Assembly: GCF_000204055.1 (NCBI RefSeq)
Contig: NW_006768796.1
Location: forward strand, 432,084-496,083
DNA from: Melampsora larici-populina 98AG31
Lineage: Eukaryota; Basidiomycota; Pucciniomycetes; Pucciniales; Melampsoraceae
Direction of reading: 5' to 3'
DNA length: 64,000 nucleotides
Made by a program: the position numbers and the translations under genes. Positions 1 through 64,000 of this stretch are shown piece by piece (position 1 is the first letter of the stretch; every line of letters starts with the position of its first letter). The notes under the pieces are model-generated. The model saw only the letters and a program-made list of their open reading frames with translations, did no database searches and had not been told where the DNA came from.

Positions 1-1319
1 CTTGCTCTCCAGTCTGCTGCTGTTGACAGTTGGAAGCCTTCTGATGTACTAAAGGTAAGTTTGAATTTTTTCTTCTCCTTTTTTCTTCCATTTTCCACTG
101 ATATGTTTGTCTTTTGTATTGAGGATGTGGATTGTAGATGTGCAAATTCAAGCATACTCTCGGACCAAAGACTCCACGCAAACTGCCATACACCATACGT
201 TTGATGCGCTATGCAAGGTATGTTTTTTTCTTCTCTTCTTTTTCTTTTTCTTTTTTTCTTGTTTGATTTTGATTACATTCTCTATTGTAGAAGTATATCA
301 AATCGAAAGACAAAGAATTCATAGCAGCTCAGTACCCTCCTGGGTATGGAACCCCTGATGGGTCTGCAGCAACCAAGGCTGTTAACGACTGGGCCAATCG
401 ATTGGCCACCGACACACGTAGCCGTTTACGTAACGTAGTAAGTAGTTTTTGTAGTATCAATTGCTTTTCCATCTTTCTAACCCACCCATGCTTCATTATT
501 ACTAGCTGCTTACCAACGTCAAACCAGTGGGTAAAACAATTCCCACCCACCCCATGCCCAGTCTTAAGCACCTGGTTAGTTTGGTGAGGTTTTTTTATTT
601 GTTTTTTACTTGTTTCTCTGCTTAGTTTTTTTTGTTCAAGCAGGTCCACCACACGTTTATCCTTCAAACTGACCCTCGGACAGAGGACCAAATATTCGCA
701 AATGTCTCAAAAGACTTCAAACATCGGCTGGCTCTTTTGTTGAGTTATTGCTATTCTTATATCATTTTTCACTATAGACTGATATTTTAAATGGCCCTTG
801 ATAGCGCTTGCGTGCTGTGCACACTTTCCAAATTCCAAGCACTGATCACAAGTATTTTGTCTGGAATAGTGTTGATGACACTCTCTAATTCCTCAAGATT
901 CAGAAAGCCAAGCATGGAAAGTTGTACAAGGAGGCATGAGTTTTATTTTCTTTGTTTATCTTGTCGCTTAGGGTTTTAATATTCTGACAACTTCTCCTTC
1001 CAGGTTCTACAACTCAATCATGGATCTTAATGATCAATATTTCAAACATTCTTTGGCTTACAAGGAAATTGATAAAATTGACACCATGGCTTCCCCTTCC
1101 GAAGACAAAATCAGGGATGAATACCGCCGCTTGAAAAAGGAAAAAGCTGACAAAATGAAGAAACAAATTCAAGAAGAAGAACAAGAACAAGAACAAGAAG
1201 AAAAAGAAGAAGAAGAAGAAGAAGAAGAACAAAATGGAGATCAGCAACGTGATGATGGATTTGGAAATGGGCTTCATGATCTGTCTGTAGATGAAGACAC
1301 TGGCTCACTTCAAGTTTAA
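1..1319 (+). CDS. 3' part of multi-exon gene of unknown function, Glu-rich C-terminus
   Basis: The gene is already open at the window start. An exon ends at base 54 before GTAAGT. Exon-like segments follow around 124-219, 291-439, 507-571 and 640-730, each bordered by plausible GT/AG sites and separated by T-rich introns. The last exon begins near 1004, after a CAG acceptor, and runs to the TAA at 1317-1319. The protein contains a charged mid-region (motif YIKSKDKEFIAAQYPPGYG) and ends in a highly charged helix with about 30 Glu/Gln residues encoded by a GAA/CAA microsatellite (about 1163-1245), followed by an acidic tail. I do not recognise the family. The exon joins are read by eye and may be off by a few bases. 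A transposon-associated origin is possible because the surroundings are repeat-rich. Confidence 0.5.
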
Positions 1320-1514
1320 GATGATTTCTTTTTTTGCTTCAATTTTCTCTTTTTTTCGTTTTTTTCTCAATTTATTTGTTACGCTTTGTTCTGAGTGTAA
1401 TTACTATTTCCTTTCTCATTTTATTGTTTTCAGTCTCTCTGCAATATACTATATGTAGGAAGAATGCTATGGATGTGAGATGCCTGAGCCACAACAATAA
1501 ATTTGTTTCTAATG

Positions 1515-1800
1515 AAACAGGACTGGAATAAGGTGAACCTCAACAGGTGACCCATCACATTATAGCCAGGTGACTCATCACCTGTTCATTGGGTGAGACG
1601 GCTCACCTGTTGATTGGGTGAGACAGCTCACCTGTTCATTAGATGATGGCTCACCTGGTCATCAGGTGATGGGACACCTGGTCATAGTGTGAGTCACCTC
1701 ACCCATTGAACAGGTGTCCCATCAGGTGAGATGACTCACACTATGACCAGGTGAGCCATCATCTTGTGATCACATGGCTGTGTCAGTTGATGGTCACACT
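1515..1800. repeat. Tandem and inverted TCACCTG/CAGGTGA repeat block
   Basis: Short units built on TCACCTGTTCATTGGGTGAGA recur several times on one side. Their reverse complements follow after about 1720. The arms GATGATGGCTCACCTGGTCA (from about 1643) and TGACCAGGTGAGCCATCATC (to about 1765) are perfect inverted copies, so a transcript could fold into a long imperfect hairpin. No coding frame runs through it. A decayed MITE or a satellite seed are both possible. Confidence 0.7.
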
Positions 1801-2299
1801 GGCTTTCATGTGGCGCCGGTAAATGTGGCATAGTGTGAAGAGCCTAGGATTTATTGGCAGAGGCCAATTTCACCCAATCTTCACATGCCGGCCACCCTGT
1901 GGGGTACGGAACGTGATCTACAAGTGCAAGGCCTTCAATGCCCAACCTCAATGAAATGCAGTGCAAAAAGGTAAAAATTGAACTGCGCAATAAAAAACTC
2001 ATTGCATAAAAGCATTGGGCTTTGTTACAAGCGCAATGTCCTCCATAAAGTTCTCATTGCAGTGGGGCAAACACAATTTTACCTCAACAGATTTTTTTTG
2101 TTCACAGCGCAAAGAAATTGCAAAAATTGGATTCAAAAAGCTGGCACAAGCGCCTTAATTGCAAATTACTAAGTCACCAAAGGATATGAGAGGGAAGGAG
2201 GAAGGAATTGGTACAGAGGGATATAGGGTGATCAAATGCCATACAAAGTCCGACCGATCCTGGATGATTAATGGAATGGAGAAATGTTTTTCTTTTTTC
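1801..2299. other. Intergenic, no supported gene
   Basis: Only short open frames with ordinary non-coding composition are present. No inverted-repeat terminus could be found for the neighbouring hAT remnant. Confidence 0.5.
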
Positions 2300-4893
2300 T
2301 TTTTCTTTATCAACTAGAGAGTCTTCTTTACTTTTTTATGCCTTCCCATTATCTTTTCTGCAATAAGCATGGCTTCACCATAATCTCCCGGGGGCACAAA
2401 GCGCTTCTTGAGCCACTCACATAGTCCTACTGCACGCTCAATGGTTTGTGAAGCCAAGCCACCTCGATCGGCCGTGATGACATTGGAGGCAGCGCTGAAA
2501 GTGCGCTCACAGGCATATGATGTGCCTACGCAGCACAGATAGTCACGTCACTGGCAAGAGACAAGTCAGAACTAGAGAGTAGTAAATAGGTGAAGTCAAA
2601 TTTCACTTACTGCCCACCAATCTAATATATCTTGATTTTCATCACACATGTATTTGCCCAAAAGATAAGCTTGAAGTTCTTTGTCTCTGGGGCTTTCAGC
2701 CTTGTTCTGTGAAGCAAAAAATTTTGCTCCTTGAACATATTGTGACTCATTGTTTCAGATGTTTCAGCTACCTTCGAAGTGGTGGGTGTAGCGGGGGGAC
2801 TGTCCTCAAGTATCTCCTCGTAGATGTTCTTCAAGACTTTGTGTGACGGCTCACTGGACTTAGGAAAAAACTTCTCAAAAAATTTCCCTTGAGATCTTGG
2901 ATTCAACATGGCTGCCAGGATGATCGCATGACAATGAAGGGCTTCCTCTTGATAATCTTCAAGTCAAACCATCATCAAACATATCATACTGGCCAGCCGA
3001 GGGTATGGAGTATCGGTTTTGATAGCCTGAAGGGCGCTGATAGTTGTGGTGTACTGGAACAAGACCGATCCGGCGTTGGGTGCATCACCTTCCATGCACT
3101 TGGTAGAGGTATAGAGGATCTGAATTGACTGGAAGTTATGACATCAGTGTATGCTCCGGTAATGTACTCACTGATATTATAAAATTGAAAAATCACAAAC
3201 GTGTAGGACATCAATAAGAGCCTTGACAATGTTCCAGTCATCAAGCAATATGAATATACTGTCAAAGTTGTTGTCCTTGTCTTTGTTTAACATGTGATTG
3301 ACAATCTGGACAAGAAAAGATCAGAATCACTTCAAACTTTAACCAGTTAAATAGATCTCACCTTTCTAGCCTTGAGCAACCGTTCCAACATGTCCAAGAT
3401 CATGTTCCAACGCTGCCCATGGGCTGCAATCAAGCCTGGGCCGGTGTAACCTTCTTCCTTGGCAATAGCATGGAACAGTTCCATTAACGACCCATTTCTT
3501 GAAATTGTTTTATTTACTTTTGAAACCTGTTTATTTGAAAGGAATCATTAGTTAGGAAAAGATGTATGCACAAGATTGAAGTACAATTAACTCACCTTGT
3601 GTACCGCCCGTGAAAACAAATCACCTGATTCAATCTCAGACGCTTTGTTCTCTTCAGCATTGTCCCCTTCTTCATTGTTGCTGTCAGAGTCAGGATCACC
3701 CCCACAAAGATTATTGTCTGAATGAGATTCCCCAAGGTTTTCATCACAATCTTCAAGGATATCTTCACCATTGTTGAGAACGATTGTAGGAGGGAGTTTG
3801 TTTGTTTTGAGGAGATTGGGTAGTAGTAAAGCAAGTTTTCGTCCTCTTGGCGCAGTTGGCTTACATGTTCCTGATTTAACCTTGATACTTCCAAGACCCG
3901 CTTTCACAGTCAATGCTAGCTTGTGGGCCTAGCATTGAATCTGGTGTTGGCTGAAATCCCGGTAGACTGGATTGTCAGCTGATAGAAACATATCCTGGAG
4001 TTCCTTGGTGGTGGGGTTGTTTGTTCCCCGTGAGTCAGTAGGTTGAGCAACCATGTGGATATTCGTAAGCAAAAAAGAAACATAAAATTAGTTTTGAGAT
4101 AGATAAAAGAGGAATTGGACGATGAGAGACAAAATCAAAGGTAGAAATTGAATACACAATACAACAAAAAGTTTACAGAGGCTTTTAAGTATTGGAGAAG
4201 ATGACAAAACAAATATAAATCAAGAAGAAAATGAAAATGAAAATAATACATATAAGGATATGACCTAAAAGAAAAGACACATATCTTTTTGTGAAGTCCA
4301 TGCCTTATGAGGAAGCGTCCAACTGGCCAAGCTAAGAGAGCTCCGTAATGGTTCCAAGCAACCAACTCGAGGGTCAGATGGTGGACATGAAGTTTTGAAT
4401 CTCTGTCTATGTAGGAAACAGAGACTCCAATAAAAGCTTGTTGACCATGTTTTGTTGTCCATCATGGATCAAGCAGAACTTTCCAGGAAGGATCTGTGTA
4501 TATTAATGTTTCCAGATGGTGATGATTCAGCTGACAAGTCATTGTCATCATCATCATCATCACCTGCCGCTGATGACACGGACGACGACTTGTCACCGTT
4601 GTGCTTGTCAACTGAGGGATTGTTGTCGGACAACTCAATGAGATTCTTGGAGCTCAAAGACTGACGAAGTGGCAAAGGGATAGCAAGACGAGAGTTGCAG
4701 GGTTGGGAAACAATGCCGGGATCTGTTCGTGTGGATTGAGGACTACGCGGATGGGGGGCACGGCGACCAGAAGATGAAGGAGGTTTCAGCGATGAAGTGG
4801 AGGAGTTTGAGGTTGCTTCAGCAGCTTTGGAAGCTTCAAATCTGGCTCAATTTGCAGCCTTGAGGTCAGCAGCAGTAGCTGCACCAGATGGTA
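2300..4893 (-). pseudogene. Decayed hAT-superfamily transposase
   Basis: The clearest part is the C-terminal hAT dimerisation block at about 2340-2520 on the minus strand. It contains CERTFSAASNVITADRGG followed by a helix ending CEWLKKRFVPPGDYGEAM, which is typical of basidiomycete hAT transposases. Upstream at about 3180-3300 is a segment with DDWNIVKALIDVL, part of the RNase H-like catalytic fold. An acidic insert lies at 3600-3910, and around 3900-3960 is a frame resembling AHKLALTVKAGL. The N-terminal Ser/Asp-rich part (4450-4893) precedes a region near 4340 where the reading frame shifts. Several in-frame stops and frame changes show it is dead, although some of the breaks could be introns. 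No BED-finger, terminal inverted repeats or 8-bp target duplication could be identified, so element ends are unknown. Confidence 0.75.
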
Positions 4894-5089
4894 AACACAA
4901 ATTGGAGAATGGATGCCTATGATTCAGGAAGTGGAAGATAGAAAAGAAATCAGAATGGCTCCAAATAATCCTTTTGCAACAAGAGAAAGAATCTAAAACA
5001 AGGAAAAAACTGATGTTTTTTCTATCTGTACCACCCCCTTGATGATCCTCAGTCTTCATGCCGCTTTGAGCTGGTCTTGTCAAGGAGGA

Positions 5090-5700
5090 GGCACCAATTC
5101 CTTATTGGGTGCCTTTGCTAGCGCTGGTCAATGTGAGATGTGGATTGGAGGGGTAGTCTGTTGCTGTTAGTTGTCACTTAAGGATATGTATGTACAGGGA
5201 GCTAGCGCTGGTATAATGCTTTAACGACTGTACGTGCTCACATGAGTCACTTCCATGATACTTCCTCACTTGAACATCAGTCAATTTCCCGCAATACCCC
5301 TGTTATCCAACCATTTTGCTGTGAAATCGAATCATGCATAAGTTAATTGCGTTTCAGTCTACCGCAATGCATAGAATGCACATTATGGTTGCACTTAGGC
5401 GCAGCAAACCGCACAAGAACCCGCAAACAAATTTGCTGGTGGTTGGGCGTTGGGCCCTTGAAGTAAATAATGACAAGTCCAAAATCATTGCGTACAAAGC
5501 TTCATCTACTAAAGCACAGCAAGTGTGTCTCAGCGGCAACTTTTGCCTTGACCAGTGTGTGAAATGTGACCAAAACATACATTCAATCAATCATTGTTGC
5601 CTTTCGCTCCATGCTGCCTGAGCGTCACTGAAAGGATGCAACTAACAATTCATTTTGTTGTAGATTTTTCAACTTGGAGGTGCTGTGATTGGTATTATGA
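5090..5700. other. Intergenic, no supported gene
   Basis: A 10-bp motif GCTAGCGCTG occurs twice (near 5117 and 5201), but nothing else organised is visible. Open frames on both strands overlap each other and carry no recognisable domain. Confidence 0.45.
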
Positions 5701-5734
5701 AGCATCCCAATGTGTGTTGAGCCGTGGCCATTGA

Positions 5735-6190
5735 TCACAAAGCTCAGTGAATCCGGACATGTGAAGCTCAAGCTTCATTGCGTGACCACAAAATTTGACA
5801 GATTTGGACATATGAAGCCCAAGCTTCCTGGGACCGTGGGGCACAAACCGGTTGGAAATGGACATCTAAATCCCGTTCATCGTTTGATCACAAAGCTCAG
5901 CGGATTTGAACATCTGAAGCCCAAGCTTTGGCGCTCGATCACAAAGCTCAGCGGTGTTGGACATGTGAAGCCCAAGCTTCATTGCTTGATCACAAAATTT
6001 AACAGATTTGGACATATGAAGCGGCTTCCTGTGACCGCGGGGCACAAGCCAGTTGCAAAACTGTCTTTCCCAATTTGCCTCTACAAAGATCGATTTGAGA
6101 CATTTCAAGCCGCTTCCTGGGACTGCGGGGCACAAACCAGTTGCAAAACTGTCTTTCCCAATTTGCCTCCACAAAGATTGATTTGAGACA
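5735..6190. repeat. Degenerate tandem repeat of ~60 bp units
   Basis: Units containing GATCACAAAGCTCAGCGG, GGACATATGAAGCCCAAGCT and GGGGCACAAACCAGTTG recur in several permutations. The last ~80-bp unit (AAACTGTCTTTCCCAATTTG, then a TTTGAGACATTTCA end) is present twice in tandem at about 6055 and 6135. One plus-strand frame (5710-6186) stays open through the array and gives repeated ITKLSxxGHVKPKL peptides. This is best explained by repeat structure rather than selection on a protein. Confidence 0.8.
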
Positions 6191-6259
6191 TTTCATCACT
6201 CTGACAGCTGCCGTGGAACTCTCACCAATGTCTCTCAGCATAATCAGCAGGGGCTTTGA

Positions 6260-8130
6260 CACACCAAGTGTTGGTCCTTGAATACCCGGGGGGGATGAGT
6301 AATGACAATAAGCTGGGAACAGAGATAACCTCTACATAATATGAACTGCACACACCAAATGTCATCCCCATCCCCTTCCTTGTAAATTCAATTTACTCTC
6401 TTGAGGTTGCTTTGATTGTGGAATTCACAAGGCCAGAGAGTGGAAAAATGTGAGTGCAAGACTGACTTGAACTCTTGAGCTTACCCATAAATTAGAATTG
6501 ATGTAGAGCATAATAAAATATCATCTTGACAACTGCCACCCCGGATTGGTTGAACTTTAAGAGGTTGAAGCATAGTGTTGAACCGCTGGCCAGGTCTAGG
6601 TGAGTTTTGTAAATTTGAAATCCAATGTGCGGCAACTGATGGGCTAACCTACAACATAGTTAGAGTACCCCATTGACAGGGGTGACCCTCCTTTCCAACC
6701 TACTCCAGACCATAGATATGCAAAGACAAAAAGGGCATACAGATGATGATCATGTGCATAGTTCAAAGTGATGAATTTGCTCTGCTGATTGGGGCGCGCA
6801 AGATCTAAGATATTCATCACATGTGGTTTCAGCTTCCTGTGCAATTGAATGTTCCAGAGTCCTATGCACACGTACCACATGAGTAGCTTGGGCCGGATGG
6901 CTTCCCTCAATTGGAGTGTCAGCTCCATCTGGCGTGTAAACTTGCTGTGCCTGGTGTGGGTACTAAAACTTGGAAAGGAACTCTGAAGTAAGTCGTCTTC
7001 CTGAACAGTATCCTGTTTGGTATGTGTAAAGCTGAGTTGCTTTCCCAATCCAATACTGATCTCAGGCAGCAGGCACTAGAACGTTACTGTGCCAAGGGTT
7101 TGGATGGGGTTCTGCATGCATTGCCCAAAACTATGCAAAAGATTCTAAAGAGCTGTGGGTGTTGGTGCATAAGCTATGCATTACGGTGATGATACTGACA
7201 ATTGTTGCCTTATGTTAGCAAACATCCTGTCAAGTATGCAGAACTGAAAGTGACATCAGAAACCAATTAATTGGCAGACAGTCATAATCAAATGTTAAGC
7301 ACACAGGACCACCAGCTGAGGTGACTTTAAGATCTCGTCTTGCCATTTGAAGATCTGGAACCCACTATGAAAATTATATTCAATTGCTACAAAGTAGTTA
7401 TACATGGCCAAGGAAAGTTCGTCAATAGAGATACAGGGAGACTAGTACTTACTTGTGACAATATGGATCTCTAAGCTATGGATGTGGAGGCACGGCAAGA
7501 TCATCAGGCGTATGTTGATACAATAATGATGTAATTCAGACTTTTTAGCCGGTTACCAACACCAAATTCAACCACTCTGCTGCCAAGCCAACCCAATATA
7601 TCTAGCTTGTGTGAAAAATTGTACCCAAAAATGTGTTTGGATATTCGAGGCTTTTGTCAGCCAGAACCACCAGCAAGAGAGTCATTGCCGCTTGTGTCAC
7701 TCCTGCCATCATCAAGAGATTTCTTTCCCCCTACATTGCTCTTGCCTTCCAACACTGAAGAGGAAGAAGAGTAAGCAGTTGCAAAACCAAAAGTTAGGAA
7801 TACAACAAACAGGGCTCTTATTCATGGATGTATGCATTTGGCCAAATGCTTGGATTTTTGAGCAACATGCCAATTAAAGTCTCCTCTTGGTTTCTATACA
7901 AACATTTTCTCACAAATTTGCACACCTTTGGTGCCAGGATTGGTTTACGTCTCTAAACCATTTGTAAGGAAGGGTTTTTTACTTCCCTCAAGTTATCCAA
8001 CAACCTCAGAGTCCCCTCCTTTTGTTTGACTTCTAAATTCAAACCTTCTGGACCTCTTGACTTCGGTACAAACCTAGCCTTCACGCTAGGAAATTTTTGA
8101 AACAAGCCACATACCAACAAAGACAAAGGC
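6260..8130. other. Long stretch without recognisable genes
   Basis: The minus-strand frame at 6644-7048 (134 codons) has no recognisable motif and ordinary composition. No tRNA, inverted repeat or splice-supported exon chain was seen. The sequence is probably old transposon or intergenic DNA. Confidence 0.45.
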
Positions 8131-8730
8131 AAGGTGTATTGTCTCTGGGAACCAATAGACAGTATCAGTGGTAGGACACTAGTGACCCAAGTCTATGGTT
8201 CTTGGCTTGAGGGTCGTTGGTTCATATCTTCACCTCTTGTGCACTTGAAACTTGGACCCAACCTGAGGATACTACTACATGTATCCTTGCAGCATATTCA
8301 AAAAAAAGCCGGCAGATGCATCTTTTGTAACCTACCCAGCCAACAAGTCCCAAAAGACAGAAGGTGGTTTACCACCTTTCACACCCCCTTACATGTCTCT
8401 GAACAGCCTTTTTCACAAGTTTTCACACTCACCCCAAACATTCACAGACTTTTGAACCAGAAAGTCTTCACAGTTATTCACCCATCTAGACATTTGATCA
8501 CCATTTTCACATCTCTTCACAAAACTCTGCTTCAAATCTCACAATATTCCCAAAAACTTACCTTTCTCACCACCTTTCACAGCTGTCATACACATAACAC
8601 ACCCTAATCACCCCAAAACCCCCAACCAAACAAGATCGCTCTTCACTCCCACTGATCTTCACACCTGAATACCTCCTGCAGCAACCTTCACACCTTAGCT
8701 CCACCTCTTCCAATTGATCTCTTAGTCACA

Positions 8731-11514
8731 ATGACCACAGCCACCAGCTCAGCCAACAACAACAAACTCACATACCCCAATCATATACCCCTTCCTTGTG
8801 TCAACCTCACCCTCCCCAGTCACGCTGCAGCAGCCACCTATCTCCACCATTTTGCTGCCAATCATGGCTTTAAAATCAGAACTCTCAACACCCAACTACC
8901 CACATCAATCTACTACAAGTGTAGTCTAGGCAATCATAGACATCAAACAAAGGCAAAGAGTGGAACCCAAGAAACTCAATCAACATCACCTGCTCACCCC
9001 CTCAAGACGTGTCCTTTTCAGATAACCTGTTGTGAGAATAAAAAGGATCATACCTCTTTTTTTATCTTCTTTTGAGATGAACGAAATAGTAGTCATAACC
9101 ATGGCCCATAAGAAGGACCACCCAAGAAAATCCAATCATACTGTCACCTCAACCCACCACCTCAACCTCACTTCCTCAACCTTACTTCCTGCCTTGACTT
9201 TGCTTCCTGCTCCCTCTCTTCAACATCTCCCATTACCATCGGCTATCCCAACCTGTCTGCAGGACTCTTGACCCACCAATACCAACTGTTACTACAAGAG
9301 ATGCATACAAGAGATGCAATCTCTTCCCACACCTAACCAAGCATACCTACTCCACTCCTTTCTATGTGATTGGGAATTTGCAAAAGCCATTGCTAGTTCA
9401 ACTACAGTTCCTCCTAATTAGCTACAAAGCACCACCTACGCAGCTCTTACTTTGGCAGACGAGCACAACCATGTTTCAAACTCCAAAGGCAAGAATCCGA
9501 TGAACAACAATCCTTCAAGTCCCCATCAATTTGACTCAACGCAAGCTGTCTCATCGGTTGCTCCCATTCCAAATCCAATGAGTCCTTCAGGTCAAACCAA
9601 CATTATTCATTGCAATATTGATACAATCTTCTCCTAGTTCAACTCAAATCAATCAACTGGATCCTAGTCTCACTACTTCACCCAAGAAGACTACCACCCC
9701 ATTTCAAAAGCTAGAAGACAAAGCAGTGAATGATCAATCCATCATTGATGCTTTTGTGGAAATCAATCCAATTTCTGAAGAAGACCCAGAAGACCTTGGC
9801 TCAAAAGATAATGTAGCATCACAATCCAATTTGGCATCCCACCCCATTTCAATTGTGAAAAGAATTACATCTGAGCAATGTGTGTTTGAATAATTATTCG
9901 TTTGTTTCAAACTAAGTAATAATCTGATATTTGTTGCTTGCTAGGTTTTTCACTCTTACCCAAGTTTGGTGTCAGCAACCTCAACATACCCACAGAAGAA
10001 GTAGTGAATGTGTCAAAAGCTCAAGACCCAAGCTTGATGGATGATGAGGCCCGGGAAGTAGTCAACAATGCCGTGAAATCCATAGATGACAAGTCACTCT
10101 TTAATGTCAAACATCCCTTCAATGCTGACAATGTCGATCATTGATCAGCCAACCAAATCTACAGTCCTCTGATCACAAAAACGGCCCAAACAAGTGTCTC
10201 CAAAACTCGCAAAGGCAAAGTCTCAAAGGTCAAACCCAAACGCAAAGCCAACACTACTATATCTCGTGAGACAGCACCCTTAACCAAAGCTTGCAAAAAG
10301 CAACTGCCAAAGGGTTGGGTTTCACTCTCTAATCTTAAAGCCAATAACAAGAAAGTACCAAACCTAGAAGAAGAAATTGGTTCAACTCAATCTTCTCCCC
10401 CTCCCAAACAACAAGGTCAAAAACGCAATGATCATACTTCCACCGTTCCCCAGAGAGCCTCTACCTGTCTCCAAGCAGCTGGTATTGTCAACCAAGAAGT
10501 AGGTCCCCAATGGTTATTTATCATCATCCAACCTTTGCTTGACTGTTAGCCAACCCCACCTCGGGGCATAACTTGCAAAGCCCAGTTCCCTCCCCTCCTC
10601 TCAGCAAAATGCCAACATCCAAAGCTCAGCCCATAATCTCCAAGAACCAGAACAAGTTCATTCAAAAAAATAAAGTCAGTACTCACCTCACAAGGAACTC
10701 ATGAATCCAAAGCCTCACAATTCTTATTTTTATATAATTTTGGTTAACTAGTGTCAAAAACCGTTGACTCCAGAAGAAACGGAAAAACACCTTCACATAG
10801 AGCATCTTGTCCTGAAGGTATAATTGTGTTATATATAGATAGATATGTAATTTAGAGATCAGCACTCAATGATCCGCTCTTTACTCAAAATTCTTCACAA
10901 GTGGCTGTTTTTGCCAGGTTTACCCCGATACTTTTTCCATTTGTCAAGAATGCTACAGATGTACGAAAAGATGGCCTTTGTGCTTTCTCATCCATTGCAG
11001 TCTCACTAGGACTCACACCCAACCAGGCACCCACTATCCAACCAGTGCTTTTACAACACCTGCAGTCCAAGTATGACTGGTATGCTGAGAATATACTCAA
11101 GTTTGCTGTTGACATTGATATCAAACATATTGAATCAATTCCAAAATCAACTGCTCTCACTGCTAAGCCTAGCAAAAGGTTTCCAATGCCATGTGGAGGG
11201 TATATCATAGCCAACGCATATGGAAGACCGGTTATATATTACAGCAAGTCCGAAGGAAACTGCTCCTTGATTCTTCCATGCTTTTCGCCTTACTGCCATG
11301 AACACAAAGACGATGAATGTCATTGACCAATTATCATTGCATTCTTCAATGACGGTCATTTCATACCACTGGAACTCCATCGGAATCATGACCTGCCTAT
11401 TCCTTCCCTTCATCCCGATTGGCTTGAAGTATGTGATTTCCAGGCTCACAACTGGTGGGAGGTGTATGAGGAGAATGTTATTGTGTATTTAAATCTCAAA
11501 TGGCAAAGAGATTG
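8731..11514 (+). pseudogene. FAR1-like / OTU-like protease gene, broken
   Basis: The start at 8731 opens a FAR1-type zinc-binding DNA-binding region, with motif YLHHFAANHGFKIRTLN followed by YYKCSLGN and CPFQITCCE. Such domains occur in Mutator-like elements and derived proteins. The frame then breaks and resumes through low-complexity Ser/Pro/Asn-rich segments (9452-9893, 9938-10144 and beyond). A lysine-rich linker leads to a C-terminal OTU-like cysteine protease domain at 10901-11514. There KDGLCAF holds the presumed catalytic Cys and NDGHFIPLEL the presumed His. A single TGA at 11324-11326 interrupts the OTU region; the same frame resumes immediately (PIIIAFFNDGHF) and ends at about 11514. 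FAR1-OTU combinations are known from basidiomycete mobile-element-derived families. Introns may account for some of the breaks, but the TGA inside the conserved domain argues for a pseudogene. Confidence 0.6.
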
Positions 11515-11809
11515 AATTTCCAATAGAAATGGATCTTGTTCCAGGCGTGATGCTATAGAAGTTGAGCTGGAGTAAATGGATGCAAAGGTAGAGGCTGAGG
11601 AACTGGCTGCTGATTGTGACACAATATCAACAGAGGAACCACAGTTGTAAATATCGTCTATGTTATCCAATATGCTTGCCATTCTGCAAATTGCTTATGT
11701 TGTTGCAATAAAACAAAACCAAACACTATCACAAGATGAAGTGCTATGACAAATTCACTTATTTATCCACACCTACAAGGAGCAACAAGAAGAACAGGTG
11801 TAAAATTAT

Positions 11810-12300
11810 CCTTCACACATCCTTGAATAAGTGTGAAGTGTGTGAAGCATCATGATCATTTTCACTTTCAGAGGTGTGAAAACATTCCTCACACTTCTTC
11901 ATTCTGGGTATAAAGAACCTCTTCACTCCCATGGATGTGGACAATTCATAGGTGTGAAATGCTCCTTCACAGTCCCTTGAAGAAGTGTGAAGTGTGTGAA
12001 ACATGAGAAATTTCATATTGATAGGTGTGAAAACAAAGTGCATTGATAGGTGTGAAAACAAGGCGCATTGAGTGTGAGAAGAAACTTCACACTTCTTCAT
12101 GAGGGTGGACCTTCTCACTTGTGTTGGTTTGGAAAATTCATAGGTGTAAAATACTCCCTTGAAAAAGTGTGAAGTGTGTGAAAAATGATCAATTTCACAA
12201 TGATAGGTGTGAAAACAAACTTCACACTTCTTTGTGTGGGTATGAAGGACCTTTTCACTCTGGAGGTCCATACACACATACAGGTGTATTGTATAACTTG
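11810..12300. repeat. Tandem array of TGTGAAG-rich units
   Basis: About three copies of a ~160-bp unit are present. Each contains AAGTGTGAAGTGTGTGAA, an ATAGGTGTGAAAAC box and CTTCACACTTCTTCAT. Because TGTGAAG and CTTCACA are reverse complements, each unit can form stem-loops. A 24-bp sub-unit (ATTGATAGGTGTGAAAACAA) is itself duplicated near 12020-12060. It contains no supported gene. Confidence 0.8.
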
Positions 12301-12720
12301 CCACAAAGGGAGGTATGTAATCTTTCAGTACACACCACCTTGCATGACACATCCCTTTTGTTTGCAAAACAAATTCAAAATCATATTGATCAAGGGATAT
12401 CTTATCTTTTTGGACAATACATATCTCGAAAGACAGTGTAAGCTCCCATGGCATATATCCGCTAAGGAAGATGTTAGAACAAAAGACAGAAACTTTTGAC
12501 ACATAAGTATGTGATATTTACAGTCACATGAAAAAAAAATTGGAAACTGGAGATATTGGATTTAACATAATCAAGGATCAGGGCAATTGCCAAATCAATG
12601 CATTCGCCTTTGCTGCCCTTTCCTCGCCAGCAATACCCGCAAGCAGCTTCTGGCGTTCTTTTTCCCAGTTGATCTTGACACTGTTCTCATCATATACATT
12701 TTCACTTGCTTGGCTTTGAA

Positions 12721-13319
12721 TTATTCCCACTCAAGTGGAGTCTTACCCTCCTTTTCCGTCTCAAGCAGTTGAATCTGATGGCCAAGGGTATTGGAAATTT
12801 GAAATGATGATCCAACTTGAGTGACTTTAAATTCTTTTGCAGGAGCTGGCTTTCCTTTTGCATAAAGAGCTTGCAAGGTTGTTGTACAATGGGGAATCTG
12901 ATAAAGCATTTGTCATTCATCTTGGCAAGTTTGAAGGATGATCAGTGGGTGGACTTACTTTAGTATCCCATAGCATCTCATACAGACCATCGCAACGTCT
13001 CAAAGCTATCTCAATACCAAAGTCTTTAACTATGAAGGACAAGCCCTCAACCAAACCAAGTAACTTGGCCTCTTCTCTGCTGCAAGGTAGGCCGGTCTCC
13101 CGATTGATAAGGCCAAATACACCAAATGCATATTGAGTGTGATGCTTATCAACATGAATACCATTGGCAAACCCATCACAAGAGACTGCAATATTGGAAG
13201 CAAATACCATCCCATTAGGCGTATCCTGCCACTTCACATCATCAAAGCCAGGGACCTTTGTAGATAGACCCAGGGCCAGGTTTGTTTTAGACACGTAAAG
13301 AGATAGGCTGGGAAATTGG
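12721..13319 (-). pseudogene. Tet-like 2OG-Fe(II) oxygenase relative, 3' part of interrupted gene
   Basis: The exon at 12959-13319 encodes FASNIAVSCDGFANGIHVD, then YAFGVFGLINRETGLP and RRCDGLYEMLWDTK. It is followed by a 61-bp GT-AG intron (12898-12958) and a last exon (12721-12897) with IPHCTTT and VTQVGSSFQISNTLG. The HVD looks like the HxD iron ligand pair and the His of PHCTT like the distal ligand, as in the Tet/JBP-like oxygenases expanded in rust and mushroom genomes. These enzymes oxidise 5-methylcytosine in better-known members. At the position where the paralogue at 29-30 kb has TRFG this copy has TQVG, so the presumed 2OG-binding Arg is missing. The upstream exon sequence lies beyond a gypsy element inserted after 13319. 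The family call is from motif recall. Confidence 0.55.
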
Positions 13320-13667
13320 TGTAAGGTTCCTGAGAACCTTCACTGATTGTCTGATATCTCTCTGGTAAGACCCTCACAGGAGCACTACTTGAAACTTTGG
13401 TCTATCTTTCAAAGGATCTAACTCCAAACAGTCCCCGATAAGGCTCTCAGAATAGTCAGCAACACACAACAAACAAATAAGAGAGAAAACCCCAAAGGGA
13501 AACAAAGAAACTGAGATGTGCTCACCTAACTCCAAACAGTCCCCCAGATAAGGCTCTCAAAAGTGTGAGGACTGTTGGAGTTTGGCGTGGAGGATTGAAT
13601 GTATACAAGAACTGTCTAAACACATGATGTAACTCCTAATACCATAGTGTACCGTGTACCCCTTACA
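13320..13667 (-). repeat. 3' LTR of the gypsy element
   Basis: This LTR is 348 bp with TG...CA ends. It is about 111 bp longer than its partner because a segment around AACTCCAAACAGTCCC and AGATAAGGCTCTCA is tandemly duplicated around an A-rich insert (about 13449-13540). The rest matches the other LTR closely. Confidence 0.88.
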
Positions 13668-13889
13668 CCCTTGCTTTCTAAAAATATGACTGACTCCTCC
13701 AGAACTAACTGAAAGAAAAGAAAAGGAAAGGAAAATTGAAAAAAATGGCATGATTCGCCCTTAAAATAGTGACCATGACTTGTCCTGAGAAAATTTCATT
13801 AAAACTGTTTTGTAACTAAAAGAATTTGAAACCCATTATAATTTTGTAAAAAAAAATCAAAATAACCATACCAAAGAAAAGCAAGATCA

Positions 13890-16645
13890 TCTTGACCCAG
13901 TTGTAGTCGGACATTTTGGCCTCTGTTCAAGCTCTCTAGAACTTGATATGGTCCTTTGGATTGCGCTCAAAGCTTGCCTACACCCCATGACTGGCCTCCT
14001 ATGACTTGCTGCCTATCAGCACTGTCTATTAGTACCTAACTTCCCACTTCAAATGTTTCCCCATCACATCTACAAAGATTATAGTGCACTGCTTGGTCCA
14101 CTTGGCTACACCACCGGCGGTCCTGCCACGCTGCCCACTCGGATTGTTGGTGTTCAAGCCATTGCTTGACGTCTTCATCTTTGGCTTCCAAACGATGCTT
14201 CACTGGGAAGAGGTGTGGGATCCGTCCAAGAACGAAGTGAAACGGGGAGACTCCCGTAGCTGAGTTCACCGCAGAGTTGATAGCAAACTCAGCTGACGGC
14301 AATGACTCCAGCCACTTCCCATGCTTGTCTGCGGCTTGGTGTCGTAAGATTTGGCCGACTGTTTTGTTGGACCTTTTGCTTCAACCGTCAGCTTGCAAGT
14401 GATAAGCCGTTGAGAGGTTGATACGAACACCTAGCAGATGGTGTAGACGTTGGCAGAGCTGTGACGTCCAAGCTTTATCTTGATCCCCTATGATGGATTC
14501 AGGGAGACCAGAGATAGCTGACCACGCTCCATACTACCGGCTCGCTGACTTCTCTGCTGTATCCTTCTGAGATGCCAGAATCAATCGGACAAAGCCAGTT
14601 TGTCTACACGTACGTTGTAGAACTCTTTCAGTACACAGCTGAAAGCAGAGCCAAGAAGGGGAGGAATGAAGACACAAATCAACAAACACACACAATCAAA
14701 AGAGAAATAAGTCTTGAGATGGTGAATTGAAAGACTTCAATCAAAGAAAGAAATGCCCTTCTTAAACAGGGACTTTGATTATCAATGAATTAAATTTAAG
14801 ACCTTCAAGTCTTTGGATTAATAAGAACCAGGCTGAAATAGGACAATAACTTCAAAAATAGCACAATCTAGGCGCACTCAGGCACCTTCCAAATGAGCAA
14901 ATGAGCTTACAACTCAACAAGAAATTAATTAAAAGATGAATAAGGGTCTTATTATTATAAAATTCCAACTCTCATTAGTTGTTTACCTGAATGATAATAA
15001 TAAAAGATAAAAGCTTATTCTAAAAATCTAGTAATTATTTTTGCTAACTAAAAGGCTCCCAAAGGGAAAGAAAAGAGACCCTTGACTATATCAAAATTGA
15101 AACACACACAAAAAAAGAAAGTAAGACAAAAACAACCCTCAAACTCGAAATCCACCTTCAAACAACTTTTTCACACACAATTCATTGAATGAACAACCCC
15201 CAAATTAAAATTGATAAACATCTTCAACTCACCCACATGTATCATTCACAAATTTTCAAGCACACATTTATCATCAAAACTGAGCTGTTTACCACAAAAA
15301 CTGAAAAATCCGCCAGTTTACCCTTAAAACCTGAAAAAAGATAAGAAATAGGGACTGTATCAAAAATCTGAATAGACAGAAAAAAAGGTCTGCTTCCGCT
15401 CTACAACTTTGCTCAGCCAAGCTAAACTCTAACTCTATTGGTTGTACCCTTAAAATGAAATTCGATTTTATGTGAAAATACTCGAAATTGAATTTACCCA
15501 GTTTACCACCTGATATTCCCACTGATAATGCTGTATATGGTTTATAATTGATTTTTCATGCTCAGATGCGCCCATATGATGCCTTCCACATGATTTACCC
15601 TCTAAAAAACTGATGTAGTACATTTGAAATAAAGTCTCATGATTGAAAATGGAGCCTTTTATGGAATTTTGAAAGCCATTTTCGAGTTTCAAAATCATCC
15701 TTTTTATTTGTGATTTTGTATTTGCCAATATTGGTGTTTGATAATCTGATGATTTTATAATTTCACACCGATCCCTACTTGCTTTTTCAGTTTACCACCC
15801 CAGTTTACCACCACCCCAGTTTACCACCATCTGTCTGAGTTGCTGGATTTTTGAAATTCAGCCTTATTTAAACCCATACCTCAAAACCATGATTCCTCTA
15901 CACATAACTTGTTAAAACCATACACATCTGTAACCATGACTTTTTAAACCCATAAAATTCGAAATTTCAAGTTTAAGCCTGTACACCCTATGTAACCCAT
16001 ACAACATTCAACTACACATAACCTCTAAACCCATAAATTCGAAATTTGACTTCATTTTACACTACACCTCATCCATCAAACTACATAACCCATAAAAAGA
16101 AAAATAGAGAAATAAAAATATAACACTTCACATAATAAAACTTGACATATATGATCAAACTAAATAAGATAAAAAATAAAAATTGAAAATTGAAAATTGA
16201 AATTAAGTAAAGAGAGAAAGAAAATGAAAAAAAAAGAAATGAACTAAATAAAGAACTAATTTAAAAACACATTATTGATGTAATGTTCTAAAAAATGTAG
16301 TTTCTCGTATTTTAAAATGAAAGTTAATAAAATAATGGGGTTACCCCAATTCTGATTTCCACAACGTGATAGAATCATATCCTCACCTGAAAATTTTGGG
16401 AACGGCCCTATGAAGTCAATTGAGATTGATTGCATTGGTTGATGCGGTATCAGATTGCTTTGAAGCTTTACTGCTGTCTTGGAAGTCCGGGCTTTATTTC
16501 TCTGGCACAAGTCACAAGTTTTCAATTGTGACTCCACTTCTTTTGACATGCCTGGCCAAAAACGGTGTTTTGGAGGCGTGCCAAGGTTTGTTCCGTACCA
16601 AGATGAGCCAGCGCCTTGTGAGCTTGTGATGTGAAATCTTGGCAA
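13890..16645 (-). pseudogene. Gypsy integrase, split by an AT-rich insertion
   Basis: The N-terminal part (16380-16645) has the zinc-binding H2C2 region with CDLCQRNKARTSK and the start of the DDE core, SISIDFIGPFPKFSGEDMI. The core resumes near 14600-14036 with an IIGDQD-like stretch, LPSAEFAINSAVNSATGVSP and a C-terminal piece (KGPYQVLESLNRG, about 13900-13960). About 1.7 kb of very AT-rich, gene-free DNA lies between the halves (roughly 14630-16350). It holds GTTTACCACC repeats near 15790-15830 and degenerate TAAACCCATA repeats at 15860-16050. Its ends could not be resolved. Confidence 0.7.
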
Positions 16646-16922
16646 AGGCTCCCGTTACGTGGGACGGCCAGACATCCATCAAGATCAAGCAGACCATCCT
16701 TCTCAATACAATTGTCGCGCAGAGGTAGGACTTTCCTGAGCTTAACGCAAAACGGGTCTAACTCGTACCCTTCACAATTTCAACTAATTCTTCATGGTTC
16801 AGGGTGGCATTGACTTCGCAGGCTGAAATATCTTTGCGTCAGGATAAGGCATTGGTGAAAGAATTGTCTTCGCCTTTGAGGTGGCAGAAGTTTAAATCAA
16901 ATTGAGACAGTGTCTCAAGCCA

Positions 16923-17411
16923 TCACCCTTGTTGTCGACTCAAGTTACGCTGAGTGAGTAGTGTTGTCAGGGGGTGATGGTCTGACATCATGTTCACGCA
17001 CATTCCTAACAGCAAGAGTCTCCGTTTTTTTAACGCATTGATTACTGCCAATAATTCCTGTCCATGAACAGGGTAGTTTATTTCTGTGGCGTTCATTGTC
17101 CAACGTTTGTAAGCAACTGATGATGCAGTATTCCATTTTGCTCCCTGGAATATTGCTGCCCCAAGGCCATCTTCACTAGCGTCTGTAGATAACCAGATGG
17201 ACTCACCAGAGTCGTAGTCTAAATTACGTAGTACTGGTAAGGTTCTAATCAATCTTTTGATGTTGTTGAAAGTGTTGTCCTTAGCTGGTCCCCATTTGAA
17301 AGGCTTGTTCTTGAGTGTTGTGCTTGTCAGAGGTGTAAAAGTACCTATGTAATAAGACAAGACGTCGATGAAATTTTTCATCCATTGCACGGTACCTAAG
17401 AATTTCAGCAA
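16923..17411 (-). pseudogene. Gypsy RNase H domain
   Basis: The frame follows the reverse transcriptase on the minus strand. It contains the connection segment FLGTVQWMKNFI, the RNase H motif LSTDASEDGLGAAIFQ with its catalytic Asp, and later NATEINYPVHGQELLAVINA, typical of Ty3/gypsy RNase H. The C-terminal part changes frame near 17040-16960, where SDHHPLTTLLTQ appears. Confidence 0.85.
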
Positions 17412-17589
17412 TTGTTTTGAGCTTGATGGAGTAGTTCACTTGGAGATTTTTTTTCATCTTTTCTTAATCTGGCCAGATTCTGTGTTCACTGATCTTGTAT
17501 CCAAGGAAATGAATTTGGTGCCAGAAAAGCTTACTTTTCTTGATTGAGCAGTAAAGCTTGGCTGCCCGCAGCCATTCCAAAAACCATAC

Positions 17590-18584
17590 AGAGATGCTTC
17601 TTGTGTTCCTCTACAGGTTGAGAAAAAATACCAATATCATCAATATAAACAACACAAATCTATCCCACTAATTCTCCTAAAATCTCTTCATTACGTGCCT
17701 GATGAGTTGCTGGACCATTGGTAAGTCCCATTGGGATGACCGTCCACTCGTATAACCCCCAAGGAGTCTTTACTGCTGTCCAAAGTATATCTTCTTCCCA
17801 CATTCTGTCTTGAAAGAAGGAGTTGGTTTGATCAACCACCAACCAAACCTTTCCTTTTGCTAATAGCCTCACTGATTCATCCACATTAGGCAATGGTGAT
17901 CTGACCTTGACCGTGAATTTATTGAGTGTCCGGTAATCACATACCCACCAAGGAAGCTCAGCCGGGTCTTTCTTTGGAATGATCATTGATGGTGATGTGT
18001 ATTGGCTTTGCGACTGTCAAATCCCTGCGCGCAAGTGTTGATCAATTCATTTGTGCCAGGAGTTGCAATATTTCAGCGGGTAACCCCGTATTTTTTCTCG
18101 TTGATGACCATGTTGGGATTGGTGAGGATGATCTTATGTCAAACCTGCCTGGCTGCATCAGGTAACCCTTCAGGAAAATTCTTGTCATTGTCTCCTTCTT
18201 CAACTGGTGGCAATTCTTGCGGGAATAAATCCTTGAACCCATGCAACATAGCCTTGTCTTTCTCACCCAGCTGCTCGACCTCACTGATCTTCTTCAAGTT
18301 CTCTAGGGCACACATTAGCCTTTGCAACTCTTCTTGCAATTCTTTTTCATGAAGTACTTTGCCACTTGGCGTATGAACAACACAACATTGGTGAATGAAA
18401 ATATCTAATTCAAATTTTGAAAGAAAGGGAGACCCGGGGAACACATCATACTTGGATCCCAACGCTGTAAGCTTCAAGAATACTGCACCAAATTGAATAC
18501 TGGGATTTTTGGATTTCAGATTAGCTATTGCGAAATCTTTCACAACCACTGGCGGCCCTTCTGGAAGTAGCAAGTAAAAAAAAG
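17590..18584 (-). pseudogene. Gypsy protease tail and reverse transcriptase
   Basis: From 18584 downward the frame gives a protease C-terminal segment (VFPGSPFLSKFELDIFIH) followed by the RT entry (FPQELPP). RT motifs follow: VCDYRTLNKFTVKV, LVVDQTNSFFQDRM and PWGLYEWTVIPMGLTNGPA. The catalytic YIDD is encoded at about 17637-17648. Frame changes near 18040 and 17650 break the polyprotein. No protease DTG/DSG motif is present because the element starts within the protease. Confidence 0.85.
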
Positions 18585-18821
18585 TGTAAGGTTCCTGAGA
18601 ACCTTCACTGATTGTCTGATATCTCTCTGGTAAGACTCTCACGAGAGCACTACTTGGAACTTTGGTTTATCCTTCAAAGGATCTAACTCCAAACAGTCCC
18701 AGATAAGGCTCTCAAAAGAGGGAGGACTTTTGGAGTTGGCGTGGAGGATTGAATGTATACGAGAACTGTCTAAACACATAATGTAACTCCTAATACCAGA
18801 GTGTACCGTGTACCCCTTACA
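18585..18821 (-). repeat. 5' LTR of the gypsy element
   Basis: This 237-bp LTR has TGTAAGG/CCTTACA ends and is followed by the target duplication copy ATTGG at 18822-18826. It is the shorter form, lacking the internal duplication of its partner. Confidence 0.88.
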
Positions 18822-19430
18822 ATTGGCCAGCTAGGAAATCATGGATTATATGAGATTGTTCCATCCATTCCTTATCCGTCAACATACGGGGTCTTGATGT
18901 AAGCATTGATTATGAGATAAAAAAATTGATCTTTGGAAATTTACTAACCAAGGGATTCACCCTCATCGGTCCCACCTCGCCATCCACAGTACCCCATCCA
19001 TCCACAAACATGTTCTTCAGCTTGGTGATCATGTTCATCTTCTTGCACATCAGAATCTGTGAGGTTTTTCTTATATTTGTGAGAGCCATTGATCTCACAT
19101 TTGTTACGGGCAGGTACGTGCTTGAAAATGGTATAAACAGAATGACTGAATTGCTTTCTCAGGCCAGCATCCATAGTGCAAAATCTTGAACATTGAACCA
19201 CAAAGACTAAAGACAGGTCCACTTTTTGATGACTTCCACAGTACCATGATAGATTTCAATATCTTTAAATTCATTGGTATTCATTTGATCAATCGGTCCA
19301 AAACAAAAAATAAACTTGCTGTTCAGAGGTAGTCCACGTTCAGTAGCCAGTTGACACCTCAGGGCCGTGCACTTCCTGTGATAACAATAAAACACATGTC
19401 CAATACCTCCCTTTTTCTCACAATCTGCCT
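18822..19430 (-). pseudogene. Tet-like oxygenase relative, 5' part of interrupted gene
   Basis: The minus strand from about 19400 reads CTALRCQLATERGLPLNSKF, then IYHGTVEVIKKW and, after a frame change near 19205, LVFVVQCSRFCTMDAGLRKQ. This parallels the N-terminal half of the paralogue at 29.1-29.5 kb (ELTELYGLPPETKFLFF, then CYLLAVVQF). The exon next to the gypsy insertion ends LTDKEWMEQSHIIHDFLAG. Removing the element and one ATTGG copy joins this directly, in frame, to the exon at 13319. A poorly phased intron at about 18907-18955 and the frame change near 19205 suggest decay. Confidence 0.5.
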
Positions 19431-20760
19431 GATATCTGTGGTGACAAGGTGAGGGTCAATTTTTACTTTCTATAGGATGGCTTGGTCAATGATGGATATA
19501 CCCTAGTATGATAATTATCCATCTTGATCCTGAGAGATAATCGGATTGTTTAAAGACTTCTATTCCTTTTCTTGACAATATTCCTTTTTGTTTATCTTGA
19601 TAGTATGAGTGGCTTTTTGGAGAAATGCTTTTGTCCACCGAACTCTACATATGTCCAAGTTGGAAGAGAGGTCATGGGCCGGTGAACAGTTGACCAACAA
19701 AGAAGAGGAGGGAACGGAACCCAGGCAAGCTGTTCACTTTGTGAGTCTTTAAATTATGTGTTGTTTCTTGGTGAATGATCTTTTTTACCTGATAATGAAA
19801 TTCACAACTAGCCAGGAAAGGGAACTATCAAGATCTTCTCTCAGCAGTGATGTACAAAAAATACAAGACGTGAACATACATGTGATGACAGGAAATCTTA
19901 CAACAGCAATACAAAGGAGGACTGTCAAAGATATGAGTGTATGACTGTACAGTTTGTCATGGAGAATTGAAAATTGAAGTGATCAATTCATCCCATAACC
20001 AATCAGAAGTGAGGTTTTCAGCATGTCACTGCCAGCATAGATGCCTCGGGTTAAAAAATCCGAGGCATAATCAGAGGCAAAACCTTGGACAGACCTTGTC
20101 CAAGGTTTTCACCCAAGGTATTTTTTTGCCCTGATAATTACCTTGGGTCAAAGCCTTGGGAACTCTGTCCGAGATTTTGCATCTGAGGATACCTTGGATT
20201 TTGTAATTCAAGGTAAACATGTTGGCGGTGTGTGTGTGGTTGCTGTCAACAGCAAGTGATCAAAATTTAAACAATAAAAACTTGACCTGGCCCAGCTGGT
20301 GGATTTTGGCATCACTATCATCCAGGTCTGGGTAGCAACCTTTAAAATACCGAGTTGACAGTGTCACCTGGAGGTTGAGATCTGTGGGAGTCAGATATTG
20401 CAGTTTCTCAGTGACTCAGAGCGTCCAGCTCAAGACTTGTGCATGAGATGGTCATGTCCTGAGCAACGTCGCTAGAGGGCTGAGGTGTTGAAAATTGGGG
20501 AACAACTGGTGCGTTATTGACGGACAACTGCTACAAAAGGAGCTCACCAGAAGTCCAGCGTATTTCCAGATGACACTGTGGTGGTGTTCCCAATACATTG
20601 GTTTTTCTTGAAACAGCCATTGACCATGTTACCATGAGAAGCTTGGAGATGCAGAGTTATGTGAACTCACTGGTACATCAGGTACTTGCAATATTAAGGG
20701 CTGTAAGGTACCCATGACTAAGGTTTCCGTACTGAATCCAATCAACCAGCAGGCCCGGGT
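19431..20760. other. Intergenic; CCTTGG/CCAAGG-rich short repeats
   Basis: At 20030-20220 several short inverted pairs occur: CCTCGG...CCGAGG, CCTTGGACAGACCTTGTCCAAGG and further CCTTGG/CCAAGG copies. These could form a chain of small hairpins. Otherwise only short, unrecognised frames are present. Confidence 0.5.
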
Positions 20761-20763
20761 CAA

Positions 20764-21279
20764 ATGGAAGAGGATCAAGAGGGGTCTGCAAGGCCGGATG
20801 ATCAACAGCCAGCAAAAAGCATGGCACAGGTGAAGGCAGAGGTAAGTTGCTTATCACAACTGAGCTTTCTAAAAAGAAAAATGCTGACCCTCCCCTGGAT
20901 ACAGGAGCTGGCCAAGTACAATTACCTTTGGCAGGATTTTTGGACTGAGTATCTCAAGTGGGAGAGGGGAAGGACCATGGTAAGCAACAAAAACAAGAGG
21001 AAGATGTCCCTCAAGCAGTTGGTTTTGGAAGGTCGGAAAGCCTGGACGGCTTTGGGGAAGGGTCACAAGGTGAGCGAGGAGGACTTATTTCAGCAGATGA
21101 AGGGTTGGATGATCAATGGGACCACCAAGTGGAATCCTTGCAAGATGTCGATCTACATTCTTGGTCCGAGAGCAGCCAAACCAGAAGCTCAGCAGCCGAC
21201 GACGGGCACTCACCAGCAGTCAACGTCCAATCCAAACTCACACCAAGGGTGTTTGGCCCACCACTACATCCACAGTTGA
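20764..21279 (+). CDS. Unrecognised ORF, 171 codons
   Basis: An ATG-initiated frame with a charged N-terminus and a Trp-rich middle (LAKYNYLWQDFWTEYLKWE). It is followed by a basic helix and a Gln/Thr/Ser-rich tail. Possible GT-AG pairs exist near 20841 and 20979, and an alternative overlapping frame is open to 21383. I recognise no family. It may be a decayed transposon accessory gene. Confidence 0.3.
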   Translation: MEEDQEGSARPDDQQPAKSMAQVKAEVSCLSQLSFLKRKMLTLPWIQELAKYNYLWQDFWTEYLKWERGRTMVSNKNKRKMSLKQLVLEGRKAWTALGKGHKVSEEDLFQQMKGWMINGTTKWNPCKMSIYILGPRAAKPEAQQPTTGTHQQSTSNPNSHQGCLAHHYIHS

Positions 21280-21649
21280 TCAAACATAAGCTGGAACAAC
21301 TTTCAGGCTTATATTTGGGCCCAAGTGGAAGTAGGCAAGGGCCTGCAGCCAACTCCTCAACATTTTTGTTGAGAGCATGTTAGGATCGCAGGAGACTGAG
21401 AATGGGAATGGGAATGGGAACTGTATTCTTGCCCTGTATGGCCCAACAGTTTACAGCCCGACAGGCGTACAGAAGCATAAAGAGACTAAATCAGATTTCA
21501 TTGGTTGGCTTGTGACCTCCTTGCTGAGATGTCCCTACTGGTCCCTCTCCCTTGCTTGGAGAAGCTTCCCTTTGAATTGAGGTATAACACTATGGCCTCC
21601 ATCCACATGAGAATCAAATTTTTAGTCAGAAGTTGAAGAACATAACAAC

Positions 21650-21844
21650 ATGCCTCCCTCAGCCCCCCAAAAGTCTTGCATCACTCAGTTTCATGTTAAA
21701 CTTGTTGATCCACTTCCTCAACCTGTGTTCAACCAATCTAGTGGCCTCACCTGTCCCAAATGTCCTTTGCAATTGAAGTATGTGCAACCTTATATAAGAT
21801 CTAAGACCCAAGACCAATTGACCCATTTGACAGCGTGCCAGTAG
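21650..21844 (+). CDS. Short ORF with a Cys/His finger-like motif
   Basis: The 64-codon frame starts MPPSAPQKSC and holds LTCPKCPLQLKYVQPYIRSK followed by QLTHLTACQ. The spacing C-x2-C ... H-x4-C resembles a lone zinc finger, possibly the first exon of a longer gene. It is too short to assign further. Confidence 0.3.
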   Translation: MPPSAPQKSCITQFHVKLVDPLPQPVFNQSSGLTCPKCPLQLKYVQPYIRSKTQDQLTHLTACQ

Positions 21845-22146
21845 GCTTTTTGTTTCCTCAATTTATGCTGTGAAATGTTGACACGTATTCCTTTGCTCTT
21901 TCTCATTGTTAGTGTCCATCAAAAACGCACAATTTTTTTTTTTTTTTTTAAATGAGTATATTTATAGTGCAATACCTGGCCCAAGGGCATAAAAACACAA
22001 TGTAGTAGACAAGTCTGAAACTGAACAAATGATGACAAGCACAAGTTACGGCTGGGTGGAGGGACACGCTGTAGTTCCCGGCTCAGGACAATTTGATGAA
22101 GAAAGAGAAGAAAGAAATAAAGGAAAATGATGAAACTAGACAATTA

Positions 22147-22343
22147 GGGTATACAAATATGCTTCTGGAAATTTCCAGAAGTGTTTCCCCATAACACCAG
22201 AAGTTTCTTTTTGGGTGTTTTCTGAACTTATGGTATTCTGAAGCTTAGAATAACCAACACTGCATGTTTTCCAGAAGAGCAGGAGGCTTCTGGTGTTCTG
22301 GAAAAAGATGTCTGGAAATTTCCAGAACGAACTTTGTATACTC
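22147..22343. mobile_element. 197-bp MITE with TA target duplication
   Basis: The ends are inverted copies, GGGTATACAAA on the left and TTTGTATACTC on the right, directly flanked by TA on both sides (22145-22146 and 22344-22345). Just inside each end is the palindrome CTGGAAATTTCCAG. No coding capacity. TA duplication fits a Tc1/mariner-like origin. Confidence 0.75.
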
Positions 22344-22499
22344 TAAATGACATCTACGCACGTGGCGTCAGGAGGTAGCTATGCAGTAGCGGTTCGAGGG
22401 TAAAGCGTTGACTCAGACTCGGAAGAATCTCTTACTTGGTCGCTTCTCCTTGAGGACATCAAACATTGTAACCTTTGCTCAGAAAGGCCTCAACCAGCA

Positions 22500-22665
22500 A
22501 TGAATTTGAAGAACCTCCTCAATCCAACTGGAGGATCTCAACCAAAAAAAACTCGGGGTTCATCAACATCATGCCCTGGCCTCCCCAATGGTGATTTTGG
22601 GCCAAAACACCGTGAGGGAATCCCCAAAAATTGGAATTGCAGATATCAGCTATGCGTATCCGTAA
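22500..22665 (+). CDS. Exon-like fragment of unknown protein
   Basis: The frame from ATG 22500 reads MNLKNLLNPTGGSQPKKTRG and later GIPKNWNCRYQLCVSV, ending at a possible donor (GTAAGG at about 22662). Composition looks coding. Downstream to 23.7 kb the reading frame is repeatedly broken, so the rest of the gene has decayed or been lost. Confidence 0.35.
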
Positions 22666-22699
22666 GGTATTCATTAGGTTGACTATGTATTCTCAAAAT

Positions 22700-23706
22700 G
22701 TTGGTTTCTGATGTATGCTTGCACTTAGTGTTGCAATCAACTTCAAAAAGTTAATCCCAACAGTCACTGTGGGATCCCAGGTCATTGTAGTGTATCAACT
22801 CAAACCTCAACTTCAAAACCTCAACCCATAGCAAGTCAAAACCTTTGCCCCCAAGCATCATCCCAGCCCTTACAGTCATCCCAAGCCAATCGCGAGATTA
22901 CAGCTCTTGTTTCAACATCTGTCTTGGAACAGATTCATTGTAATCAAATTGACCACCAAATCATGTCAATCAGAAAGAATGTCTCAGAATCTGGTGAGGC
23001 TGGATCTGACAAGCCAAAAGGCTACCAAGTGGGGTTGACAATTTCAGCCTTTGGTTTCAATGCACCATACACACCTTCTGTGAATTTGAGTGTCAATCCC
23101 ATGACCAGAGTTCATTTAAGATGAGTCAAATATTTTCGCCTACATCTAAGCTGGAATCCTTGTGATAACCCTCCTCAGCCTATGCTTGATGTAAAAGTTT
23201 CAAGGAGGATATGATGACTTCTCAGATGTCCCTTGAAAATTTTACAAAACAAGGGCTTTTTGTCATCAAGATTTCTCCTTTACAGACCTCAAATTTTGAT
23301 CTCAGATGCACAAATTGGGAAGAAGTGACTCTTATGTCTTTTTCTTTGTTGATCTTATTCCTCAAAACGATCTTTGCCCAAACCTGTACCACCCGACCCT
23401 TCCAAACATCTTTATCTCTATCAAACTTGTGGTTGTACAGAGAAGTTTCCATCATACTCAGCTTCTGTAAAAACTTTGAAGTAGTCTGAAGTTTGTTTTG
23501 TGTTGTCTCCTTTGTTTTTGATTTGGATTGTTTTTTTTAGCAACATTTGTTGTAAAGTATCTTGTCTTGACCGCAGCCATCTCAAGTTTGAAGGCAATAC
23601 TCTGTGTTAGATAGGAACAGAAATCTCAGTTGAGCAAGTGCCTTGCTTTTGTAGCTTATGGGACATTTCTCCGGCCGGTTTGAGATTCCATTCTCCTCCA
23701 TCACAC
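22700..23706. other. Decayed coding-like region, no intact gene
   Basis: Codon-like composition alternates among frames with frequent stops, as in an old transposon or gene remnant. Pieces such as DDFSDVPLKILQNKGF and YVFFFVDLIPQNDL are readable but match nothing I recognise. Confidence 0.35.
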
Positions 23707-23708
23707 TA

Positions 23709-24874
23709 GGGGTATTCAAAACTCCAGAAACATGTCCCAGAAGTGTCAAGAAGTGACACCTCCAAAGTGTTTATGGGCATCTGGACTCTTCTGGGTCCCA
23801 GAAGAGTCTGTGCCCTCCATGAACGACAGATCCTTCTCATATCTCCCGCCACTTGGCATCAACTCAATCAACACCACACCATTGTACTCATCACCACCAA
23901 ACAATCTTCACTTTCAACTCCTGCCTTTATTTCTGCCTGTGTTGTTGGTCATCACCCAATATATCTTGGAAATGTTGAACCACTTATTATTAGGACTGAA
24001 TTTGACTCGGATTTGTTTTGTGTGCAAAATGATTTTTGTGAATAACAAATGAAAAGCTCAAAACCAATATCCATTCCAGAAACAAGTTGTTTTCTGATGT
24101 GCAAAAATGGAGTTTTGTTTCATTTCATCAAAGCATCTGTTTTACAATCACAAAACGAAATTCATTCGCTCTTTTCCATTTTGAAGAATTCCTAACCCGT
24201 ACTCAAACACAATCATTGATACCAATGTGGATAGAGAAAGATATACAAATAAACTATCTCTGAAAGATGAGATAGGGAAGGTGGAGGAGTCAGTTGTTGA
24301 AATTTGTTTGATTGTTAAGTTTTGATTGATTGCTGGATTTCAATCGATTTTTCAGTTTCAATCAATCATTCGATTTTGACTCAATTCCTCAATCTCAGTC
24401 TATCATCCGATTTTGATTGATTCTTCAACTTCAATTGTGATTTGATGTGACTGTTTATGTTGAAGTGAAGGAAAGAAAGGTGAGATGAAGTTATAAAATC
24501 AATATCCAAATTAGTAACAAATCAACTATGGAAGAGATGAATAAGAGAAAGTGACACACGCAGTTGGATGGATAGCTCCCCAGGATATTGGTGTGAAGAA
24601 CAAGTCAATTCCTTGAAGCTTTTGAAGGGAATGACAGTGGAATTTTGTTGTTTGTAGAGTGAAGAGTGTGACAATAGCCTAATACCTGCCGGGCTAAGAG
24701 GCGTTTCTAGCAAGACAGGCATGAGGTGATGGGGATGGGGGAATCATGGGGTTCTCAAATCTATCGAGAAATTCCCAGAAGTGACATCCAGAAAGACTTT
24801 GGAGGTGTCCCAGAAGTTTCTGGATGTCACTTCTTGACACTTCTGGGACACGTTTCTGGAGTTTTGAATACCCC
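23709..24874. mobile_element. 1,166-bp TIR element with TA target duplication
   Basis: The left end GGGGTATTCAAAACTCCAG and the right end CTGGAGTTTTGAATACCCC are inverted copies. Similarity continues for more than 50 bp, through GTCCCAGAAGTGTCAAGAAG and its reverse complement. TA flanks both ends (23707-23708 and 24875-24876). The interior holds TTTTGATTGATT-type repeats (24300-24430) and no intact transposase. The end resembles that of the MITE at 22147-22343, suggesting one family. Confidence 0.82.
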
Positions 24875-24910
24875 TACTGTACTACCCAATCATTGTTCTT
24901 CTTATGTTTC

Positions 24911-25566
24911 TTTTCAGGTTTGTCAAAAGCATTTTCAGGCTCCAAAGAGTTCACATTCAGTCATCAAGCTGGTGAGTTTGATTGCCTCTGTCTGAGATGA
25001 ATCTCAAGCTCTTAACAAATTTGACAACTTCTGATATTTAGCCTCTATTTGTGGGACTTTCAAGCCTTCACATATAGGTAGTCCGTTTTCTTACTCTAAC
25101 ATTGACTTTATATTATCTTGCACCTATAAACCATGTCCGATTCATCTTGCACTCTTCGCTGTAAGTGCATTTGTCCTCATCCTTTTACAGATTACTGATC
25201 AAAGTCTCTATGATATGTAGCCCAAAGTGTTCAAGCCAAAAGCCTCTCCATGGAGAACTTCAGCAAAAGCTACAATTTAAGCAGTCGAACAATTATGATG
25301 GAATTGCCACTATGCGGAATGAGTCAGGATGGTATTGTCAACGTCTACAATCTCTTCTTCGGTCCCTATTATCTCATGAGAGTGTTTTATTGTATTTGCT
25401 TCCTTCAAACATTTCATTACATTTGCAGCAGCTAAAAAGAGAACTTTCTGATAATCTGCAAGGGACAGCAATGAATAAATCTTACAAGAGTCTAGAGCAA
25501 AATGGGAAATTTGGAAACATCTCAGCTGAAACGAATGATAATGGTATCACCAAATTTGTCCTATAA
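24911..25566 (+). CDS. Exon-like segments of unknown gene
   Basis: Two coding-like stretches are visible: around 24911-24972, ending SSHSVIKL before a GTGAGT donor, and a 133-codon frame at 25165-25566 rich in Gln, Ser and Asn. They may belong to the same gene as the tandemly duplicated segments just downstream. No domain recognised. Confidence 0.3.
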
Positions 25567-25847
25567 TTCCCTCCATCTAACGAGTTTTTTTATTCATAGT
25601 GATGTCTTAATGTGTGTTTAAGTACTGTAGGTTGGGCACCCAAGAAGCAAGATCATACCAAAACTCTACAACATGGATGTACAGCAAAGAAATCACCTTG
25701 CAAGCGTAAGAGGCACTCGGACACATCCATGCTCCCCAAACCTGGATTTTTGTTAAACCAAACCAATCCGACTTGTGAGCCAAATGTAAAGTTTATATAT
25801 TCCAAGTACGAACTCTTATAGAAACCACTGCCCCTTTGTTAGATCTA

Positions 25848-27110
25848 AAAATGCCACAGGTGGGAATACAACGTAGGCTCTCTTTTCTTTTGCAGAATCG
25901 TTATGTGTGAGGAAAGCCTAGCGCTCATGAAATGTATTGTCTCTGTCTAGTTCAAGAAACTCCCTACAAGCGCAAGGGGAACAATTATACCATTCCAAGT
26001 TCCCTTCCCCTTTCCAATTGTGAGTAACCTGACCTCTATCAATCAAATCAAAAGCCAGCACATCAGATTGCTACTTATTGACTGCAACCAGCATATCCAG
26101 GTCTTCGCCAAAGACCTGTCTTTGTCCCCAATGACGCTCCAGTACGTGCTGGACATTCAACCAAAAGCAAGTTTAGTAAGACTGGAAGCTAAGGCACTCC
26201 ATCTCAGTCTGGAGCTCAAGCGCGTGGTGAGATTCCTATCTTATTTATTACATTGTCTCTCATTTCTGGCTGACAGAGGTGGATTCCCCACTTTGATAGA
26301 TCTCAAAAGGCCACAGTCGGGAACACAACGTAGGCTCTATTTTCTTTTGCAAAATCTTATGTGCGAGGAAAGTCAAGCGCTCATGAAAGGTATCATCTCT
26401 ATCTAGTTCAAGAAACTGCCTACAAGCACAAGGGGAATAATTGTACCGTTCCAAATTCCCTTCCTCTTTCCAATTGTGAGTACTTGACCTGTATCCAACA
26501 CATCAAAAGGCTTCACATCAGATGGCAACTTATTGACTGCAACCAGAAATATATCCAGGTCTTCTCCGAAAACCCACCCCTGTCCCCAATAATCCTCCAA
26601 TAACTGCTGGAAATTCAAACAAAGGCAAGGTTAGTACGACTGGAAGTTGCAGCACTTCATCTGAGCCTGGGGATCAAGTGGCTGGTGAGATTCCTATCTC
26701 ATTTTATTGCATTGTGTCAAAGGTCTGGCTGACAGGGGTAGACACCTCCACTTTGATAGGTCTCAAAAGGCCACAGGTGGAAGCACAGTGTAGGCTTTCG
26801 TTTTCTCAAATAGTTGTTAATTGTGACGACTGGTAAGAGCTCATGAAATGTATTGTTTCTATCTAGTACAAGGAACTCCCTACAAGCGCAACAAAAATAA
26901 TTTTACCAATTTGAATTCCCATCCTCTTCCCAATCTTTGCCAAAATCTCATGTCTGTCGCAAATGACCCCCTGCTATCTGCAGCTCATCTGAACATAGAC
27001 ACGGCTCATATTATTGGATGCTACGGCACTTCTTCTCAATCTGCAACTCAAGCAGATGGTGAGATTTCTCTCTTATTGTGTTATCTTGTGTTATAGTCCT
27101 GGCTGATAGT
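25848..27110 (+). repeat. Three tandem copies of a ~458-bp exon-containing unit
   Basis: The landmark CCACAG with flanking AACACAACGTAGGCTCT recurs at 25854, 26311 and 26771, giving periods of 457 and 460 bp. Each unit contains GCTCATGAAA, a TCTAGT(T/A)CAAG segment reading VQETPYKRKGNN or close variants, a Pro/Ser-rich stretch and a GTGAGATTCCTATCT donor-like end. The third copy is more diverged and truncated. The units look like a duplicated exon plus intron. Stops in copies 1 and 2 show the array no longer encodes one protein in a single frame. Confidence 0.75.
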
Positions 27111-27729
27111 TGATTGGTAAGGTTCGCTCTGTGGATGTGACAAGCAACTTCACGGAATCCTTCAAGAAGACTTTTGAGATATTGAACTTAACCTGCATGA
27201 ATTCCATCTTCAAAAGTGTTATCCAGTGAAATGACTGCTTATTGGAATTTTTCCAATGTCTTAGATTCTATTCAACAATGTTCCTTTGATGTACTTATTC
27301 ATATCAATTTCAGATATCAATGTATATATCCATTTTCTTTCTAATGTGCTCCTTAGTTTTACTCCCTTTTGACGGTGAATCAGATATGTTTTAAACTGGA
27401 TTGGTCGAAGTAGTTTGATTTAACTTTTGGTTTGAAAGTTTCAAGGCATCTTCAATTTCTTTATCATGTTGAGTTTGTGCATCATCAATATTCTTTGAGA
27501 AGTTCAGGATCTTCTTGTGCTTTGACTGGTGGCATATAAGCACCTAATAAAAGAAATCGGATCCATTAGAATCTCAAATAGTTTACAAGTATTGAATACT
27601 TACTATAAAAGTGTTCTTTTTTGAATGAAGCTGTCCAGCCAGTAGTATAAGAAACACGCTCAGCTGTGTACAGCTCCAAGTTCCACAAGAGAATGATGCG
27701 GAAACGGAGCTGATGCTGAGCGTCATGCT

Positions 27730-28060
27730 CTTATAGCAGTCCGGTTGGCACTGAGCTGCAGTTGTGGCACGTAGGCGTGAGACAGCCTACAACAAGTAGC
27801 TTCCATGTACCCAGAACACATTGATGTCTTGAGTTTGACAGGGTTACAAAATTCTTCTCCTCAACTAAGAACTGTGGAATTGCTTGTAATTCTTCAATTT
27901 CACTTTGAGACATGATACTTGTAGCAGGGCTACTTAATATATCAGTTGATAATTTTTTAGGATAAAAATTAAATTTATCTGGATCTTTGACTTGTAAACT
28001 TTGACATTTTGGTCCTGCAAGGGTTTCAAGATTATAATCTAACATTGCTGCCAATCTAAC
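27730..28060 (-). pseudogene. UFD2/E4 ubiquitin ligase fragment (core C-terminal part)
   Basis: The minus strand reads LAAMLDYNLETLAGPKC followed by LQVKDPDKFNFYPKKL and later MSQSEIEELQA. This matches the region of UFD2/UBE4 ubiquitin-chain elongation factors just before the U-box. No U-box follows, and the sequence drifts into non-homologous DNA after about 27870. The preceding part of the protein is recognisable on the opposite strand at 30830-31700, so the gene was broken and partly inverted. Confidence 0.6.
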
Positions 28061-29015
28061 AACAATTTCTGATTTGAACCTGATCTTGTGTTTTTGATTG
28101 GTCGTTCAGAAGGAAAGAAATCTTTCTGATGATTCTCAAGGAAGAAAGATCAATCAAACTATCTCAGCAGATCAGGTTGATGAACTATGTACAATTTTTA
28201 TTTGTCATATGCGTCTATTCCAAAGCTCGGGTTCAAGCAGGGTGTCAAGCTGACAAAAGGTGATTTGGATTGAAGTTTGAAGTGGAGAAAATTACAAGCT
28301 TGAGGAAATTTTTTATTAACATTGAATTGATTGAGATCCTTTTGCTTGGCTTGGAAACGGCCAATGATACTCAAATTCTTTCTCAGTTGAGGCAGTGACA
28401 TCCGTCGCGTGTGATCATTCCATATCAGGAAAAAACTGGAATTGCTCTGACATCCCTGTTCTTGGGAACATTCGATTGTTCGATTTGGGCCAGTTTGGGC
28501 CAAGTGAAATGAATGACCCGTTCAATTCTGAAATGGTCTTTGAATTGAATAGAATTCTTGTGAATTTTAAAACTGTTGTGTGGAAAGGCAGGTGTTGATT
28601 TGATTTCCTTCCAACCGTGTGCTTAATGTTGGACATATTTGGGGATGAATGGATGAATGGGTCTAACCCATTCAATCGGGAAAGGATCTCGATTGAACTC
28701 TCCGGATCAAAGGGACCCTTTTCTTTTGAAATTGACTGGCCTGGTTCCTTTGTTTCAAAGATAATCAATCGTTTGAGTCTACACCAGCCACCACCATCTT
28801 GTCTTTGAAGTCCTTCTGGCCTCAACATTTGTTGTCTTTCACATCCACTTTGGGTTTGTCTCTTCATTCGTATCAAAAACTATCGCTTTTACAAAAGACT
28901 TCTCTGGTACTCTACATCTCAATTGCACAGAGCATCCTAGGTCACTTTTCCCCCTAATTCACTGTTCTCATCTGCGTATTATGCTTGACCTCCTGCTTCG
29001 AACCTTGAGCTCATA
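28061..29015. other. No supported gene
   Basis: A 153-codon minus-strand frame at 28415-28876 is open but has no recognisable motif and overlaps a plus-strand frame. The region separates the UFD2 fragment from the second Tet-like copy. Confidence 0.4.
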
Positions 29016-30352
29016 TTGACACATAACCCTGAAGCTAAAGGTAGAGCAAGATATGTGGATTTAAAACAACGGATGAAGCAAACAAAAACAAAGCATAAGT
29101 CTCTGAGTACCATCCTTTCTTGCAAAAATTGTACCAAACGCAAGAATGCTGAAAAAAAGAATCAAAGTCGTCCACCACCCAACCACTGTGCTGCAAAGAA
29201 AGCTGAACTTACTGAACTTTATGGACTCCCGCCTGAAACAAAATTCTTGTTCTTCAAGAAAGGCAATAAATTGAAAAAGCCTTTTCAAATTCACTTCGGG
29301 ACTGTTGTATGCCTTGACAAAGACACCTGCTATCTACTAGCAGTGGTACAGTTTGTTGAGCATACTCCCGACAATTCAGCTTTATTTGAAAAACACAATC
29401 ACACTATTCCAACTGTTTACAAACATGCTAGAGCCCAAGGATTGGTCAAGATAAACGGTGCTGCAAAGAAAGCCAGGGCAATCCAAAAAAACTATGGCAA
29501 AATGTATGCAGCTGGTTTCAGACCTGGTTTTGATCCCTTAGTTAAAGCAGGTTAGTCTCTCACTAAATTTCTTCCAATGATCAGGTGAAACTGACATAAT
29601 TTGTTTCCAGCTGTGTACGCTTTCAATGCAACTACAAGGGCAAAGCTTTGGCGGACGCAAGAAGATCTCACCCATCAAGGAAATCTTCCTGCAATTGAGG
29701 ATTTCTTTGCTGAACGTTTTGTGAATTTATCTTCTTACACTTTTGAATCAAACACAGAAATTGCTTCACACACTGGTGCTCCTTTGTGGGCTGGACGATC
29801 TTTCTACGTCTCACCTAACGCACAAGTCTTTGCTTCCAACATTGCCGTCACATTTGACAAGGTTGTCAATGCACCTCACAATAACAACAATATCAGTCAA
29901 TATTCTTTTGGTTTCTTTACACATATCAACCGCAAAACTGGGAAACTTTACTAGCTAAAAACGATGAGTTTCAAGGCAATAATGTTGGATCTTGCTTCTT
30001 TTTGGACACCTACAACATTATGGTTGATTATGTGTGATGGTGTGGTGGAAATGCTGTGGAATAGCCACATTGAGCACCACACTTCAAATTCAGAAACTTA
30101 TAACGCTTGGAACGTTAGAGTTGTCCCTTCAAGAGGAAAAATCACTCGATTTGGCTGTGCTTGCCAGATCAACCAAACTTTGGTGGATATAATTAATCAA
30201 GTCAATGAGATGTGTGTTGATATGAACGATGAGGAGTGGGCAATTTTTGTGGAACTCTTTTGACCGGCTATCCTGAGGAGGCACGCAAGACAATGGCTAA
30301 GTTGGCTGCAAAAAATGGAATTAATGACCTCAGCTTATCATTTTTACCTTGA
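29016..30352 (+). pseudogene. Second Tet-like 2OG-Fe(II) oxygenase relative, decayed
   Basis: The first exon ends near 29552 and carries a basic N-terminus with a CxxC (SCKNCTKRK), then ELTELYGLPPETKFLFF and CYLLAVVQFVEH. A ~58-bp intron (to about 29610) leads to the catalytic region: FYVSPNAQVFASNIAVTFD, SQYSFGFFTHINRKTG, GVVEMLWNSHIEHHT and KITRFGCACQINQTL. Compared with the copy at 12.7-19.4 kb, the HxD iron motif reads HNN, losing the Asp, while the TRFG Arg is kept. A TAG at 29952-29954 lies in frame and the frame resumes at once. A one-base frame change near 30255 separates the last ~30 codons, ending at 30352. Family assignment rests on motif recall. The copy is probably inactive. Confidence 0.55.
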
Positions 30353-30829
30353 AATGTTATTAGTCAAAGACCACTTGTTTTCCTATATTTCTCATCTTCA
30401 CTTCTTTCACTCAAATGACTTTCCATTTGTATGTAATGTTTCATTGATCAGATCAACGTAAACAATCACTTTCAAGCAAAACTATCTTAACAGCTTGATC
30501 TTGAGCCCTACTTCACGTCATTTTTAGATTAATTGATCAAGTTGCTGGGGAATCATATCTGATGTCTTTAATTTTTTGGTTGGAGCTTTCATCTTGTGAA
30601 GCAAAGTTCACAGCCTATGAGGTCTAGATGTGTGATCCCAAGTTTCTAACCAAATGTAACAGCTTTTGCAGATTTGTATGACTTGGTGTCAGGTTGGCTG
30701 ATCCTACGCATCAACACCCTAAAGTTCTTATCAAGTGAGTCCAAATCCACTTTACATATATCCCAGCAAGTTGATGTTAGCTTGATCATATCCAGAGATT
30801 GCCCCTACCTCAAGATTGCCCTCTTGCCT
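30353..30829. other. Intergenic or decayed 5' part of the UFD2 pseudogene
   Basis: Short pieces of coding-like sequence lie in changing frames (for example CPYLKIALLPFE just before 30835), which would precede the conserved UFD2 core. No intact frame. Confidence 0.35.
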
Positions 30830-31720
30830 TTTGAATGTTACCTGAATATGTACTCGAGGGCGTGATCGAATTTTACTCATCCATTCCACGACATGCACCA
30901 GCCACCCTGCTTCAATCTTTGGCAGTGATAGACAAACTCTTGACATTCACCCCAGTATTTCTTACTACACCCTATTTGAAGAACTTTCACTTGAAACCAA
31001 AGTGCATTGAGATTTTGTTCTATTATAACACTCAATCTATCCCTGGCCGACCAAATGGGGTCCTTGGTGATGCACTTAATTGCCATCCAATGTCTTTATC
31101 TTGTCTTATTTTGGCCTTGATGCAGATCTATGTTGGTGAGTGGCTTATTGTTTCTAGCGCACTGCAAGGCATGTTCTGTCTGACTGTTTGCGTTTTTGGC
31201 CTCTAACAGAGGTTGAAATCACGGGTAGCCACTCCCAGTTTTATGATAAGTGTAATAGTCTATTGAGCCTACCTTTCATTGTGCTGACAATATCATCAAT
31301 CTGGCAGTGTTACCAATCTGATCACCAAATTACAATTGATTTTGATCTCATATAGATATTGCTTTGATCCTAAAGGTTTGGAACAATCAAACTCATCAAA
31401 TAGCCTTGAAGAAAGAATCCACTACCAAGTCTTTTATCCGATTTGCCAACTTATTAATGAACAATGTCACCTATCTTCTTGATGAGACTCTTTGACAATT
31501 ACAAGACGTCAATTGAATCAAGAGCAAGATGGCAGATAGCGCAGCGTGGATGGCTTTACCTGAATCATAACAAAAAGATGAAGAAAGTAGATTACATTCA
31601 TATGAACGACAATGTCCATCATTCTTAAGTCTTGCAAATGAGAATGTGAATATTTTGGAGACCTTTACAGAAGAAACACCAGATACGTTTTCAAAATCAA
31701 AGAATCCTTATTGTTAGGTT
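30830..31720 (+). pseudogene. UFD2/E4 ubiquitin ligase core, pseudogene
   Basis: The frame from about 30835 gives LPEYVLEGVIEFYSSIPRHA, VFLTTPYLKNFHLKPKCIE and IPGRPNGVLGDAL. After an intron-like gap (about 31206-31376) it continues with VWNNQTHQIALKKES, FIRFANLLMNNVTYLLDE, AAWMALPE and HSYERQCPSFLSLANENV. This order matches the UFD2/UBE4 core, which elongates ubiquitin chains on substrates. TGA codons (two in the stretch after LLDETL), a TAA (after ALPES) and the missing C-terminus show it is dead. It degenerates near 31700, about where the fragment on the other strand (27730-28060) would continue. Confidence 0.72.
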
Positions 31721-31739
31721 TTAGAATATTATCAGTAAA

Positions 31740-32530
31740 AATCTATCGAAGCTGGAAAACCAAAAAACCATTTGCTTTGTCTGGAAGAACTAAAGCTGAT
31801 CAGATCAAAGCTCATGGCAAGGCAGGTAAGGAAACCTTGGCCTAAAAGCTTTTCATGCGGTCATCCTGTTGCTTTGAGGTGCAAAATTGAAAGCTAAGTC
31901 TTCCCAACCATTCCGACATGTCTCATACCTCATTCACCGCTTCACCTATTAAAGCTGGTCCTTTGTCAATAGCAAATGGAAATGTCTCAGTTGGCCAAAA
32001 CCAGACTGCTGGAACTACAAGTTCCAATGAAAACATTGACATACTCACTGACATTTGTCTCCTTCAATACATTTCTTGTGCTTTTTACGAAGTACGGCAT
32101 ATTCTACTCCACTTTAACAATCAATACTTCAAATCAAACTTGAGGCTGCGTGCCTCCTTAAACCCCCTTCTTTTNNNNNNNNNNNNNNNNNNNNNNNNNN
32201 NNNNNNNNNNNNNNNNNNNNNNNNNNNNNNNNNNNNNNNNNNNNNNNNNNNNNNNNNNNNNNNNNNNNNNNNNNGCCATCTTACACTCGCAGCAAAGTAC
32301 AACATCTTACTTGAGAGTGTATCGTCAAGCGAGGGGAGAATCATCAGCTGACTCCTGGTGGCGTAGAGGTACATCACCTTGTCTTGGGACATTTCATACG
32401 TGACTTTGAAGACTTTGATGCAGAACTGAACCCAGAGGATGAGTTTGTTGATGAAGTAATTGACCTCTATTGTGAAGCTTCTAAGGATCATCACAAGAAT
32501 AAATCAAAGAGATTAAAAACAGAACAAAAA
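31740..32530 (+). CDS. Unknown gene crossing the assembly gap; acidic/basic C-terminus
   Basis: A frame from ATG 31918 (Ser/Thr-rich start) runs into the gap. After the gap an exon from about 32368, following a GTAG acceptor, reads HLVLGHFIRDFEDFDAELNP, then DEFVDEVIDLYCEASKD, and ends with a Lys-rich tail at the TAA near 32530. The two parts may or may not belong to one gene. The stop lies only a few bases from the end of the convergent membrane-protein gene. Confidence 0.35.
32175..32274. other. Assembly gap of 100 N
   Basis: Exactly 100 ambiguous bases, the usual placeholder for a scaffold gap of unknown size. Any frame crossing it is unreliable. Confidence 0.99.
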
Positions 32531-32542
32531 TAAAATAGAATT

Positions 32543-32933
32543 TCAAGAAGCACAAGAATATGATATAAAAAGATTTAAATAAACCACATCATTAAATCTG
32601 TAACTCTTCAGGTGCCTGCTAAGTTTTGAATGCACTCCAAACTGCTTCAAAAAAAATTCTAACATAGGGGTAAGAAAATACACCAAGGTGAAAATAGAAG
32701 GAAGATCAGTCAGAGTCTTCAGGAAGGGTATAACAAACCAAAGACTTACTGTACCACCACTCAAATTAATAATAACGACACCAATTAACCATAATGGATT
32801 GATTGGGGATTTACATTGAATTGATAAGTACAATTTACTAAATAGACAAGAAAACATTAGTTCCATGTTTGGTGATAATCGAATGCTTGACTCACAAACT
32901 AAAGAGTTGCCCAAGATGTTGTGTATGTATTAG
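32543..32933 (-). pseudogene. 3' exons of membrane-protein gene split by the giant CACTA element
   Basis: The remainder of an exon (32896-32933) ends at the strong donor GTGAGT. The next exon (32750-32837) encodes the hydrophobic stretch PLWLIGVVIINLSGG and ends at GTAAGT. A last exon (about 32543-32641) ends in TGA after LFISYSCAS. The introns are 58 and about 108 bp. The upstream exons of the same gene lie on the other side of the 19-kb element (52101-52974), and the reading frame matches across the removed insertion. I do not recognise the protein. It has several predicted membrane segments. Confidence 0.6.
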
Positions 32934-33040
32934 CACTACACCAAAGTGCATCTTTACCCAAGGGCCTAGAAAAATATTATGTATGTAGAAAAGTACCCTT
33001 TTCTGCTCCAATATAAGTCCTTGAGTCAAGAAAACTGTAT
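32934..33040 (+). repeat. Left terminal inverted repeat of the CACTA element
   Basis: The 107-bp terminus starts CACTACACC directly after the TAG target copy. The outer 44 bp are identical to the inverted right end and the inner part diverges mildly. Confidence 0.93.
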
Positions 33041-33523
33041 GACCAATTCAAATTCTTGAGCCAATAAAGTGCCGTTTGCACCTGTATAGCAACAAAACTG
33101 CCCCTAACCACGTGAAAATGAAGTGATGATTAGAACACCATTTAATTTTGTTGAATTTGACTTTCTAATCAATTCAATATAAAGAAAAACTAACAGAAAA
33201 AGTTGAGTATATACAGACTTCACATATTTCAATAGATACATTTCGGACAGACTGATAAAAGGCCACAAAGGAAACAAAAATAAATGAGCAGTAATTGAGA
33301 TCAGAAGCTAAATATACACGTATCACAACACAAATACATGTAGAGTACTAGGAAGACAACAAAAACAAGTGAGACATAGTTGATCTTTGCGCTGTTCAAA
33401 GAGAATTCAAGTTTATATGTAATCTGTGACGCGGGTATTGGCAAAGGAAGGTATTCAAAAAGATCAATATATGGCTTCAACTGCGAGCAATATAATTATT
33501 ACACTAACCTAGTATAATCGAGC

Positions 33524-34223
33524 TCAATCTTCAGCTCCAAGGTCAGCTTGAGCTGCTGCCTCTTTGATCTTGCCCTGTCTATCATAAAAGAAAAGATTGT
33601 TGATGAGTATGGGTTGTGATGCTGGATTGGAATCATGTCACTTACTCAATTGTAGGAGACGCCAATTTAGGAACCATGGATGAACTTGTCATCTGCACTG
33701 ACGGTTGACCGAACACGTTAGAGCGTCCTTCACCATCCGCATCATCAAAGGATTCAGAACGAGAGAGAGCTTTCAAGGTGTTGTTGGTGGCGGCAGTAGG
33801 AATTGATTCAAAGGCGTCATAGAAGACCTCATCAGAGGTCACAGAAGACGCTGCGAGATGTTCATCATTGCGACCTTCCAAACGGTTTAATGACCATGAC
33901 CAAGGTTGTCCTAACTCGGCATCCAAGGTGCTCGGCCATATGGCTGTTATCTCATAAAAGCTTCCATTTTCGAGGAGTCGCCAGTGCATCGGGTGGGCAC
34001 CATACCTCGGTAAGTAATCCAGATACTGTGAGCAAGCTCTGAACCGGTGACCAAAGAGGCCACAGTAGAAGCATTGGTCGAGCCCTTGTTTCACTTGGGG
34101 CAACGCCTCGTCTGGTATTTGAAGAGGAGACGCCTCAGACTTTTCACGTTCCAACATCCTGAGTCGAATCCGTTCATTGCGGGTGATAGGTGTGTGATTG
34201 GCGGTGAGACTTTTGGCAGACAT
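33524..34223 (-). CDS. CCHC zinc-knuckle protein (CACTA cargo)
   Basis: The start is the ATG at 34223. The first exon runs to 33646 and is followed by a 67-bp GT-AG intron (33579-33645) and a short last exon ending at the TGA at 33524-33526. The protein is about 210 residues. Around residues 50-64 is a perfect zinc knuckle CFYCGLFGHRFRAC (C-x2-C-x4-H-x4-C), as in retroviral nucleocapsid and many RNA- or ssDNA-binding proteins. It is followed by an aromatic-rich region (AHPMHWRLLENGSFYEI, then PWSWSLNRLEG) and a Ser/Thr/Asp-rich tail. No gag capsid, protease or RT lies next to it, so it is not simply a retrotransposon gag. The frame has no lesion. The role inside the transposon is unknown: nucleic-acid binding is the inference, and a captured host gene is the alternative. 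Confidence 0.7.
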
Positions 34224-34309
34224 GATGGTGTAAGTACGTAGGAGGTATGAGAGTTGGGATTGGTATAAGATGGGAACACTTGATATGATGACCGGTTTGT
34301 TAAGATCAA

Positions 34310-35880
34310 AGGATACGAGTCAAAGGATACAATCTGGTGGGGCAGGAAATCGAGGCTGGTCTAGAATGAATTTTTGATGATTGCCCCCAATGATATCAAG
34401 GGCATGTGGACATGTATCCATCTACTTGATTCTTGTTGACTTGATCAAATTCAGTCAGTCCTTAGGTAAATCCAAGGTCATCGGCTTTGATTGGTGGCTA
34501 CCATTGAGAAAGAAAAGCACCGATTGTATGTGTACATTTAAGTGACACTTGTTGATATGATCCACAACTAAATATATCATTTGTACGTACACAGCGCAGG
34601 ATGATTGGGCAATTCAGTGGACCGATTGAAGGGGTTGTCATGATGGTACAACGTGCTGATTAGGTGGATGGAGAGAACTTTGAGGTGAGAAGTTGATGGA
34701 ACGGGGTCCGATCTCAAAAGGGTTTTCTATACCCGCAAAAAGCAGCAGGATATATGTTGCTATGCGTTCAAGCTCTTGTACGGATAACATCAAATCATAT
34801 ACATTAGCATTCTTCATTTCTATGGAAATTGATTGAGATCCCCAAAAAACATAATCAAAAATGCAAGTCAAACACTTCAGCCGTCTACTGATTCACCCAT
34901 AACGATTATGACAAGATGCCTATGATGAATCATCTCTTTCGAATCACACCTCTTGTAAACAACAAATGGTTGCCATCACCTGCAATTGTTGTCACATTTT
35001 GTCTCAAAGATTGATGCATCAGGCGGTACGATTCCTACCTTCATCTTTCATGCTTGCCTTATATATTGATCAAGCTTTGCTCATCTTTCACCCCCAACAG
35101 TCTTTCAATAGCATCTAATTTGGTGCATAGTTTACAGAGTCGCGCTTTCTTTCAGTTCATGGTCTCGTGGTTATTCCGCTGCTATCATAATCCATTCATA
35201 CGACCTCGTTTCTCTAGCCTATTGATCATCGCTACTTGTCTCTGCAAGACACTACATCTTTTCTCTCAATTATAATCATTCACCACAGCGGTCGCTAATT
35301 CCAATTTTGACTCTACGGTTATTGAGGCCTGTCTACCATCACTACTTACGCCATACCTTTTCAAAAGTCTTTGCTTTATTATATCATTGTACGTGTCTGG
35401 ACACCACCAACAGAAAAACAATGTGTTGAATCAAACCCCGCGATTAACATAAGTTCTTCTTCTATTCAACCCAATAGCTGAACAATCAACTGAACCATGC
35501 TAGATCCTGGCGCACCTGGAGTCACGAAGCAAATGATGCTCGATTGGCTCCGAAAAAATCATCCAAAATCTCCGATTCCATCAACTTTCAACAAGAACCA
35601 GGCCGCAGTCAAAGTACGGGAGAAACAGCCTGAGTGTTGGTGCTATATACCTTCAATATCTTACCCATAAACTTATGCATCAAGCTAACAATTTGATTGT
35701 GTCTTGTACGGTGTGTTGAAAAGTCTTCCCAGACCCAAAAAGTGATAGGCCTGCAACGTTTATACACGGAGATCTCATATTTGGCTCATCTCGAATTGGC
35801 ACAAGTGGTATGCAATTCTTACACACAATTTCACACGGTCCTGACCCATTGAATATACTAACACCCCATATATAAGGTCC
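34310..35880. other. Intergenic inside CACTA; possible upstream exon of the coiled-coil gene
   Basis: The stretch is mostly non-coding with pyrimidine-rich DNA at 34900-35450. At 35498 an ATG opens MLDPGAPGVTKQMMLDWLRK, with a helix-rich, SAP-like look, ending at a possible donor GTACGG near 35612. This may be the first exon of the gene that continues from 35885, but I could not find a splice path that keeps the phase with confidence. Confidence 0.4.
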
Positions 35881-35884
35881 AGAC

Positions 35885-37139
35885 ATGCGGTCTCGACTTC
35901 CTTCATCAAAGGAAACCAAGCCAATTTTGCCTCAGCCCAGTCGTGAGGAAACCAAGCCGAGTTTTCCTCAGCCCAGTACTGTCCCTGAAGCTTCAATGGA
36001 CACCCCAGTGAAACGAGCTGCTTTGCCCACTCCAACCATCGTCCTCCAAAACGCTCTAATATCAGTAGGTGTTTCTTGATTTGCATATTTTTCATCAAAA
36101 TCCTGCGACCAAGTTATATTCAATTCATCAGGTACTGAAGAATTAGCTCGCCGAATGAACAGTGCACAGAAGAATATGAAGGATAAGAAGGTAAGACTGT
36201 TGGCTTTCTTCCTGTTTAAGAGCTCAACTCACGTATCTACCGAGATTTCAGGGCAAGAAAGTTGCATTTTTGCAAGCACCAACTCGAGTGGCATCAAAAT
36301 CAGTAGTTGATGTCATGGAATTGACTAGCCAGCATGATATCAATTTACTTCGCCGTGAAGCTCCAGCAATGAGCCCCTTGGCTCACCAGATTGTCCCCTC
36401 ACCGCTTATTGAACAACGAGATATGCTTGAAGTTAAACCCAAGATTCAACCGACACACGATCTGATTGATCTATCGGATGGCGATTTGCTGTCCGTTGGG
36501 AACTTAAGTTGGTCCAGTTCATGATGTATCACCGTCCAAATCATCACGTTATTGATTTTTTGTGTGTCAGAAATCAATGTGCCTCCACTCAGATTCCCCA
36601 CTTCAAAGGTCAAGTCAGGTGTGGATGTGTTCCATGAGGAACAAGCCCGAGCTGAGAAAGGTGAGTTCTTGAATACTGATGACAGTTGCACTAAACACAT
36701 ACTAATAAGTACATGGTTTGGAACAGTTGATGTACTTGAAGCATCAGTCGCGGAGCTATTGAATAAGATAGAATGTGTCAAGAGGCAGGCCTCAGACAAC
36801 ATGGCTCAGTTGGAAGATGAAAAATGGAAGAGAGGAAAGTTGACCTGTATTCTTGATACTTTGATATATTTCAAATTTTGAGAATTCCAATCTACTTTGA
36901 CAGATCACGAGATCATCGAGAAGAACAAACTTCTCGATGAGCAAGCCGAGTGCATCAAGCACCTAAATAATTCAATCTCAAGCTTGCAAACAAAGGTTGA
37001 CAGCATGTACGCTTGGTACGATAAAGCCAAAGGTGACCTTGAGACTCATGAACTCTGCATTTATCAGCTGATGCGTACTGAAAATGGTGATGATGATGAA
37101 GGTTCAATCCTGGATGATGACCTCGTGGCTAACAAATGA
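35885..37139 (+). CDS. Proline-rich / coiled-coil protein (CACTA cargo)
   Basis: At least six exons chain in frame: 35885-36068, 36132-36190, 36252 to about 36505, 36571-36660, 36727 to about 36845, and 36903-37139, with short GT-AG introns. The N-terminus has a duplicated ETKPxxPQPS motif, then a basic stretch (MKDKKGKKVAF) and an acidic segment (HDLIDLSDGDLL). The last two exons form a likely coiled coil (VLEASVAELLNKIECVKRQA, then CIKHLNNSISSLQTKVDSMY) and end with an acidic tail. No stop or frame break is needed. I do not recognise the family. The coiled coil suggests self-association or scaffold function. The first exon may lie further upstream (about 35498). Confidence 0.55.
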
Positions 37140-37174
37140 TCTTAATGTATGATATAGTGGTATTTAGTCGTGAT

Positions 37175-39221
37175 AGGACCCTGGAAAGCCCCTATATACC
37201 CGCCTAATTGGGTATGTAGGAATTGGCCTTTTTGGGTAAAAATGGTCCTTATGTTCTGTGTAGGAATTCTAAAAATTTGAAAAAAAAAGTCACACAGGAG
37301 CCTTATTTTGTATGTAGGAATATGTCAAAAAGTGTGGAAAAAAAAATTAGGTTTCTTACACATTAGGTAGGAAAGAGGGTTCTCAGGGCCACCAGGCTAC
37401 CCACTTCAATACATAAGGTGAGTAGCAATGATCATCGAGTCACAATGAAACCCGATGTTATTGTGTATAGATACCAATCATGATAGTATTGAGTTCGAAG
37501 CTCAGGTAAGACAATTTTTTACACATTTTTATGTAAAAGGGTGTGGAAAAATGTCATATTATGACAGTTGATGGTCATTGAAATCGAGATGTCTGACAGT
37601 CTGGCATGGGTCAGCAAGAAGGTTGTTTCAACCAGTTTCAACCGAGTCCAAACATTTGAAATGGCCTGAAAGTTGCTGAAACAGCTTGATTCTGCTCGAT
37701 CACAACATTTTTTTTGTTTGATCTTGATAGTTTTCGTTGATATTAGACACAATTACTATATCTCGCGTAGCAAAAGGAAAAGGTAATGAACGAAAGAAAA
37801 AAAACAACCACCAGGATCCTGTGGCTTCTGATCACGCCAATGCAAATGGAGCCACCAAATTGGACCCTCGGACATGTAGTAAATTGGTAGCCATCATGCT
37901 GAAAAACTCTGAGCAGATGGACAAGGCTCTGGATCGCTTACATTGATGGAACATTCATGTAAAGCTTGACCTCAATTGGAGTGCAAAAAATACATCAACA
38001 ACTCTTGACATCGCAACACAAACACTTTATACAAGTGGCAATGTATCAGAAGACAATCCACTTGAAGTAAACAAGTTTGTTGTGGTTATAAAAAACAATG
38101 TATGTCATCCCCTGTTTCAAATATGAAGCTGCCGACTCTGATCATTTAATGTACTCTTGATTCGTTTTAGATGCTTTTTTTGGGTAAGATCTGTGCTCTC
38201 TACATTTACCAGAATGGTAAGCACGAGTGGATCACCAAATCGTCCACTCGATCTAAGCTCTCATATGCATCTACCCAGCTTTACATGTATAAAGGGAATC
38301 CTGGAGCGTGTAGTTTTGAAGAAAACTTTCCAAATCGCCTCATATTCTCGCATCTTGATATAGCAGATATTCACTATGTGTTTCCCCCCACCTCATCAAT
38401 GAATATTACTGAACCCAAGGCTAACACCATATGGATTCCTCAAGCTTATCGTGCTATGTTAAAGGCTATGAGCCAGAAACAGTACATCAAGGCAATTCTC
38501 GAACAACTTGCTGTTGAACACGCTAAAGCTAGAAAAAAATAAGCTATACTTGAATTGTAATATCTAACTTGGTTTTTATTTCTCTCCACCTTATCTAGAG
38601 ATTTGATTTTGTGTTATTTCTTCAAGTTGTTTCGCTTCATCTCTCCCAAATTCAAAAAAATACCAGTCTCTTTAGTCCCTTTTCTGAAACGTTTGACTGC
38701 TCTTTTTCTACTTCTTGATATTGAATTCTCAGACCCTGATCTCCCTCATGTGTAGAGATTCACTTTGATGTTTTTACCTGTTACAGCAGTGGACCAACTG
38801 CAGTGGCTGGCCAGGAACTGGAAACACAGTCCCTCCAGTGGCTGGCCAGGAATTGAATTACTCGTTTTTTTTAAAACTCAACTACATAACACTACATAGC
38901 TATACTACTCACTAGTCTATTTCTCTCTCAACAACTTCAACTCTTGTGATTCTTCTACCAAATTCCCAAAAAAATATACAAGTTTTTCCGGAAAAAAAAT
39001 CAAGATGTCTAATTGCTCTGAAACGCCCAAAAACACAGATTTTGAGGGTCCTTATGCAGATGGAAGGAATATTGGGACCTTTCTCCGAAAAAAAAAATGG
39101 TCCTTTGTCAACAGGTAGGAATCCGAGTTTTTTTTGTGAAAACCGGCGAAATTTGTGTAGGTAGGAGGGGAAAATTTCGGGATTTCCATTAGGAGGGTAT
39201 ATCGGGGCTTTCCAGGGTCCT
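37175..39221 (+). mobile_element. Nested 2,047-bp hAT-like element with its own gene
   Basis: The ends AGGACCCTGGAAAGCCCC are inverted copies, with similarity continuing about 40 bp through TATATACCCGCCTAAT and its inverted equivalent. An 8-bp target duplication GTCGTGAT flanks it (37167-37174 and 39222-39229). Both subterminal regions (37200-37400 and 39050-39180) repeat a GTAGGAA motif. The 8-bp duplication and subterminal repeats fit hAT, although Zisupton/KDZ elements also make 8-bp duplications. It does not encode a recognisable transposase but contains an unrelated small gene (37737-38542). It inserted into the CACTA element after, or together with, its cargo. Confidence 0.85.
37737..38542 (+). 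CDS. Unknown gene inside the nested hAT-like element
   Basis: A basic exon around 37737-37945 (VAKGKGNERKKKNN, then DPRTCSKLVAIMLKNSEQMD) is followed by coding-like sequence 37980-38099 ending FVVVIKNN at a GTATGT donor. After a ~70-bp intron a clean exon from 38170 to the TAA at 38540-38542 reads MLFLGKICALYIYQNGKHEW and later WIPQAYRAMLKAMSQKQY. The joint between the first two parts is unclear because a stop falls near 37944. The C-terminal exon has good coding character. No recognised domain. It could be a truncated transposase C-terminus or an accessory protein. Confidence 0.4.
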
Positions 39222-39229
39222 GTCGTGAT

Positions 39230-40108
39230 CATATATTCAATCAGTTCAATCCTAGATCATTGTTGGACTAGATTATCATCTGTGACTTTGGTGCTCACTG
39301 GTTGGCAACTTTGTATGCGTAGATGAGATCTAGTTTTATTTCCCTCTCATGGGCCTGAACTGTTTTCGACTGCCATGTATTCCTACATAATAATGTGTGG
39401 CAGTTGAAACCATAAACTCAAGAGAATTTTATAAAACTCCAATCATGATATCTAATTTTGTCTTTCAACTTTTTTTGATTGTCAACTTTTCATTCATATT
39501 CTAAAGGAGCTTTCTGAAATGTATTCAAGCAGATTGACCATCAAGTTAATTTGATAAAAAATGTGCTACATTACGAGAATAAATTGTACAGAGTATGTTA
39601 CACATAGGATCTAGCAGCAGGCCACCACACTAGCTAGATGTTCCAGATTGCGAAAATATGATATATCAATGATTGGTATATTAGACCCTTTGATATATCA
39701 TTTTTTCTGTTCACGGACAGCTTGATTACTTTGTGCCCTATGATTACAAAGGATGGCAGAAGCTTCTCGACAGAAGGGTGCCGGCGCAATTTTCAAGACT
39801 CGGCATTGGAAGATCATCCATCTCACCACAAGTATGTACACTTTTCTTATGTCCAAGAAAAGAGAAAAGCTTACAGACACTAACCACGCCCATAAAGACA
39901 AACCTTACACTACAAAAATCATATTCAAAACCTTCCCTCTCAAAAATCAAAGTACCAGGACACCAGATGGCTTGTTAAAACAGAAACAACATATAGTAGT
40001 ATATTTATAGGCCTTTCCAAATGTATAGTCGCCACATAAGAGTCAAGTCAATCATTCAACTGATACTGGAAGAAACATAGCTCTGTAAATAAGTAAGGGC
40101 TCTACAAG
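39230..40108. other. Intergenic inside CACTA
   Basis: A short plus-strand exon-like frame (39753-39828, starting MAEASRQKGAGAIFKTRHWK) ends at a GTATGT donor, but no continuation was found. Nothing else is supported. Confidence 0.4.
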
Positions 40109-41155
40109 CTATTGTTGAGGTGATGAGGGTACTTGAGCTTCTTCTCCATTGTCTTGAGTTGATGGTGTCGGAGGGCTTGGCGTATTTTTCTCCAAAATCT
40201 CCCTGGTTCAAATCAATAGCGTATAAGATTAAAGTTACAAAACAAATATAACGAGAAACATGACTCACTCATGATAATCAGTCAACGCTGAAATGAATCC
40301 GAAATTTTGGATAGTTTGATCAAATGTACATTTTCTGCTTCGTAGTAGTGCCATTGCACTTTTCAGCTGAAGCTCGAGCTCATTGCGCTTGGTTGATGAG
40401 ATTGTAGATTGCCTTAATTTGAGTTGTAACAGCTTGATGGACTGATGGGTTTCTTTGAGATAGGCAAGACTGTCATGGAGGTTATCTTCATGGTGATCTT
40501 TAGCGATGGCAATGGCAGAAACCTTGTCGTCATTCAAGAAGTGGTAGGTTTTGATGACACTGCAAAAATAATGTATTTTTCCAAGGTGAAAAATGATTGA
40601 CATTAATGCACAAAATGATTAATAATGCAGAATTAATGCAGAATTAATGCATTTTTAATCATTTTGTGAAATAAATGTAATCATTTTTCACCTCGGAAAA
40701 ATACATTATATTTGCAGTGTGAAGGTGTTGATGCTTTCGGATGCATGGCGGAATAGCCCTGCCTTAAGGTTTGACAGACCATAAATGTTGAACATTTCCA
40801 TCCGCTCCAGGTCGATGTCCGAGCTGGAGTCGATTGTTTTTGGATACTCTGCGACTAAGCATGATGGGAATCGTAGTTTAGGGACTTGTAAATATTTGGT
40901 GTTGGAGTGAGAAGGTATAGCTAGATTAGAGAAGCGCGGAGCTACCATTTCAACAAAGATTTTACGAAGGAGTTCATGATCATCTTTGGCTTTTTGAGTG
41001 AATATCAAATGAGGATAGAAAGTGGTGATCAATTCTAAAAGTCGGTTGGTAGTAGCTCTACTCAAGAAGGCATCAGGATCAAACTTGCGAGATTTATCGT
41101 TGAGAAAGTCGAGAACATAACTAGGTAAAAAAACACAAGATCTTTTGGAATCCAT
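40109..41155 (-). pseudogene. Unknown cargo gene interrupted by a MITE
   Basis: ATG at 41155 opens a frame with KRSCVFLPSYVLDFLND and FYPHLIFTQKAKDDHELLRK, which runs to ESINTF at the MITE border. Immediately beyond the MITE the same frame continues KTYHFLNDDKVSAIAIAKDH with a coiled-coil-like stretch (SIKLLQLKLRQSTISSTKRN). A 66-bp intron (40203-40268) precedes a short Pro/Ser/Gln-rich last exon ending at the TAG at 40109-40111. Without the 162-bp insert and one TGA copy the protein would be about 270 residues with no other lesion. With it, the frame stops 5 codons into the MITE. The family is not recognised. Helical character in the C-terminal half is the only visible structure. Confidence 0.65.
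40558..40719. mobile_element. 162-bp CACTG-ended MITE in a cargo exon
   Basis: The ends CACTGCAAA and TTTGCAGTG are inverted copies. The inverted repeats extend about 64 bp, so the whole element is nearly palindromic. The 3-bp target duplication TGA flanks it (40555-40557 and 40720-40722). A CACT(G) end plus a 3-bp duplication assigns it to the CACTA superfamily, but its TIR differs from that of the host 19-kb element, so it was mobilised by a different transposase. Confidence 0.92.
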
Positions 41156-42019
41156 GATGTGAGTACTTCAGCGTAGTTGAAAAATCAAGGACACAAGAGA
41201 AACTTCAAGTAGACGTGGCTTTCAAAAATACACACATGGGGATGATTTGAAAATTTGCTCATGATCCCTTGATCCTCCAATCTACTTACGTTTTGCTTGG
41301 GAGCGGGCAAACTCCGTAGTGGCCAATTTGAGATCCTCATTTGAGACATTATAAAACACACCACATGGCAAATCTAATAACTTCAACGTAAGCATAAACA
41401 AAAGAACACACCGACATCACTGATACATCTCACCGGAAATGAATGTGTATTCAAAGTTGGTGGAAGTCTTAATTATATACTTATACATAAATATGTAAAT
41501 CAGAGAAATGGATCTCTTAAATTAAAAATTGGGCGGTAGCTGGAGATAGAGGATGGTTAAAAAAAGGAGCGGGAGGCTTGTAGATATTTATGTGCATAGA
41601 TGAGGTATCACAATATGGCTCTGTATGCTAAAAAAGAGGTGAAAAACACCCTATTTGGAAAAACAAATAGGCGGGAGACAGAAAACGAGAGAGTTGGAAC
41701 CAAGTGTTTTAAGAGCTGGCATGAATTTGTTGTAAGTTCATCCAAAAAAACAATCAGATAAGATATTGAATTTCTTCTTATAAGCATGCAATTGCAGATC
41801 TGAACAATTTGGTTGGTTTACATCCACATGAAAGAGAGAAAAGGGATTCTTTTTAAGCATACAAGAGTAGATCTGAACAATTTTGTTCTTCCAAACCAAA
41901 GACAAAAAGTAAAAATTGAAACAATTTTATATCCATGTTCATGCAACCTCATTGAGTGGTCAGAACCAAATTGGTTTTGTAATACAAAGACAGGATAGAA
42001 TGAAGATTGTACATGAAAC
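41156..42019. other. Intergenic inside CACTA with a short direct repeat
   Basis: The motif AGATCTGAACAATTT with flanking TAAGCAT(G/A)CAA occurs near 41787 and 41870. No gene supported. Confidence 0.45.
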
Positions 42020-42856
42020 TCATTTCGAAGGTATGATGGTGTAGTGAAACCCTGGAATAAGTCTACCCGGCTCCACATCTTCTTCAATTACAAATTTTAT
42101 GTAAAGATCAACACAAACGGTACGATTGAAGGGAGTTAAATGTATGAAAACTTGAGGAGCGTGGCATTGCAAACTAAAACGTAATTGTTCAATAGTTTTT
42201 GACTTGATGCCACCGATGTCCAAGTGCCGGGGCCGGTGAGCAAACTCCTTTGCTTCTGGCACAACTAAATCTGGATCAATGTACGCCTTGTAAAGTAGGT
42301 GCAAACTGTGGCTGTTAACACCGGCAGGGATAGTGAGGCCGGGTTTCTTGCGTTGAATGGCTTCTTTCAAGACACGTTGAGGGGCGGTCAAGGGATCAAA
42401 GTCACCAAGATCGGTTTCTATGGGAGTTGGCGGAGGGGGACTAATGAAAGGACGCAGATGTGGGAGCAGCTCCGTTTCAAATGCATTCACTAATTTATCT
42501 CTAAGGTGGGTGACTCGATGCAAGGTTTTGGGGTTGAAGTGTAAAAGAATACGGTAAATTTGATCTTTGTGGATTTTTGTCTTGGATATCTCGTATTCAT
42601 GGGAAAGGAAGATATGTAGATTGTTGTTTAAACTGTTCACATGATTCCATAACGGATGTAGCCGAAGATTGTCCGGGTTGCTATTTGAGGGGCGGTTTGG
42701 TGCTGGCGGAGGTCCTAGTGAAATCGTCACTTCTTTTTTTGGCATTCCAGCGTAGCTAGATCTCTGTGCCTCCAAGATCATTTGCGAGACAGTTACTGGC
42801 AAGGTTGACTTTTTCTTGCCTTTCGTCATCTCTGGTGGAGTTGACTTGTTAGACAA
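42020..42856 (-). CDS. Intact 278-residue unknown protein (CACTA cargo)
   Basis: A single uninterrupted frame from ATG 42856 to TAA. The N-terminus is basic (MTKGKKKSTLPV), followed by Pro-rich PPPAPNRPSNSNPDN. The central part is helical (LHPLWNHVNSLNNNLHIFLS, then RILLHFNPKTLHRVTHLRDK), and a Pro-rich stretch PPPPTPIETDLGDFDP follows. The C-terminal region is mixed (HLLYKAYIDPDLVVPEAKEF, then VFIHLTPFNRTVCVDLYIKF). I recognise no family. Possible upstream exons exist (a MALTESYNIHPSPPSES start near 43142 and an exon near 42900-42960), so the true start could lie further upstream. It is the most intact cargo gene. Confidence 0.6.
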   Translation of the reverse strand: MSNKSTPPEMTKGKKKSTLPVTVSQMILEAQRSSYAGMPKKEVTISLGPPPAPNRPSNSNPDNLRLHPLWNHVNSLNNNLHIFLSHEYEISKTKIHKDQIYRILLHFNPKTLHRVTHLRDKLVNAFETELLPHLRPFISPPPPTPIETDLGDFDPLTAPQRVLKEAIQRKKPGLTIPAGVNSHSLHLLYKAYIDPDLVVPEAKEFAHRPRHLDIGGIKSKTIEQLRFSLQCHAPQVFIHLTPFNRTVCVDLYIKFVIEEDVEPGRLIPGFHYTIIPSK

Positions 42857-43142
42857 ACATCTACATATACAAATATATAAGGGAGAAACACACCTTGAGT
42901 AAATCTTTGATCCAGAGATGGGATATTTTGGTGTCGCTGTGAGGTAAGACTGGTGATCAAAACTAGAAACTGAGTGAACATCGGTGAGGTCAGAGAAACA
43001 TTTGTACAGATATATGTGACGTGCAGTGAGACTGCGAGATGAGTGAATAACATACCTTAAACAAATCTTTCAAGTTGAGATGTTAAATCTCTACTTTCAC
43101 TGGGAGGTGAGGGATGAATGTTGTACGATTCAGTGAGTGCCA

Positions 43143-44558
43143 TGGGTGGAAGGTGAAGGGAGGTAAAAGGTGAAAAGACTCAGTTATTGTCTTAGAATGA
43201 TACGATTGGAATTTAATGGTATGTTCACTTACAAAGTTTGGCAACCTAAACTAGCAGTGTGTGCAAAAGTGAGTTTGTCTGAACGTTGATCTTCGGCGGA
43301 GATTATGACTAGAAAGTATATGCACAGCAAAACCAAGTGAGGCTTCAGCTTTTCAGAAACAGTAGGCAGAAGGATCATGAATTGATCTGGAAGAAGATGA
43401 TGAAAAGGAGTTGGAGACAGGATCAAGACGCAAAAGGCAAACCTTGAGAGGGTGTAGTGCAGAAAAAGGTTCCGCAAAAGTACTAGAAAAAGGATACTTG
43501 TACTATCAGATATCTGAGGGCATATCTGACTGGCTTGAGCGGGCAACGACGAATAGTAATGAGCAGGCTGTTAGTCCTCAATTCAGGCTAATATATATAT
43601 TCATGTACAGTATGCTGATCAGTATTCTCAAGATGAACCGTGGTAAGTCTTTCTTTGTTTGCTGATCAGTAAACAAAGAAAATGGTTGGGCGATTGGAAA
43701 TGAAATAGTACTCTGTGGTACAAAGGGCCGCTGGTAGTTTGGTCACCAGTGGCTTGAGGTAGAGAGGGTCACACATCGGCACCAGCGCTCATGAAGAACG
43801 TGACGTAGGTGCCGATATATGTTGATGGTCACTGTGAAGGAAGTGGTATCCTGCATATGCAGGAAATTCTTTGTCCTTATCGTGGGGAAGTAATTAAAGT
43901 GTTAAAGCTGGATTCTTTGTTTATGTGGTGAGAGAAGTCCCTCTTTGTTTCGTATCTGAGATGAGAAATTCAACAGTTACTTACTGTTACGTACAGAAGA
44001 AAATGGTTTGATAATATTTTGATTGAGTGACTGATCAATCAAGTCACATTGGACAGTCGGAGTAGCATATGTTGTACGTCAAATGATCAATGTAGCTATG
44101 GATTTTCAGGATTATGTAGTTATGTACTCACAAAGGAACCTTATACCAACCATTGTTGGTATAGATTTGGGGGGTGAGTCGATCAAGTCACATTGAAGAC
44201 CCCGAGTAGCATACTTTGCATGTACAACGTCAGTATCCATGGCCGCAAGGATCCTGGATGAGTGACCAGAACAAAGCTGGACATATGAAAGGGCACAACA
44301 AATTCGGTTGAGGAGAGCACTGGGACATGTTGATCTCATGTGTGTTGTGCCAGACGTGCTTTTATACAACTCACCTTTCTGATCAGTCCCTCAGTAGCTC
44401 ATTTTTTTTTGCATCCTCCAAGTCGATATCTTTTTCTTATTCTAGAGTATTGGAGTGTATTATTTTAATTGTTGAGCAATTTAGATACAGTAATGAAATC
44501 ATTACCCTTAAGATAGATTTTCGACATAAACTGTTTTTGTTTTTCTGATCTCACTGTG
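43143..44558. other. Central CACTA spacer with palindromes and a duplicated segment
   Basis: The spacer separates the minus-strand cargo gene from the plus-strand accessory gene. It contains the perfect palindrome TCCTGCATATGCAGGA (43849-43864) and TATACCAAC-catt-GTTGGTATA (44142-44163). A ~60-bp direct repeat starts GATCAA(TCAA)GTCACATTG near 44033 and 44183. Such motifs could be binding sites for the accessory protein or a divergent promoter. A hydrophobic minus-strand frame at 43229-43546 is of doubtful reality. Confidence 0.45.
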
Positions 44559-47500
44559 ATGTCTTCAAGTCCTGCACCACCTTCTGGTCAAACTCTTCGA
44601 AGCCACCGTCGAGCCTCACAATTACATTCCCAAGTCCGCGAACAATCAGGTCCTCCTTTAGATATCACAGCTCCGTCACTATCAACAGCCGCTGCACCCA
44701 CCAACACTGGCCTGAAGAAGAGGAAAGCCAGCCAAATTACATCAACAGATCCGAATGATGGTGAGCTCTCAAGCTTCTCTTGAATCATCATCACATGAGC
44801 ATTCTCCAAAACTTACTGCTTTGTTCAACACCTAAAAGCCTCAATTGATGCCGCCTCAATCGCCGCCGCCTCTATCGACACCGGTATCCCTGATAACTTA
44901 GGGTTCACCATTGTAAGTAAGACGCCTCGTAATAGGCTACTGGAACTCCTCAATCAGTATGGAAAACCCAAGAGACCTCGTCGATCCGAAAGCGCCCTAC
45001 CAAAAAGAATTCCTTCAGCTCCAGAGGTTAGGTCAAGGCGAAAAACAACCGAGGATCCTCAAGTTGTGCTCTCTCAAATCACAGCAGCAGACGTGGACTT
45101 CAATACATACACTACGTCAGACCTTGCTAAGATGGTGGAAGGAGTTGGCTTGGACGGAAAAAAAATGTCTAGGGAAGCCCTGGTGCGGGCTTTCCAAGGG
45201 CATCGGGAATTGAGTATGTCTTACATTTATGTATCCACGGTCGTACAAAATGCTTACTTCTTGGATAAATCTTTCCCAACTAGTTATCTTACCCAGCGAA
45301 GGCTTTGCTTTCACATTCACTGAGAAAGCGCCGTCACACCAGTCTGCTGTCACCGAAACTCAAGGTTAAATTTCCATTCAATACTCATCAAATGCATTCA
45401 ATTCACTGATGTTTGGGATCCATCTGGTTCAGCTACTCATCCACCTGAGACGTCTGATCCGAAAGAAGACACAATTAGCCAAAGAGCCCGGAAGGGTAAA
45501 GGTAAAGCTACATCTCCGGCGCCTTCTTCATGTTTGGAATCTGGAGTTCAAGAGGTGTTATCAGAGTGTAAGTTCAGGTCAAGTGGTGTTCTTGATGTGA
45601 AATCCATGCACATGCACATTCACTGACGACATCTCATATATCCTAATTTGAAGCTCTCATCTTGCAAGCCGACCCGTCTAGTCAACAACTATCAAGCCCT
45701 TTAGTTGAACCTTGTAAGTAGAGTTCCACCTCTTAGTCATATTAGCCTTACAAAAACACTGACCATGACCGTCCTTCAAAGTTTATCCTTTGCAAGCTGG
45801 GTCATATCGTGAGGTTGGAGCAGCAGGTAAATCAGCAGGACCATGTGAGTAGAACATTTGTCTTCAGTCTGGCCATAGAAGCTCATCATACTTTTCCAGC
45901 CTCCTTGCAAAAAAAACAACTTCAAAGAGTCAAAGCAAACCAAGTGGCAAAAAACGCCCCTCAATTCATGGTAATGAAGCCACACCTACAATCCCCAGTC
46001 TCCAGCATTCTCGCTTGCTTTACCCTCGACCACCTGCTCACCGCAATTCCCAGAAACAAAAATCGTCTCAGTCCGATGATGATTGGTCTCCAGAGAACAA
46101 AGCTACTCACGATCCAAGCGACTTATCTGATACTTCGAATAGGGCAGACAATTCTGATGACCTAAGGTTATCCCCCTCTAGCGCCACAAAGTCCAGAAAA
46201 CGAAAAGCCTCGTCCAAACCCTCAAGACCTCCTGGTCCGGCGAGCCTTCCAACAAGCCCTGTTAACCCTTTGCCTGATTACAATGATATAAGAGGTGCAG
46301 AGGCAGATTCTTGTGATGAACCTGAGAATGAAGAAGGACGACGTAAAAAAACAGTTTGTAAGTTACCTGCTCATATCATTTGGACTTCTACATACCAATA
46401 CTGATGCTTGTGATTGTCGAGTAACACCTTAGTTCGACTAAAACATGCCTTGAATGAAACCAACCAGCCGCTTGACAAAGCAGAAAAACGTTTGAAGGTG
46501 CTAGAAAGTATATGCAGCATGTCCGCTGACGTCAGACAGAGTCCTTCACCTTCCAAAAAGACTCGAGGTGGCAGGTCCTCTGTGAGTTAACTTTCTATCT
46601 TGGGAGTGAAAAACAAGGAGCTGATTCCGCTTTGTAGGCTTGGATGCGAAAGCATATTGACACACTTTAAGGTCAAAGACCCGAGGATTCCAGACTCCCT
46701 CCACCTGCAACTGATGCTGAACAGGCGGCTTGGAATTCAGATATTGATGTTGATATCCTGAACCCTGATACTTCCCACCCCCAACCAGCACCAGCCTCTT
46801 CGAATCCATCCTTCCCGTACCCTTGTGGCCCCGGGCACGTGGAAGCTACCGCTCAACAGCTGGTGGTTATGTGCAGCATGATGCAAGCAGCTAGAGTATC
46901 CAGTTTTCGGCCCAACTTTTCGAAACCACCGACCTCCAAAGAGAACAAGTTCCTTTGGGCTCTTGCCTTTTGGATCTTTGTCAAGCTTGTTGAATGTGGT
47001 GAGTATAGCGGAGTATCCATCGATACTGAAAACATACAGCATCTCAAAAAATCAATGAACACACGGATACGATCACTCACAAAACAGTACGTCCACCCTT
47101 CATCACCACAATGTCACGCTCAACTTCTTGTCAACCCGATATCTATAACCCTCAATCATTCAGGTATCAGCAAGAGGCATGGGCTGATGATAGAAAGAAG
47201 TGTGCTGCCTCTAATGCCCGAAGTTGTGCTTGGCTACGATATGTATGTATTTTTTCTCTTGTGGATTTCCAATCCAAATGACTCATCAGCTCAATCCACA
47301 TTCAAACAGTTGAAGAAGAATCAAGAACGTATTGTACTGCCACATCAATCTTTATGGTCGCTGTCGCCCATCATACAGTCAGCATGTAGTGACAATGGGA
47401 CTGAACACAAAGATTGTCAAGAACTCTTTCCTGACAAACACAAATCGCCTTGTCACATCCAAAAGCTCACTTGGCGTAGTGACGCATTGGAACACATTTT

Positions 47501-47807
47501 CATCATCTTAGACAAGTATAGATCACGAATAGATAATAGTATTCCCAAGCCGAATAAATCATCCAAGAAACAAAACACCAGCCAGGAAAATCAGAATTCA
47601 TCAAACGCAAACAATGGGCGTCCCCCACGACGACGGCTGTGGTGCTCAAATGGTTCAATGACATCGTTACCTCCTCCTCAAGGTCTTCCTGTTGATTGTT
47701 ACTCATCCAAATGGCTCGAAACACTGACAGCAGCAGAAAGGAGTGAGCTTGAAATTGACCCAGTACCAATTCTACCCTCTCTTCTATCTGCTATCGAATC
47801 TCTTTGA
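44559..47807 (+). CDS. TNPA-like accessory gene of the CACTA element (SAP-like domain)
   Basis: The ATG at 44559 starts a chain of about 12 exons with short GT-AG introns, for example 44559-44760, from 44834, from 45293, from 45431 and from 45654. Early on it has an Arg/Ser-rich region, then TTSDLAKMVEGVGLDGKK, resembling a SAP DNA-binding motif. A long Ser/Pro/Lys-rich linker follows (46040-46350), then a conserved-looking region FLWALAFWIFVKLVECG, and the C-terminus ends LPVDCYSSKWLETLTAAE. It is convergent with the transposase 200 bp away, the expected place for the second (TnpA-like, DNA-binding) CACTA gene. A TAA at 46668-46670 lies in frame in one exon. An A8 run near 45910 changes the frame relative to the best splice phase. 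This copy may therefore be defective. Confidence 0.55.
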
Positions 47808-48009
47808 TTCATAACTTCCTTTGGAAAATCTTGTGCCTTAAAACTTCAACGTATGCTGGCCATGCTCGAAAGTATTTCATCCATTTTTTTTCTTTCACTA
47901 TACTTTCAGTACAAATTTATTTCATTTTCAAAGGTCGTATGTGTAATGTATGTTTGAAATATATACATGGAAATGTTACGCGCACATCATTTGAACAAAA
48001 TTAATCTCC
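47808..48009. other. Convergent intergenic spacer
   Basis: About 200 bp separate the stop codons of the two core transposon genes, presumably containing both polyadenylation regions (AATAAA-like and T-rich tracts). Confidence 0.5.
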
Positions 48010-51000
48010 TCACCGGTCCATAGATAATAAGGCAACTGTTGCGACTGTCAAATTCTTGTGAATTGTCCCAGGTTTGTACAGGATCCATGCGCAGTGAGCT
48101 ACAACTTCATCCAATCTAACCAATACACTTTCTGGTTCATCCCACAGTCTCAACTCAACTTGCATATCTGGTCCATTGACTCTTGCAAACGGATTATGTT
48201 GACTGGGGGTGAGTGGGCGGACAGCTTGAACACATAACCAGGAATCGATTATGTTTGTGTTCTTTTCTGGGCTTCGGCTGTGTACAAAGATTGAGTGAAT
48301 GCAACCAAAGCTCATGAGACCCTTTTCAAGTGACTTGAATACAATGAAGCTGTCTTTCCTACTAGCTTTGAAAGTTGCAAAGCTAACATTCAAATGCTTT
48401 ATTTGGTTGTAAAACATCGCGCGACCCGTCACTGGTGCAGATCCCAGAGCGTCTTCTTGAGAGAATGAAGCCCATTTTTCAGGTGACACCCATATACAAT
48501 CTTCGAGGGCTTGGCTGTTTAATCGTTTAATCAAAGACTTCAGAACCTGAGTCGGTAGTGGCTCTAAAGTTGAGTTTGATAATGGCTTTTGATGTTTCTC
48601 CAATGGCTTGTAGAGCGCTTTCAAACCAGGCACATAAGGCAGAAGTACTTCTGGGAGCTTTGAATCTTGAAGGATTGCAGAAAGGTTCCCAGCTCGACAG
48701 AAACTCTTCATAAAGGTGATTTCAAGCTTGCCTAATCAGGTGAAGTATGGTTAATTAGCAAAAACAAGATGTCAGATATGGTATGAATCAAGACTCACCC
48801 AGATGATTGTTGTGACAGGATTTGAGGATACTTCCCATCAACCTTTTGTAGGGAAACGCCCACCAAGAGTGCACTGGTCCAAATTTTTTGAGACAGTCTG
48901 CTAGATGCACAGCCATGTGGTGGTTGCAGGTTGGTTGGCAGTGATCAAAGAGCAAGATAGAGCTTTCAAGGTACTTCTGAATATGATACCGGTACTTTGA
49001 AATGATTTCTGAGGTCATCACTTGCTTGAGTGCAAGGTTGACGAGTGATACCAAGTGACAAAAGTTTTTAAGTAGTGAAGTTTGTACATGATCCTTCCCA
49101 TACCATATTGGAATCAGAATCAAGGGCAATTGAATCGCGAACAAGTTTCTCCACTTGTCGGCTTTGAGCTTGCCAAACAAAGCTTTACTGAGGACAGGGA
49201 TTGCACGTTTAATCCAGCTAGGAATGTAGATTTGTGGCAGTAGTGAATTGATAGTTTTCAACATTGCTGAATCCAAAACGATCTGATTGACAGGCGGAGG
49301 TTCCCACCTACCATTCCAGCCTTCTCCCAAAGGGTTGAAATCATCGTCACTTGAGCCTTCATTCTCTGTAAATGATAAATCATTCAAGGTATCAGCAGGA
49401 ATCTCATGTTCTACTTCAACAGCTGATTTATTGCTTTTCTTTGGGGGTTGTGGATTCGAGTGCTTAGCCAGAAGCTCCATCAGTTCTACTGTACTGATTG
49501 GAGGGGCCTTGTCCTCTTCATCTTCGATTTCTTGCATACACCAAAACCTTCAACAGTGCCACTGCAACAGGCCAAGCAGAAGATTGTGCATCGAATCCAC
49601 TACATGACAATCAATTATGTCCCAATATTCGAGATCTACCAGAAATGAATACCGAACCCCATGTGTTTTAAAGATTTTTACCCGTTCCTTCTTAGTTTTT
49701 GCGTCTCGGGCCTGATGTGCCCATTTCTTATGCTGACAGGCAGTCCGTAAAGGGCAAGAGGATGAGTCAAAGTTTTTAATCCAGTCTTTTGTTATAAGAC
49801 ATATAGAGCAGAAGTAAGTAGCCGTGGCACTTGGAAATCCAAGAGATTGTCGCAAAGCAGGAATATCGGCCACAAAAAGTAGCAAAGCTGCTTCAATGTG
49901 ACGGCCGTTCTTGTGTTTGTATGTTTGTGAAAGGTGCAATCCTGATTCCCACAGAGCTTGAAGCTGAGTTATAATGCAACATAAAACCCAATTAGATTGT
50001 TCAAGGGAGGGTTCGTGCGGCCCAGGAACGACACCAACTCACAACACATTCTCTGGTCGATAACGAATCCGAAAAGGAAGTGTAAGACATATCATCACAA
50101 TAAAAGTGATAGATGCGTGATGACCGCTTTGTTTGTTTCCAAATGGGTTGATACCATCTACATACAAAGCAAAAGATAGATTTCCACTTTTAGCTGTGTA
50201 TTGCTTTCCATCTTTCCCACGGAATTCCTTCCACTTCTTTGATTCATAGATGTCTTGGACTGGTTCATTTTCATTGAATGGCTCGATGGATTCTGCCAAC
50301 GACTCGTCCAGCCATTTCTCCACATGTGGGCGCGAAAGCAAGCGCACTATCCATTCTGAGAGGCTTTGAAAAGTGTACTGTCGGACTGGAACCTCTTTTC
50401 CCCAAGCATATTTCAAGAGTCTTGCTCCGCAGACCTCTTTGGAAAAATTGTGAGTATCCTTGGTTTCAGAAAGTGGGGCGTCCATCTTGTTGTTGGGATC
50501 AGTCAACTCTGTTGGACCACCGGCGATGATAGAAATTTGATGGTTGCAATTGGTTGGTGCGTTATCAAGAGGATACAACGCAAAACACGATGTACAACAG
50601 TTTGCGAATGTCAGAGTAGGGTCAATTTGTAGCCAGCCAAAGATCGTAGATGGTGTCTTAGGGATTTGGCTCAAAAGTTCAACATAATACGGGTGAAGTT
50701 GGGTTGGTAATGAACGTGGCCTGAGTCCGTGTGTCAAAGATAGTTCAATGTTGGTTCTTTGAACATTCAGCAGCCAGATGTGCTCTTTGTTGATGCATGA
50801 CCAAATATGTCCATTAGGGCAGCAGCCAGACTTGCATGGAGGTGTAATGGATTCACGAGTTCCAAACTCCATTCAAAGAATTGATCTTTGAACATTGGAT
50901 ATATCACGCATCAGTACTCTATTGTTTACTTCACCATGAATTAGAAAACAACATACTGCAATCATCGGCTTGATTGCCAACCACCCGTGCGGAGCTTGTT

Positions 51001-51470
51001 GCAAGAGATTCATCGAGTGTGTCTAGGGACTCGTCCGCAGTTTGTATATTGGTTGTAGGTCTTGCTAGGCCATGAGGTGATGTCGGGTGCTGCCTTTGAA
51101 ACACCTCAGGCAAGCTTGATGTTGCTACAACAGATGGTCGATGATGTGGCGCAGCTGAGCTTGGTGAAATCGAGGGTGTTGAAGGGCAACTAGGACCCAA
51201 AACCACTCGCTCAAGACGTGACGAGAGATCATGAATGGGAGAATTAGAACCAGTACTAGAATGATTGAGGGCAGCTTGAGCTCGATTGCGTAGTTCTGCA
51301 CGCTGATATGCCTCGAAGGCTTCTGGTCTGAGCTCGACACCGTTACATTTTTGGCCATTGGCATCTATATATTGGCCTGAGATGCAGTCGTGTACTTGGC
51401 ATGTGCAGACGCGCCTGCGGTATTGTCGACCCTTATTCTTTGGGGACAGCATTCCAGGGGGTGTTGAATT
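48010..51470 (-). pseudogene. CACTA/Plavaka Tnp2-type transposase with two in-frame TGA codons
   Basis: The N-terminal exon (about 50960-51452) has the Cys cluster CTCQVHDCISGQYIDANGQK. The core (50872 downward) has NCCTSCFALYP, YVDGINPFGNKQSGHHAS, then ALLLFVADIPALRQSLGF, CSICLITKDW and the family signature VVDSMHNLLLGL. The region to 48788 ends with HHMAVHLADCLKKFGPV and WWAFPYKRLMG. After a short intron a C-terminal part (48711-48010) follows. This is the Tnp2/Plavaka branch of the CACTA/EnSpm superfamily, which cuts and pastes elements with CACT(A/G) ends. A TGA at 50039-50041 (after RPENVL) and another at 49550-49552 (after LLQWHC) interrupt an otherwise continuous frame. An upstream in-frame TGA also precedes the ATG at 50872. 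The copy is probably inactive or needs a helper. Confidence 0.85.
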
Positions 51471-51993
51471 GGTACTAGAGTGATGAGGCCTACAACGAAC
51501 AGAGCAACTGATTGAGCTTAGAAAATGAACAGTGTATTAGTTAAGCAGCCTATTTGGCTTTGAACTCTTTAATTATATAACACCGGCATGTGGCGAAGCA
51601 TACGAGTCCCTAAAAAGCATCATTCTGAGTTGACCAATTGGGGATTCTTCATAGTCAGTCCAAGCAGCTTCAAACCTTGTGCATTGGTTAGTACGCGTCA
51701 GAGGAAAGGTACACTGAGATTGGCTGCTGCATCTCGAACTACTTCTGTTCAACGTCTGAGCTTAGCACTGGATCTTAGGCACTACGGAACGTTCCAATAA
51801 GATGAAACTGTTCTTGATTCTGAACTTTTCTTCCAAACAGCAACACAGGGTATAGAAAGAATTGTTTTCTACGACCCTTTTTCTACAAAGGACCACACAC
51901 AACCGATGTCTACTTTCTGATATTCAAACTGGCATGGTAGTGCGTCAACTGTTATTTGCTATAAGATGCATCACTCATATATATGAATCATCA
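51471..51993. other. Subterminal region of the CACTA element
   Basis: It lies between the transposase start and the right TIR, presumably holding its promoter and subterminal binding sites. Small frames such as 51588-51800 have no support. Confidence 0.4.
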
Positions 51994-52100
51994 ATACAGT
52001 TTTCTATACTCAAGCACTTATATTAGAGAAGAAAAGGGTACTTTTCTACACATACGATATTTTTCTAGGCCCTTGGGTAAAGATGCACTTTGGTGTAGTG
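51994..52100 (-). repeat. Right terminal inverted repeat of the CACTA element
   Basis: Inverted copy of the left end, finishing GGTGTAGTG directly before the TAG target copy at 52101-52103. Confidence 0.93.
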
Positions 52101-52974
52101 TAGGATTGTGTATCCAATAAGATCAAACAATTTTCTATATAAAATGTCAATTTAGTTTGCATATTCTTATGGATTTATAAAGAGTGATCTTACGGAATTC
52201 CTATATCATCTCCACTCCTAGCCCATCCTCCAAGTGCTATTCCAAACCCAACAATCAAATAGAAAAATGCTGTAATAAAATCCATTTCCAAAGATGGAGC
52301 TATAATGGAAGCTTTTGAGCACGGATCAAAATTCACATCCATGTGTTGAATCAACATGATGACTGTCCATGGGCCAAAGAATTGACCAACAATGTAACAG
52401 CAACCTAACAAAGGAGGAAATCGTGAAGTAGACTGTGATCAAGGTGCAGAATCATCAGTCAGTTCAGTGAATAATCAAAGTAAATCATTTCAACCAATGT
52501 GGACTCATCATTTTGTATATAGTGACACACAGACTTATATGACAATTCAGTTTTAACATCGGAACAATAAGATAACAAAGAAGACAAAACATATTCTCCT
52601 GAGAGGATCCAACAAGGAATCCTGGTGAAGGTATGTATAAATGTCAGTATGTGTATTTTGAGGACAATAAGGAAGATATTATGCTACATACCTGCATTCA
52701 CTCCACAGGCAACCAAGAAGTGTATGCTAAGCATTGCACATAATAATTTCTCAGCAATGATGCAAGTTAACTTGCTGTACCAAGGACTTGAAAAACACAA
52801 GTGCTGGATGGGGCTTGAAACACACAAGTGCTGGATGTCTGACTGATTGTGAAGTACTTGTAGTTCAATTGTATTGATGGGTATCTTGAAATATTCTTCT
52901 TGTAACGCCTCACTTAAATCACCAGTTGAATTGTCTTGAAAAATCAAATTATTATTGCACAATACAGTGGTCAT
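52101..52974 (-). pseudogene. 5' exons of membrane-protein gene split by the giant CACTA element
   Basis: The ATG at 52974 starts an exon to 52692, followed by an intron to about 52405 that may hide another exon. The exon at 52194-52404 encodes GCCYIVGQFFGPWTVIMLIQ and FITAFFYLIVGFGIALGGWA, both strongly hydrophobic. After a 59-bp intron (52135-52193) an exon opens at 52134 and is cut by the transposon after 52101. Its other half is at 32896-32933. Joined without the element the exon reads through in frame to a GTGAGT donor. The protein is a predicted multi-pass membrane protein. Its family is not recognised. Confidence 0.6.
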
Positions 52975-53645
52975 CTTTGCAGGAAGTTAAAATGTATGAA
53001 AAATCGTTGGGTGAGAGTAGTTGAATCATAAAATTGGGCAAGGGGTATCAATGTCATCATATTATATATTTTTCACAAACAAACACATCAAAACATAATC
53101 ATTGGCCCTTAAACAAAGCCCCAATGACGTCGTTTCATCAAAGCTGAATGTCTTTTGATAACTTATTAGTGGTAAAAGCTAAAAAAGTTGGCTTGTGCTC
53201 CAGGTACTGGTTGTAACAATGCATGCCTGAGGGATGGACCCAGTCATGTAAATGAGGCACCTTGGATGATGGTCTGATTTTGAATTGAATCTACATACTA
53301 AGGATAGTTTGATTTTGAGATCGAGACAATAGAATGGAGCCATAGGCAGTCCATGATAAAATGTAGAAAAGTTGACAAAATGATTCTACCAAAGATGGTA
53401 GAACTTGAAGGTTTTCCCTGGCCTGGACAATCCTTGTTCATAGGACTAGACCGCATTGATATGCACAATAATCGATGAAATATAAATTGGTTTGGCTTCA
53501 AAACCTTTCAACCCCAACAATTTATTCTCAATGCATTCAGCAAATATTACTCCACCTTCCACAACATTTCATTATCTTGTTTGACTTGCAATTGTCCATT
53601 CTCCTTCAATCTCATTCCACTCCATCCCCTCACCGTACTCACAAC
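52975..53645. other. Probable divergent promoter region
   Basis: This gene-free stretch separates two divergently oriented membrane-protein genes. The 3' half is pyrimidine-rich (CTCCTTCAATCTCATTCCAC), as is common upstream of fungal start codons. Confidence 0.4.
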
Positions 53646-54452
53646 ATGGCTTACCCCATCAAGATATACACTTGGAAGAGGCTCCTCACACGCTTTGGGC
53701 TAGTTGTTGGTCTCATATCTTGCATGTCTCATTATCTCAAGTAAATCACATCTTCTACACCTGTTTATCATTTTACCTTTCTAACCAATTTGTGTTGCTA
53801 GTGATGAAAAGTCACAATATATTCCCACAGTCTGGATTATTTGATTCTATACTCTGGATAGTGAGTGGAGTTCAACTTTCAAGAGAACAATTACCTTACA
53901 TAGTTACTGATCAATTCTATATTTTCCTTTTCTAGTCATTTCTAATGATGTGGTCGTAGGTTTTTCACTTGTTATAGCTCATTGAAAACTTCAACGTGAT
54001 CCTTACTCCTTTTGATTGCTTCCATCACAGAATATCCTTGAGCTATTCCTACATGGCCATCTTTATCTTTATTTACCACCCATCTCAGCGTATCATGACC
54101 AGTGCACTGCATATGATTGGTATATTTACATTATATGGCTTTGAAGGATTTGGGGATTCAACATTGCCGCTGAAGATCTTATATGTTCATCTACCACTCA
54201 TCATGGTAAGTTTCTGAAATCAATTTGTACTAACCCAACTGATTGTTTAGAATCACAAACGATTTTCAAAAAAAGTTGATTTCTCTTTTTGTTTGATTTT
54301 GGTAGGCTTTTAATCAACTCCACAGTCATTTCACTGTACTTACACCTAGTGAAATGGAACTGTATGGTGACTTTGACAAGCTGCTTGTAAATGAAAACCC
54401 TTTGGAGATGGTAGAATCGGAGAAGGACAGAATTTTGTTTGATTTGGTTTGA
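53646..54452 (+). CDS. Small membrane protein, unknown
   Basis: The ATG at 53646 begins YPIKIYTWKRLLTRFGLVVG, a short basic segment followed by a hydrophobic helix. Further exons lie at about 53812-53860, 53980-54119, 54134-54206 and from 54306 to the TGA at 54450-54452, with introns showing GT-AG borders. Another hydrophobic stretch (YMAIFIFIYHP) and a hydrophilic acidic C-terminus (SEMELYGDFDKLLVNENPLE) follow. About 170-190 residues are expected. No lesion was seen, but the phase at 54119 is uncertain. Probably an ordinary host gene. Confidence 0.5.
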
Positions 54453-54831
54453 TAGAGAAACCAAAGATGTTCTACAGTGCATTTTTTCCTACAAACCTAC
54501 CATATTGTAACTTCTTTGTATTATTACCTGATAGTGCTTTTGCAGCAACATTTTTTAAAAATTTCTTCAGCCGATTTCTCTTTTTAATTTTTATCATATT
54601 TGATGCATCCAAACTGGTCTCTTTGATCTTGTAAATTTAATTGTGAAATGCAAAGTAGAACGATTTGGAGTGAATTTCATGAATGACTTTGATTGTTCTC
54701 AGTTTTGAGAAAGTTGACAAAAGAATTGAAAACTTAAGCTGAAGGTGAAGCTAGGTTAAGGTAGGACTAAGGTAGGCTTAAGGAACAAGAACCAACTCAC
54801 CGAGAGTGACGATCACTTTCAACCATCAACA

Positions 54832-55540
54832 ATGCCAACAACACCATCGACGACCATCACCAAGACCATCAACAACACCAACACAATGGGAATCAAAATC
54901 ACACCATTGATAGGAACTCAAGACTCAAATCAATCATTCTAGTACTTGTTAGAAATCAATCAAGGAAAGATCTTACTAGACTGTGGATATCCAGATACAT
55001 TAAATCAAATCAAATTAAACCAATACCTATCAACTTTAGAAAAACTAACACCAAGCTTAGATTTATTAATCTTATCACATCCATTATTATCTTCATTAGC
55101 TTTATCACCATATTTAAAAACTAAATTGAATTTAAGATGTCCAATTTATTCAACTTTACCTACAAAAGAAATGGGAAAATTAATGGTAGAAGAATTTTGT
55201 TTTCAACTTTCAAATCAATCCCAAACTGAAATCAATCAAGACAATGTAGTAAATCCTCTACAACCTTGGAATCAAAATATCTTATCAACTACAAAACATC
55301 ATTCAAATTCAAAACAAGATCAGATTTAAAATCAAAATCAAACTAATGAACCACCAAATCAGAATGATCAAATCATGAGCGCATCAAAGGATGAAATCAA
55401 AAATTAACCAGGAAACCCATCAGAAAATCCAACTAAAACTCAAGATCTTTGGAATTTATCAATCAAAGATGTTAGAGATTCATTTAACAGTATCACTGTT
55501 ATTAGATATTAGTTATGGACCTCGGTCAGTGAATATTGAC
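54832..55540 (+). pseudogene. Cft2/CPSF2 (CPSF-100) N-terminal pseudogene
   Basis: After a Thr/Asn-rich leader the frame reads KITPLIGTQDSNQS, then YLLEINQGKILLDCGYPD, LLILSHPLLSSLALSPYL and RCPIYSTLPTKEMGKLM. This is the metallo-beta-lactamase-fold start of CPSF-100/Cft2, a subunit of the mRNA 3'-end cleavage and polyadenylation factor. A later piece, LSIKDVRDSFNSITVI, fits the same protein. In-frame stops after NQSF (TAG near 54941), after KQDQI (TAA near 55327) and near 55405, and loss of the remaining ~700 residues, show a decayed fragment. The DNA is notably AT-rich. Confidence 0.7.
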
Positions 55541-55626
55541 TATTTGTATGAGGACCAGCACTGAAACCTTTTTTTGTAGGAGTCAAACCGACTAATCTCA
55601 CAATTTGAGGCCAAGAACTGGCCCTT

Positions 55627-56178
55627 ATGCGCGTTGAGCAAAAGCCCGACTATACAGTCTCAAGGGGAATCTACCGGTCTGACCACTTGGAAGACCAAAT
55701 TGTGGATATGGATGGCCAACTTGAAGTCCTGGGTACGTTGATTGAAGACCAAGGATTTGTCATGACACTAACACACATGTGTTCATTTAATAAGGTGAAT
55801 ACACTACTTGATTTTGTTGTCGAGTATCCTAAACAACCTTGGAGAATTGTTATGTATTTTGGTTGCTTTGATCCCAAAAGCTGTCAAGGCCTACAAGAGT
55901 CGATCAGTTCCTTACGACCCAGCAAGCTCTTTGGCTCAATGGATATCTCATCCTTGATCTGGTCTTCACCCAATCCTCCTTCAACTTATGAAATGGAGAG
56001 CTTTGATTGGACTGTTCCACCTTCACCTCTTTCAAAACAGTCCCTCAAGAACAAGATCATATGCCTCGGCAATCTGCCAGGCAAAACATCTCCAAATCAA
56101 TGGTCTGCAAGTCAGGATTTCAATGAGATTGAAATACAAACACCAAACCCACACAGGAGAAATGAAAGACAAAAGTGA
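55627..56178 (+). CDS. Unrecognised ORF, 183 codons
   Basis: The ATG frame reads VSRGIYRSDHLEDQIVDMDG, then TLLDFVVEYPKQPWRIVMYF and LFGSMDISSLIWSSPNPPST. It ends at a possible donor GTGAGT just after NERQK. Composition looks coding and the frame is unbroken, but there is no domain I recognise. It lies between the Cft2 remnant and a gypsy fragment. Confidence 0.35.
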   Translation: MRVEQKPDYTVSRGIYRSDHLEDQIVDMDGQLEVLGTLIEDQGFVMTLTHMCSFNKVNTLLDFVVEYPKQPWRIVMYFGCFDPKSCQGLQESISSLRPSKLFGSMDISSLIWSSPNPPSTYEMESFDWTVPPSPLSKQSLKNKIICLGNLPGKTSPNQWSASQDFNEIEIQTPNPHRRNERQK

Positions 56179-56239
56179 GTGTTCATTGGTGCTCTCACTC
56201 CTTCAGCTCATTTTCTGACTTCCGTTTTGTAATATATAG

Positions 56240-56390
56240 GATGGAGCTGTGAAAAAACCTCTAGAAAACTGGCCCGGAAACACAACACTTCAAGAGGCAC
56301 TAGATTGGTACAATTCTATTAAAACTGGCCTGGAAACTCAACACTTCAAGATGCACTAGATTGGTACAATTATATTGGACCTACTTCAGA
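56240..56390 (+). repeat. Short tandem duplication (~58 bp)
   Basis: The segment ACTGGCC(C/T)GGAAAC(A)CAACACTTCAAGA followed by GCACTAGATTGGTACAATT occurs twice in tandem. The protein-like reading is LQEALDWYNSIKT and similar, suggesting a duplicated piece of an old coding region. Confidence 0.7.
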
Positions 56391-56489
56391 TTAAAAAGCT
56401 GGATGGGATTCTCAGTTTGGACAAGGATGGCTAGCAGGAAAAACTTCAATGTTCTGGCACTACAAATTTATTAAACTTGTGAAACCAGC

Positions 56490-57242
56490 CAAGTTGGAAG
56501 AGATACTCCGAAGGCAACCAGATTTCCTGATTTACCTAATGCTCCTATGACAAGATGGGTTTCTTTTATTCAATTATTTTCTTTTGACTTGGTTCATAAA
56601 GCGGGTAAGACTTTTACTATGCCAGATGGTTTATCACACAGACCTCAAGATAGTGATTTAGATAGTGATGCTGAGGAATTTAATGAAGAAAAGAAACTTA
56701 TCGATGTTGCAAACAATGATTATGATTTTGGATTTTATTGTGGAGATTTAATTATCAATGAAGATTTACTTGATGGTGACGCAAGATGGGAACAAGTTGG
56801 ATTCTGGAAAAACTTAGTCAATTACTTAGAAAATTTAATCAGACCAGAAGATATTAGTGATGAAGAATTTAAATCAATTAAGAGGAAGAGTGATAAGTTC
56901 TATTTGGATAATGGAAGGTTAATGCGGCGGCAAAATGCTATGGCTCAGTTTGTAGTCACAAATGTTGAAGGTCAAGATTGGATTTTAGAACAATTACATG
57001 AAGGTTTAGGTCAAAGAGGAGTTGAAGAAACTTACAGAAGAATAGTACTTAGGTTTTGGTGGCCAAGTTTGAAGAAGTCTGTGCGGGAATGGGTTCAAAG
57101 TTGTGAAGCTTGTCAAAAGCGGAGTTCTTTAACACCTAAAGAATTGGGTCATGCTACAGGTGAAGCTACTTTATTTGGTAGAATTAGTATGGATGCTGTG
57201 CATATTAAAGCTGGACAACATAAATACTTAGTGGTTGCTACA
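56490..57242 (+). pseudogene. Truncated Ty3/gypsy pol fragment (RNase H end and integrase N-terminus)
   Basis: The frame contains MTRWVSFIQLFSFDLVHKAG and FTMPDGLSHRPQ, the RNase H tail typical of gypsy pol. An integrase zinc-binding domain follows (ETYRRIVLRFWWPSLKKSVR, then CEACQKRSSLTP) and then the beginning of the DDE core (ISMDAVHIKAGQHKYLVVA). It stops abruptly at about 57242 where unrelated CGGACCC-rich DNA begins, indicating that another element inserted into the integrase core. The distal half is not in the window. Confidence 0.8.
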
Positions 57243-57731
57243 CCACGGACCCACGGACCCGGTTCCTGAACCAGGTTTTGGCTTGGTTGTAGAACCAATT
57301 TTTGTGAGTGGTGAAGAACGGGTATAGAACGGCACCTTCCAAACCAGGGCAGAACCGGGGCATATGGTTTGGTTCTGAGACCGTGTTACAGTGGAGGAAA
57401 ATCTGGGTTGGTCCGCTTTTCTGGTCAGCTTGCAGGTGTCAATTTTTGATTGCTCGGCCCATATTTGCTCACAGGCTCATGATTACGTGGTGAATAATGT
57501 GAAACTAAGTATTGTATTGACACAAAATTGCAACATTAACAAATATAAAAGATACAAATTAAATCTGCAGGTAGAAGTGAAAAAGTGATGAATGTAATAC
57601 CAGATACAAAACATAGATGCTTGCAATAAGAACTTGAAAGATAAAAAAATTACTGTTTATACAAACCTCAATAATGTGTATAACAGATACAAAATATAGG
57701 TGCTTGCTATAAGAATAAAAATTATACAATC

Positions 57732-59865
57732 TTACACATCCTCTTCATCAGCCTCATCTTCCTCATCAGCGTGATCCTCATCAGCTTCAGGCTCCTCATG
57801 AGCGCCTTCATCTACACACAATCTTGGTCCAAAAGTCTGGTTCAGCTCTTCAACTTTGGCATCAACTTCTTCTTCAGTAGGCAACAAAAAGTCAGTAGTT
57901 TTTTCAATCTCCGCAAATGTTTTCTCCCCATTGAATCGGTCGAAGTCGCTTTGTAAAACCAATACAAAGTATCTGTACGTTGAATAATTGGGGTAATCAA
58001 CATCCCATGATGCAATCAGAAACTGGAATACAATACTTACGCGTAACGATAGTGTTGTGTCTTCTTGCGCAATTGTTCCAATGTATCATCCACAACAGCC
58101 CAGATAGATCTATTGCTGTAATCAGCAGAGTTGAGACCCACACGAACGGCTTGCATTCTCTGTAGCATAACATATACAAGTCATTTATTTGAGCTGGTGA
58201 ACATATTGCATAATGAATTGATATTTCCAACTTACCAGCCAAGCGTATCGACCTCGTCAAAGATGATCCACAGCCTCAAGAATCTGCTCACGGACACAAA
58301 CCTGGCCTCCAATATAATCATGTTCTCTTTCGTGTATCTATTGGTACTCAAATGTAAGCCTGGAATATAAAATAGAAGGAAAATCATGAGGTACTTGCCT
58401 TAACAATGATACCATCGATGTCTGGTACAATTAATTTTGATGGCCTTTTGTTACCAACCCGGTTTGGAAGGTTGATACCGTTAAGGAGCTTTACAACGCA
58501 AAAATGTAAGAAATTCTGAGAAAAACCATGGGCAAAACTGCTTACGATTTTATTCAAATCCTTACGTATTTCTTTCAAAATGATGTTGAGCCACTTGTGG
58601 AACTCTTTTGCGTCAACAGGGTCTGGATCCTTTCCATACCGTGCTGGAAGCATTCTCTTTCTCCATTCGGAAGGGTTCTTGAGGAGCGCATCCTGCAAAA
58701 AGAATCAGTACACATGATTAGGATCGATAATACCAAAATGAGAAGGGGTGAAGTAGTTGATTACCAATGTTTTTGCGTATAAGGAGCGGGGGAGCTGTTC
58801 TTGAGTTCCCTCCTTGTCTGCAGTGGCTGTGTACGCTTGTACATCACCAGCAATAATGCACTGAGTGGCTATCAAACGTGTACTTTGCTATGTAGAATCA
58901 CCAAAGGGTTAAGATTTACGTTCAACATCTATGGAAAACTCAACACACCCTGAGCTCATAGCACGCAGTCCATGTATTGTTACCTAAGGACTTCCCGGAT
59001 CCTGCGCTGGCCAGTAACTGAGAGATCTGACTGGAAATTGCTTGGTGATAGTTTGCAATCTCTTGGCGAGTTGAGAGCAAAGTAACCATCATTGATACAA
59101 AATGGTCTGCAGATTCATTCACCTAAAGACCAGTATTCAGTTATTCTATCTTGGAAACAGTCAATCTCTAGCTTACATTGCAGAGCTTACGGCCCATGAT
59201 CATATGCTCCTCATCGAGTTGGGCCAGATCAGCCAGCCGATTAAACATGACTAAACGCATACCAGTAAGGTGGGTTGGAGTCGATGTTGCCAATGGTTTG
59301 GTAGGAGTAGGAGATTCAGGTAGTCCATCACTCGGGTTATCTCTGTTCATATCTTCATCTTGGTCTTAATGGGCGAGCAAAGGCTTGATATTAGCATGAA
59401 TATTTGAGAGGTTTTTTAACCAGAATTGAAAATCACTGAACCACTCTCTCCATTATTGAGATCCTCAAGGTCTTGAGGTTGGAAAGTTGAGAGTTTCTCA
59501 GGTTGAAGAGCCTGATCAGAAGCTTGATCATCTGGAGTTGGAGAAGTTTGAGCAGTTCGAGTAGTTGGAGGTATTCTTTGACTGCCTGAAGAAGCCTGAG
59601 TGGATCGCGGTCCTTGTCCTTGTGTTTTGACTTTGTTTACAGTTGGTTGTGGATTTGAGGGACCTGAGTGCTTGCTATTTTTGCTGACCCTGGTTTGGCG
59701 GCCAACAGGAGGTGGTTTGTCCAAAGCTTTGGGGGTACCGCGATTGCGCAAGGTACGCGGAGTGGCAGAAGTGGTAGCGAAGGACTTTTGGGGTTTTGTG
59801 GCCTTCTGAGTTGGATTGGATTTCTTAGAGAGGGCAAATGGTTCGTAACGTGCTTTTCGAGACAT
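57732..59865 (-). CDS. Intact accessory (TNPA-like) gene of the second element
   Basis: The ATG at 59865 opens a Ser/Thr/Pro/Lys-rich, probably disordered N-terminus (SRKARYEPFALSKKS). At least eight exons follow with GT-AG introns, one apparently using a GC donor (near 58393). The middle has MRLVMFNRLADLAQLDEEHM, SADHFVSMMVTLLSTRQEIA and ATQCIIAGDVQAYTATADKE. The later part has EWRKRMLPARYGKDPDPVDA and the C-terminus is very acidic (Glu/Asp/Ala-rich), ending at TAA near 57732. The frame is continuous once spliced, about 500-560 residues. It adjoins a transposase gene in the same orientation, so a DNA-binding accessory role is inferred. I cannot name the family. Confidence 0.55.
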
Positions 59866-60252
59866 CTGGTGGGATGATTCAGTAAAACGAGAGAGAGAAG
59901 TGTGACGTTGGAAACAGGAGAAACAGTCAACAGGTGATATGAAGATATTGGTACCTGTCATCAATGTGTGAAAGGTCACCAGTGACTTTAGAAATCAAAT
60001 ATTTGAAATAAGACAAGTCCGAGAAATCTGTGACCTGCTGATTGAACAACTGACAAGCGGACATGATTCAACATCTGAAGCTCTTGTAAAGCTTTGAGCA
60101 ATATAAGAATAACTGGTGATTAATCTCCAAAAAGACAAAAGAAGGGGCATACTTCAAGTTTCAACCAGACTATCGATGATACCCTGGAACATTTGACTTG
60201 ATGTGGTCTGAGACAAGCCGGGGGGCTCCAGTTTTCCTTTCAAGTCAGATGC

Positions 60253-60327
60253 TCCAAGCCTGGGAGTCGAACCCAGGCACATCCTTCTTAGCCAACAGTC
60301 TATACCACTAGACTATGGCCGCTTGAA
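60253..60327 (-). ncRNA. tRNA-like sequence with A and B boxes (tRNA pseudogene or SINE head)
   Basis: The minus strand holds an A-box-like TAGTCTAGTGG and a perfect B-box GGTTCGACTCC at tRNA-like spacing. A D-arm (GTC...GAC) and a T-arm stem (CCTGG/CCAGG) can form. A 7-bp end pairing TTCAAGC/GCTTGGA exists but does not sit at the normal distance from the A-box, and the anticodon stem does not pair. It is therefore not a standard tRNA; a decayed tRNA or tRNA-derived SINE is likelier. Confidence 0.4.
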
Positions 60328-60535
60328 GTAATTCAAACTTACTAAAATATGAACACAACACTCCATTATTGGGTAATGATGTGATCTATTATATTATATA
60401 CTGTGATTGCAAGTCAGGTTCACAATTTTCATAAAGAAAAAAAGGACAACAGACAGTACAAAGATATTGAAATAACTAAAAATAGAGTAATTAAAAAGAA
60501 TTGAGGAGAGATTCGAAATGAATTGCTTTTGAGCT

Positions 60536-63500
60536 TTAATAAGTTGATGGACCCGCAATAGATTCCAAAATTGGCTCATCTGTTGTTGTTTTCCTGACTT
60601 TCCTCTTTTTAGAATGGGCTTCATGAGGTCCAGAGTGTTTACCTTTGGTCCTTTGTTGATTCTTTTCTTTTTTTTCTTGCTTCTGTTTTAATGTTTCTTC
60701 CCAGCGCTCAATTCCAGTTGAGATTGCAGAGGTCCAATCTTTGGGAAGTAAATGGTGAAAAGGAATCTGAGCCCAATTTCGATGAATCTCAGCAGAATAA
60801 AACGAGCCTGAGTTGAGAATAAAGAATCTAGATTCCTTATGAACTACAGCATGGTCGCGATTTTTTGAAGCACGTCGTTCAATCATGATGACACAATCTT
60901 TTTGGACTTTACATCCGCTTGTTTGGCAATCATGTTGAACATTAAGAACACATTCGATGTCCTGAACAAAAAAATAATCAGTCCAAATCGCTCTCCAAAA
61001 TAATTGAACAAGTTCATTGCTCACCCTTGGATTTATCCAAACTGTCTCTTCAGTAACATCGATCTGGCGCATGCCGTAGAATTTGCTGATCTCCCCAGGT
61101 TGACATTTGTAAACCTCAATCTTGCTCTTTTCAGGTACACATGCACCCGCTCCCCATACTCTTTTGACTCTACATATAAACCGCACTGTTGAAGAATGTA
61201 ATTTGACCTAGAATTAATTAATCAAAAAGGTGAATAAAATGTATTTGAATATATTTTAAATTGAAATAATTTTTTTGAAAGGGAGCAATAATCCTTATGT
61301 ATCTCTTACCGATAAAAAGGTATCCTCCCCACATTTCTGCTCATTCTTCAAAGATAATGACTCCAAAACCCTCCAGTTCTTTGCCGAGTAAGAATCCAAG
61401 ATCGCTTTGGGGATGCACTCTTCATATGGTGCCTGTCTCTCACAAATCTCTGAATAAATTCAAACATAAACTCAGCATTTGGTTGGTACCCAGAGGATAG
61501 AAAGTGTATATCTTACTTCCAACCTTGAAATCGCGCTCCTGGTTCCATGATTGATTGTAGCCTACAGTCTTTTGAAATAGCACATTGTTTTTGAAGATGT
61601 TGGAGACATTTGCGCTTGCCCTGATGAACAATTTCAATACTTTATCATACAAAAGTGATCCAGAGGTGAGCGCTCGGATAAGCCTGTGATTGTTGAACGA
61701 GTTAGCTATGTCCCGACCTGGACTCAAATGATTTGAGTGTATCGATGAATTCCGAGTGTTACCGTTGTAAGACTCAAAATTTTCAGTTGCAAAGAGGCAA
61801 GCTGGACCAAAACAAAGGATTGATGCGGAAAGGTGAACAAGCATATGAAATTTGGGCTTGTTGCACCATTGAGCTGAGAGTTGAACAATTGATACAAGGA
61901 ATGTTTCAACTTGCTGACCAAGTTGAGCAAGATACAAGTCCATATTTGTAATTTCCGTCTGAAAAATGAAGGGTGCAAGATGAGAGAGTGCGGTCCATGC
62001 TTTGCGCTCATCATCTGATAAATCACATTCAAAAAAAATGAACGGTGCTGATTGTAATACTGTACGAAATTCCTTTCCTGTAAGGCTTTGAAAGTGAGTA
62101 ATCATGCTTTTTGGCTGAATTGGAGGAATGTTCAATCCAGAAGTATTGAATGATCTCCATCTACCCCAAACTCCTTCCTTTTCTTTTGCTGAACACAACT
62201 TCATTCGATTACGGAGAAGGTATTTTGCAACTCCCAACAGCACCACATGAAGGATCTCGATTGGGGTGTCCTGATGGCCATCAAATCCTGTGAGCAGGTT
62301 GATCAAAATGATCAGTTTGATAAAATATGAAAGAATATAGATTCAAAAAAACAGAAATCAACCTTTCAACCGCAGAAATGGATTGAACAATTTTTCATCA
62401 AATTCTTCGTTAAGTTCACGGCAGACCTTTTCTACTTCCTCTTTTGAAAAGGATGAATTACGATGCATTTCTTGAACCTTTCTTACAAATGTCATATTCA
62501 GCTGATCCCAAATTCCGAATTTTGCCGATTCACTGTCAAACATTTTAAGGGTCCCTGGCCGTTGCGCTAGTTCCCAGAGCTCTTTTGTTTTTTTTATAGT
62601 TTCTGACCAGTCTCTTTTGGGTAAAGACAGCTTTAAACAGAACACAGAGTAGAATGAATGAGTCATGAAAGAAACCAGTTGTGAGAGTGTGAAAAACTGA
62701 AAGCTACCTTATGCCCTTCCTCATCAAGTCCCAGGAAGTTACTGACATATTTCGTTGATTTTTTATCTGCCAGTGAATTTACCCTCGAGTCGCAAATTCG
62801 GCATGGAGTAAGCGAGACAGTTGGGTTCATCGTATTGGTCACTTCCGCATGCATCGGTGAGTCTCCTAAATGACATAAAACAAATGGAGCCACTAAGACT
62901 TCTTTCTTGACCCGGTCATCATATGCCACAAAACCATTTGTAGTCAGTTCACTGAGGAGAACAATTTATTGTTAGATTATATTATCAAAAGACAGAATCG
63001 CCAACAAGTCACTTACTTTATTGAATCAACCACAGGATCAGCGAGCTCCAAAGCGCTTGCTGTATTTGATGTTGTCAGAAAGTGACAATTGTATTCTAGA
63101 TTTGCAAATTTTGAGGGTAATCCGGCCAGATTAAAATAGAACGCCAGGCGCTTGTTCCACCGTTTTGAAATGTTTCCTGACAGGTCATCACAATACAAGA
63201 CCAAAGGCACATGGCGAATGATCCTGTCACCCGCTTTTTTTTGCCATTGATTTTGTATTGGCATTTCAGAAAATTTCCCACCACCGATGTCCTCTAAAAT
63301 CTTGAATGAGTTCCTTTGTTGCAACTAAATATGTTATTTGTGAAGACTTACCATACATGAAATTCCCACAGTGGTTTTTCATTAGACTATGATCCCTCAT
63401 TTCAATATTGTTGAATAATTTCCAAAAAAAATCCACATTGATCGACTTTAGATTTGGTGAATCGAAGGATAAAGCTGATGGATATTCTACACGGATCTGC

Positions 63501-64000
63501 TGCTGGCCTTCAGGCCCCTTACCAACAACCTGATGTGTGAATACACACTTTGCAAATACTTGAGTGTTGATTCAATAGAAATACTTTGGTATTACAAGTC
63601 TCTTTGATTTAAGTTGGACTGGCTCATGTAAAAAGAAGTGCCCATTGGGTGACTCGATCATCTGGACCCGTAGATCGGTATCTAGATCTTCTCGCCATTT
63701 TTTTGACTGGGTAAAACGGTGTACTTTGGATGTTAAGGTAGGTAATTCAGGCATAAATTCAAGATGTTCCATTACGTAAGGATTGGCTAACTCCTTATTA
63801 ATAGGAAAGAGATTTACATATGTTAATGTAGGAATTGATTTCATCAAATTAAAGTGGAAAAGGTTCACTTGAGTCAAAATTTGCTTGATTTTCAGTCCAA
63901 AACAAGGTTTCTCCAAGGGACTGAGACCCTCGGAGACATCAAAATCAAATCGCTTCTTCAATTCTCGGCGTACACGTTGAAGAGTTTTGTATGCTGGAAG
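60536..64000 (-). CDS. CACTA-like transposase gene, running off the window
   Basis: From the window end inward the exons read in frame. A basic N-terminal part (63572-64000) is followed by exons with PLVLYCDDLSGNISKRW and LEYNCHFLTTSN (63013-63324), then LGDSPMHAEVTNTM and LTPCRICDSRV (62700-62929). The next exons hold DTPIEILHVVLLGVAKYL, FGPACLFATENFESYNG and SPGRDIANSFNNHRL (61440-62306). The last exon (60536-61186) contains NVQHDCQTSGCK and a Lys-rich tail. The conserved Asp motifs and the FGP...E pattern resemble CACTA/EnSpm transposases of basidiomycetes. No stop interrupts the exons I could follow. The exact family is from recall; KDZ or another DDE group is the alternative. Confidence 0.65.

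Follow-up and report, generated by a model that had tools for sequence, protein, structure and literature searches.

The window, a 64,000-nucleotide stretch of the genome of Melampsora larici-populina 98AG31, harbors a CACTA element of 19,167 bp (32934-52100). Very probably, this element is a decayed member of a large EnSpm/CACTA lineage that has a conserved set of four genes, the transposase gene T and three further genes, A, B, and C, with a gene D present in some members. A, B, and C are regarded as genes of the lineage because they accompany one and the same group of transposases at dozens of loci and also lie inside other pairs of terminal inverted repeats (TIRs). In the window element only the optional D and E, a copia-like open reading frame, are cargo-like. 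The interest lies in the four-gene CACTA lineage with its permuted gene order, of which the window copy is a dead member.

Ends, target site and transposase

The left TIR of 107 bp (32934-33040, + strand) and the right TIR (51994-52100, - strand) were delimited by alignment of both ends. Over the 107 aligned positions the outermost 44 are identical, the identity in the genome search is 92%, and both tips read CACTACACC, giving the CACTA..TAGTG termini that are typical of EnSpm/CACTA elements. The 3-bp target duplication of such elements is present as a TAG on the left (32931-32933) and a matching TAG on the right (52101-52103). The complete ends that the earlier note had described, with this TIR length, identical tips, TAG on both sides, and an overall length of 19,167 bp, are thus confirmed. 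Repeated terminal and subterminal motifs, another characteristic of EnSpm/CACTA, are represented by AGAAAA/TTTTCT, a putative binding motif. It occurs at positions 35, 54, 66, and 96 of the left TIR; the two 300-bp termini of the window element contain six and seven occurrences, compared with 0.53 per 300 bp inside. The other six ends read contain it three to six times, and all eight ends, in which three TIR families are represented, have it at positions 35 and 53/54.

Searches of the organism's own genome covered 98.3 Mb in 243 contigs (designated here by handles such as C41), and as the best candidates were scored, all match totals are lower bounds. The left TIR was found at at least five places, two of which are the element's own ends. 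Outside the element its two longest matches, on C113 and C176, reach 81-82% identity; among the matches listed there is no close copy of the window TIR.

The element inserted into a repeated segment, of which C41 and C91 carry paralogous empty sites that lack a duplication at the junction. Joined at one TAG, the flanks align with C41:411689-412491 along their full 800 bases (94% identity; a single TAG at the junction) and with C91:206395-206880 along bases 301-800 (also 94%), where the junction is one CAG. The earlier note had proposed to look for an empty allele with a single TAG in the other haplotype; the empty site with a single TAG that was found is the paralogous copy on C41. Longer flank pieces are 91-94% identical to C41 and 94-97% identical to C91. 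The repeated segment to which the left flank belongs is also present on C9. These empty paralogous targets bound the age of the insertion from above only: it took place after the split of the target copies, which differ at about 3-6% of positions in the pieces compared.

The transposase gene T (48010-51536, - strand) is Tnp2/Plavaka-like, as judged from sub-cut-off Pfam scores and alignment with relatives, and is non-functional as it stands. Its pieces score 6.1e-6 against Pfam Plavaka (26.1 bits, with a cut-off of 26.3), as well as 7.6e-5 and 2.6e-4 against Transposase_21, under the curated cut-off. They align along a relative on C11 that has a frame of 712 aa and, at 50.7 bits, scores above the cut-off for Transposase_21. 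This points to a DDE transposase of the Tnp2 (Transposase_21)/Plavaka type, in agreement with the enzyme proposed by the earlier note. Two in-frame stops interrupt T, at 50039-50041 and 49550-49552, and six of the eight relatives examined are open over 710-906 aa where the window T has these stops. Furthermore, 12 of the 42 D/E columns that are invariant in the six open relatives differ in the window T. One of these 12 is also kept in the distant C11 relative and is, by its position, probably the third catalytic residue. The window copy thus has neither an open frame nor a full set of intact catalytic residues; it is a dead copy, and its membership in EnSpm/CACTA is unaffected.

TIR similarity is no clock for cut-and-paste elements. 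The recent movement that the earlier note had read from the near-identical tips is not borne out, given the stops in T, the insertion of a miniature inverted-repeat transposable element (MITE) in D, the presence of a nested transposon, and the lack of a close TIR copy among the matches listed. Recent autonomous movement is unsupported because T has two in-frame stops; movement in trans, or breakage of T after the last jump, is possible.

Interior genes and their association with the transposase

From left to right, the window element reads E- A+ nested element D- B- C+ T-. Several multi-exon interior genes, as the earlier note had stated, are indeed present, their exons taken from predicted models. 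A (35497-37139, + strand) is a multi-exon gene of 384 aa in such a model, with a 40-aa N-terminal motif that is conserved across 10 sequences. B (42020-42829, - strand) is a single-exon gene of about 269 aa that belongs to an orphan family. Over the searched 273 residues it is identical to part of MELLADRAFT_65217 of the same strain, the database name of which begins "Secreted pr". C (44560-47807, + strand) is a multi-exon gene with predicted start and exons; its C-terminal half is conserved, and its N-terminal stretch looks SAP-like in our reading, without Pfam support. D (40265-41155, - strand; predicted extent) is a MITE-interrupted gene of an orphan family and is optional in the lineage. 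An open frame, of 246-279 aa, is present in each of the eight D relatives read.

Comparison of the window with its relative on C176 gave dN/dS ratios of 0.215 for B (264 codons), 0.226 for the core of C (142 codons), and 0.197 for a C-terminal piece of A (78 codons), which shows purifying selection on the compared parts of all three genes. Pfam scans of A-D gave nothing that passed the cut-off, and the searches yielded no Pfam or solved-structure match that would indicate DNA binding by A, B, or C. Nor did the structure searches made for B return a recognizable fold, and the fold models are weak (pLDDT 72 and pTM 0.35 for B, 44 for the C core).

The genome contains at least 143 match rows for T, at least 120 for C, at least 87 for B, at least 73 for A, and at least 58 for D. 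After deduplication, 138 T, 83 B, 75 C, 55 A, and 56 D matches were clustered with a 13-kb linkage. A, B, C, and T occur together in 40 of the resulting 177 clusters, 19 of these 40 also with D, while T stands alone in 60 and D in 15 clusters. The association depends on the rank of the T match, which stands in for phylogeny. At the best 40 T matches, B lies within 13 kb in all 40 and C in 37, so that both are present at 37/40. For ranks 41-84 the corresponding counts are 27/44 for B and 25/44 for C, falling to 3/59 and 4/59 for ranks 85-143, the boundary between ranks 84 and 85 being placed at a score drop. Both B and C are found within 13 kb of 56 of the 84 best T rows. By comparison, random placement (n = 1000), on contigs bearing matches only and on each up to its last match, gave at most 2 of 84 T rows with both. 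Among the weaker T rows 2/59 have both genes, and these two are second pieces of loci that are already among the best 84. Against the four-gene lineage, B or C is absent within 13 kb at 28 of the best 84 rows, and the agreement between match ranks is only moderate (rho of 0.34 for T-B, 0.56 for T-C, 0.32 for B-C, and -0.13 for T-D).

The arrangement of the genes is also recurrent. The eight best T matches all read B- C+ T-, and among T ranks 9-84 with B within 13 kb, B is on the same strand and at most 3 kb upstream of T in 48/59. In the diverged relative on C176, which ends at the contig end before T is reached, A, B, and C are colinear with the window, and the B protein is 62% identical. Of the 56 deduplicated D places, 31 have a T of ranks 1-84 no more than 13 kb away. 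Roughly 11 kb of the interior had been described in the earlier note as not accounted for by transposition functions; a lack of relation to the element is not borne out, as A, B, and C accompany this transposase elsewhere in the genome.

Relatives bounded by TIRs were represented by 16 hand-picked pairs of opposed TIR hits on one contig, the pair of the window element included and unpaired hits excluded. Twelve of them enclose A, B, C, and T in a single copy each when split exon matches are merged (C is usually in two match pieces per pair, and the window A in eight). The remaining four hold A and B, A only, C only, and none of the genes, respectively. The earlier note had suggested looking for other copies with the same cargo set; the A-B-C-T quartet lies inside 11 TIR pairs other than that of the window element, and a D match is found in none of these 11. 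An element at C8:1324354-1336859 has a TGA duplication and the order T- B- A+ C+, and one at C1:1889447-1902518 has a TCA duplication and the order A+ C+ T- B-. Their TIRs each find paired copies round other clusters, and exchanging the partner ends gave no TIR match. The 3-bp duplications were examined at three of the 16 pairs (the window element, C8, and C1) and are present at all three. Three gene orders exist among the quartet-bearing pairs, and the order follows the TIR type. Within a TIR family order and strand are constant, with the exception of an inverted B in an element on C3. Rotation converts the order A C T B into T B A C. In the stretches examined, TIRs were found neither for a relative on C12 nor for a T locus on C11 that lacks A, B, and C. 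The TIRs of three further elements (C77:226456-240034, C8:338185-351833, and C11:1126882-1139357) score identically against the C1 query, which suggests one family whose copies are near-identical and more recent; the last of the three has no C and T matches.

A non-autonomous transposon of 2,047 bp (37175-39221) with the TIR AGGACCCTGGAAAGCCCC is nested between A and D and is flanked by the 8-bp duplication GTCGTGAT on its left (37167-37174) and right (39222-39229). Among its best 14 other near-complete copies, all 99-100% identical, 11 are flanked by perfect 8-bp duplications. The MITE inside D (40558-40719) is 162 bp long, with CACTG..CAGTG ends and a TGA duplication; it is palindromic and has relatives on C30, C2, and C36. 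E (33642-34319, - strand) is an ORF of 225 aa that encodes a CCHC zinc knuckle, scored by Pfam at 0.088 and so under the cut-off. At least 64 places match it, among them the part of a 1,627-aa copia polyprotein on C38 in which the knuckle lies. The distance from the TIR to A in the window exceeds that in the C176 relative by about 1.2 kb, and a search for terminal repeats around E gave nothing convincing. E as a core gene of the lineage was considered and rejected, as this gene, used as a control, is near a T of ranks 1-84 at only 1 of 64 places, where 1.4 would be expected by chance; the window's own E is more than 13 kb from T and hence outside this count. Two further features lie in the window to the right of the element. 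A retroelement fragment at 56475-57266 (Integrase_H2C2, 8.5e-17) is presumably of the Gypsy type, and parts of this stretch are matched by the left flank of the C176 relative. A 300-aa ORF at 61443-62342 has no Pfam match at 0.01 and resembles, we assume, another fungal transposase-associated protein.

Competing explanations and a possible mechanism

The earlier note had compared the element in concept with Starships. In such a reading, host genes captured by a CACTA element would be mobilized as adaptive cargo. Some of the observations fit such a carrier: D is optional (31/56 places near T of ranks 1-84, alone in 15/177 clusters, and 0/11 in the other quartet pairs), E is not common to the lineage, and the annotation treats B as an ordinary protein. 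However, A, B, and C often accompany one group of transposases, the zinc knuckle of E is copia-like, and Pfam scans recognized no gene with a host-adaptive function among A-E. For A, B, and C this explanation is already largely refuted, their reading as cargo being rejected by the co-localization with T and by the contents of the TIR pairs, which leaves only D and E as cargo-like; as an account of the whole element it is improbable. It is even less probable that A, B, and C belong to other transposons that were repeatedly nested beside T, the quartet arising by chance or at a hotspot. A truly nested element does exist in the window copy, and subgroups differ in gene order, but within a TIR family strand and order are constant apart from the inverted B on C3. 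The position of B at most 3 kb upstream of T on the same strand in 48/59 rows, the single occurrence of each of A, B, C, and T in 12/16 TIR pairs, and the colinearity of A, B, and C between the window and its diverged relative on C176 likewise speak against repeated nesting.

Least credible of all, and hardly to be entertained, is that the apparent 19-kb unit consists of two unrelated elements joined by misassembly, the case that the earlier note had named as its refutation. A scaffold gap of 100 N (32175-32274) does lie 660 bp beyond the left end, but it is the sole gap, and the element itself is N-free throughout, with an identical TAG at both borders. The flanks run into each other at the two paralogous empty sites on C41 and C91, which argues against a misassembly, as does the colinear relative on C176.

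For the conserved four-gene lineage, a mechanism can be proposed. Cutting and joining at the CACTA ends would have been carried out by T itself or by an intact relative's transposase, as expected from the family to which T belongs. A and C may act as TnpA-like DNA-binding helpers on the AGAAAA/TTTTCT motifs of the TIRs, a role suggested by their position, the 40-aa motif of A, the SAP-like stretch of C, and the TIR motif itself. Such helpers might assemble or de-silence the element, and B could be a further subunit of the complex. In the course of its history T was broken, and other transposons landed inside the element. It is tentatively suggested, with rather less than even confidence, that this rust lineage needs four separately encoded, co-inherited proteins for transposition or escape from silencing, and that their order was rearranged more than once, including the rotations A C T B and T B A C, as though a joined or tandem intermediate had been given new element ends.

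One or two proteins are generally enough for a cut-and-paste transposon. A lineage in which three extra orphan genes are kept under selection in dozens of diverged members offers a test of the roles of auxiliary proteins, the candidate roles for a DDE transposase being end recognition, complex assembly, and anti-silencing. The data further suggest that a number of annotated orphan genes in this rust, including the "Secreted pr" entry, are transposon genes; transposon genes that are annotated as host genes could contaminate counts of gene families and secretomes.

Comparison with known systems

Starships are, like the window element, large fungal elements that carry several genes. Their enzyme is a tyrosine recombinase, and to our knowledge they have no TIRs, whereas the window element has a DDE-type transposase, TIRs, and lineage genes instead of cargo. 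Pfam scans of selected interior ORFs of the window element found no recombinase.

CACTA elements are confined to the Pucciniales among the Pucciniomycotina covered by one survey, as far as its account goes (PMC12210899, BMC Genomics 2025). The EnSpm families of the Pucciniales, as described in the passages of Kojima 2025 (PMC12730594) drawn on here, have CAC..GTG termini, 3-bp duplications, and a transposase similar to Plavaka, all of which they share with the window element along with the rust host. Some of those families carry a TET/JBP gene; the window element does not, and TET/JBP as its accessory was rejected, since no match lies in or near it and a profile search of the genome gave two weak sub-cut-off matches, both elsewhere. 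These (C4:2506454-2506693 and C6:742570-742803) are about 11 and about 7 kb from T-like loci of ranks above 84, the one on C4 also about 4 kb from a D match, which is in keeping with TET-bearing EnSpm elements elsewhere in this genome. PlavakaA and PlavakaB differ from the window element in their termini, TGT..ACA or CATCA..TGATG in the same text (PMC12730594) as opposed to CACTA..TAGTG. The A-B-C set is not described in those passages, and no description of it was found in the literature at the level of titles and abstract openings, which is not proof of its absence from print.

In plants, Tam1 measures 17 kb and the soybean Tgmt* 20.5 kb in the sections of PMC2613891 drawn on here, so that the length of the window element is by itself unremarkable. 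According to the same sections, plant En/Spm, Tam1, and Tgmt* share with the window element CACTA ends, a 3-bp duplication, and Tnp2, and they also encode a second, DNA-binding protein, TNPA, by alternative splicing of one large unit (PMC2613891). As related there and in passages of PMC1636069, maize Spm requires both TNPA and TNPD, and TNPA acts on methylated promoters. The TRC-type CACTA elements of animals and fungi resemble the window element in their Transposase_21 domain and TIRs, and have a second, fast-evolving protein that is presumed to be TNPA-like in the portions of DeMarco 2006 (PMC1636069) consulted. Their extra proteins are ascribed there (PMC1636069) to alternative splicing, whereas the window lineage has three separate conserved genes beside T. 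Compared with the plant elements, the window element, as inferred from ORFs and not from transcripts, has four separately coded genes that lie on both strands and in a permuted order.
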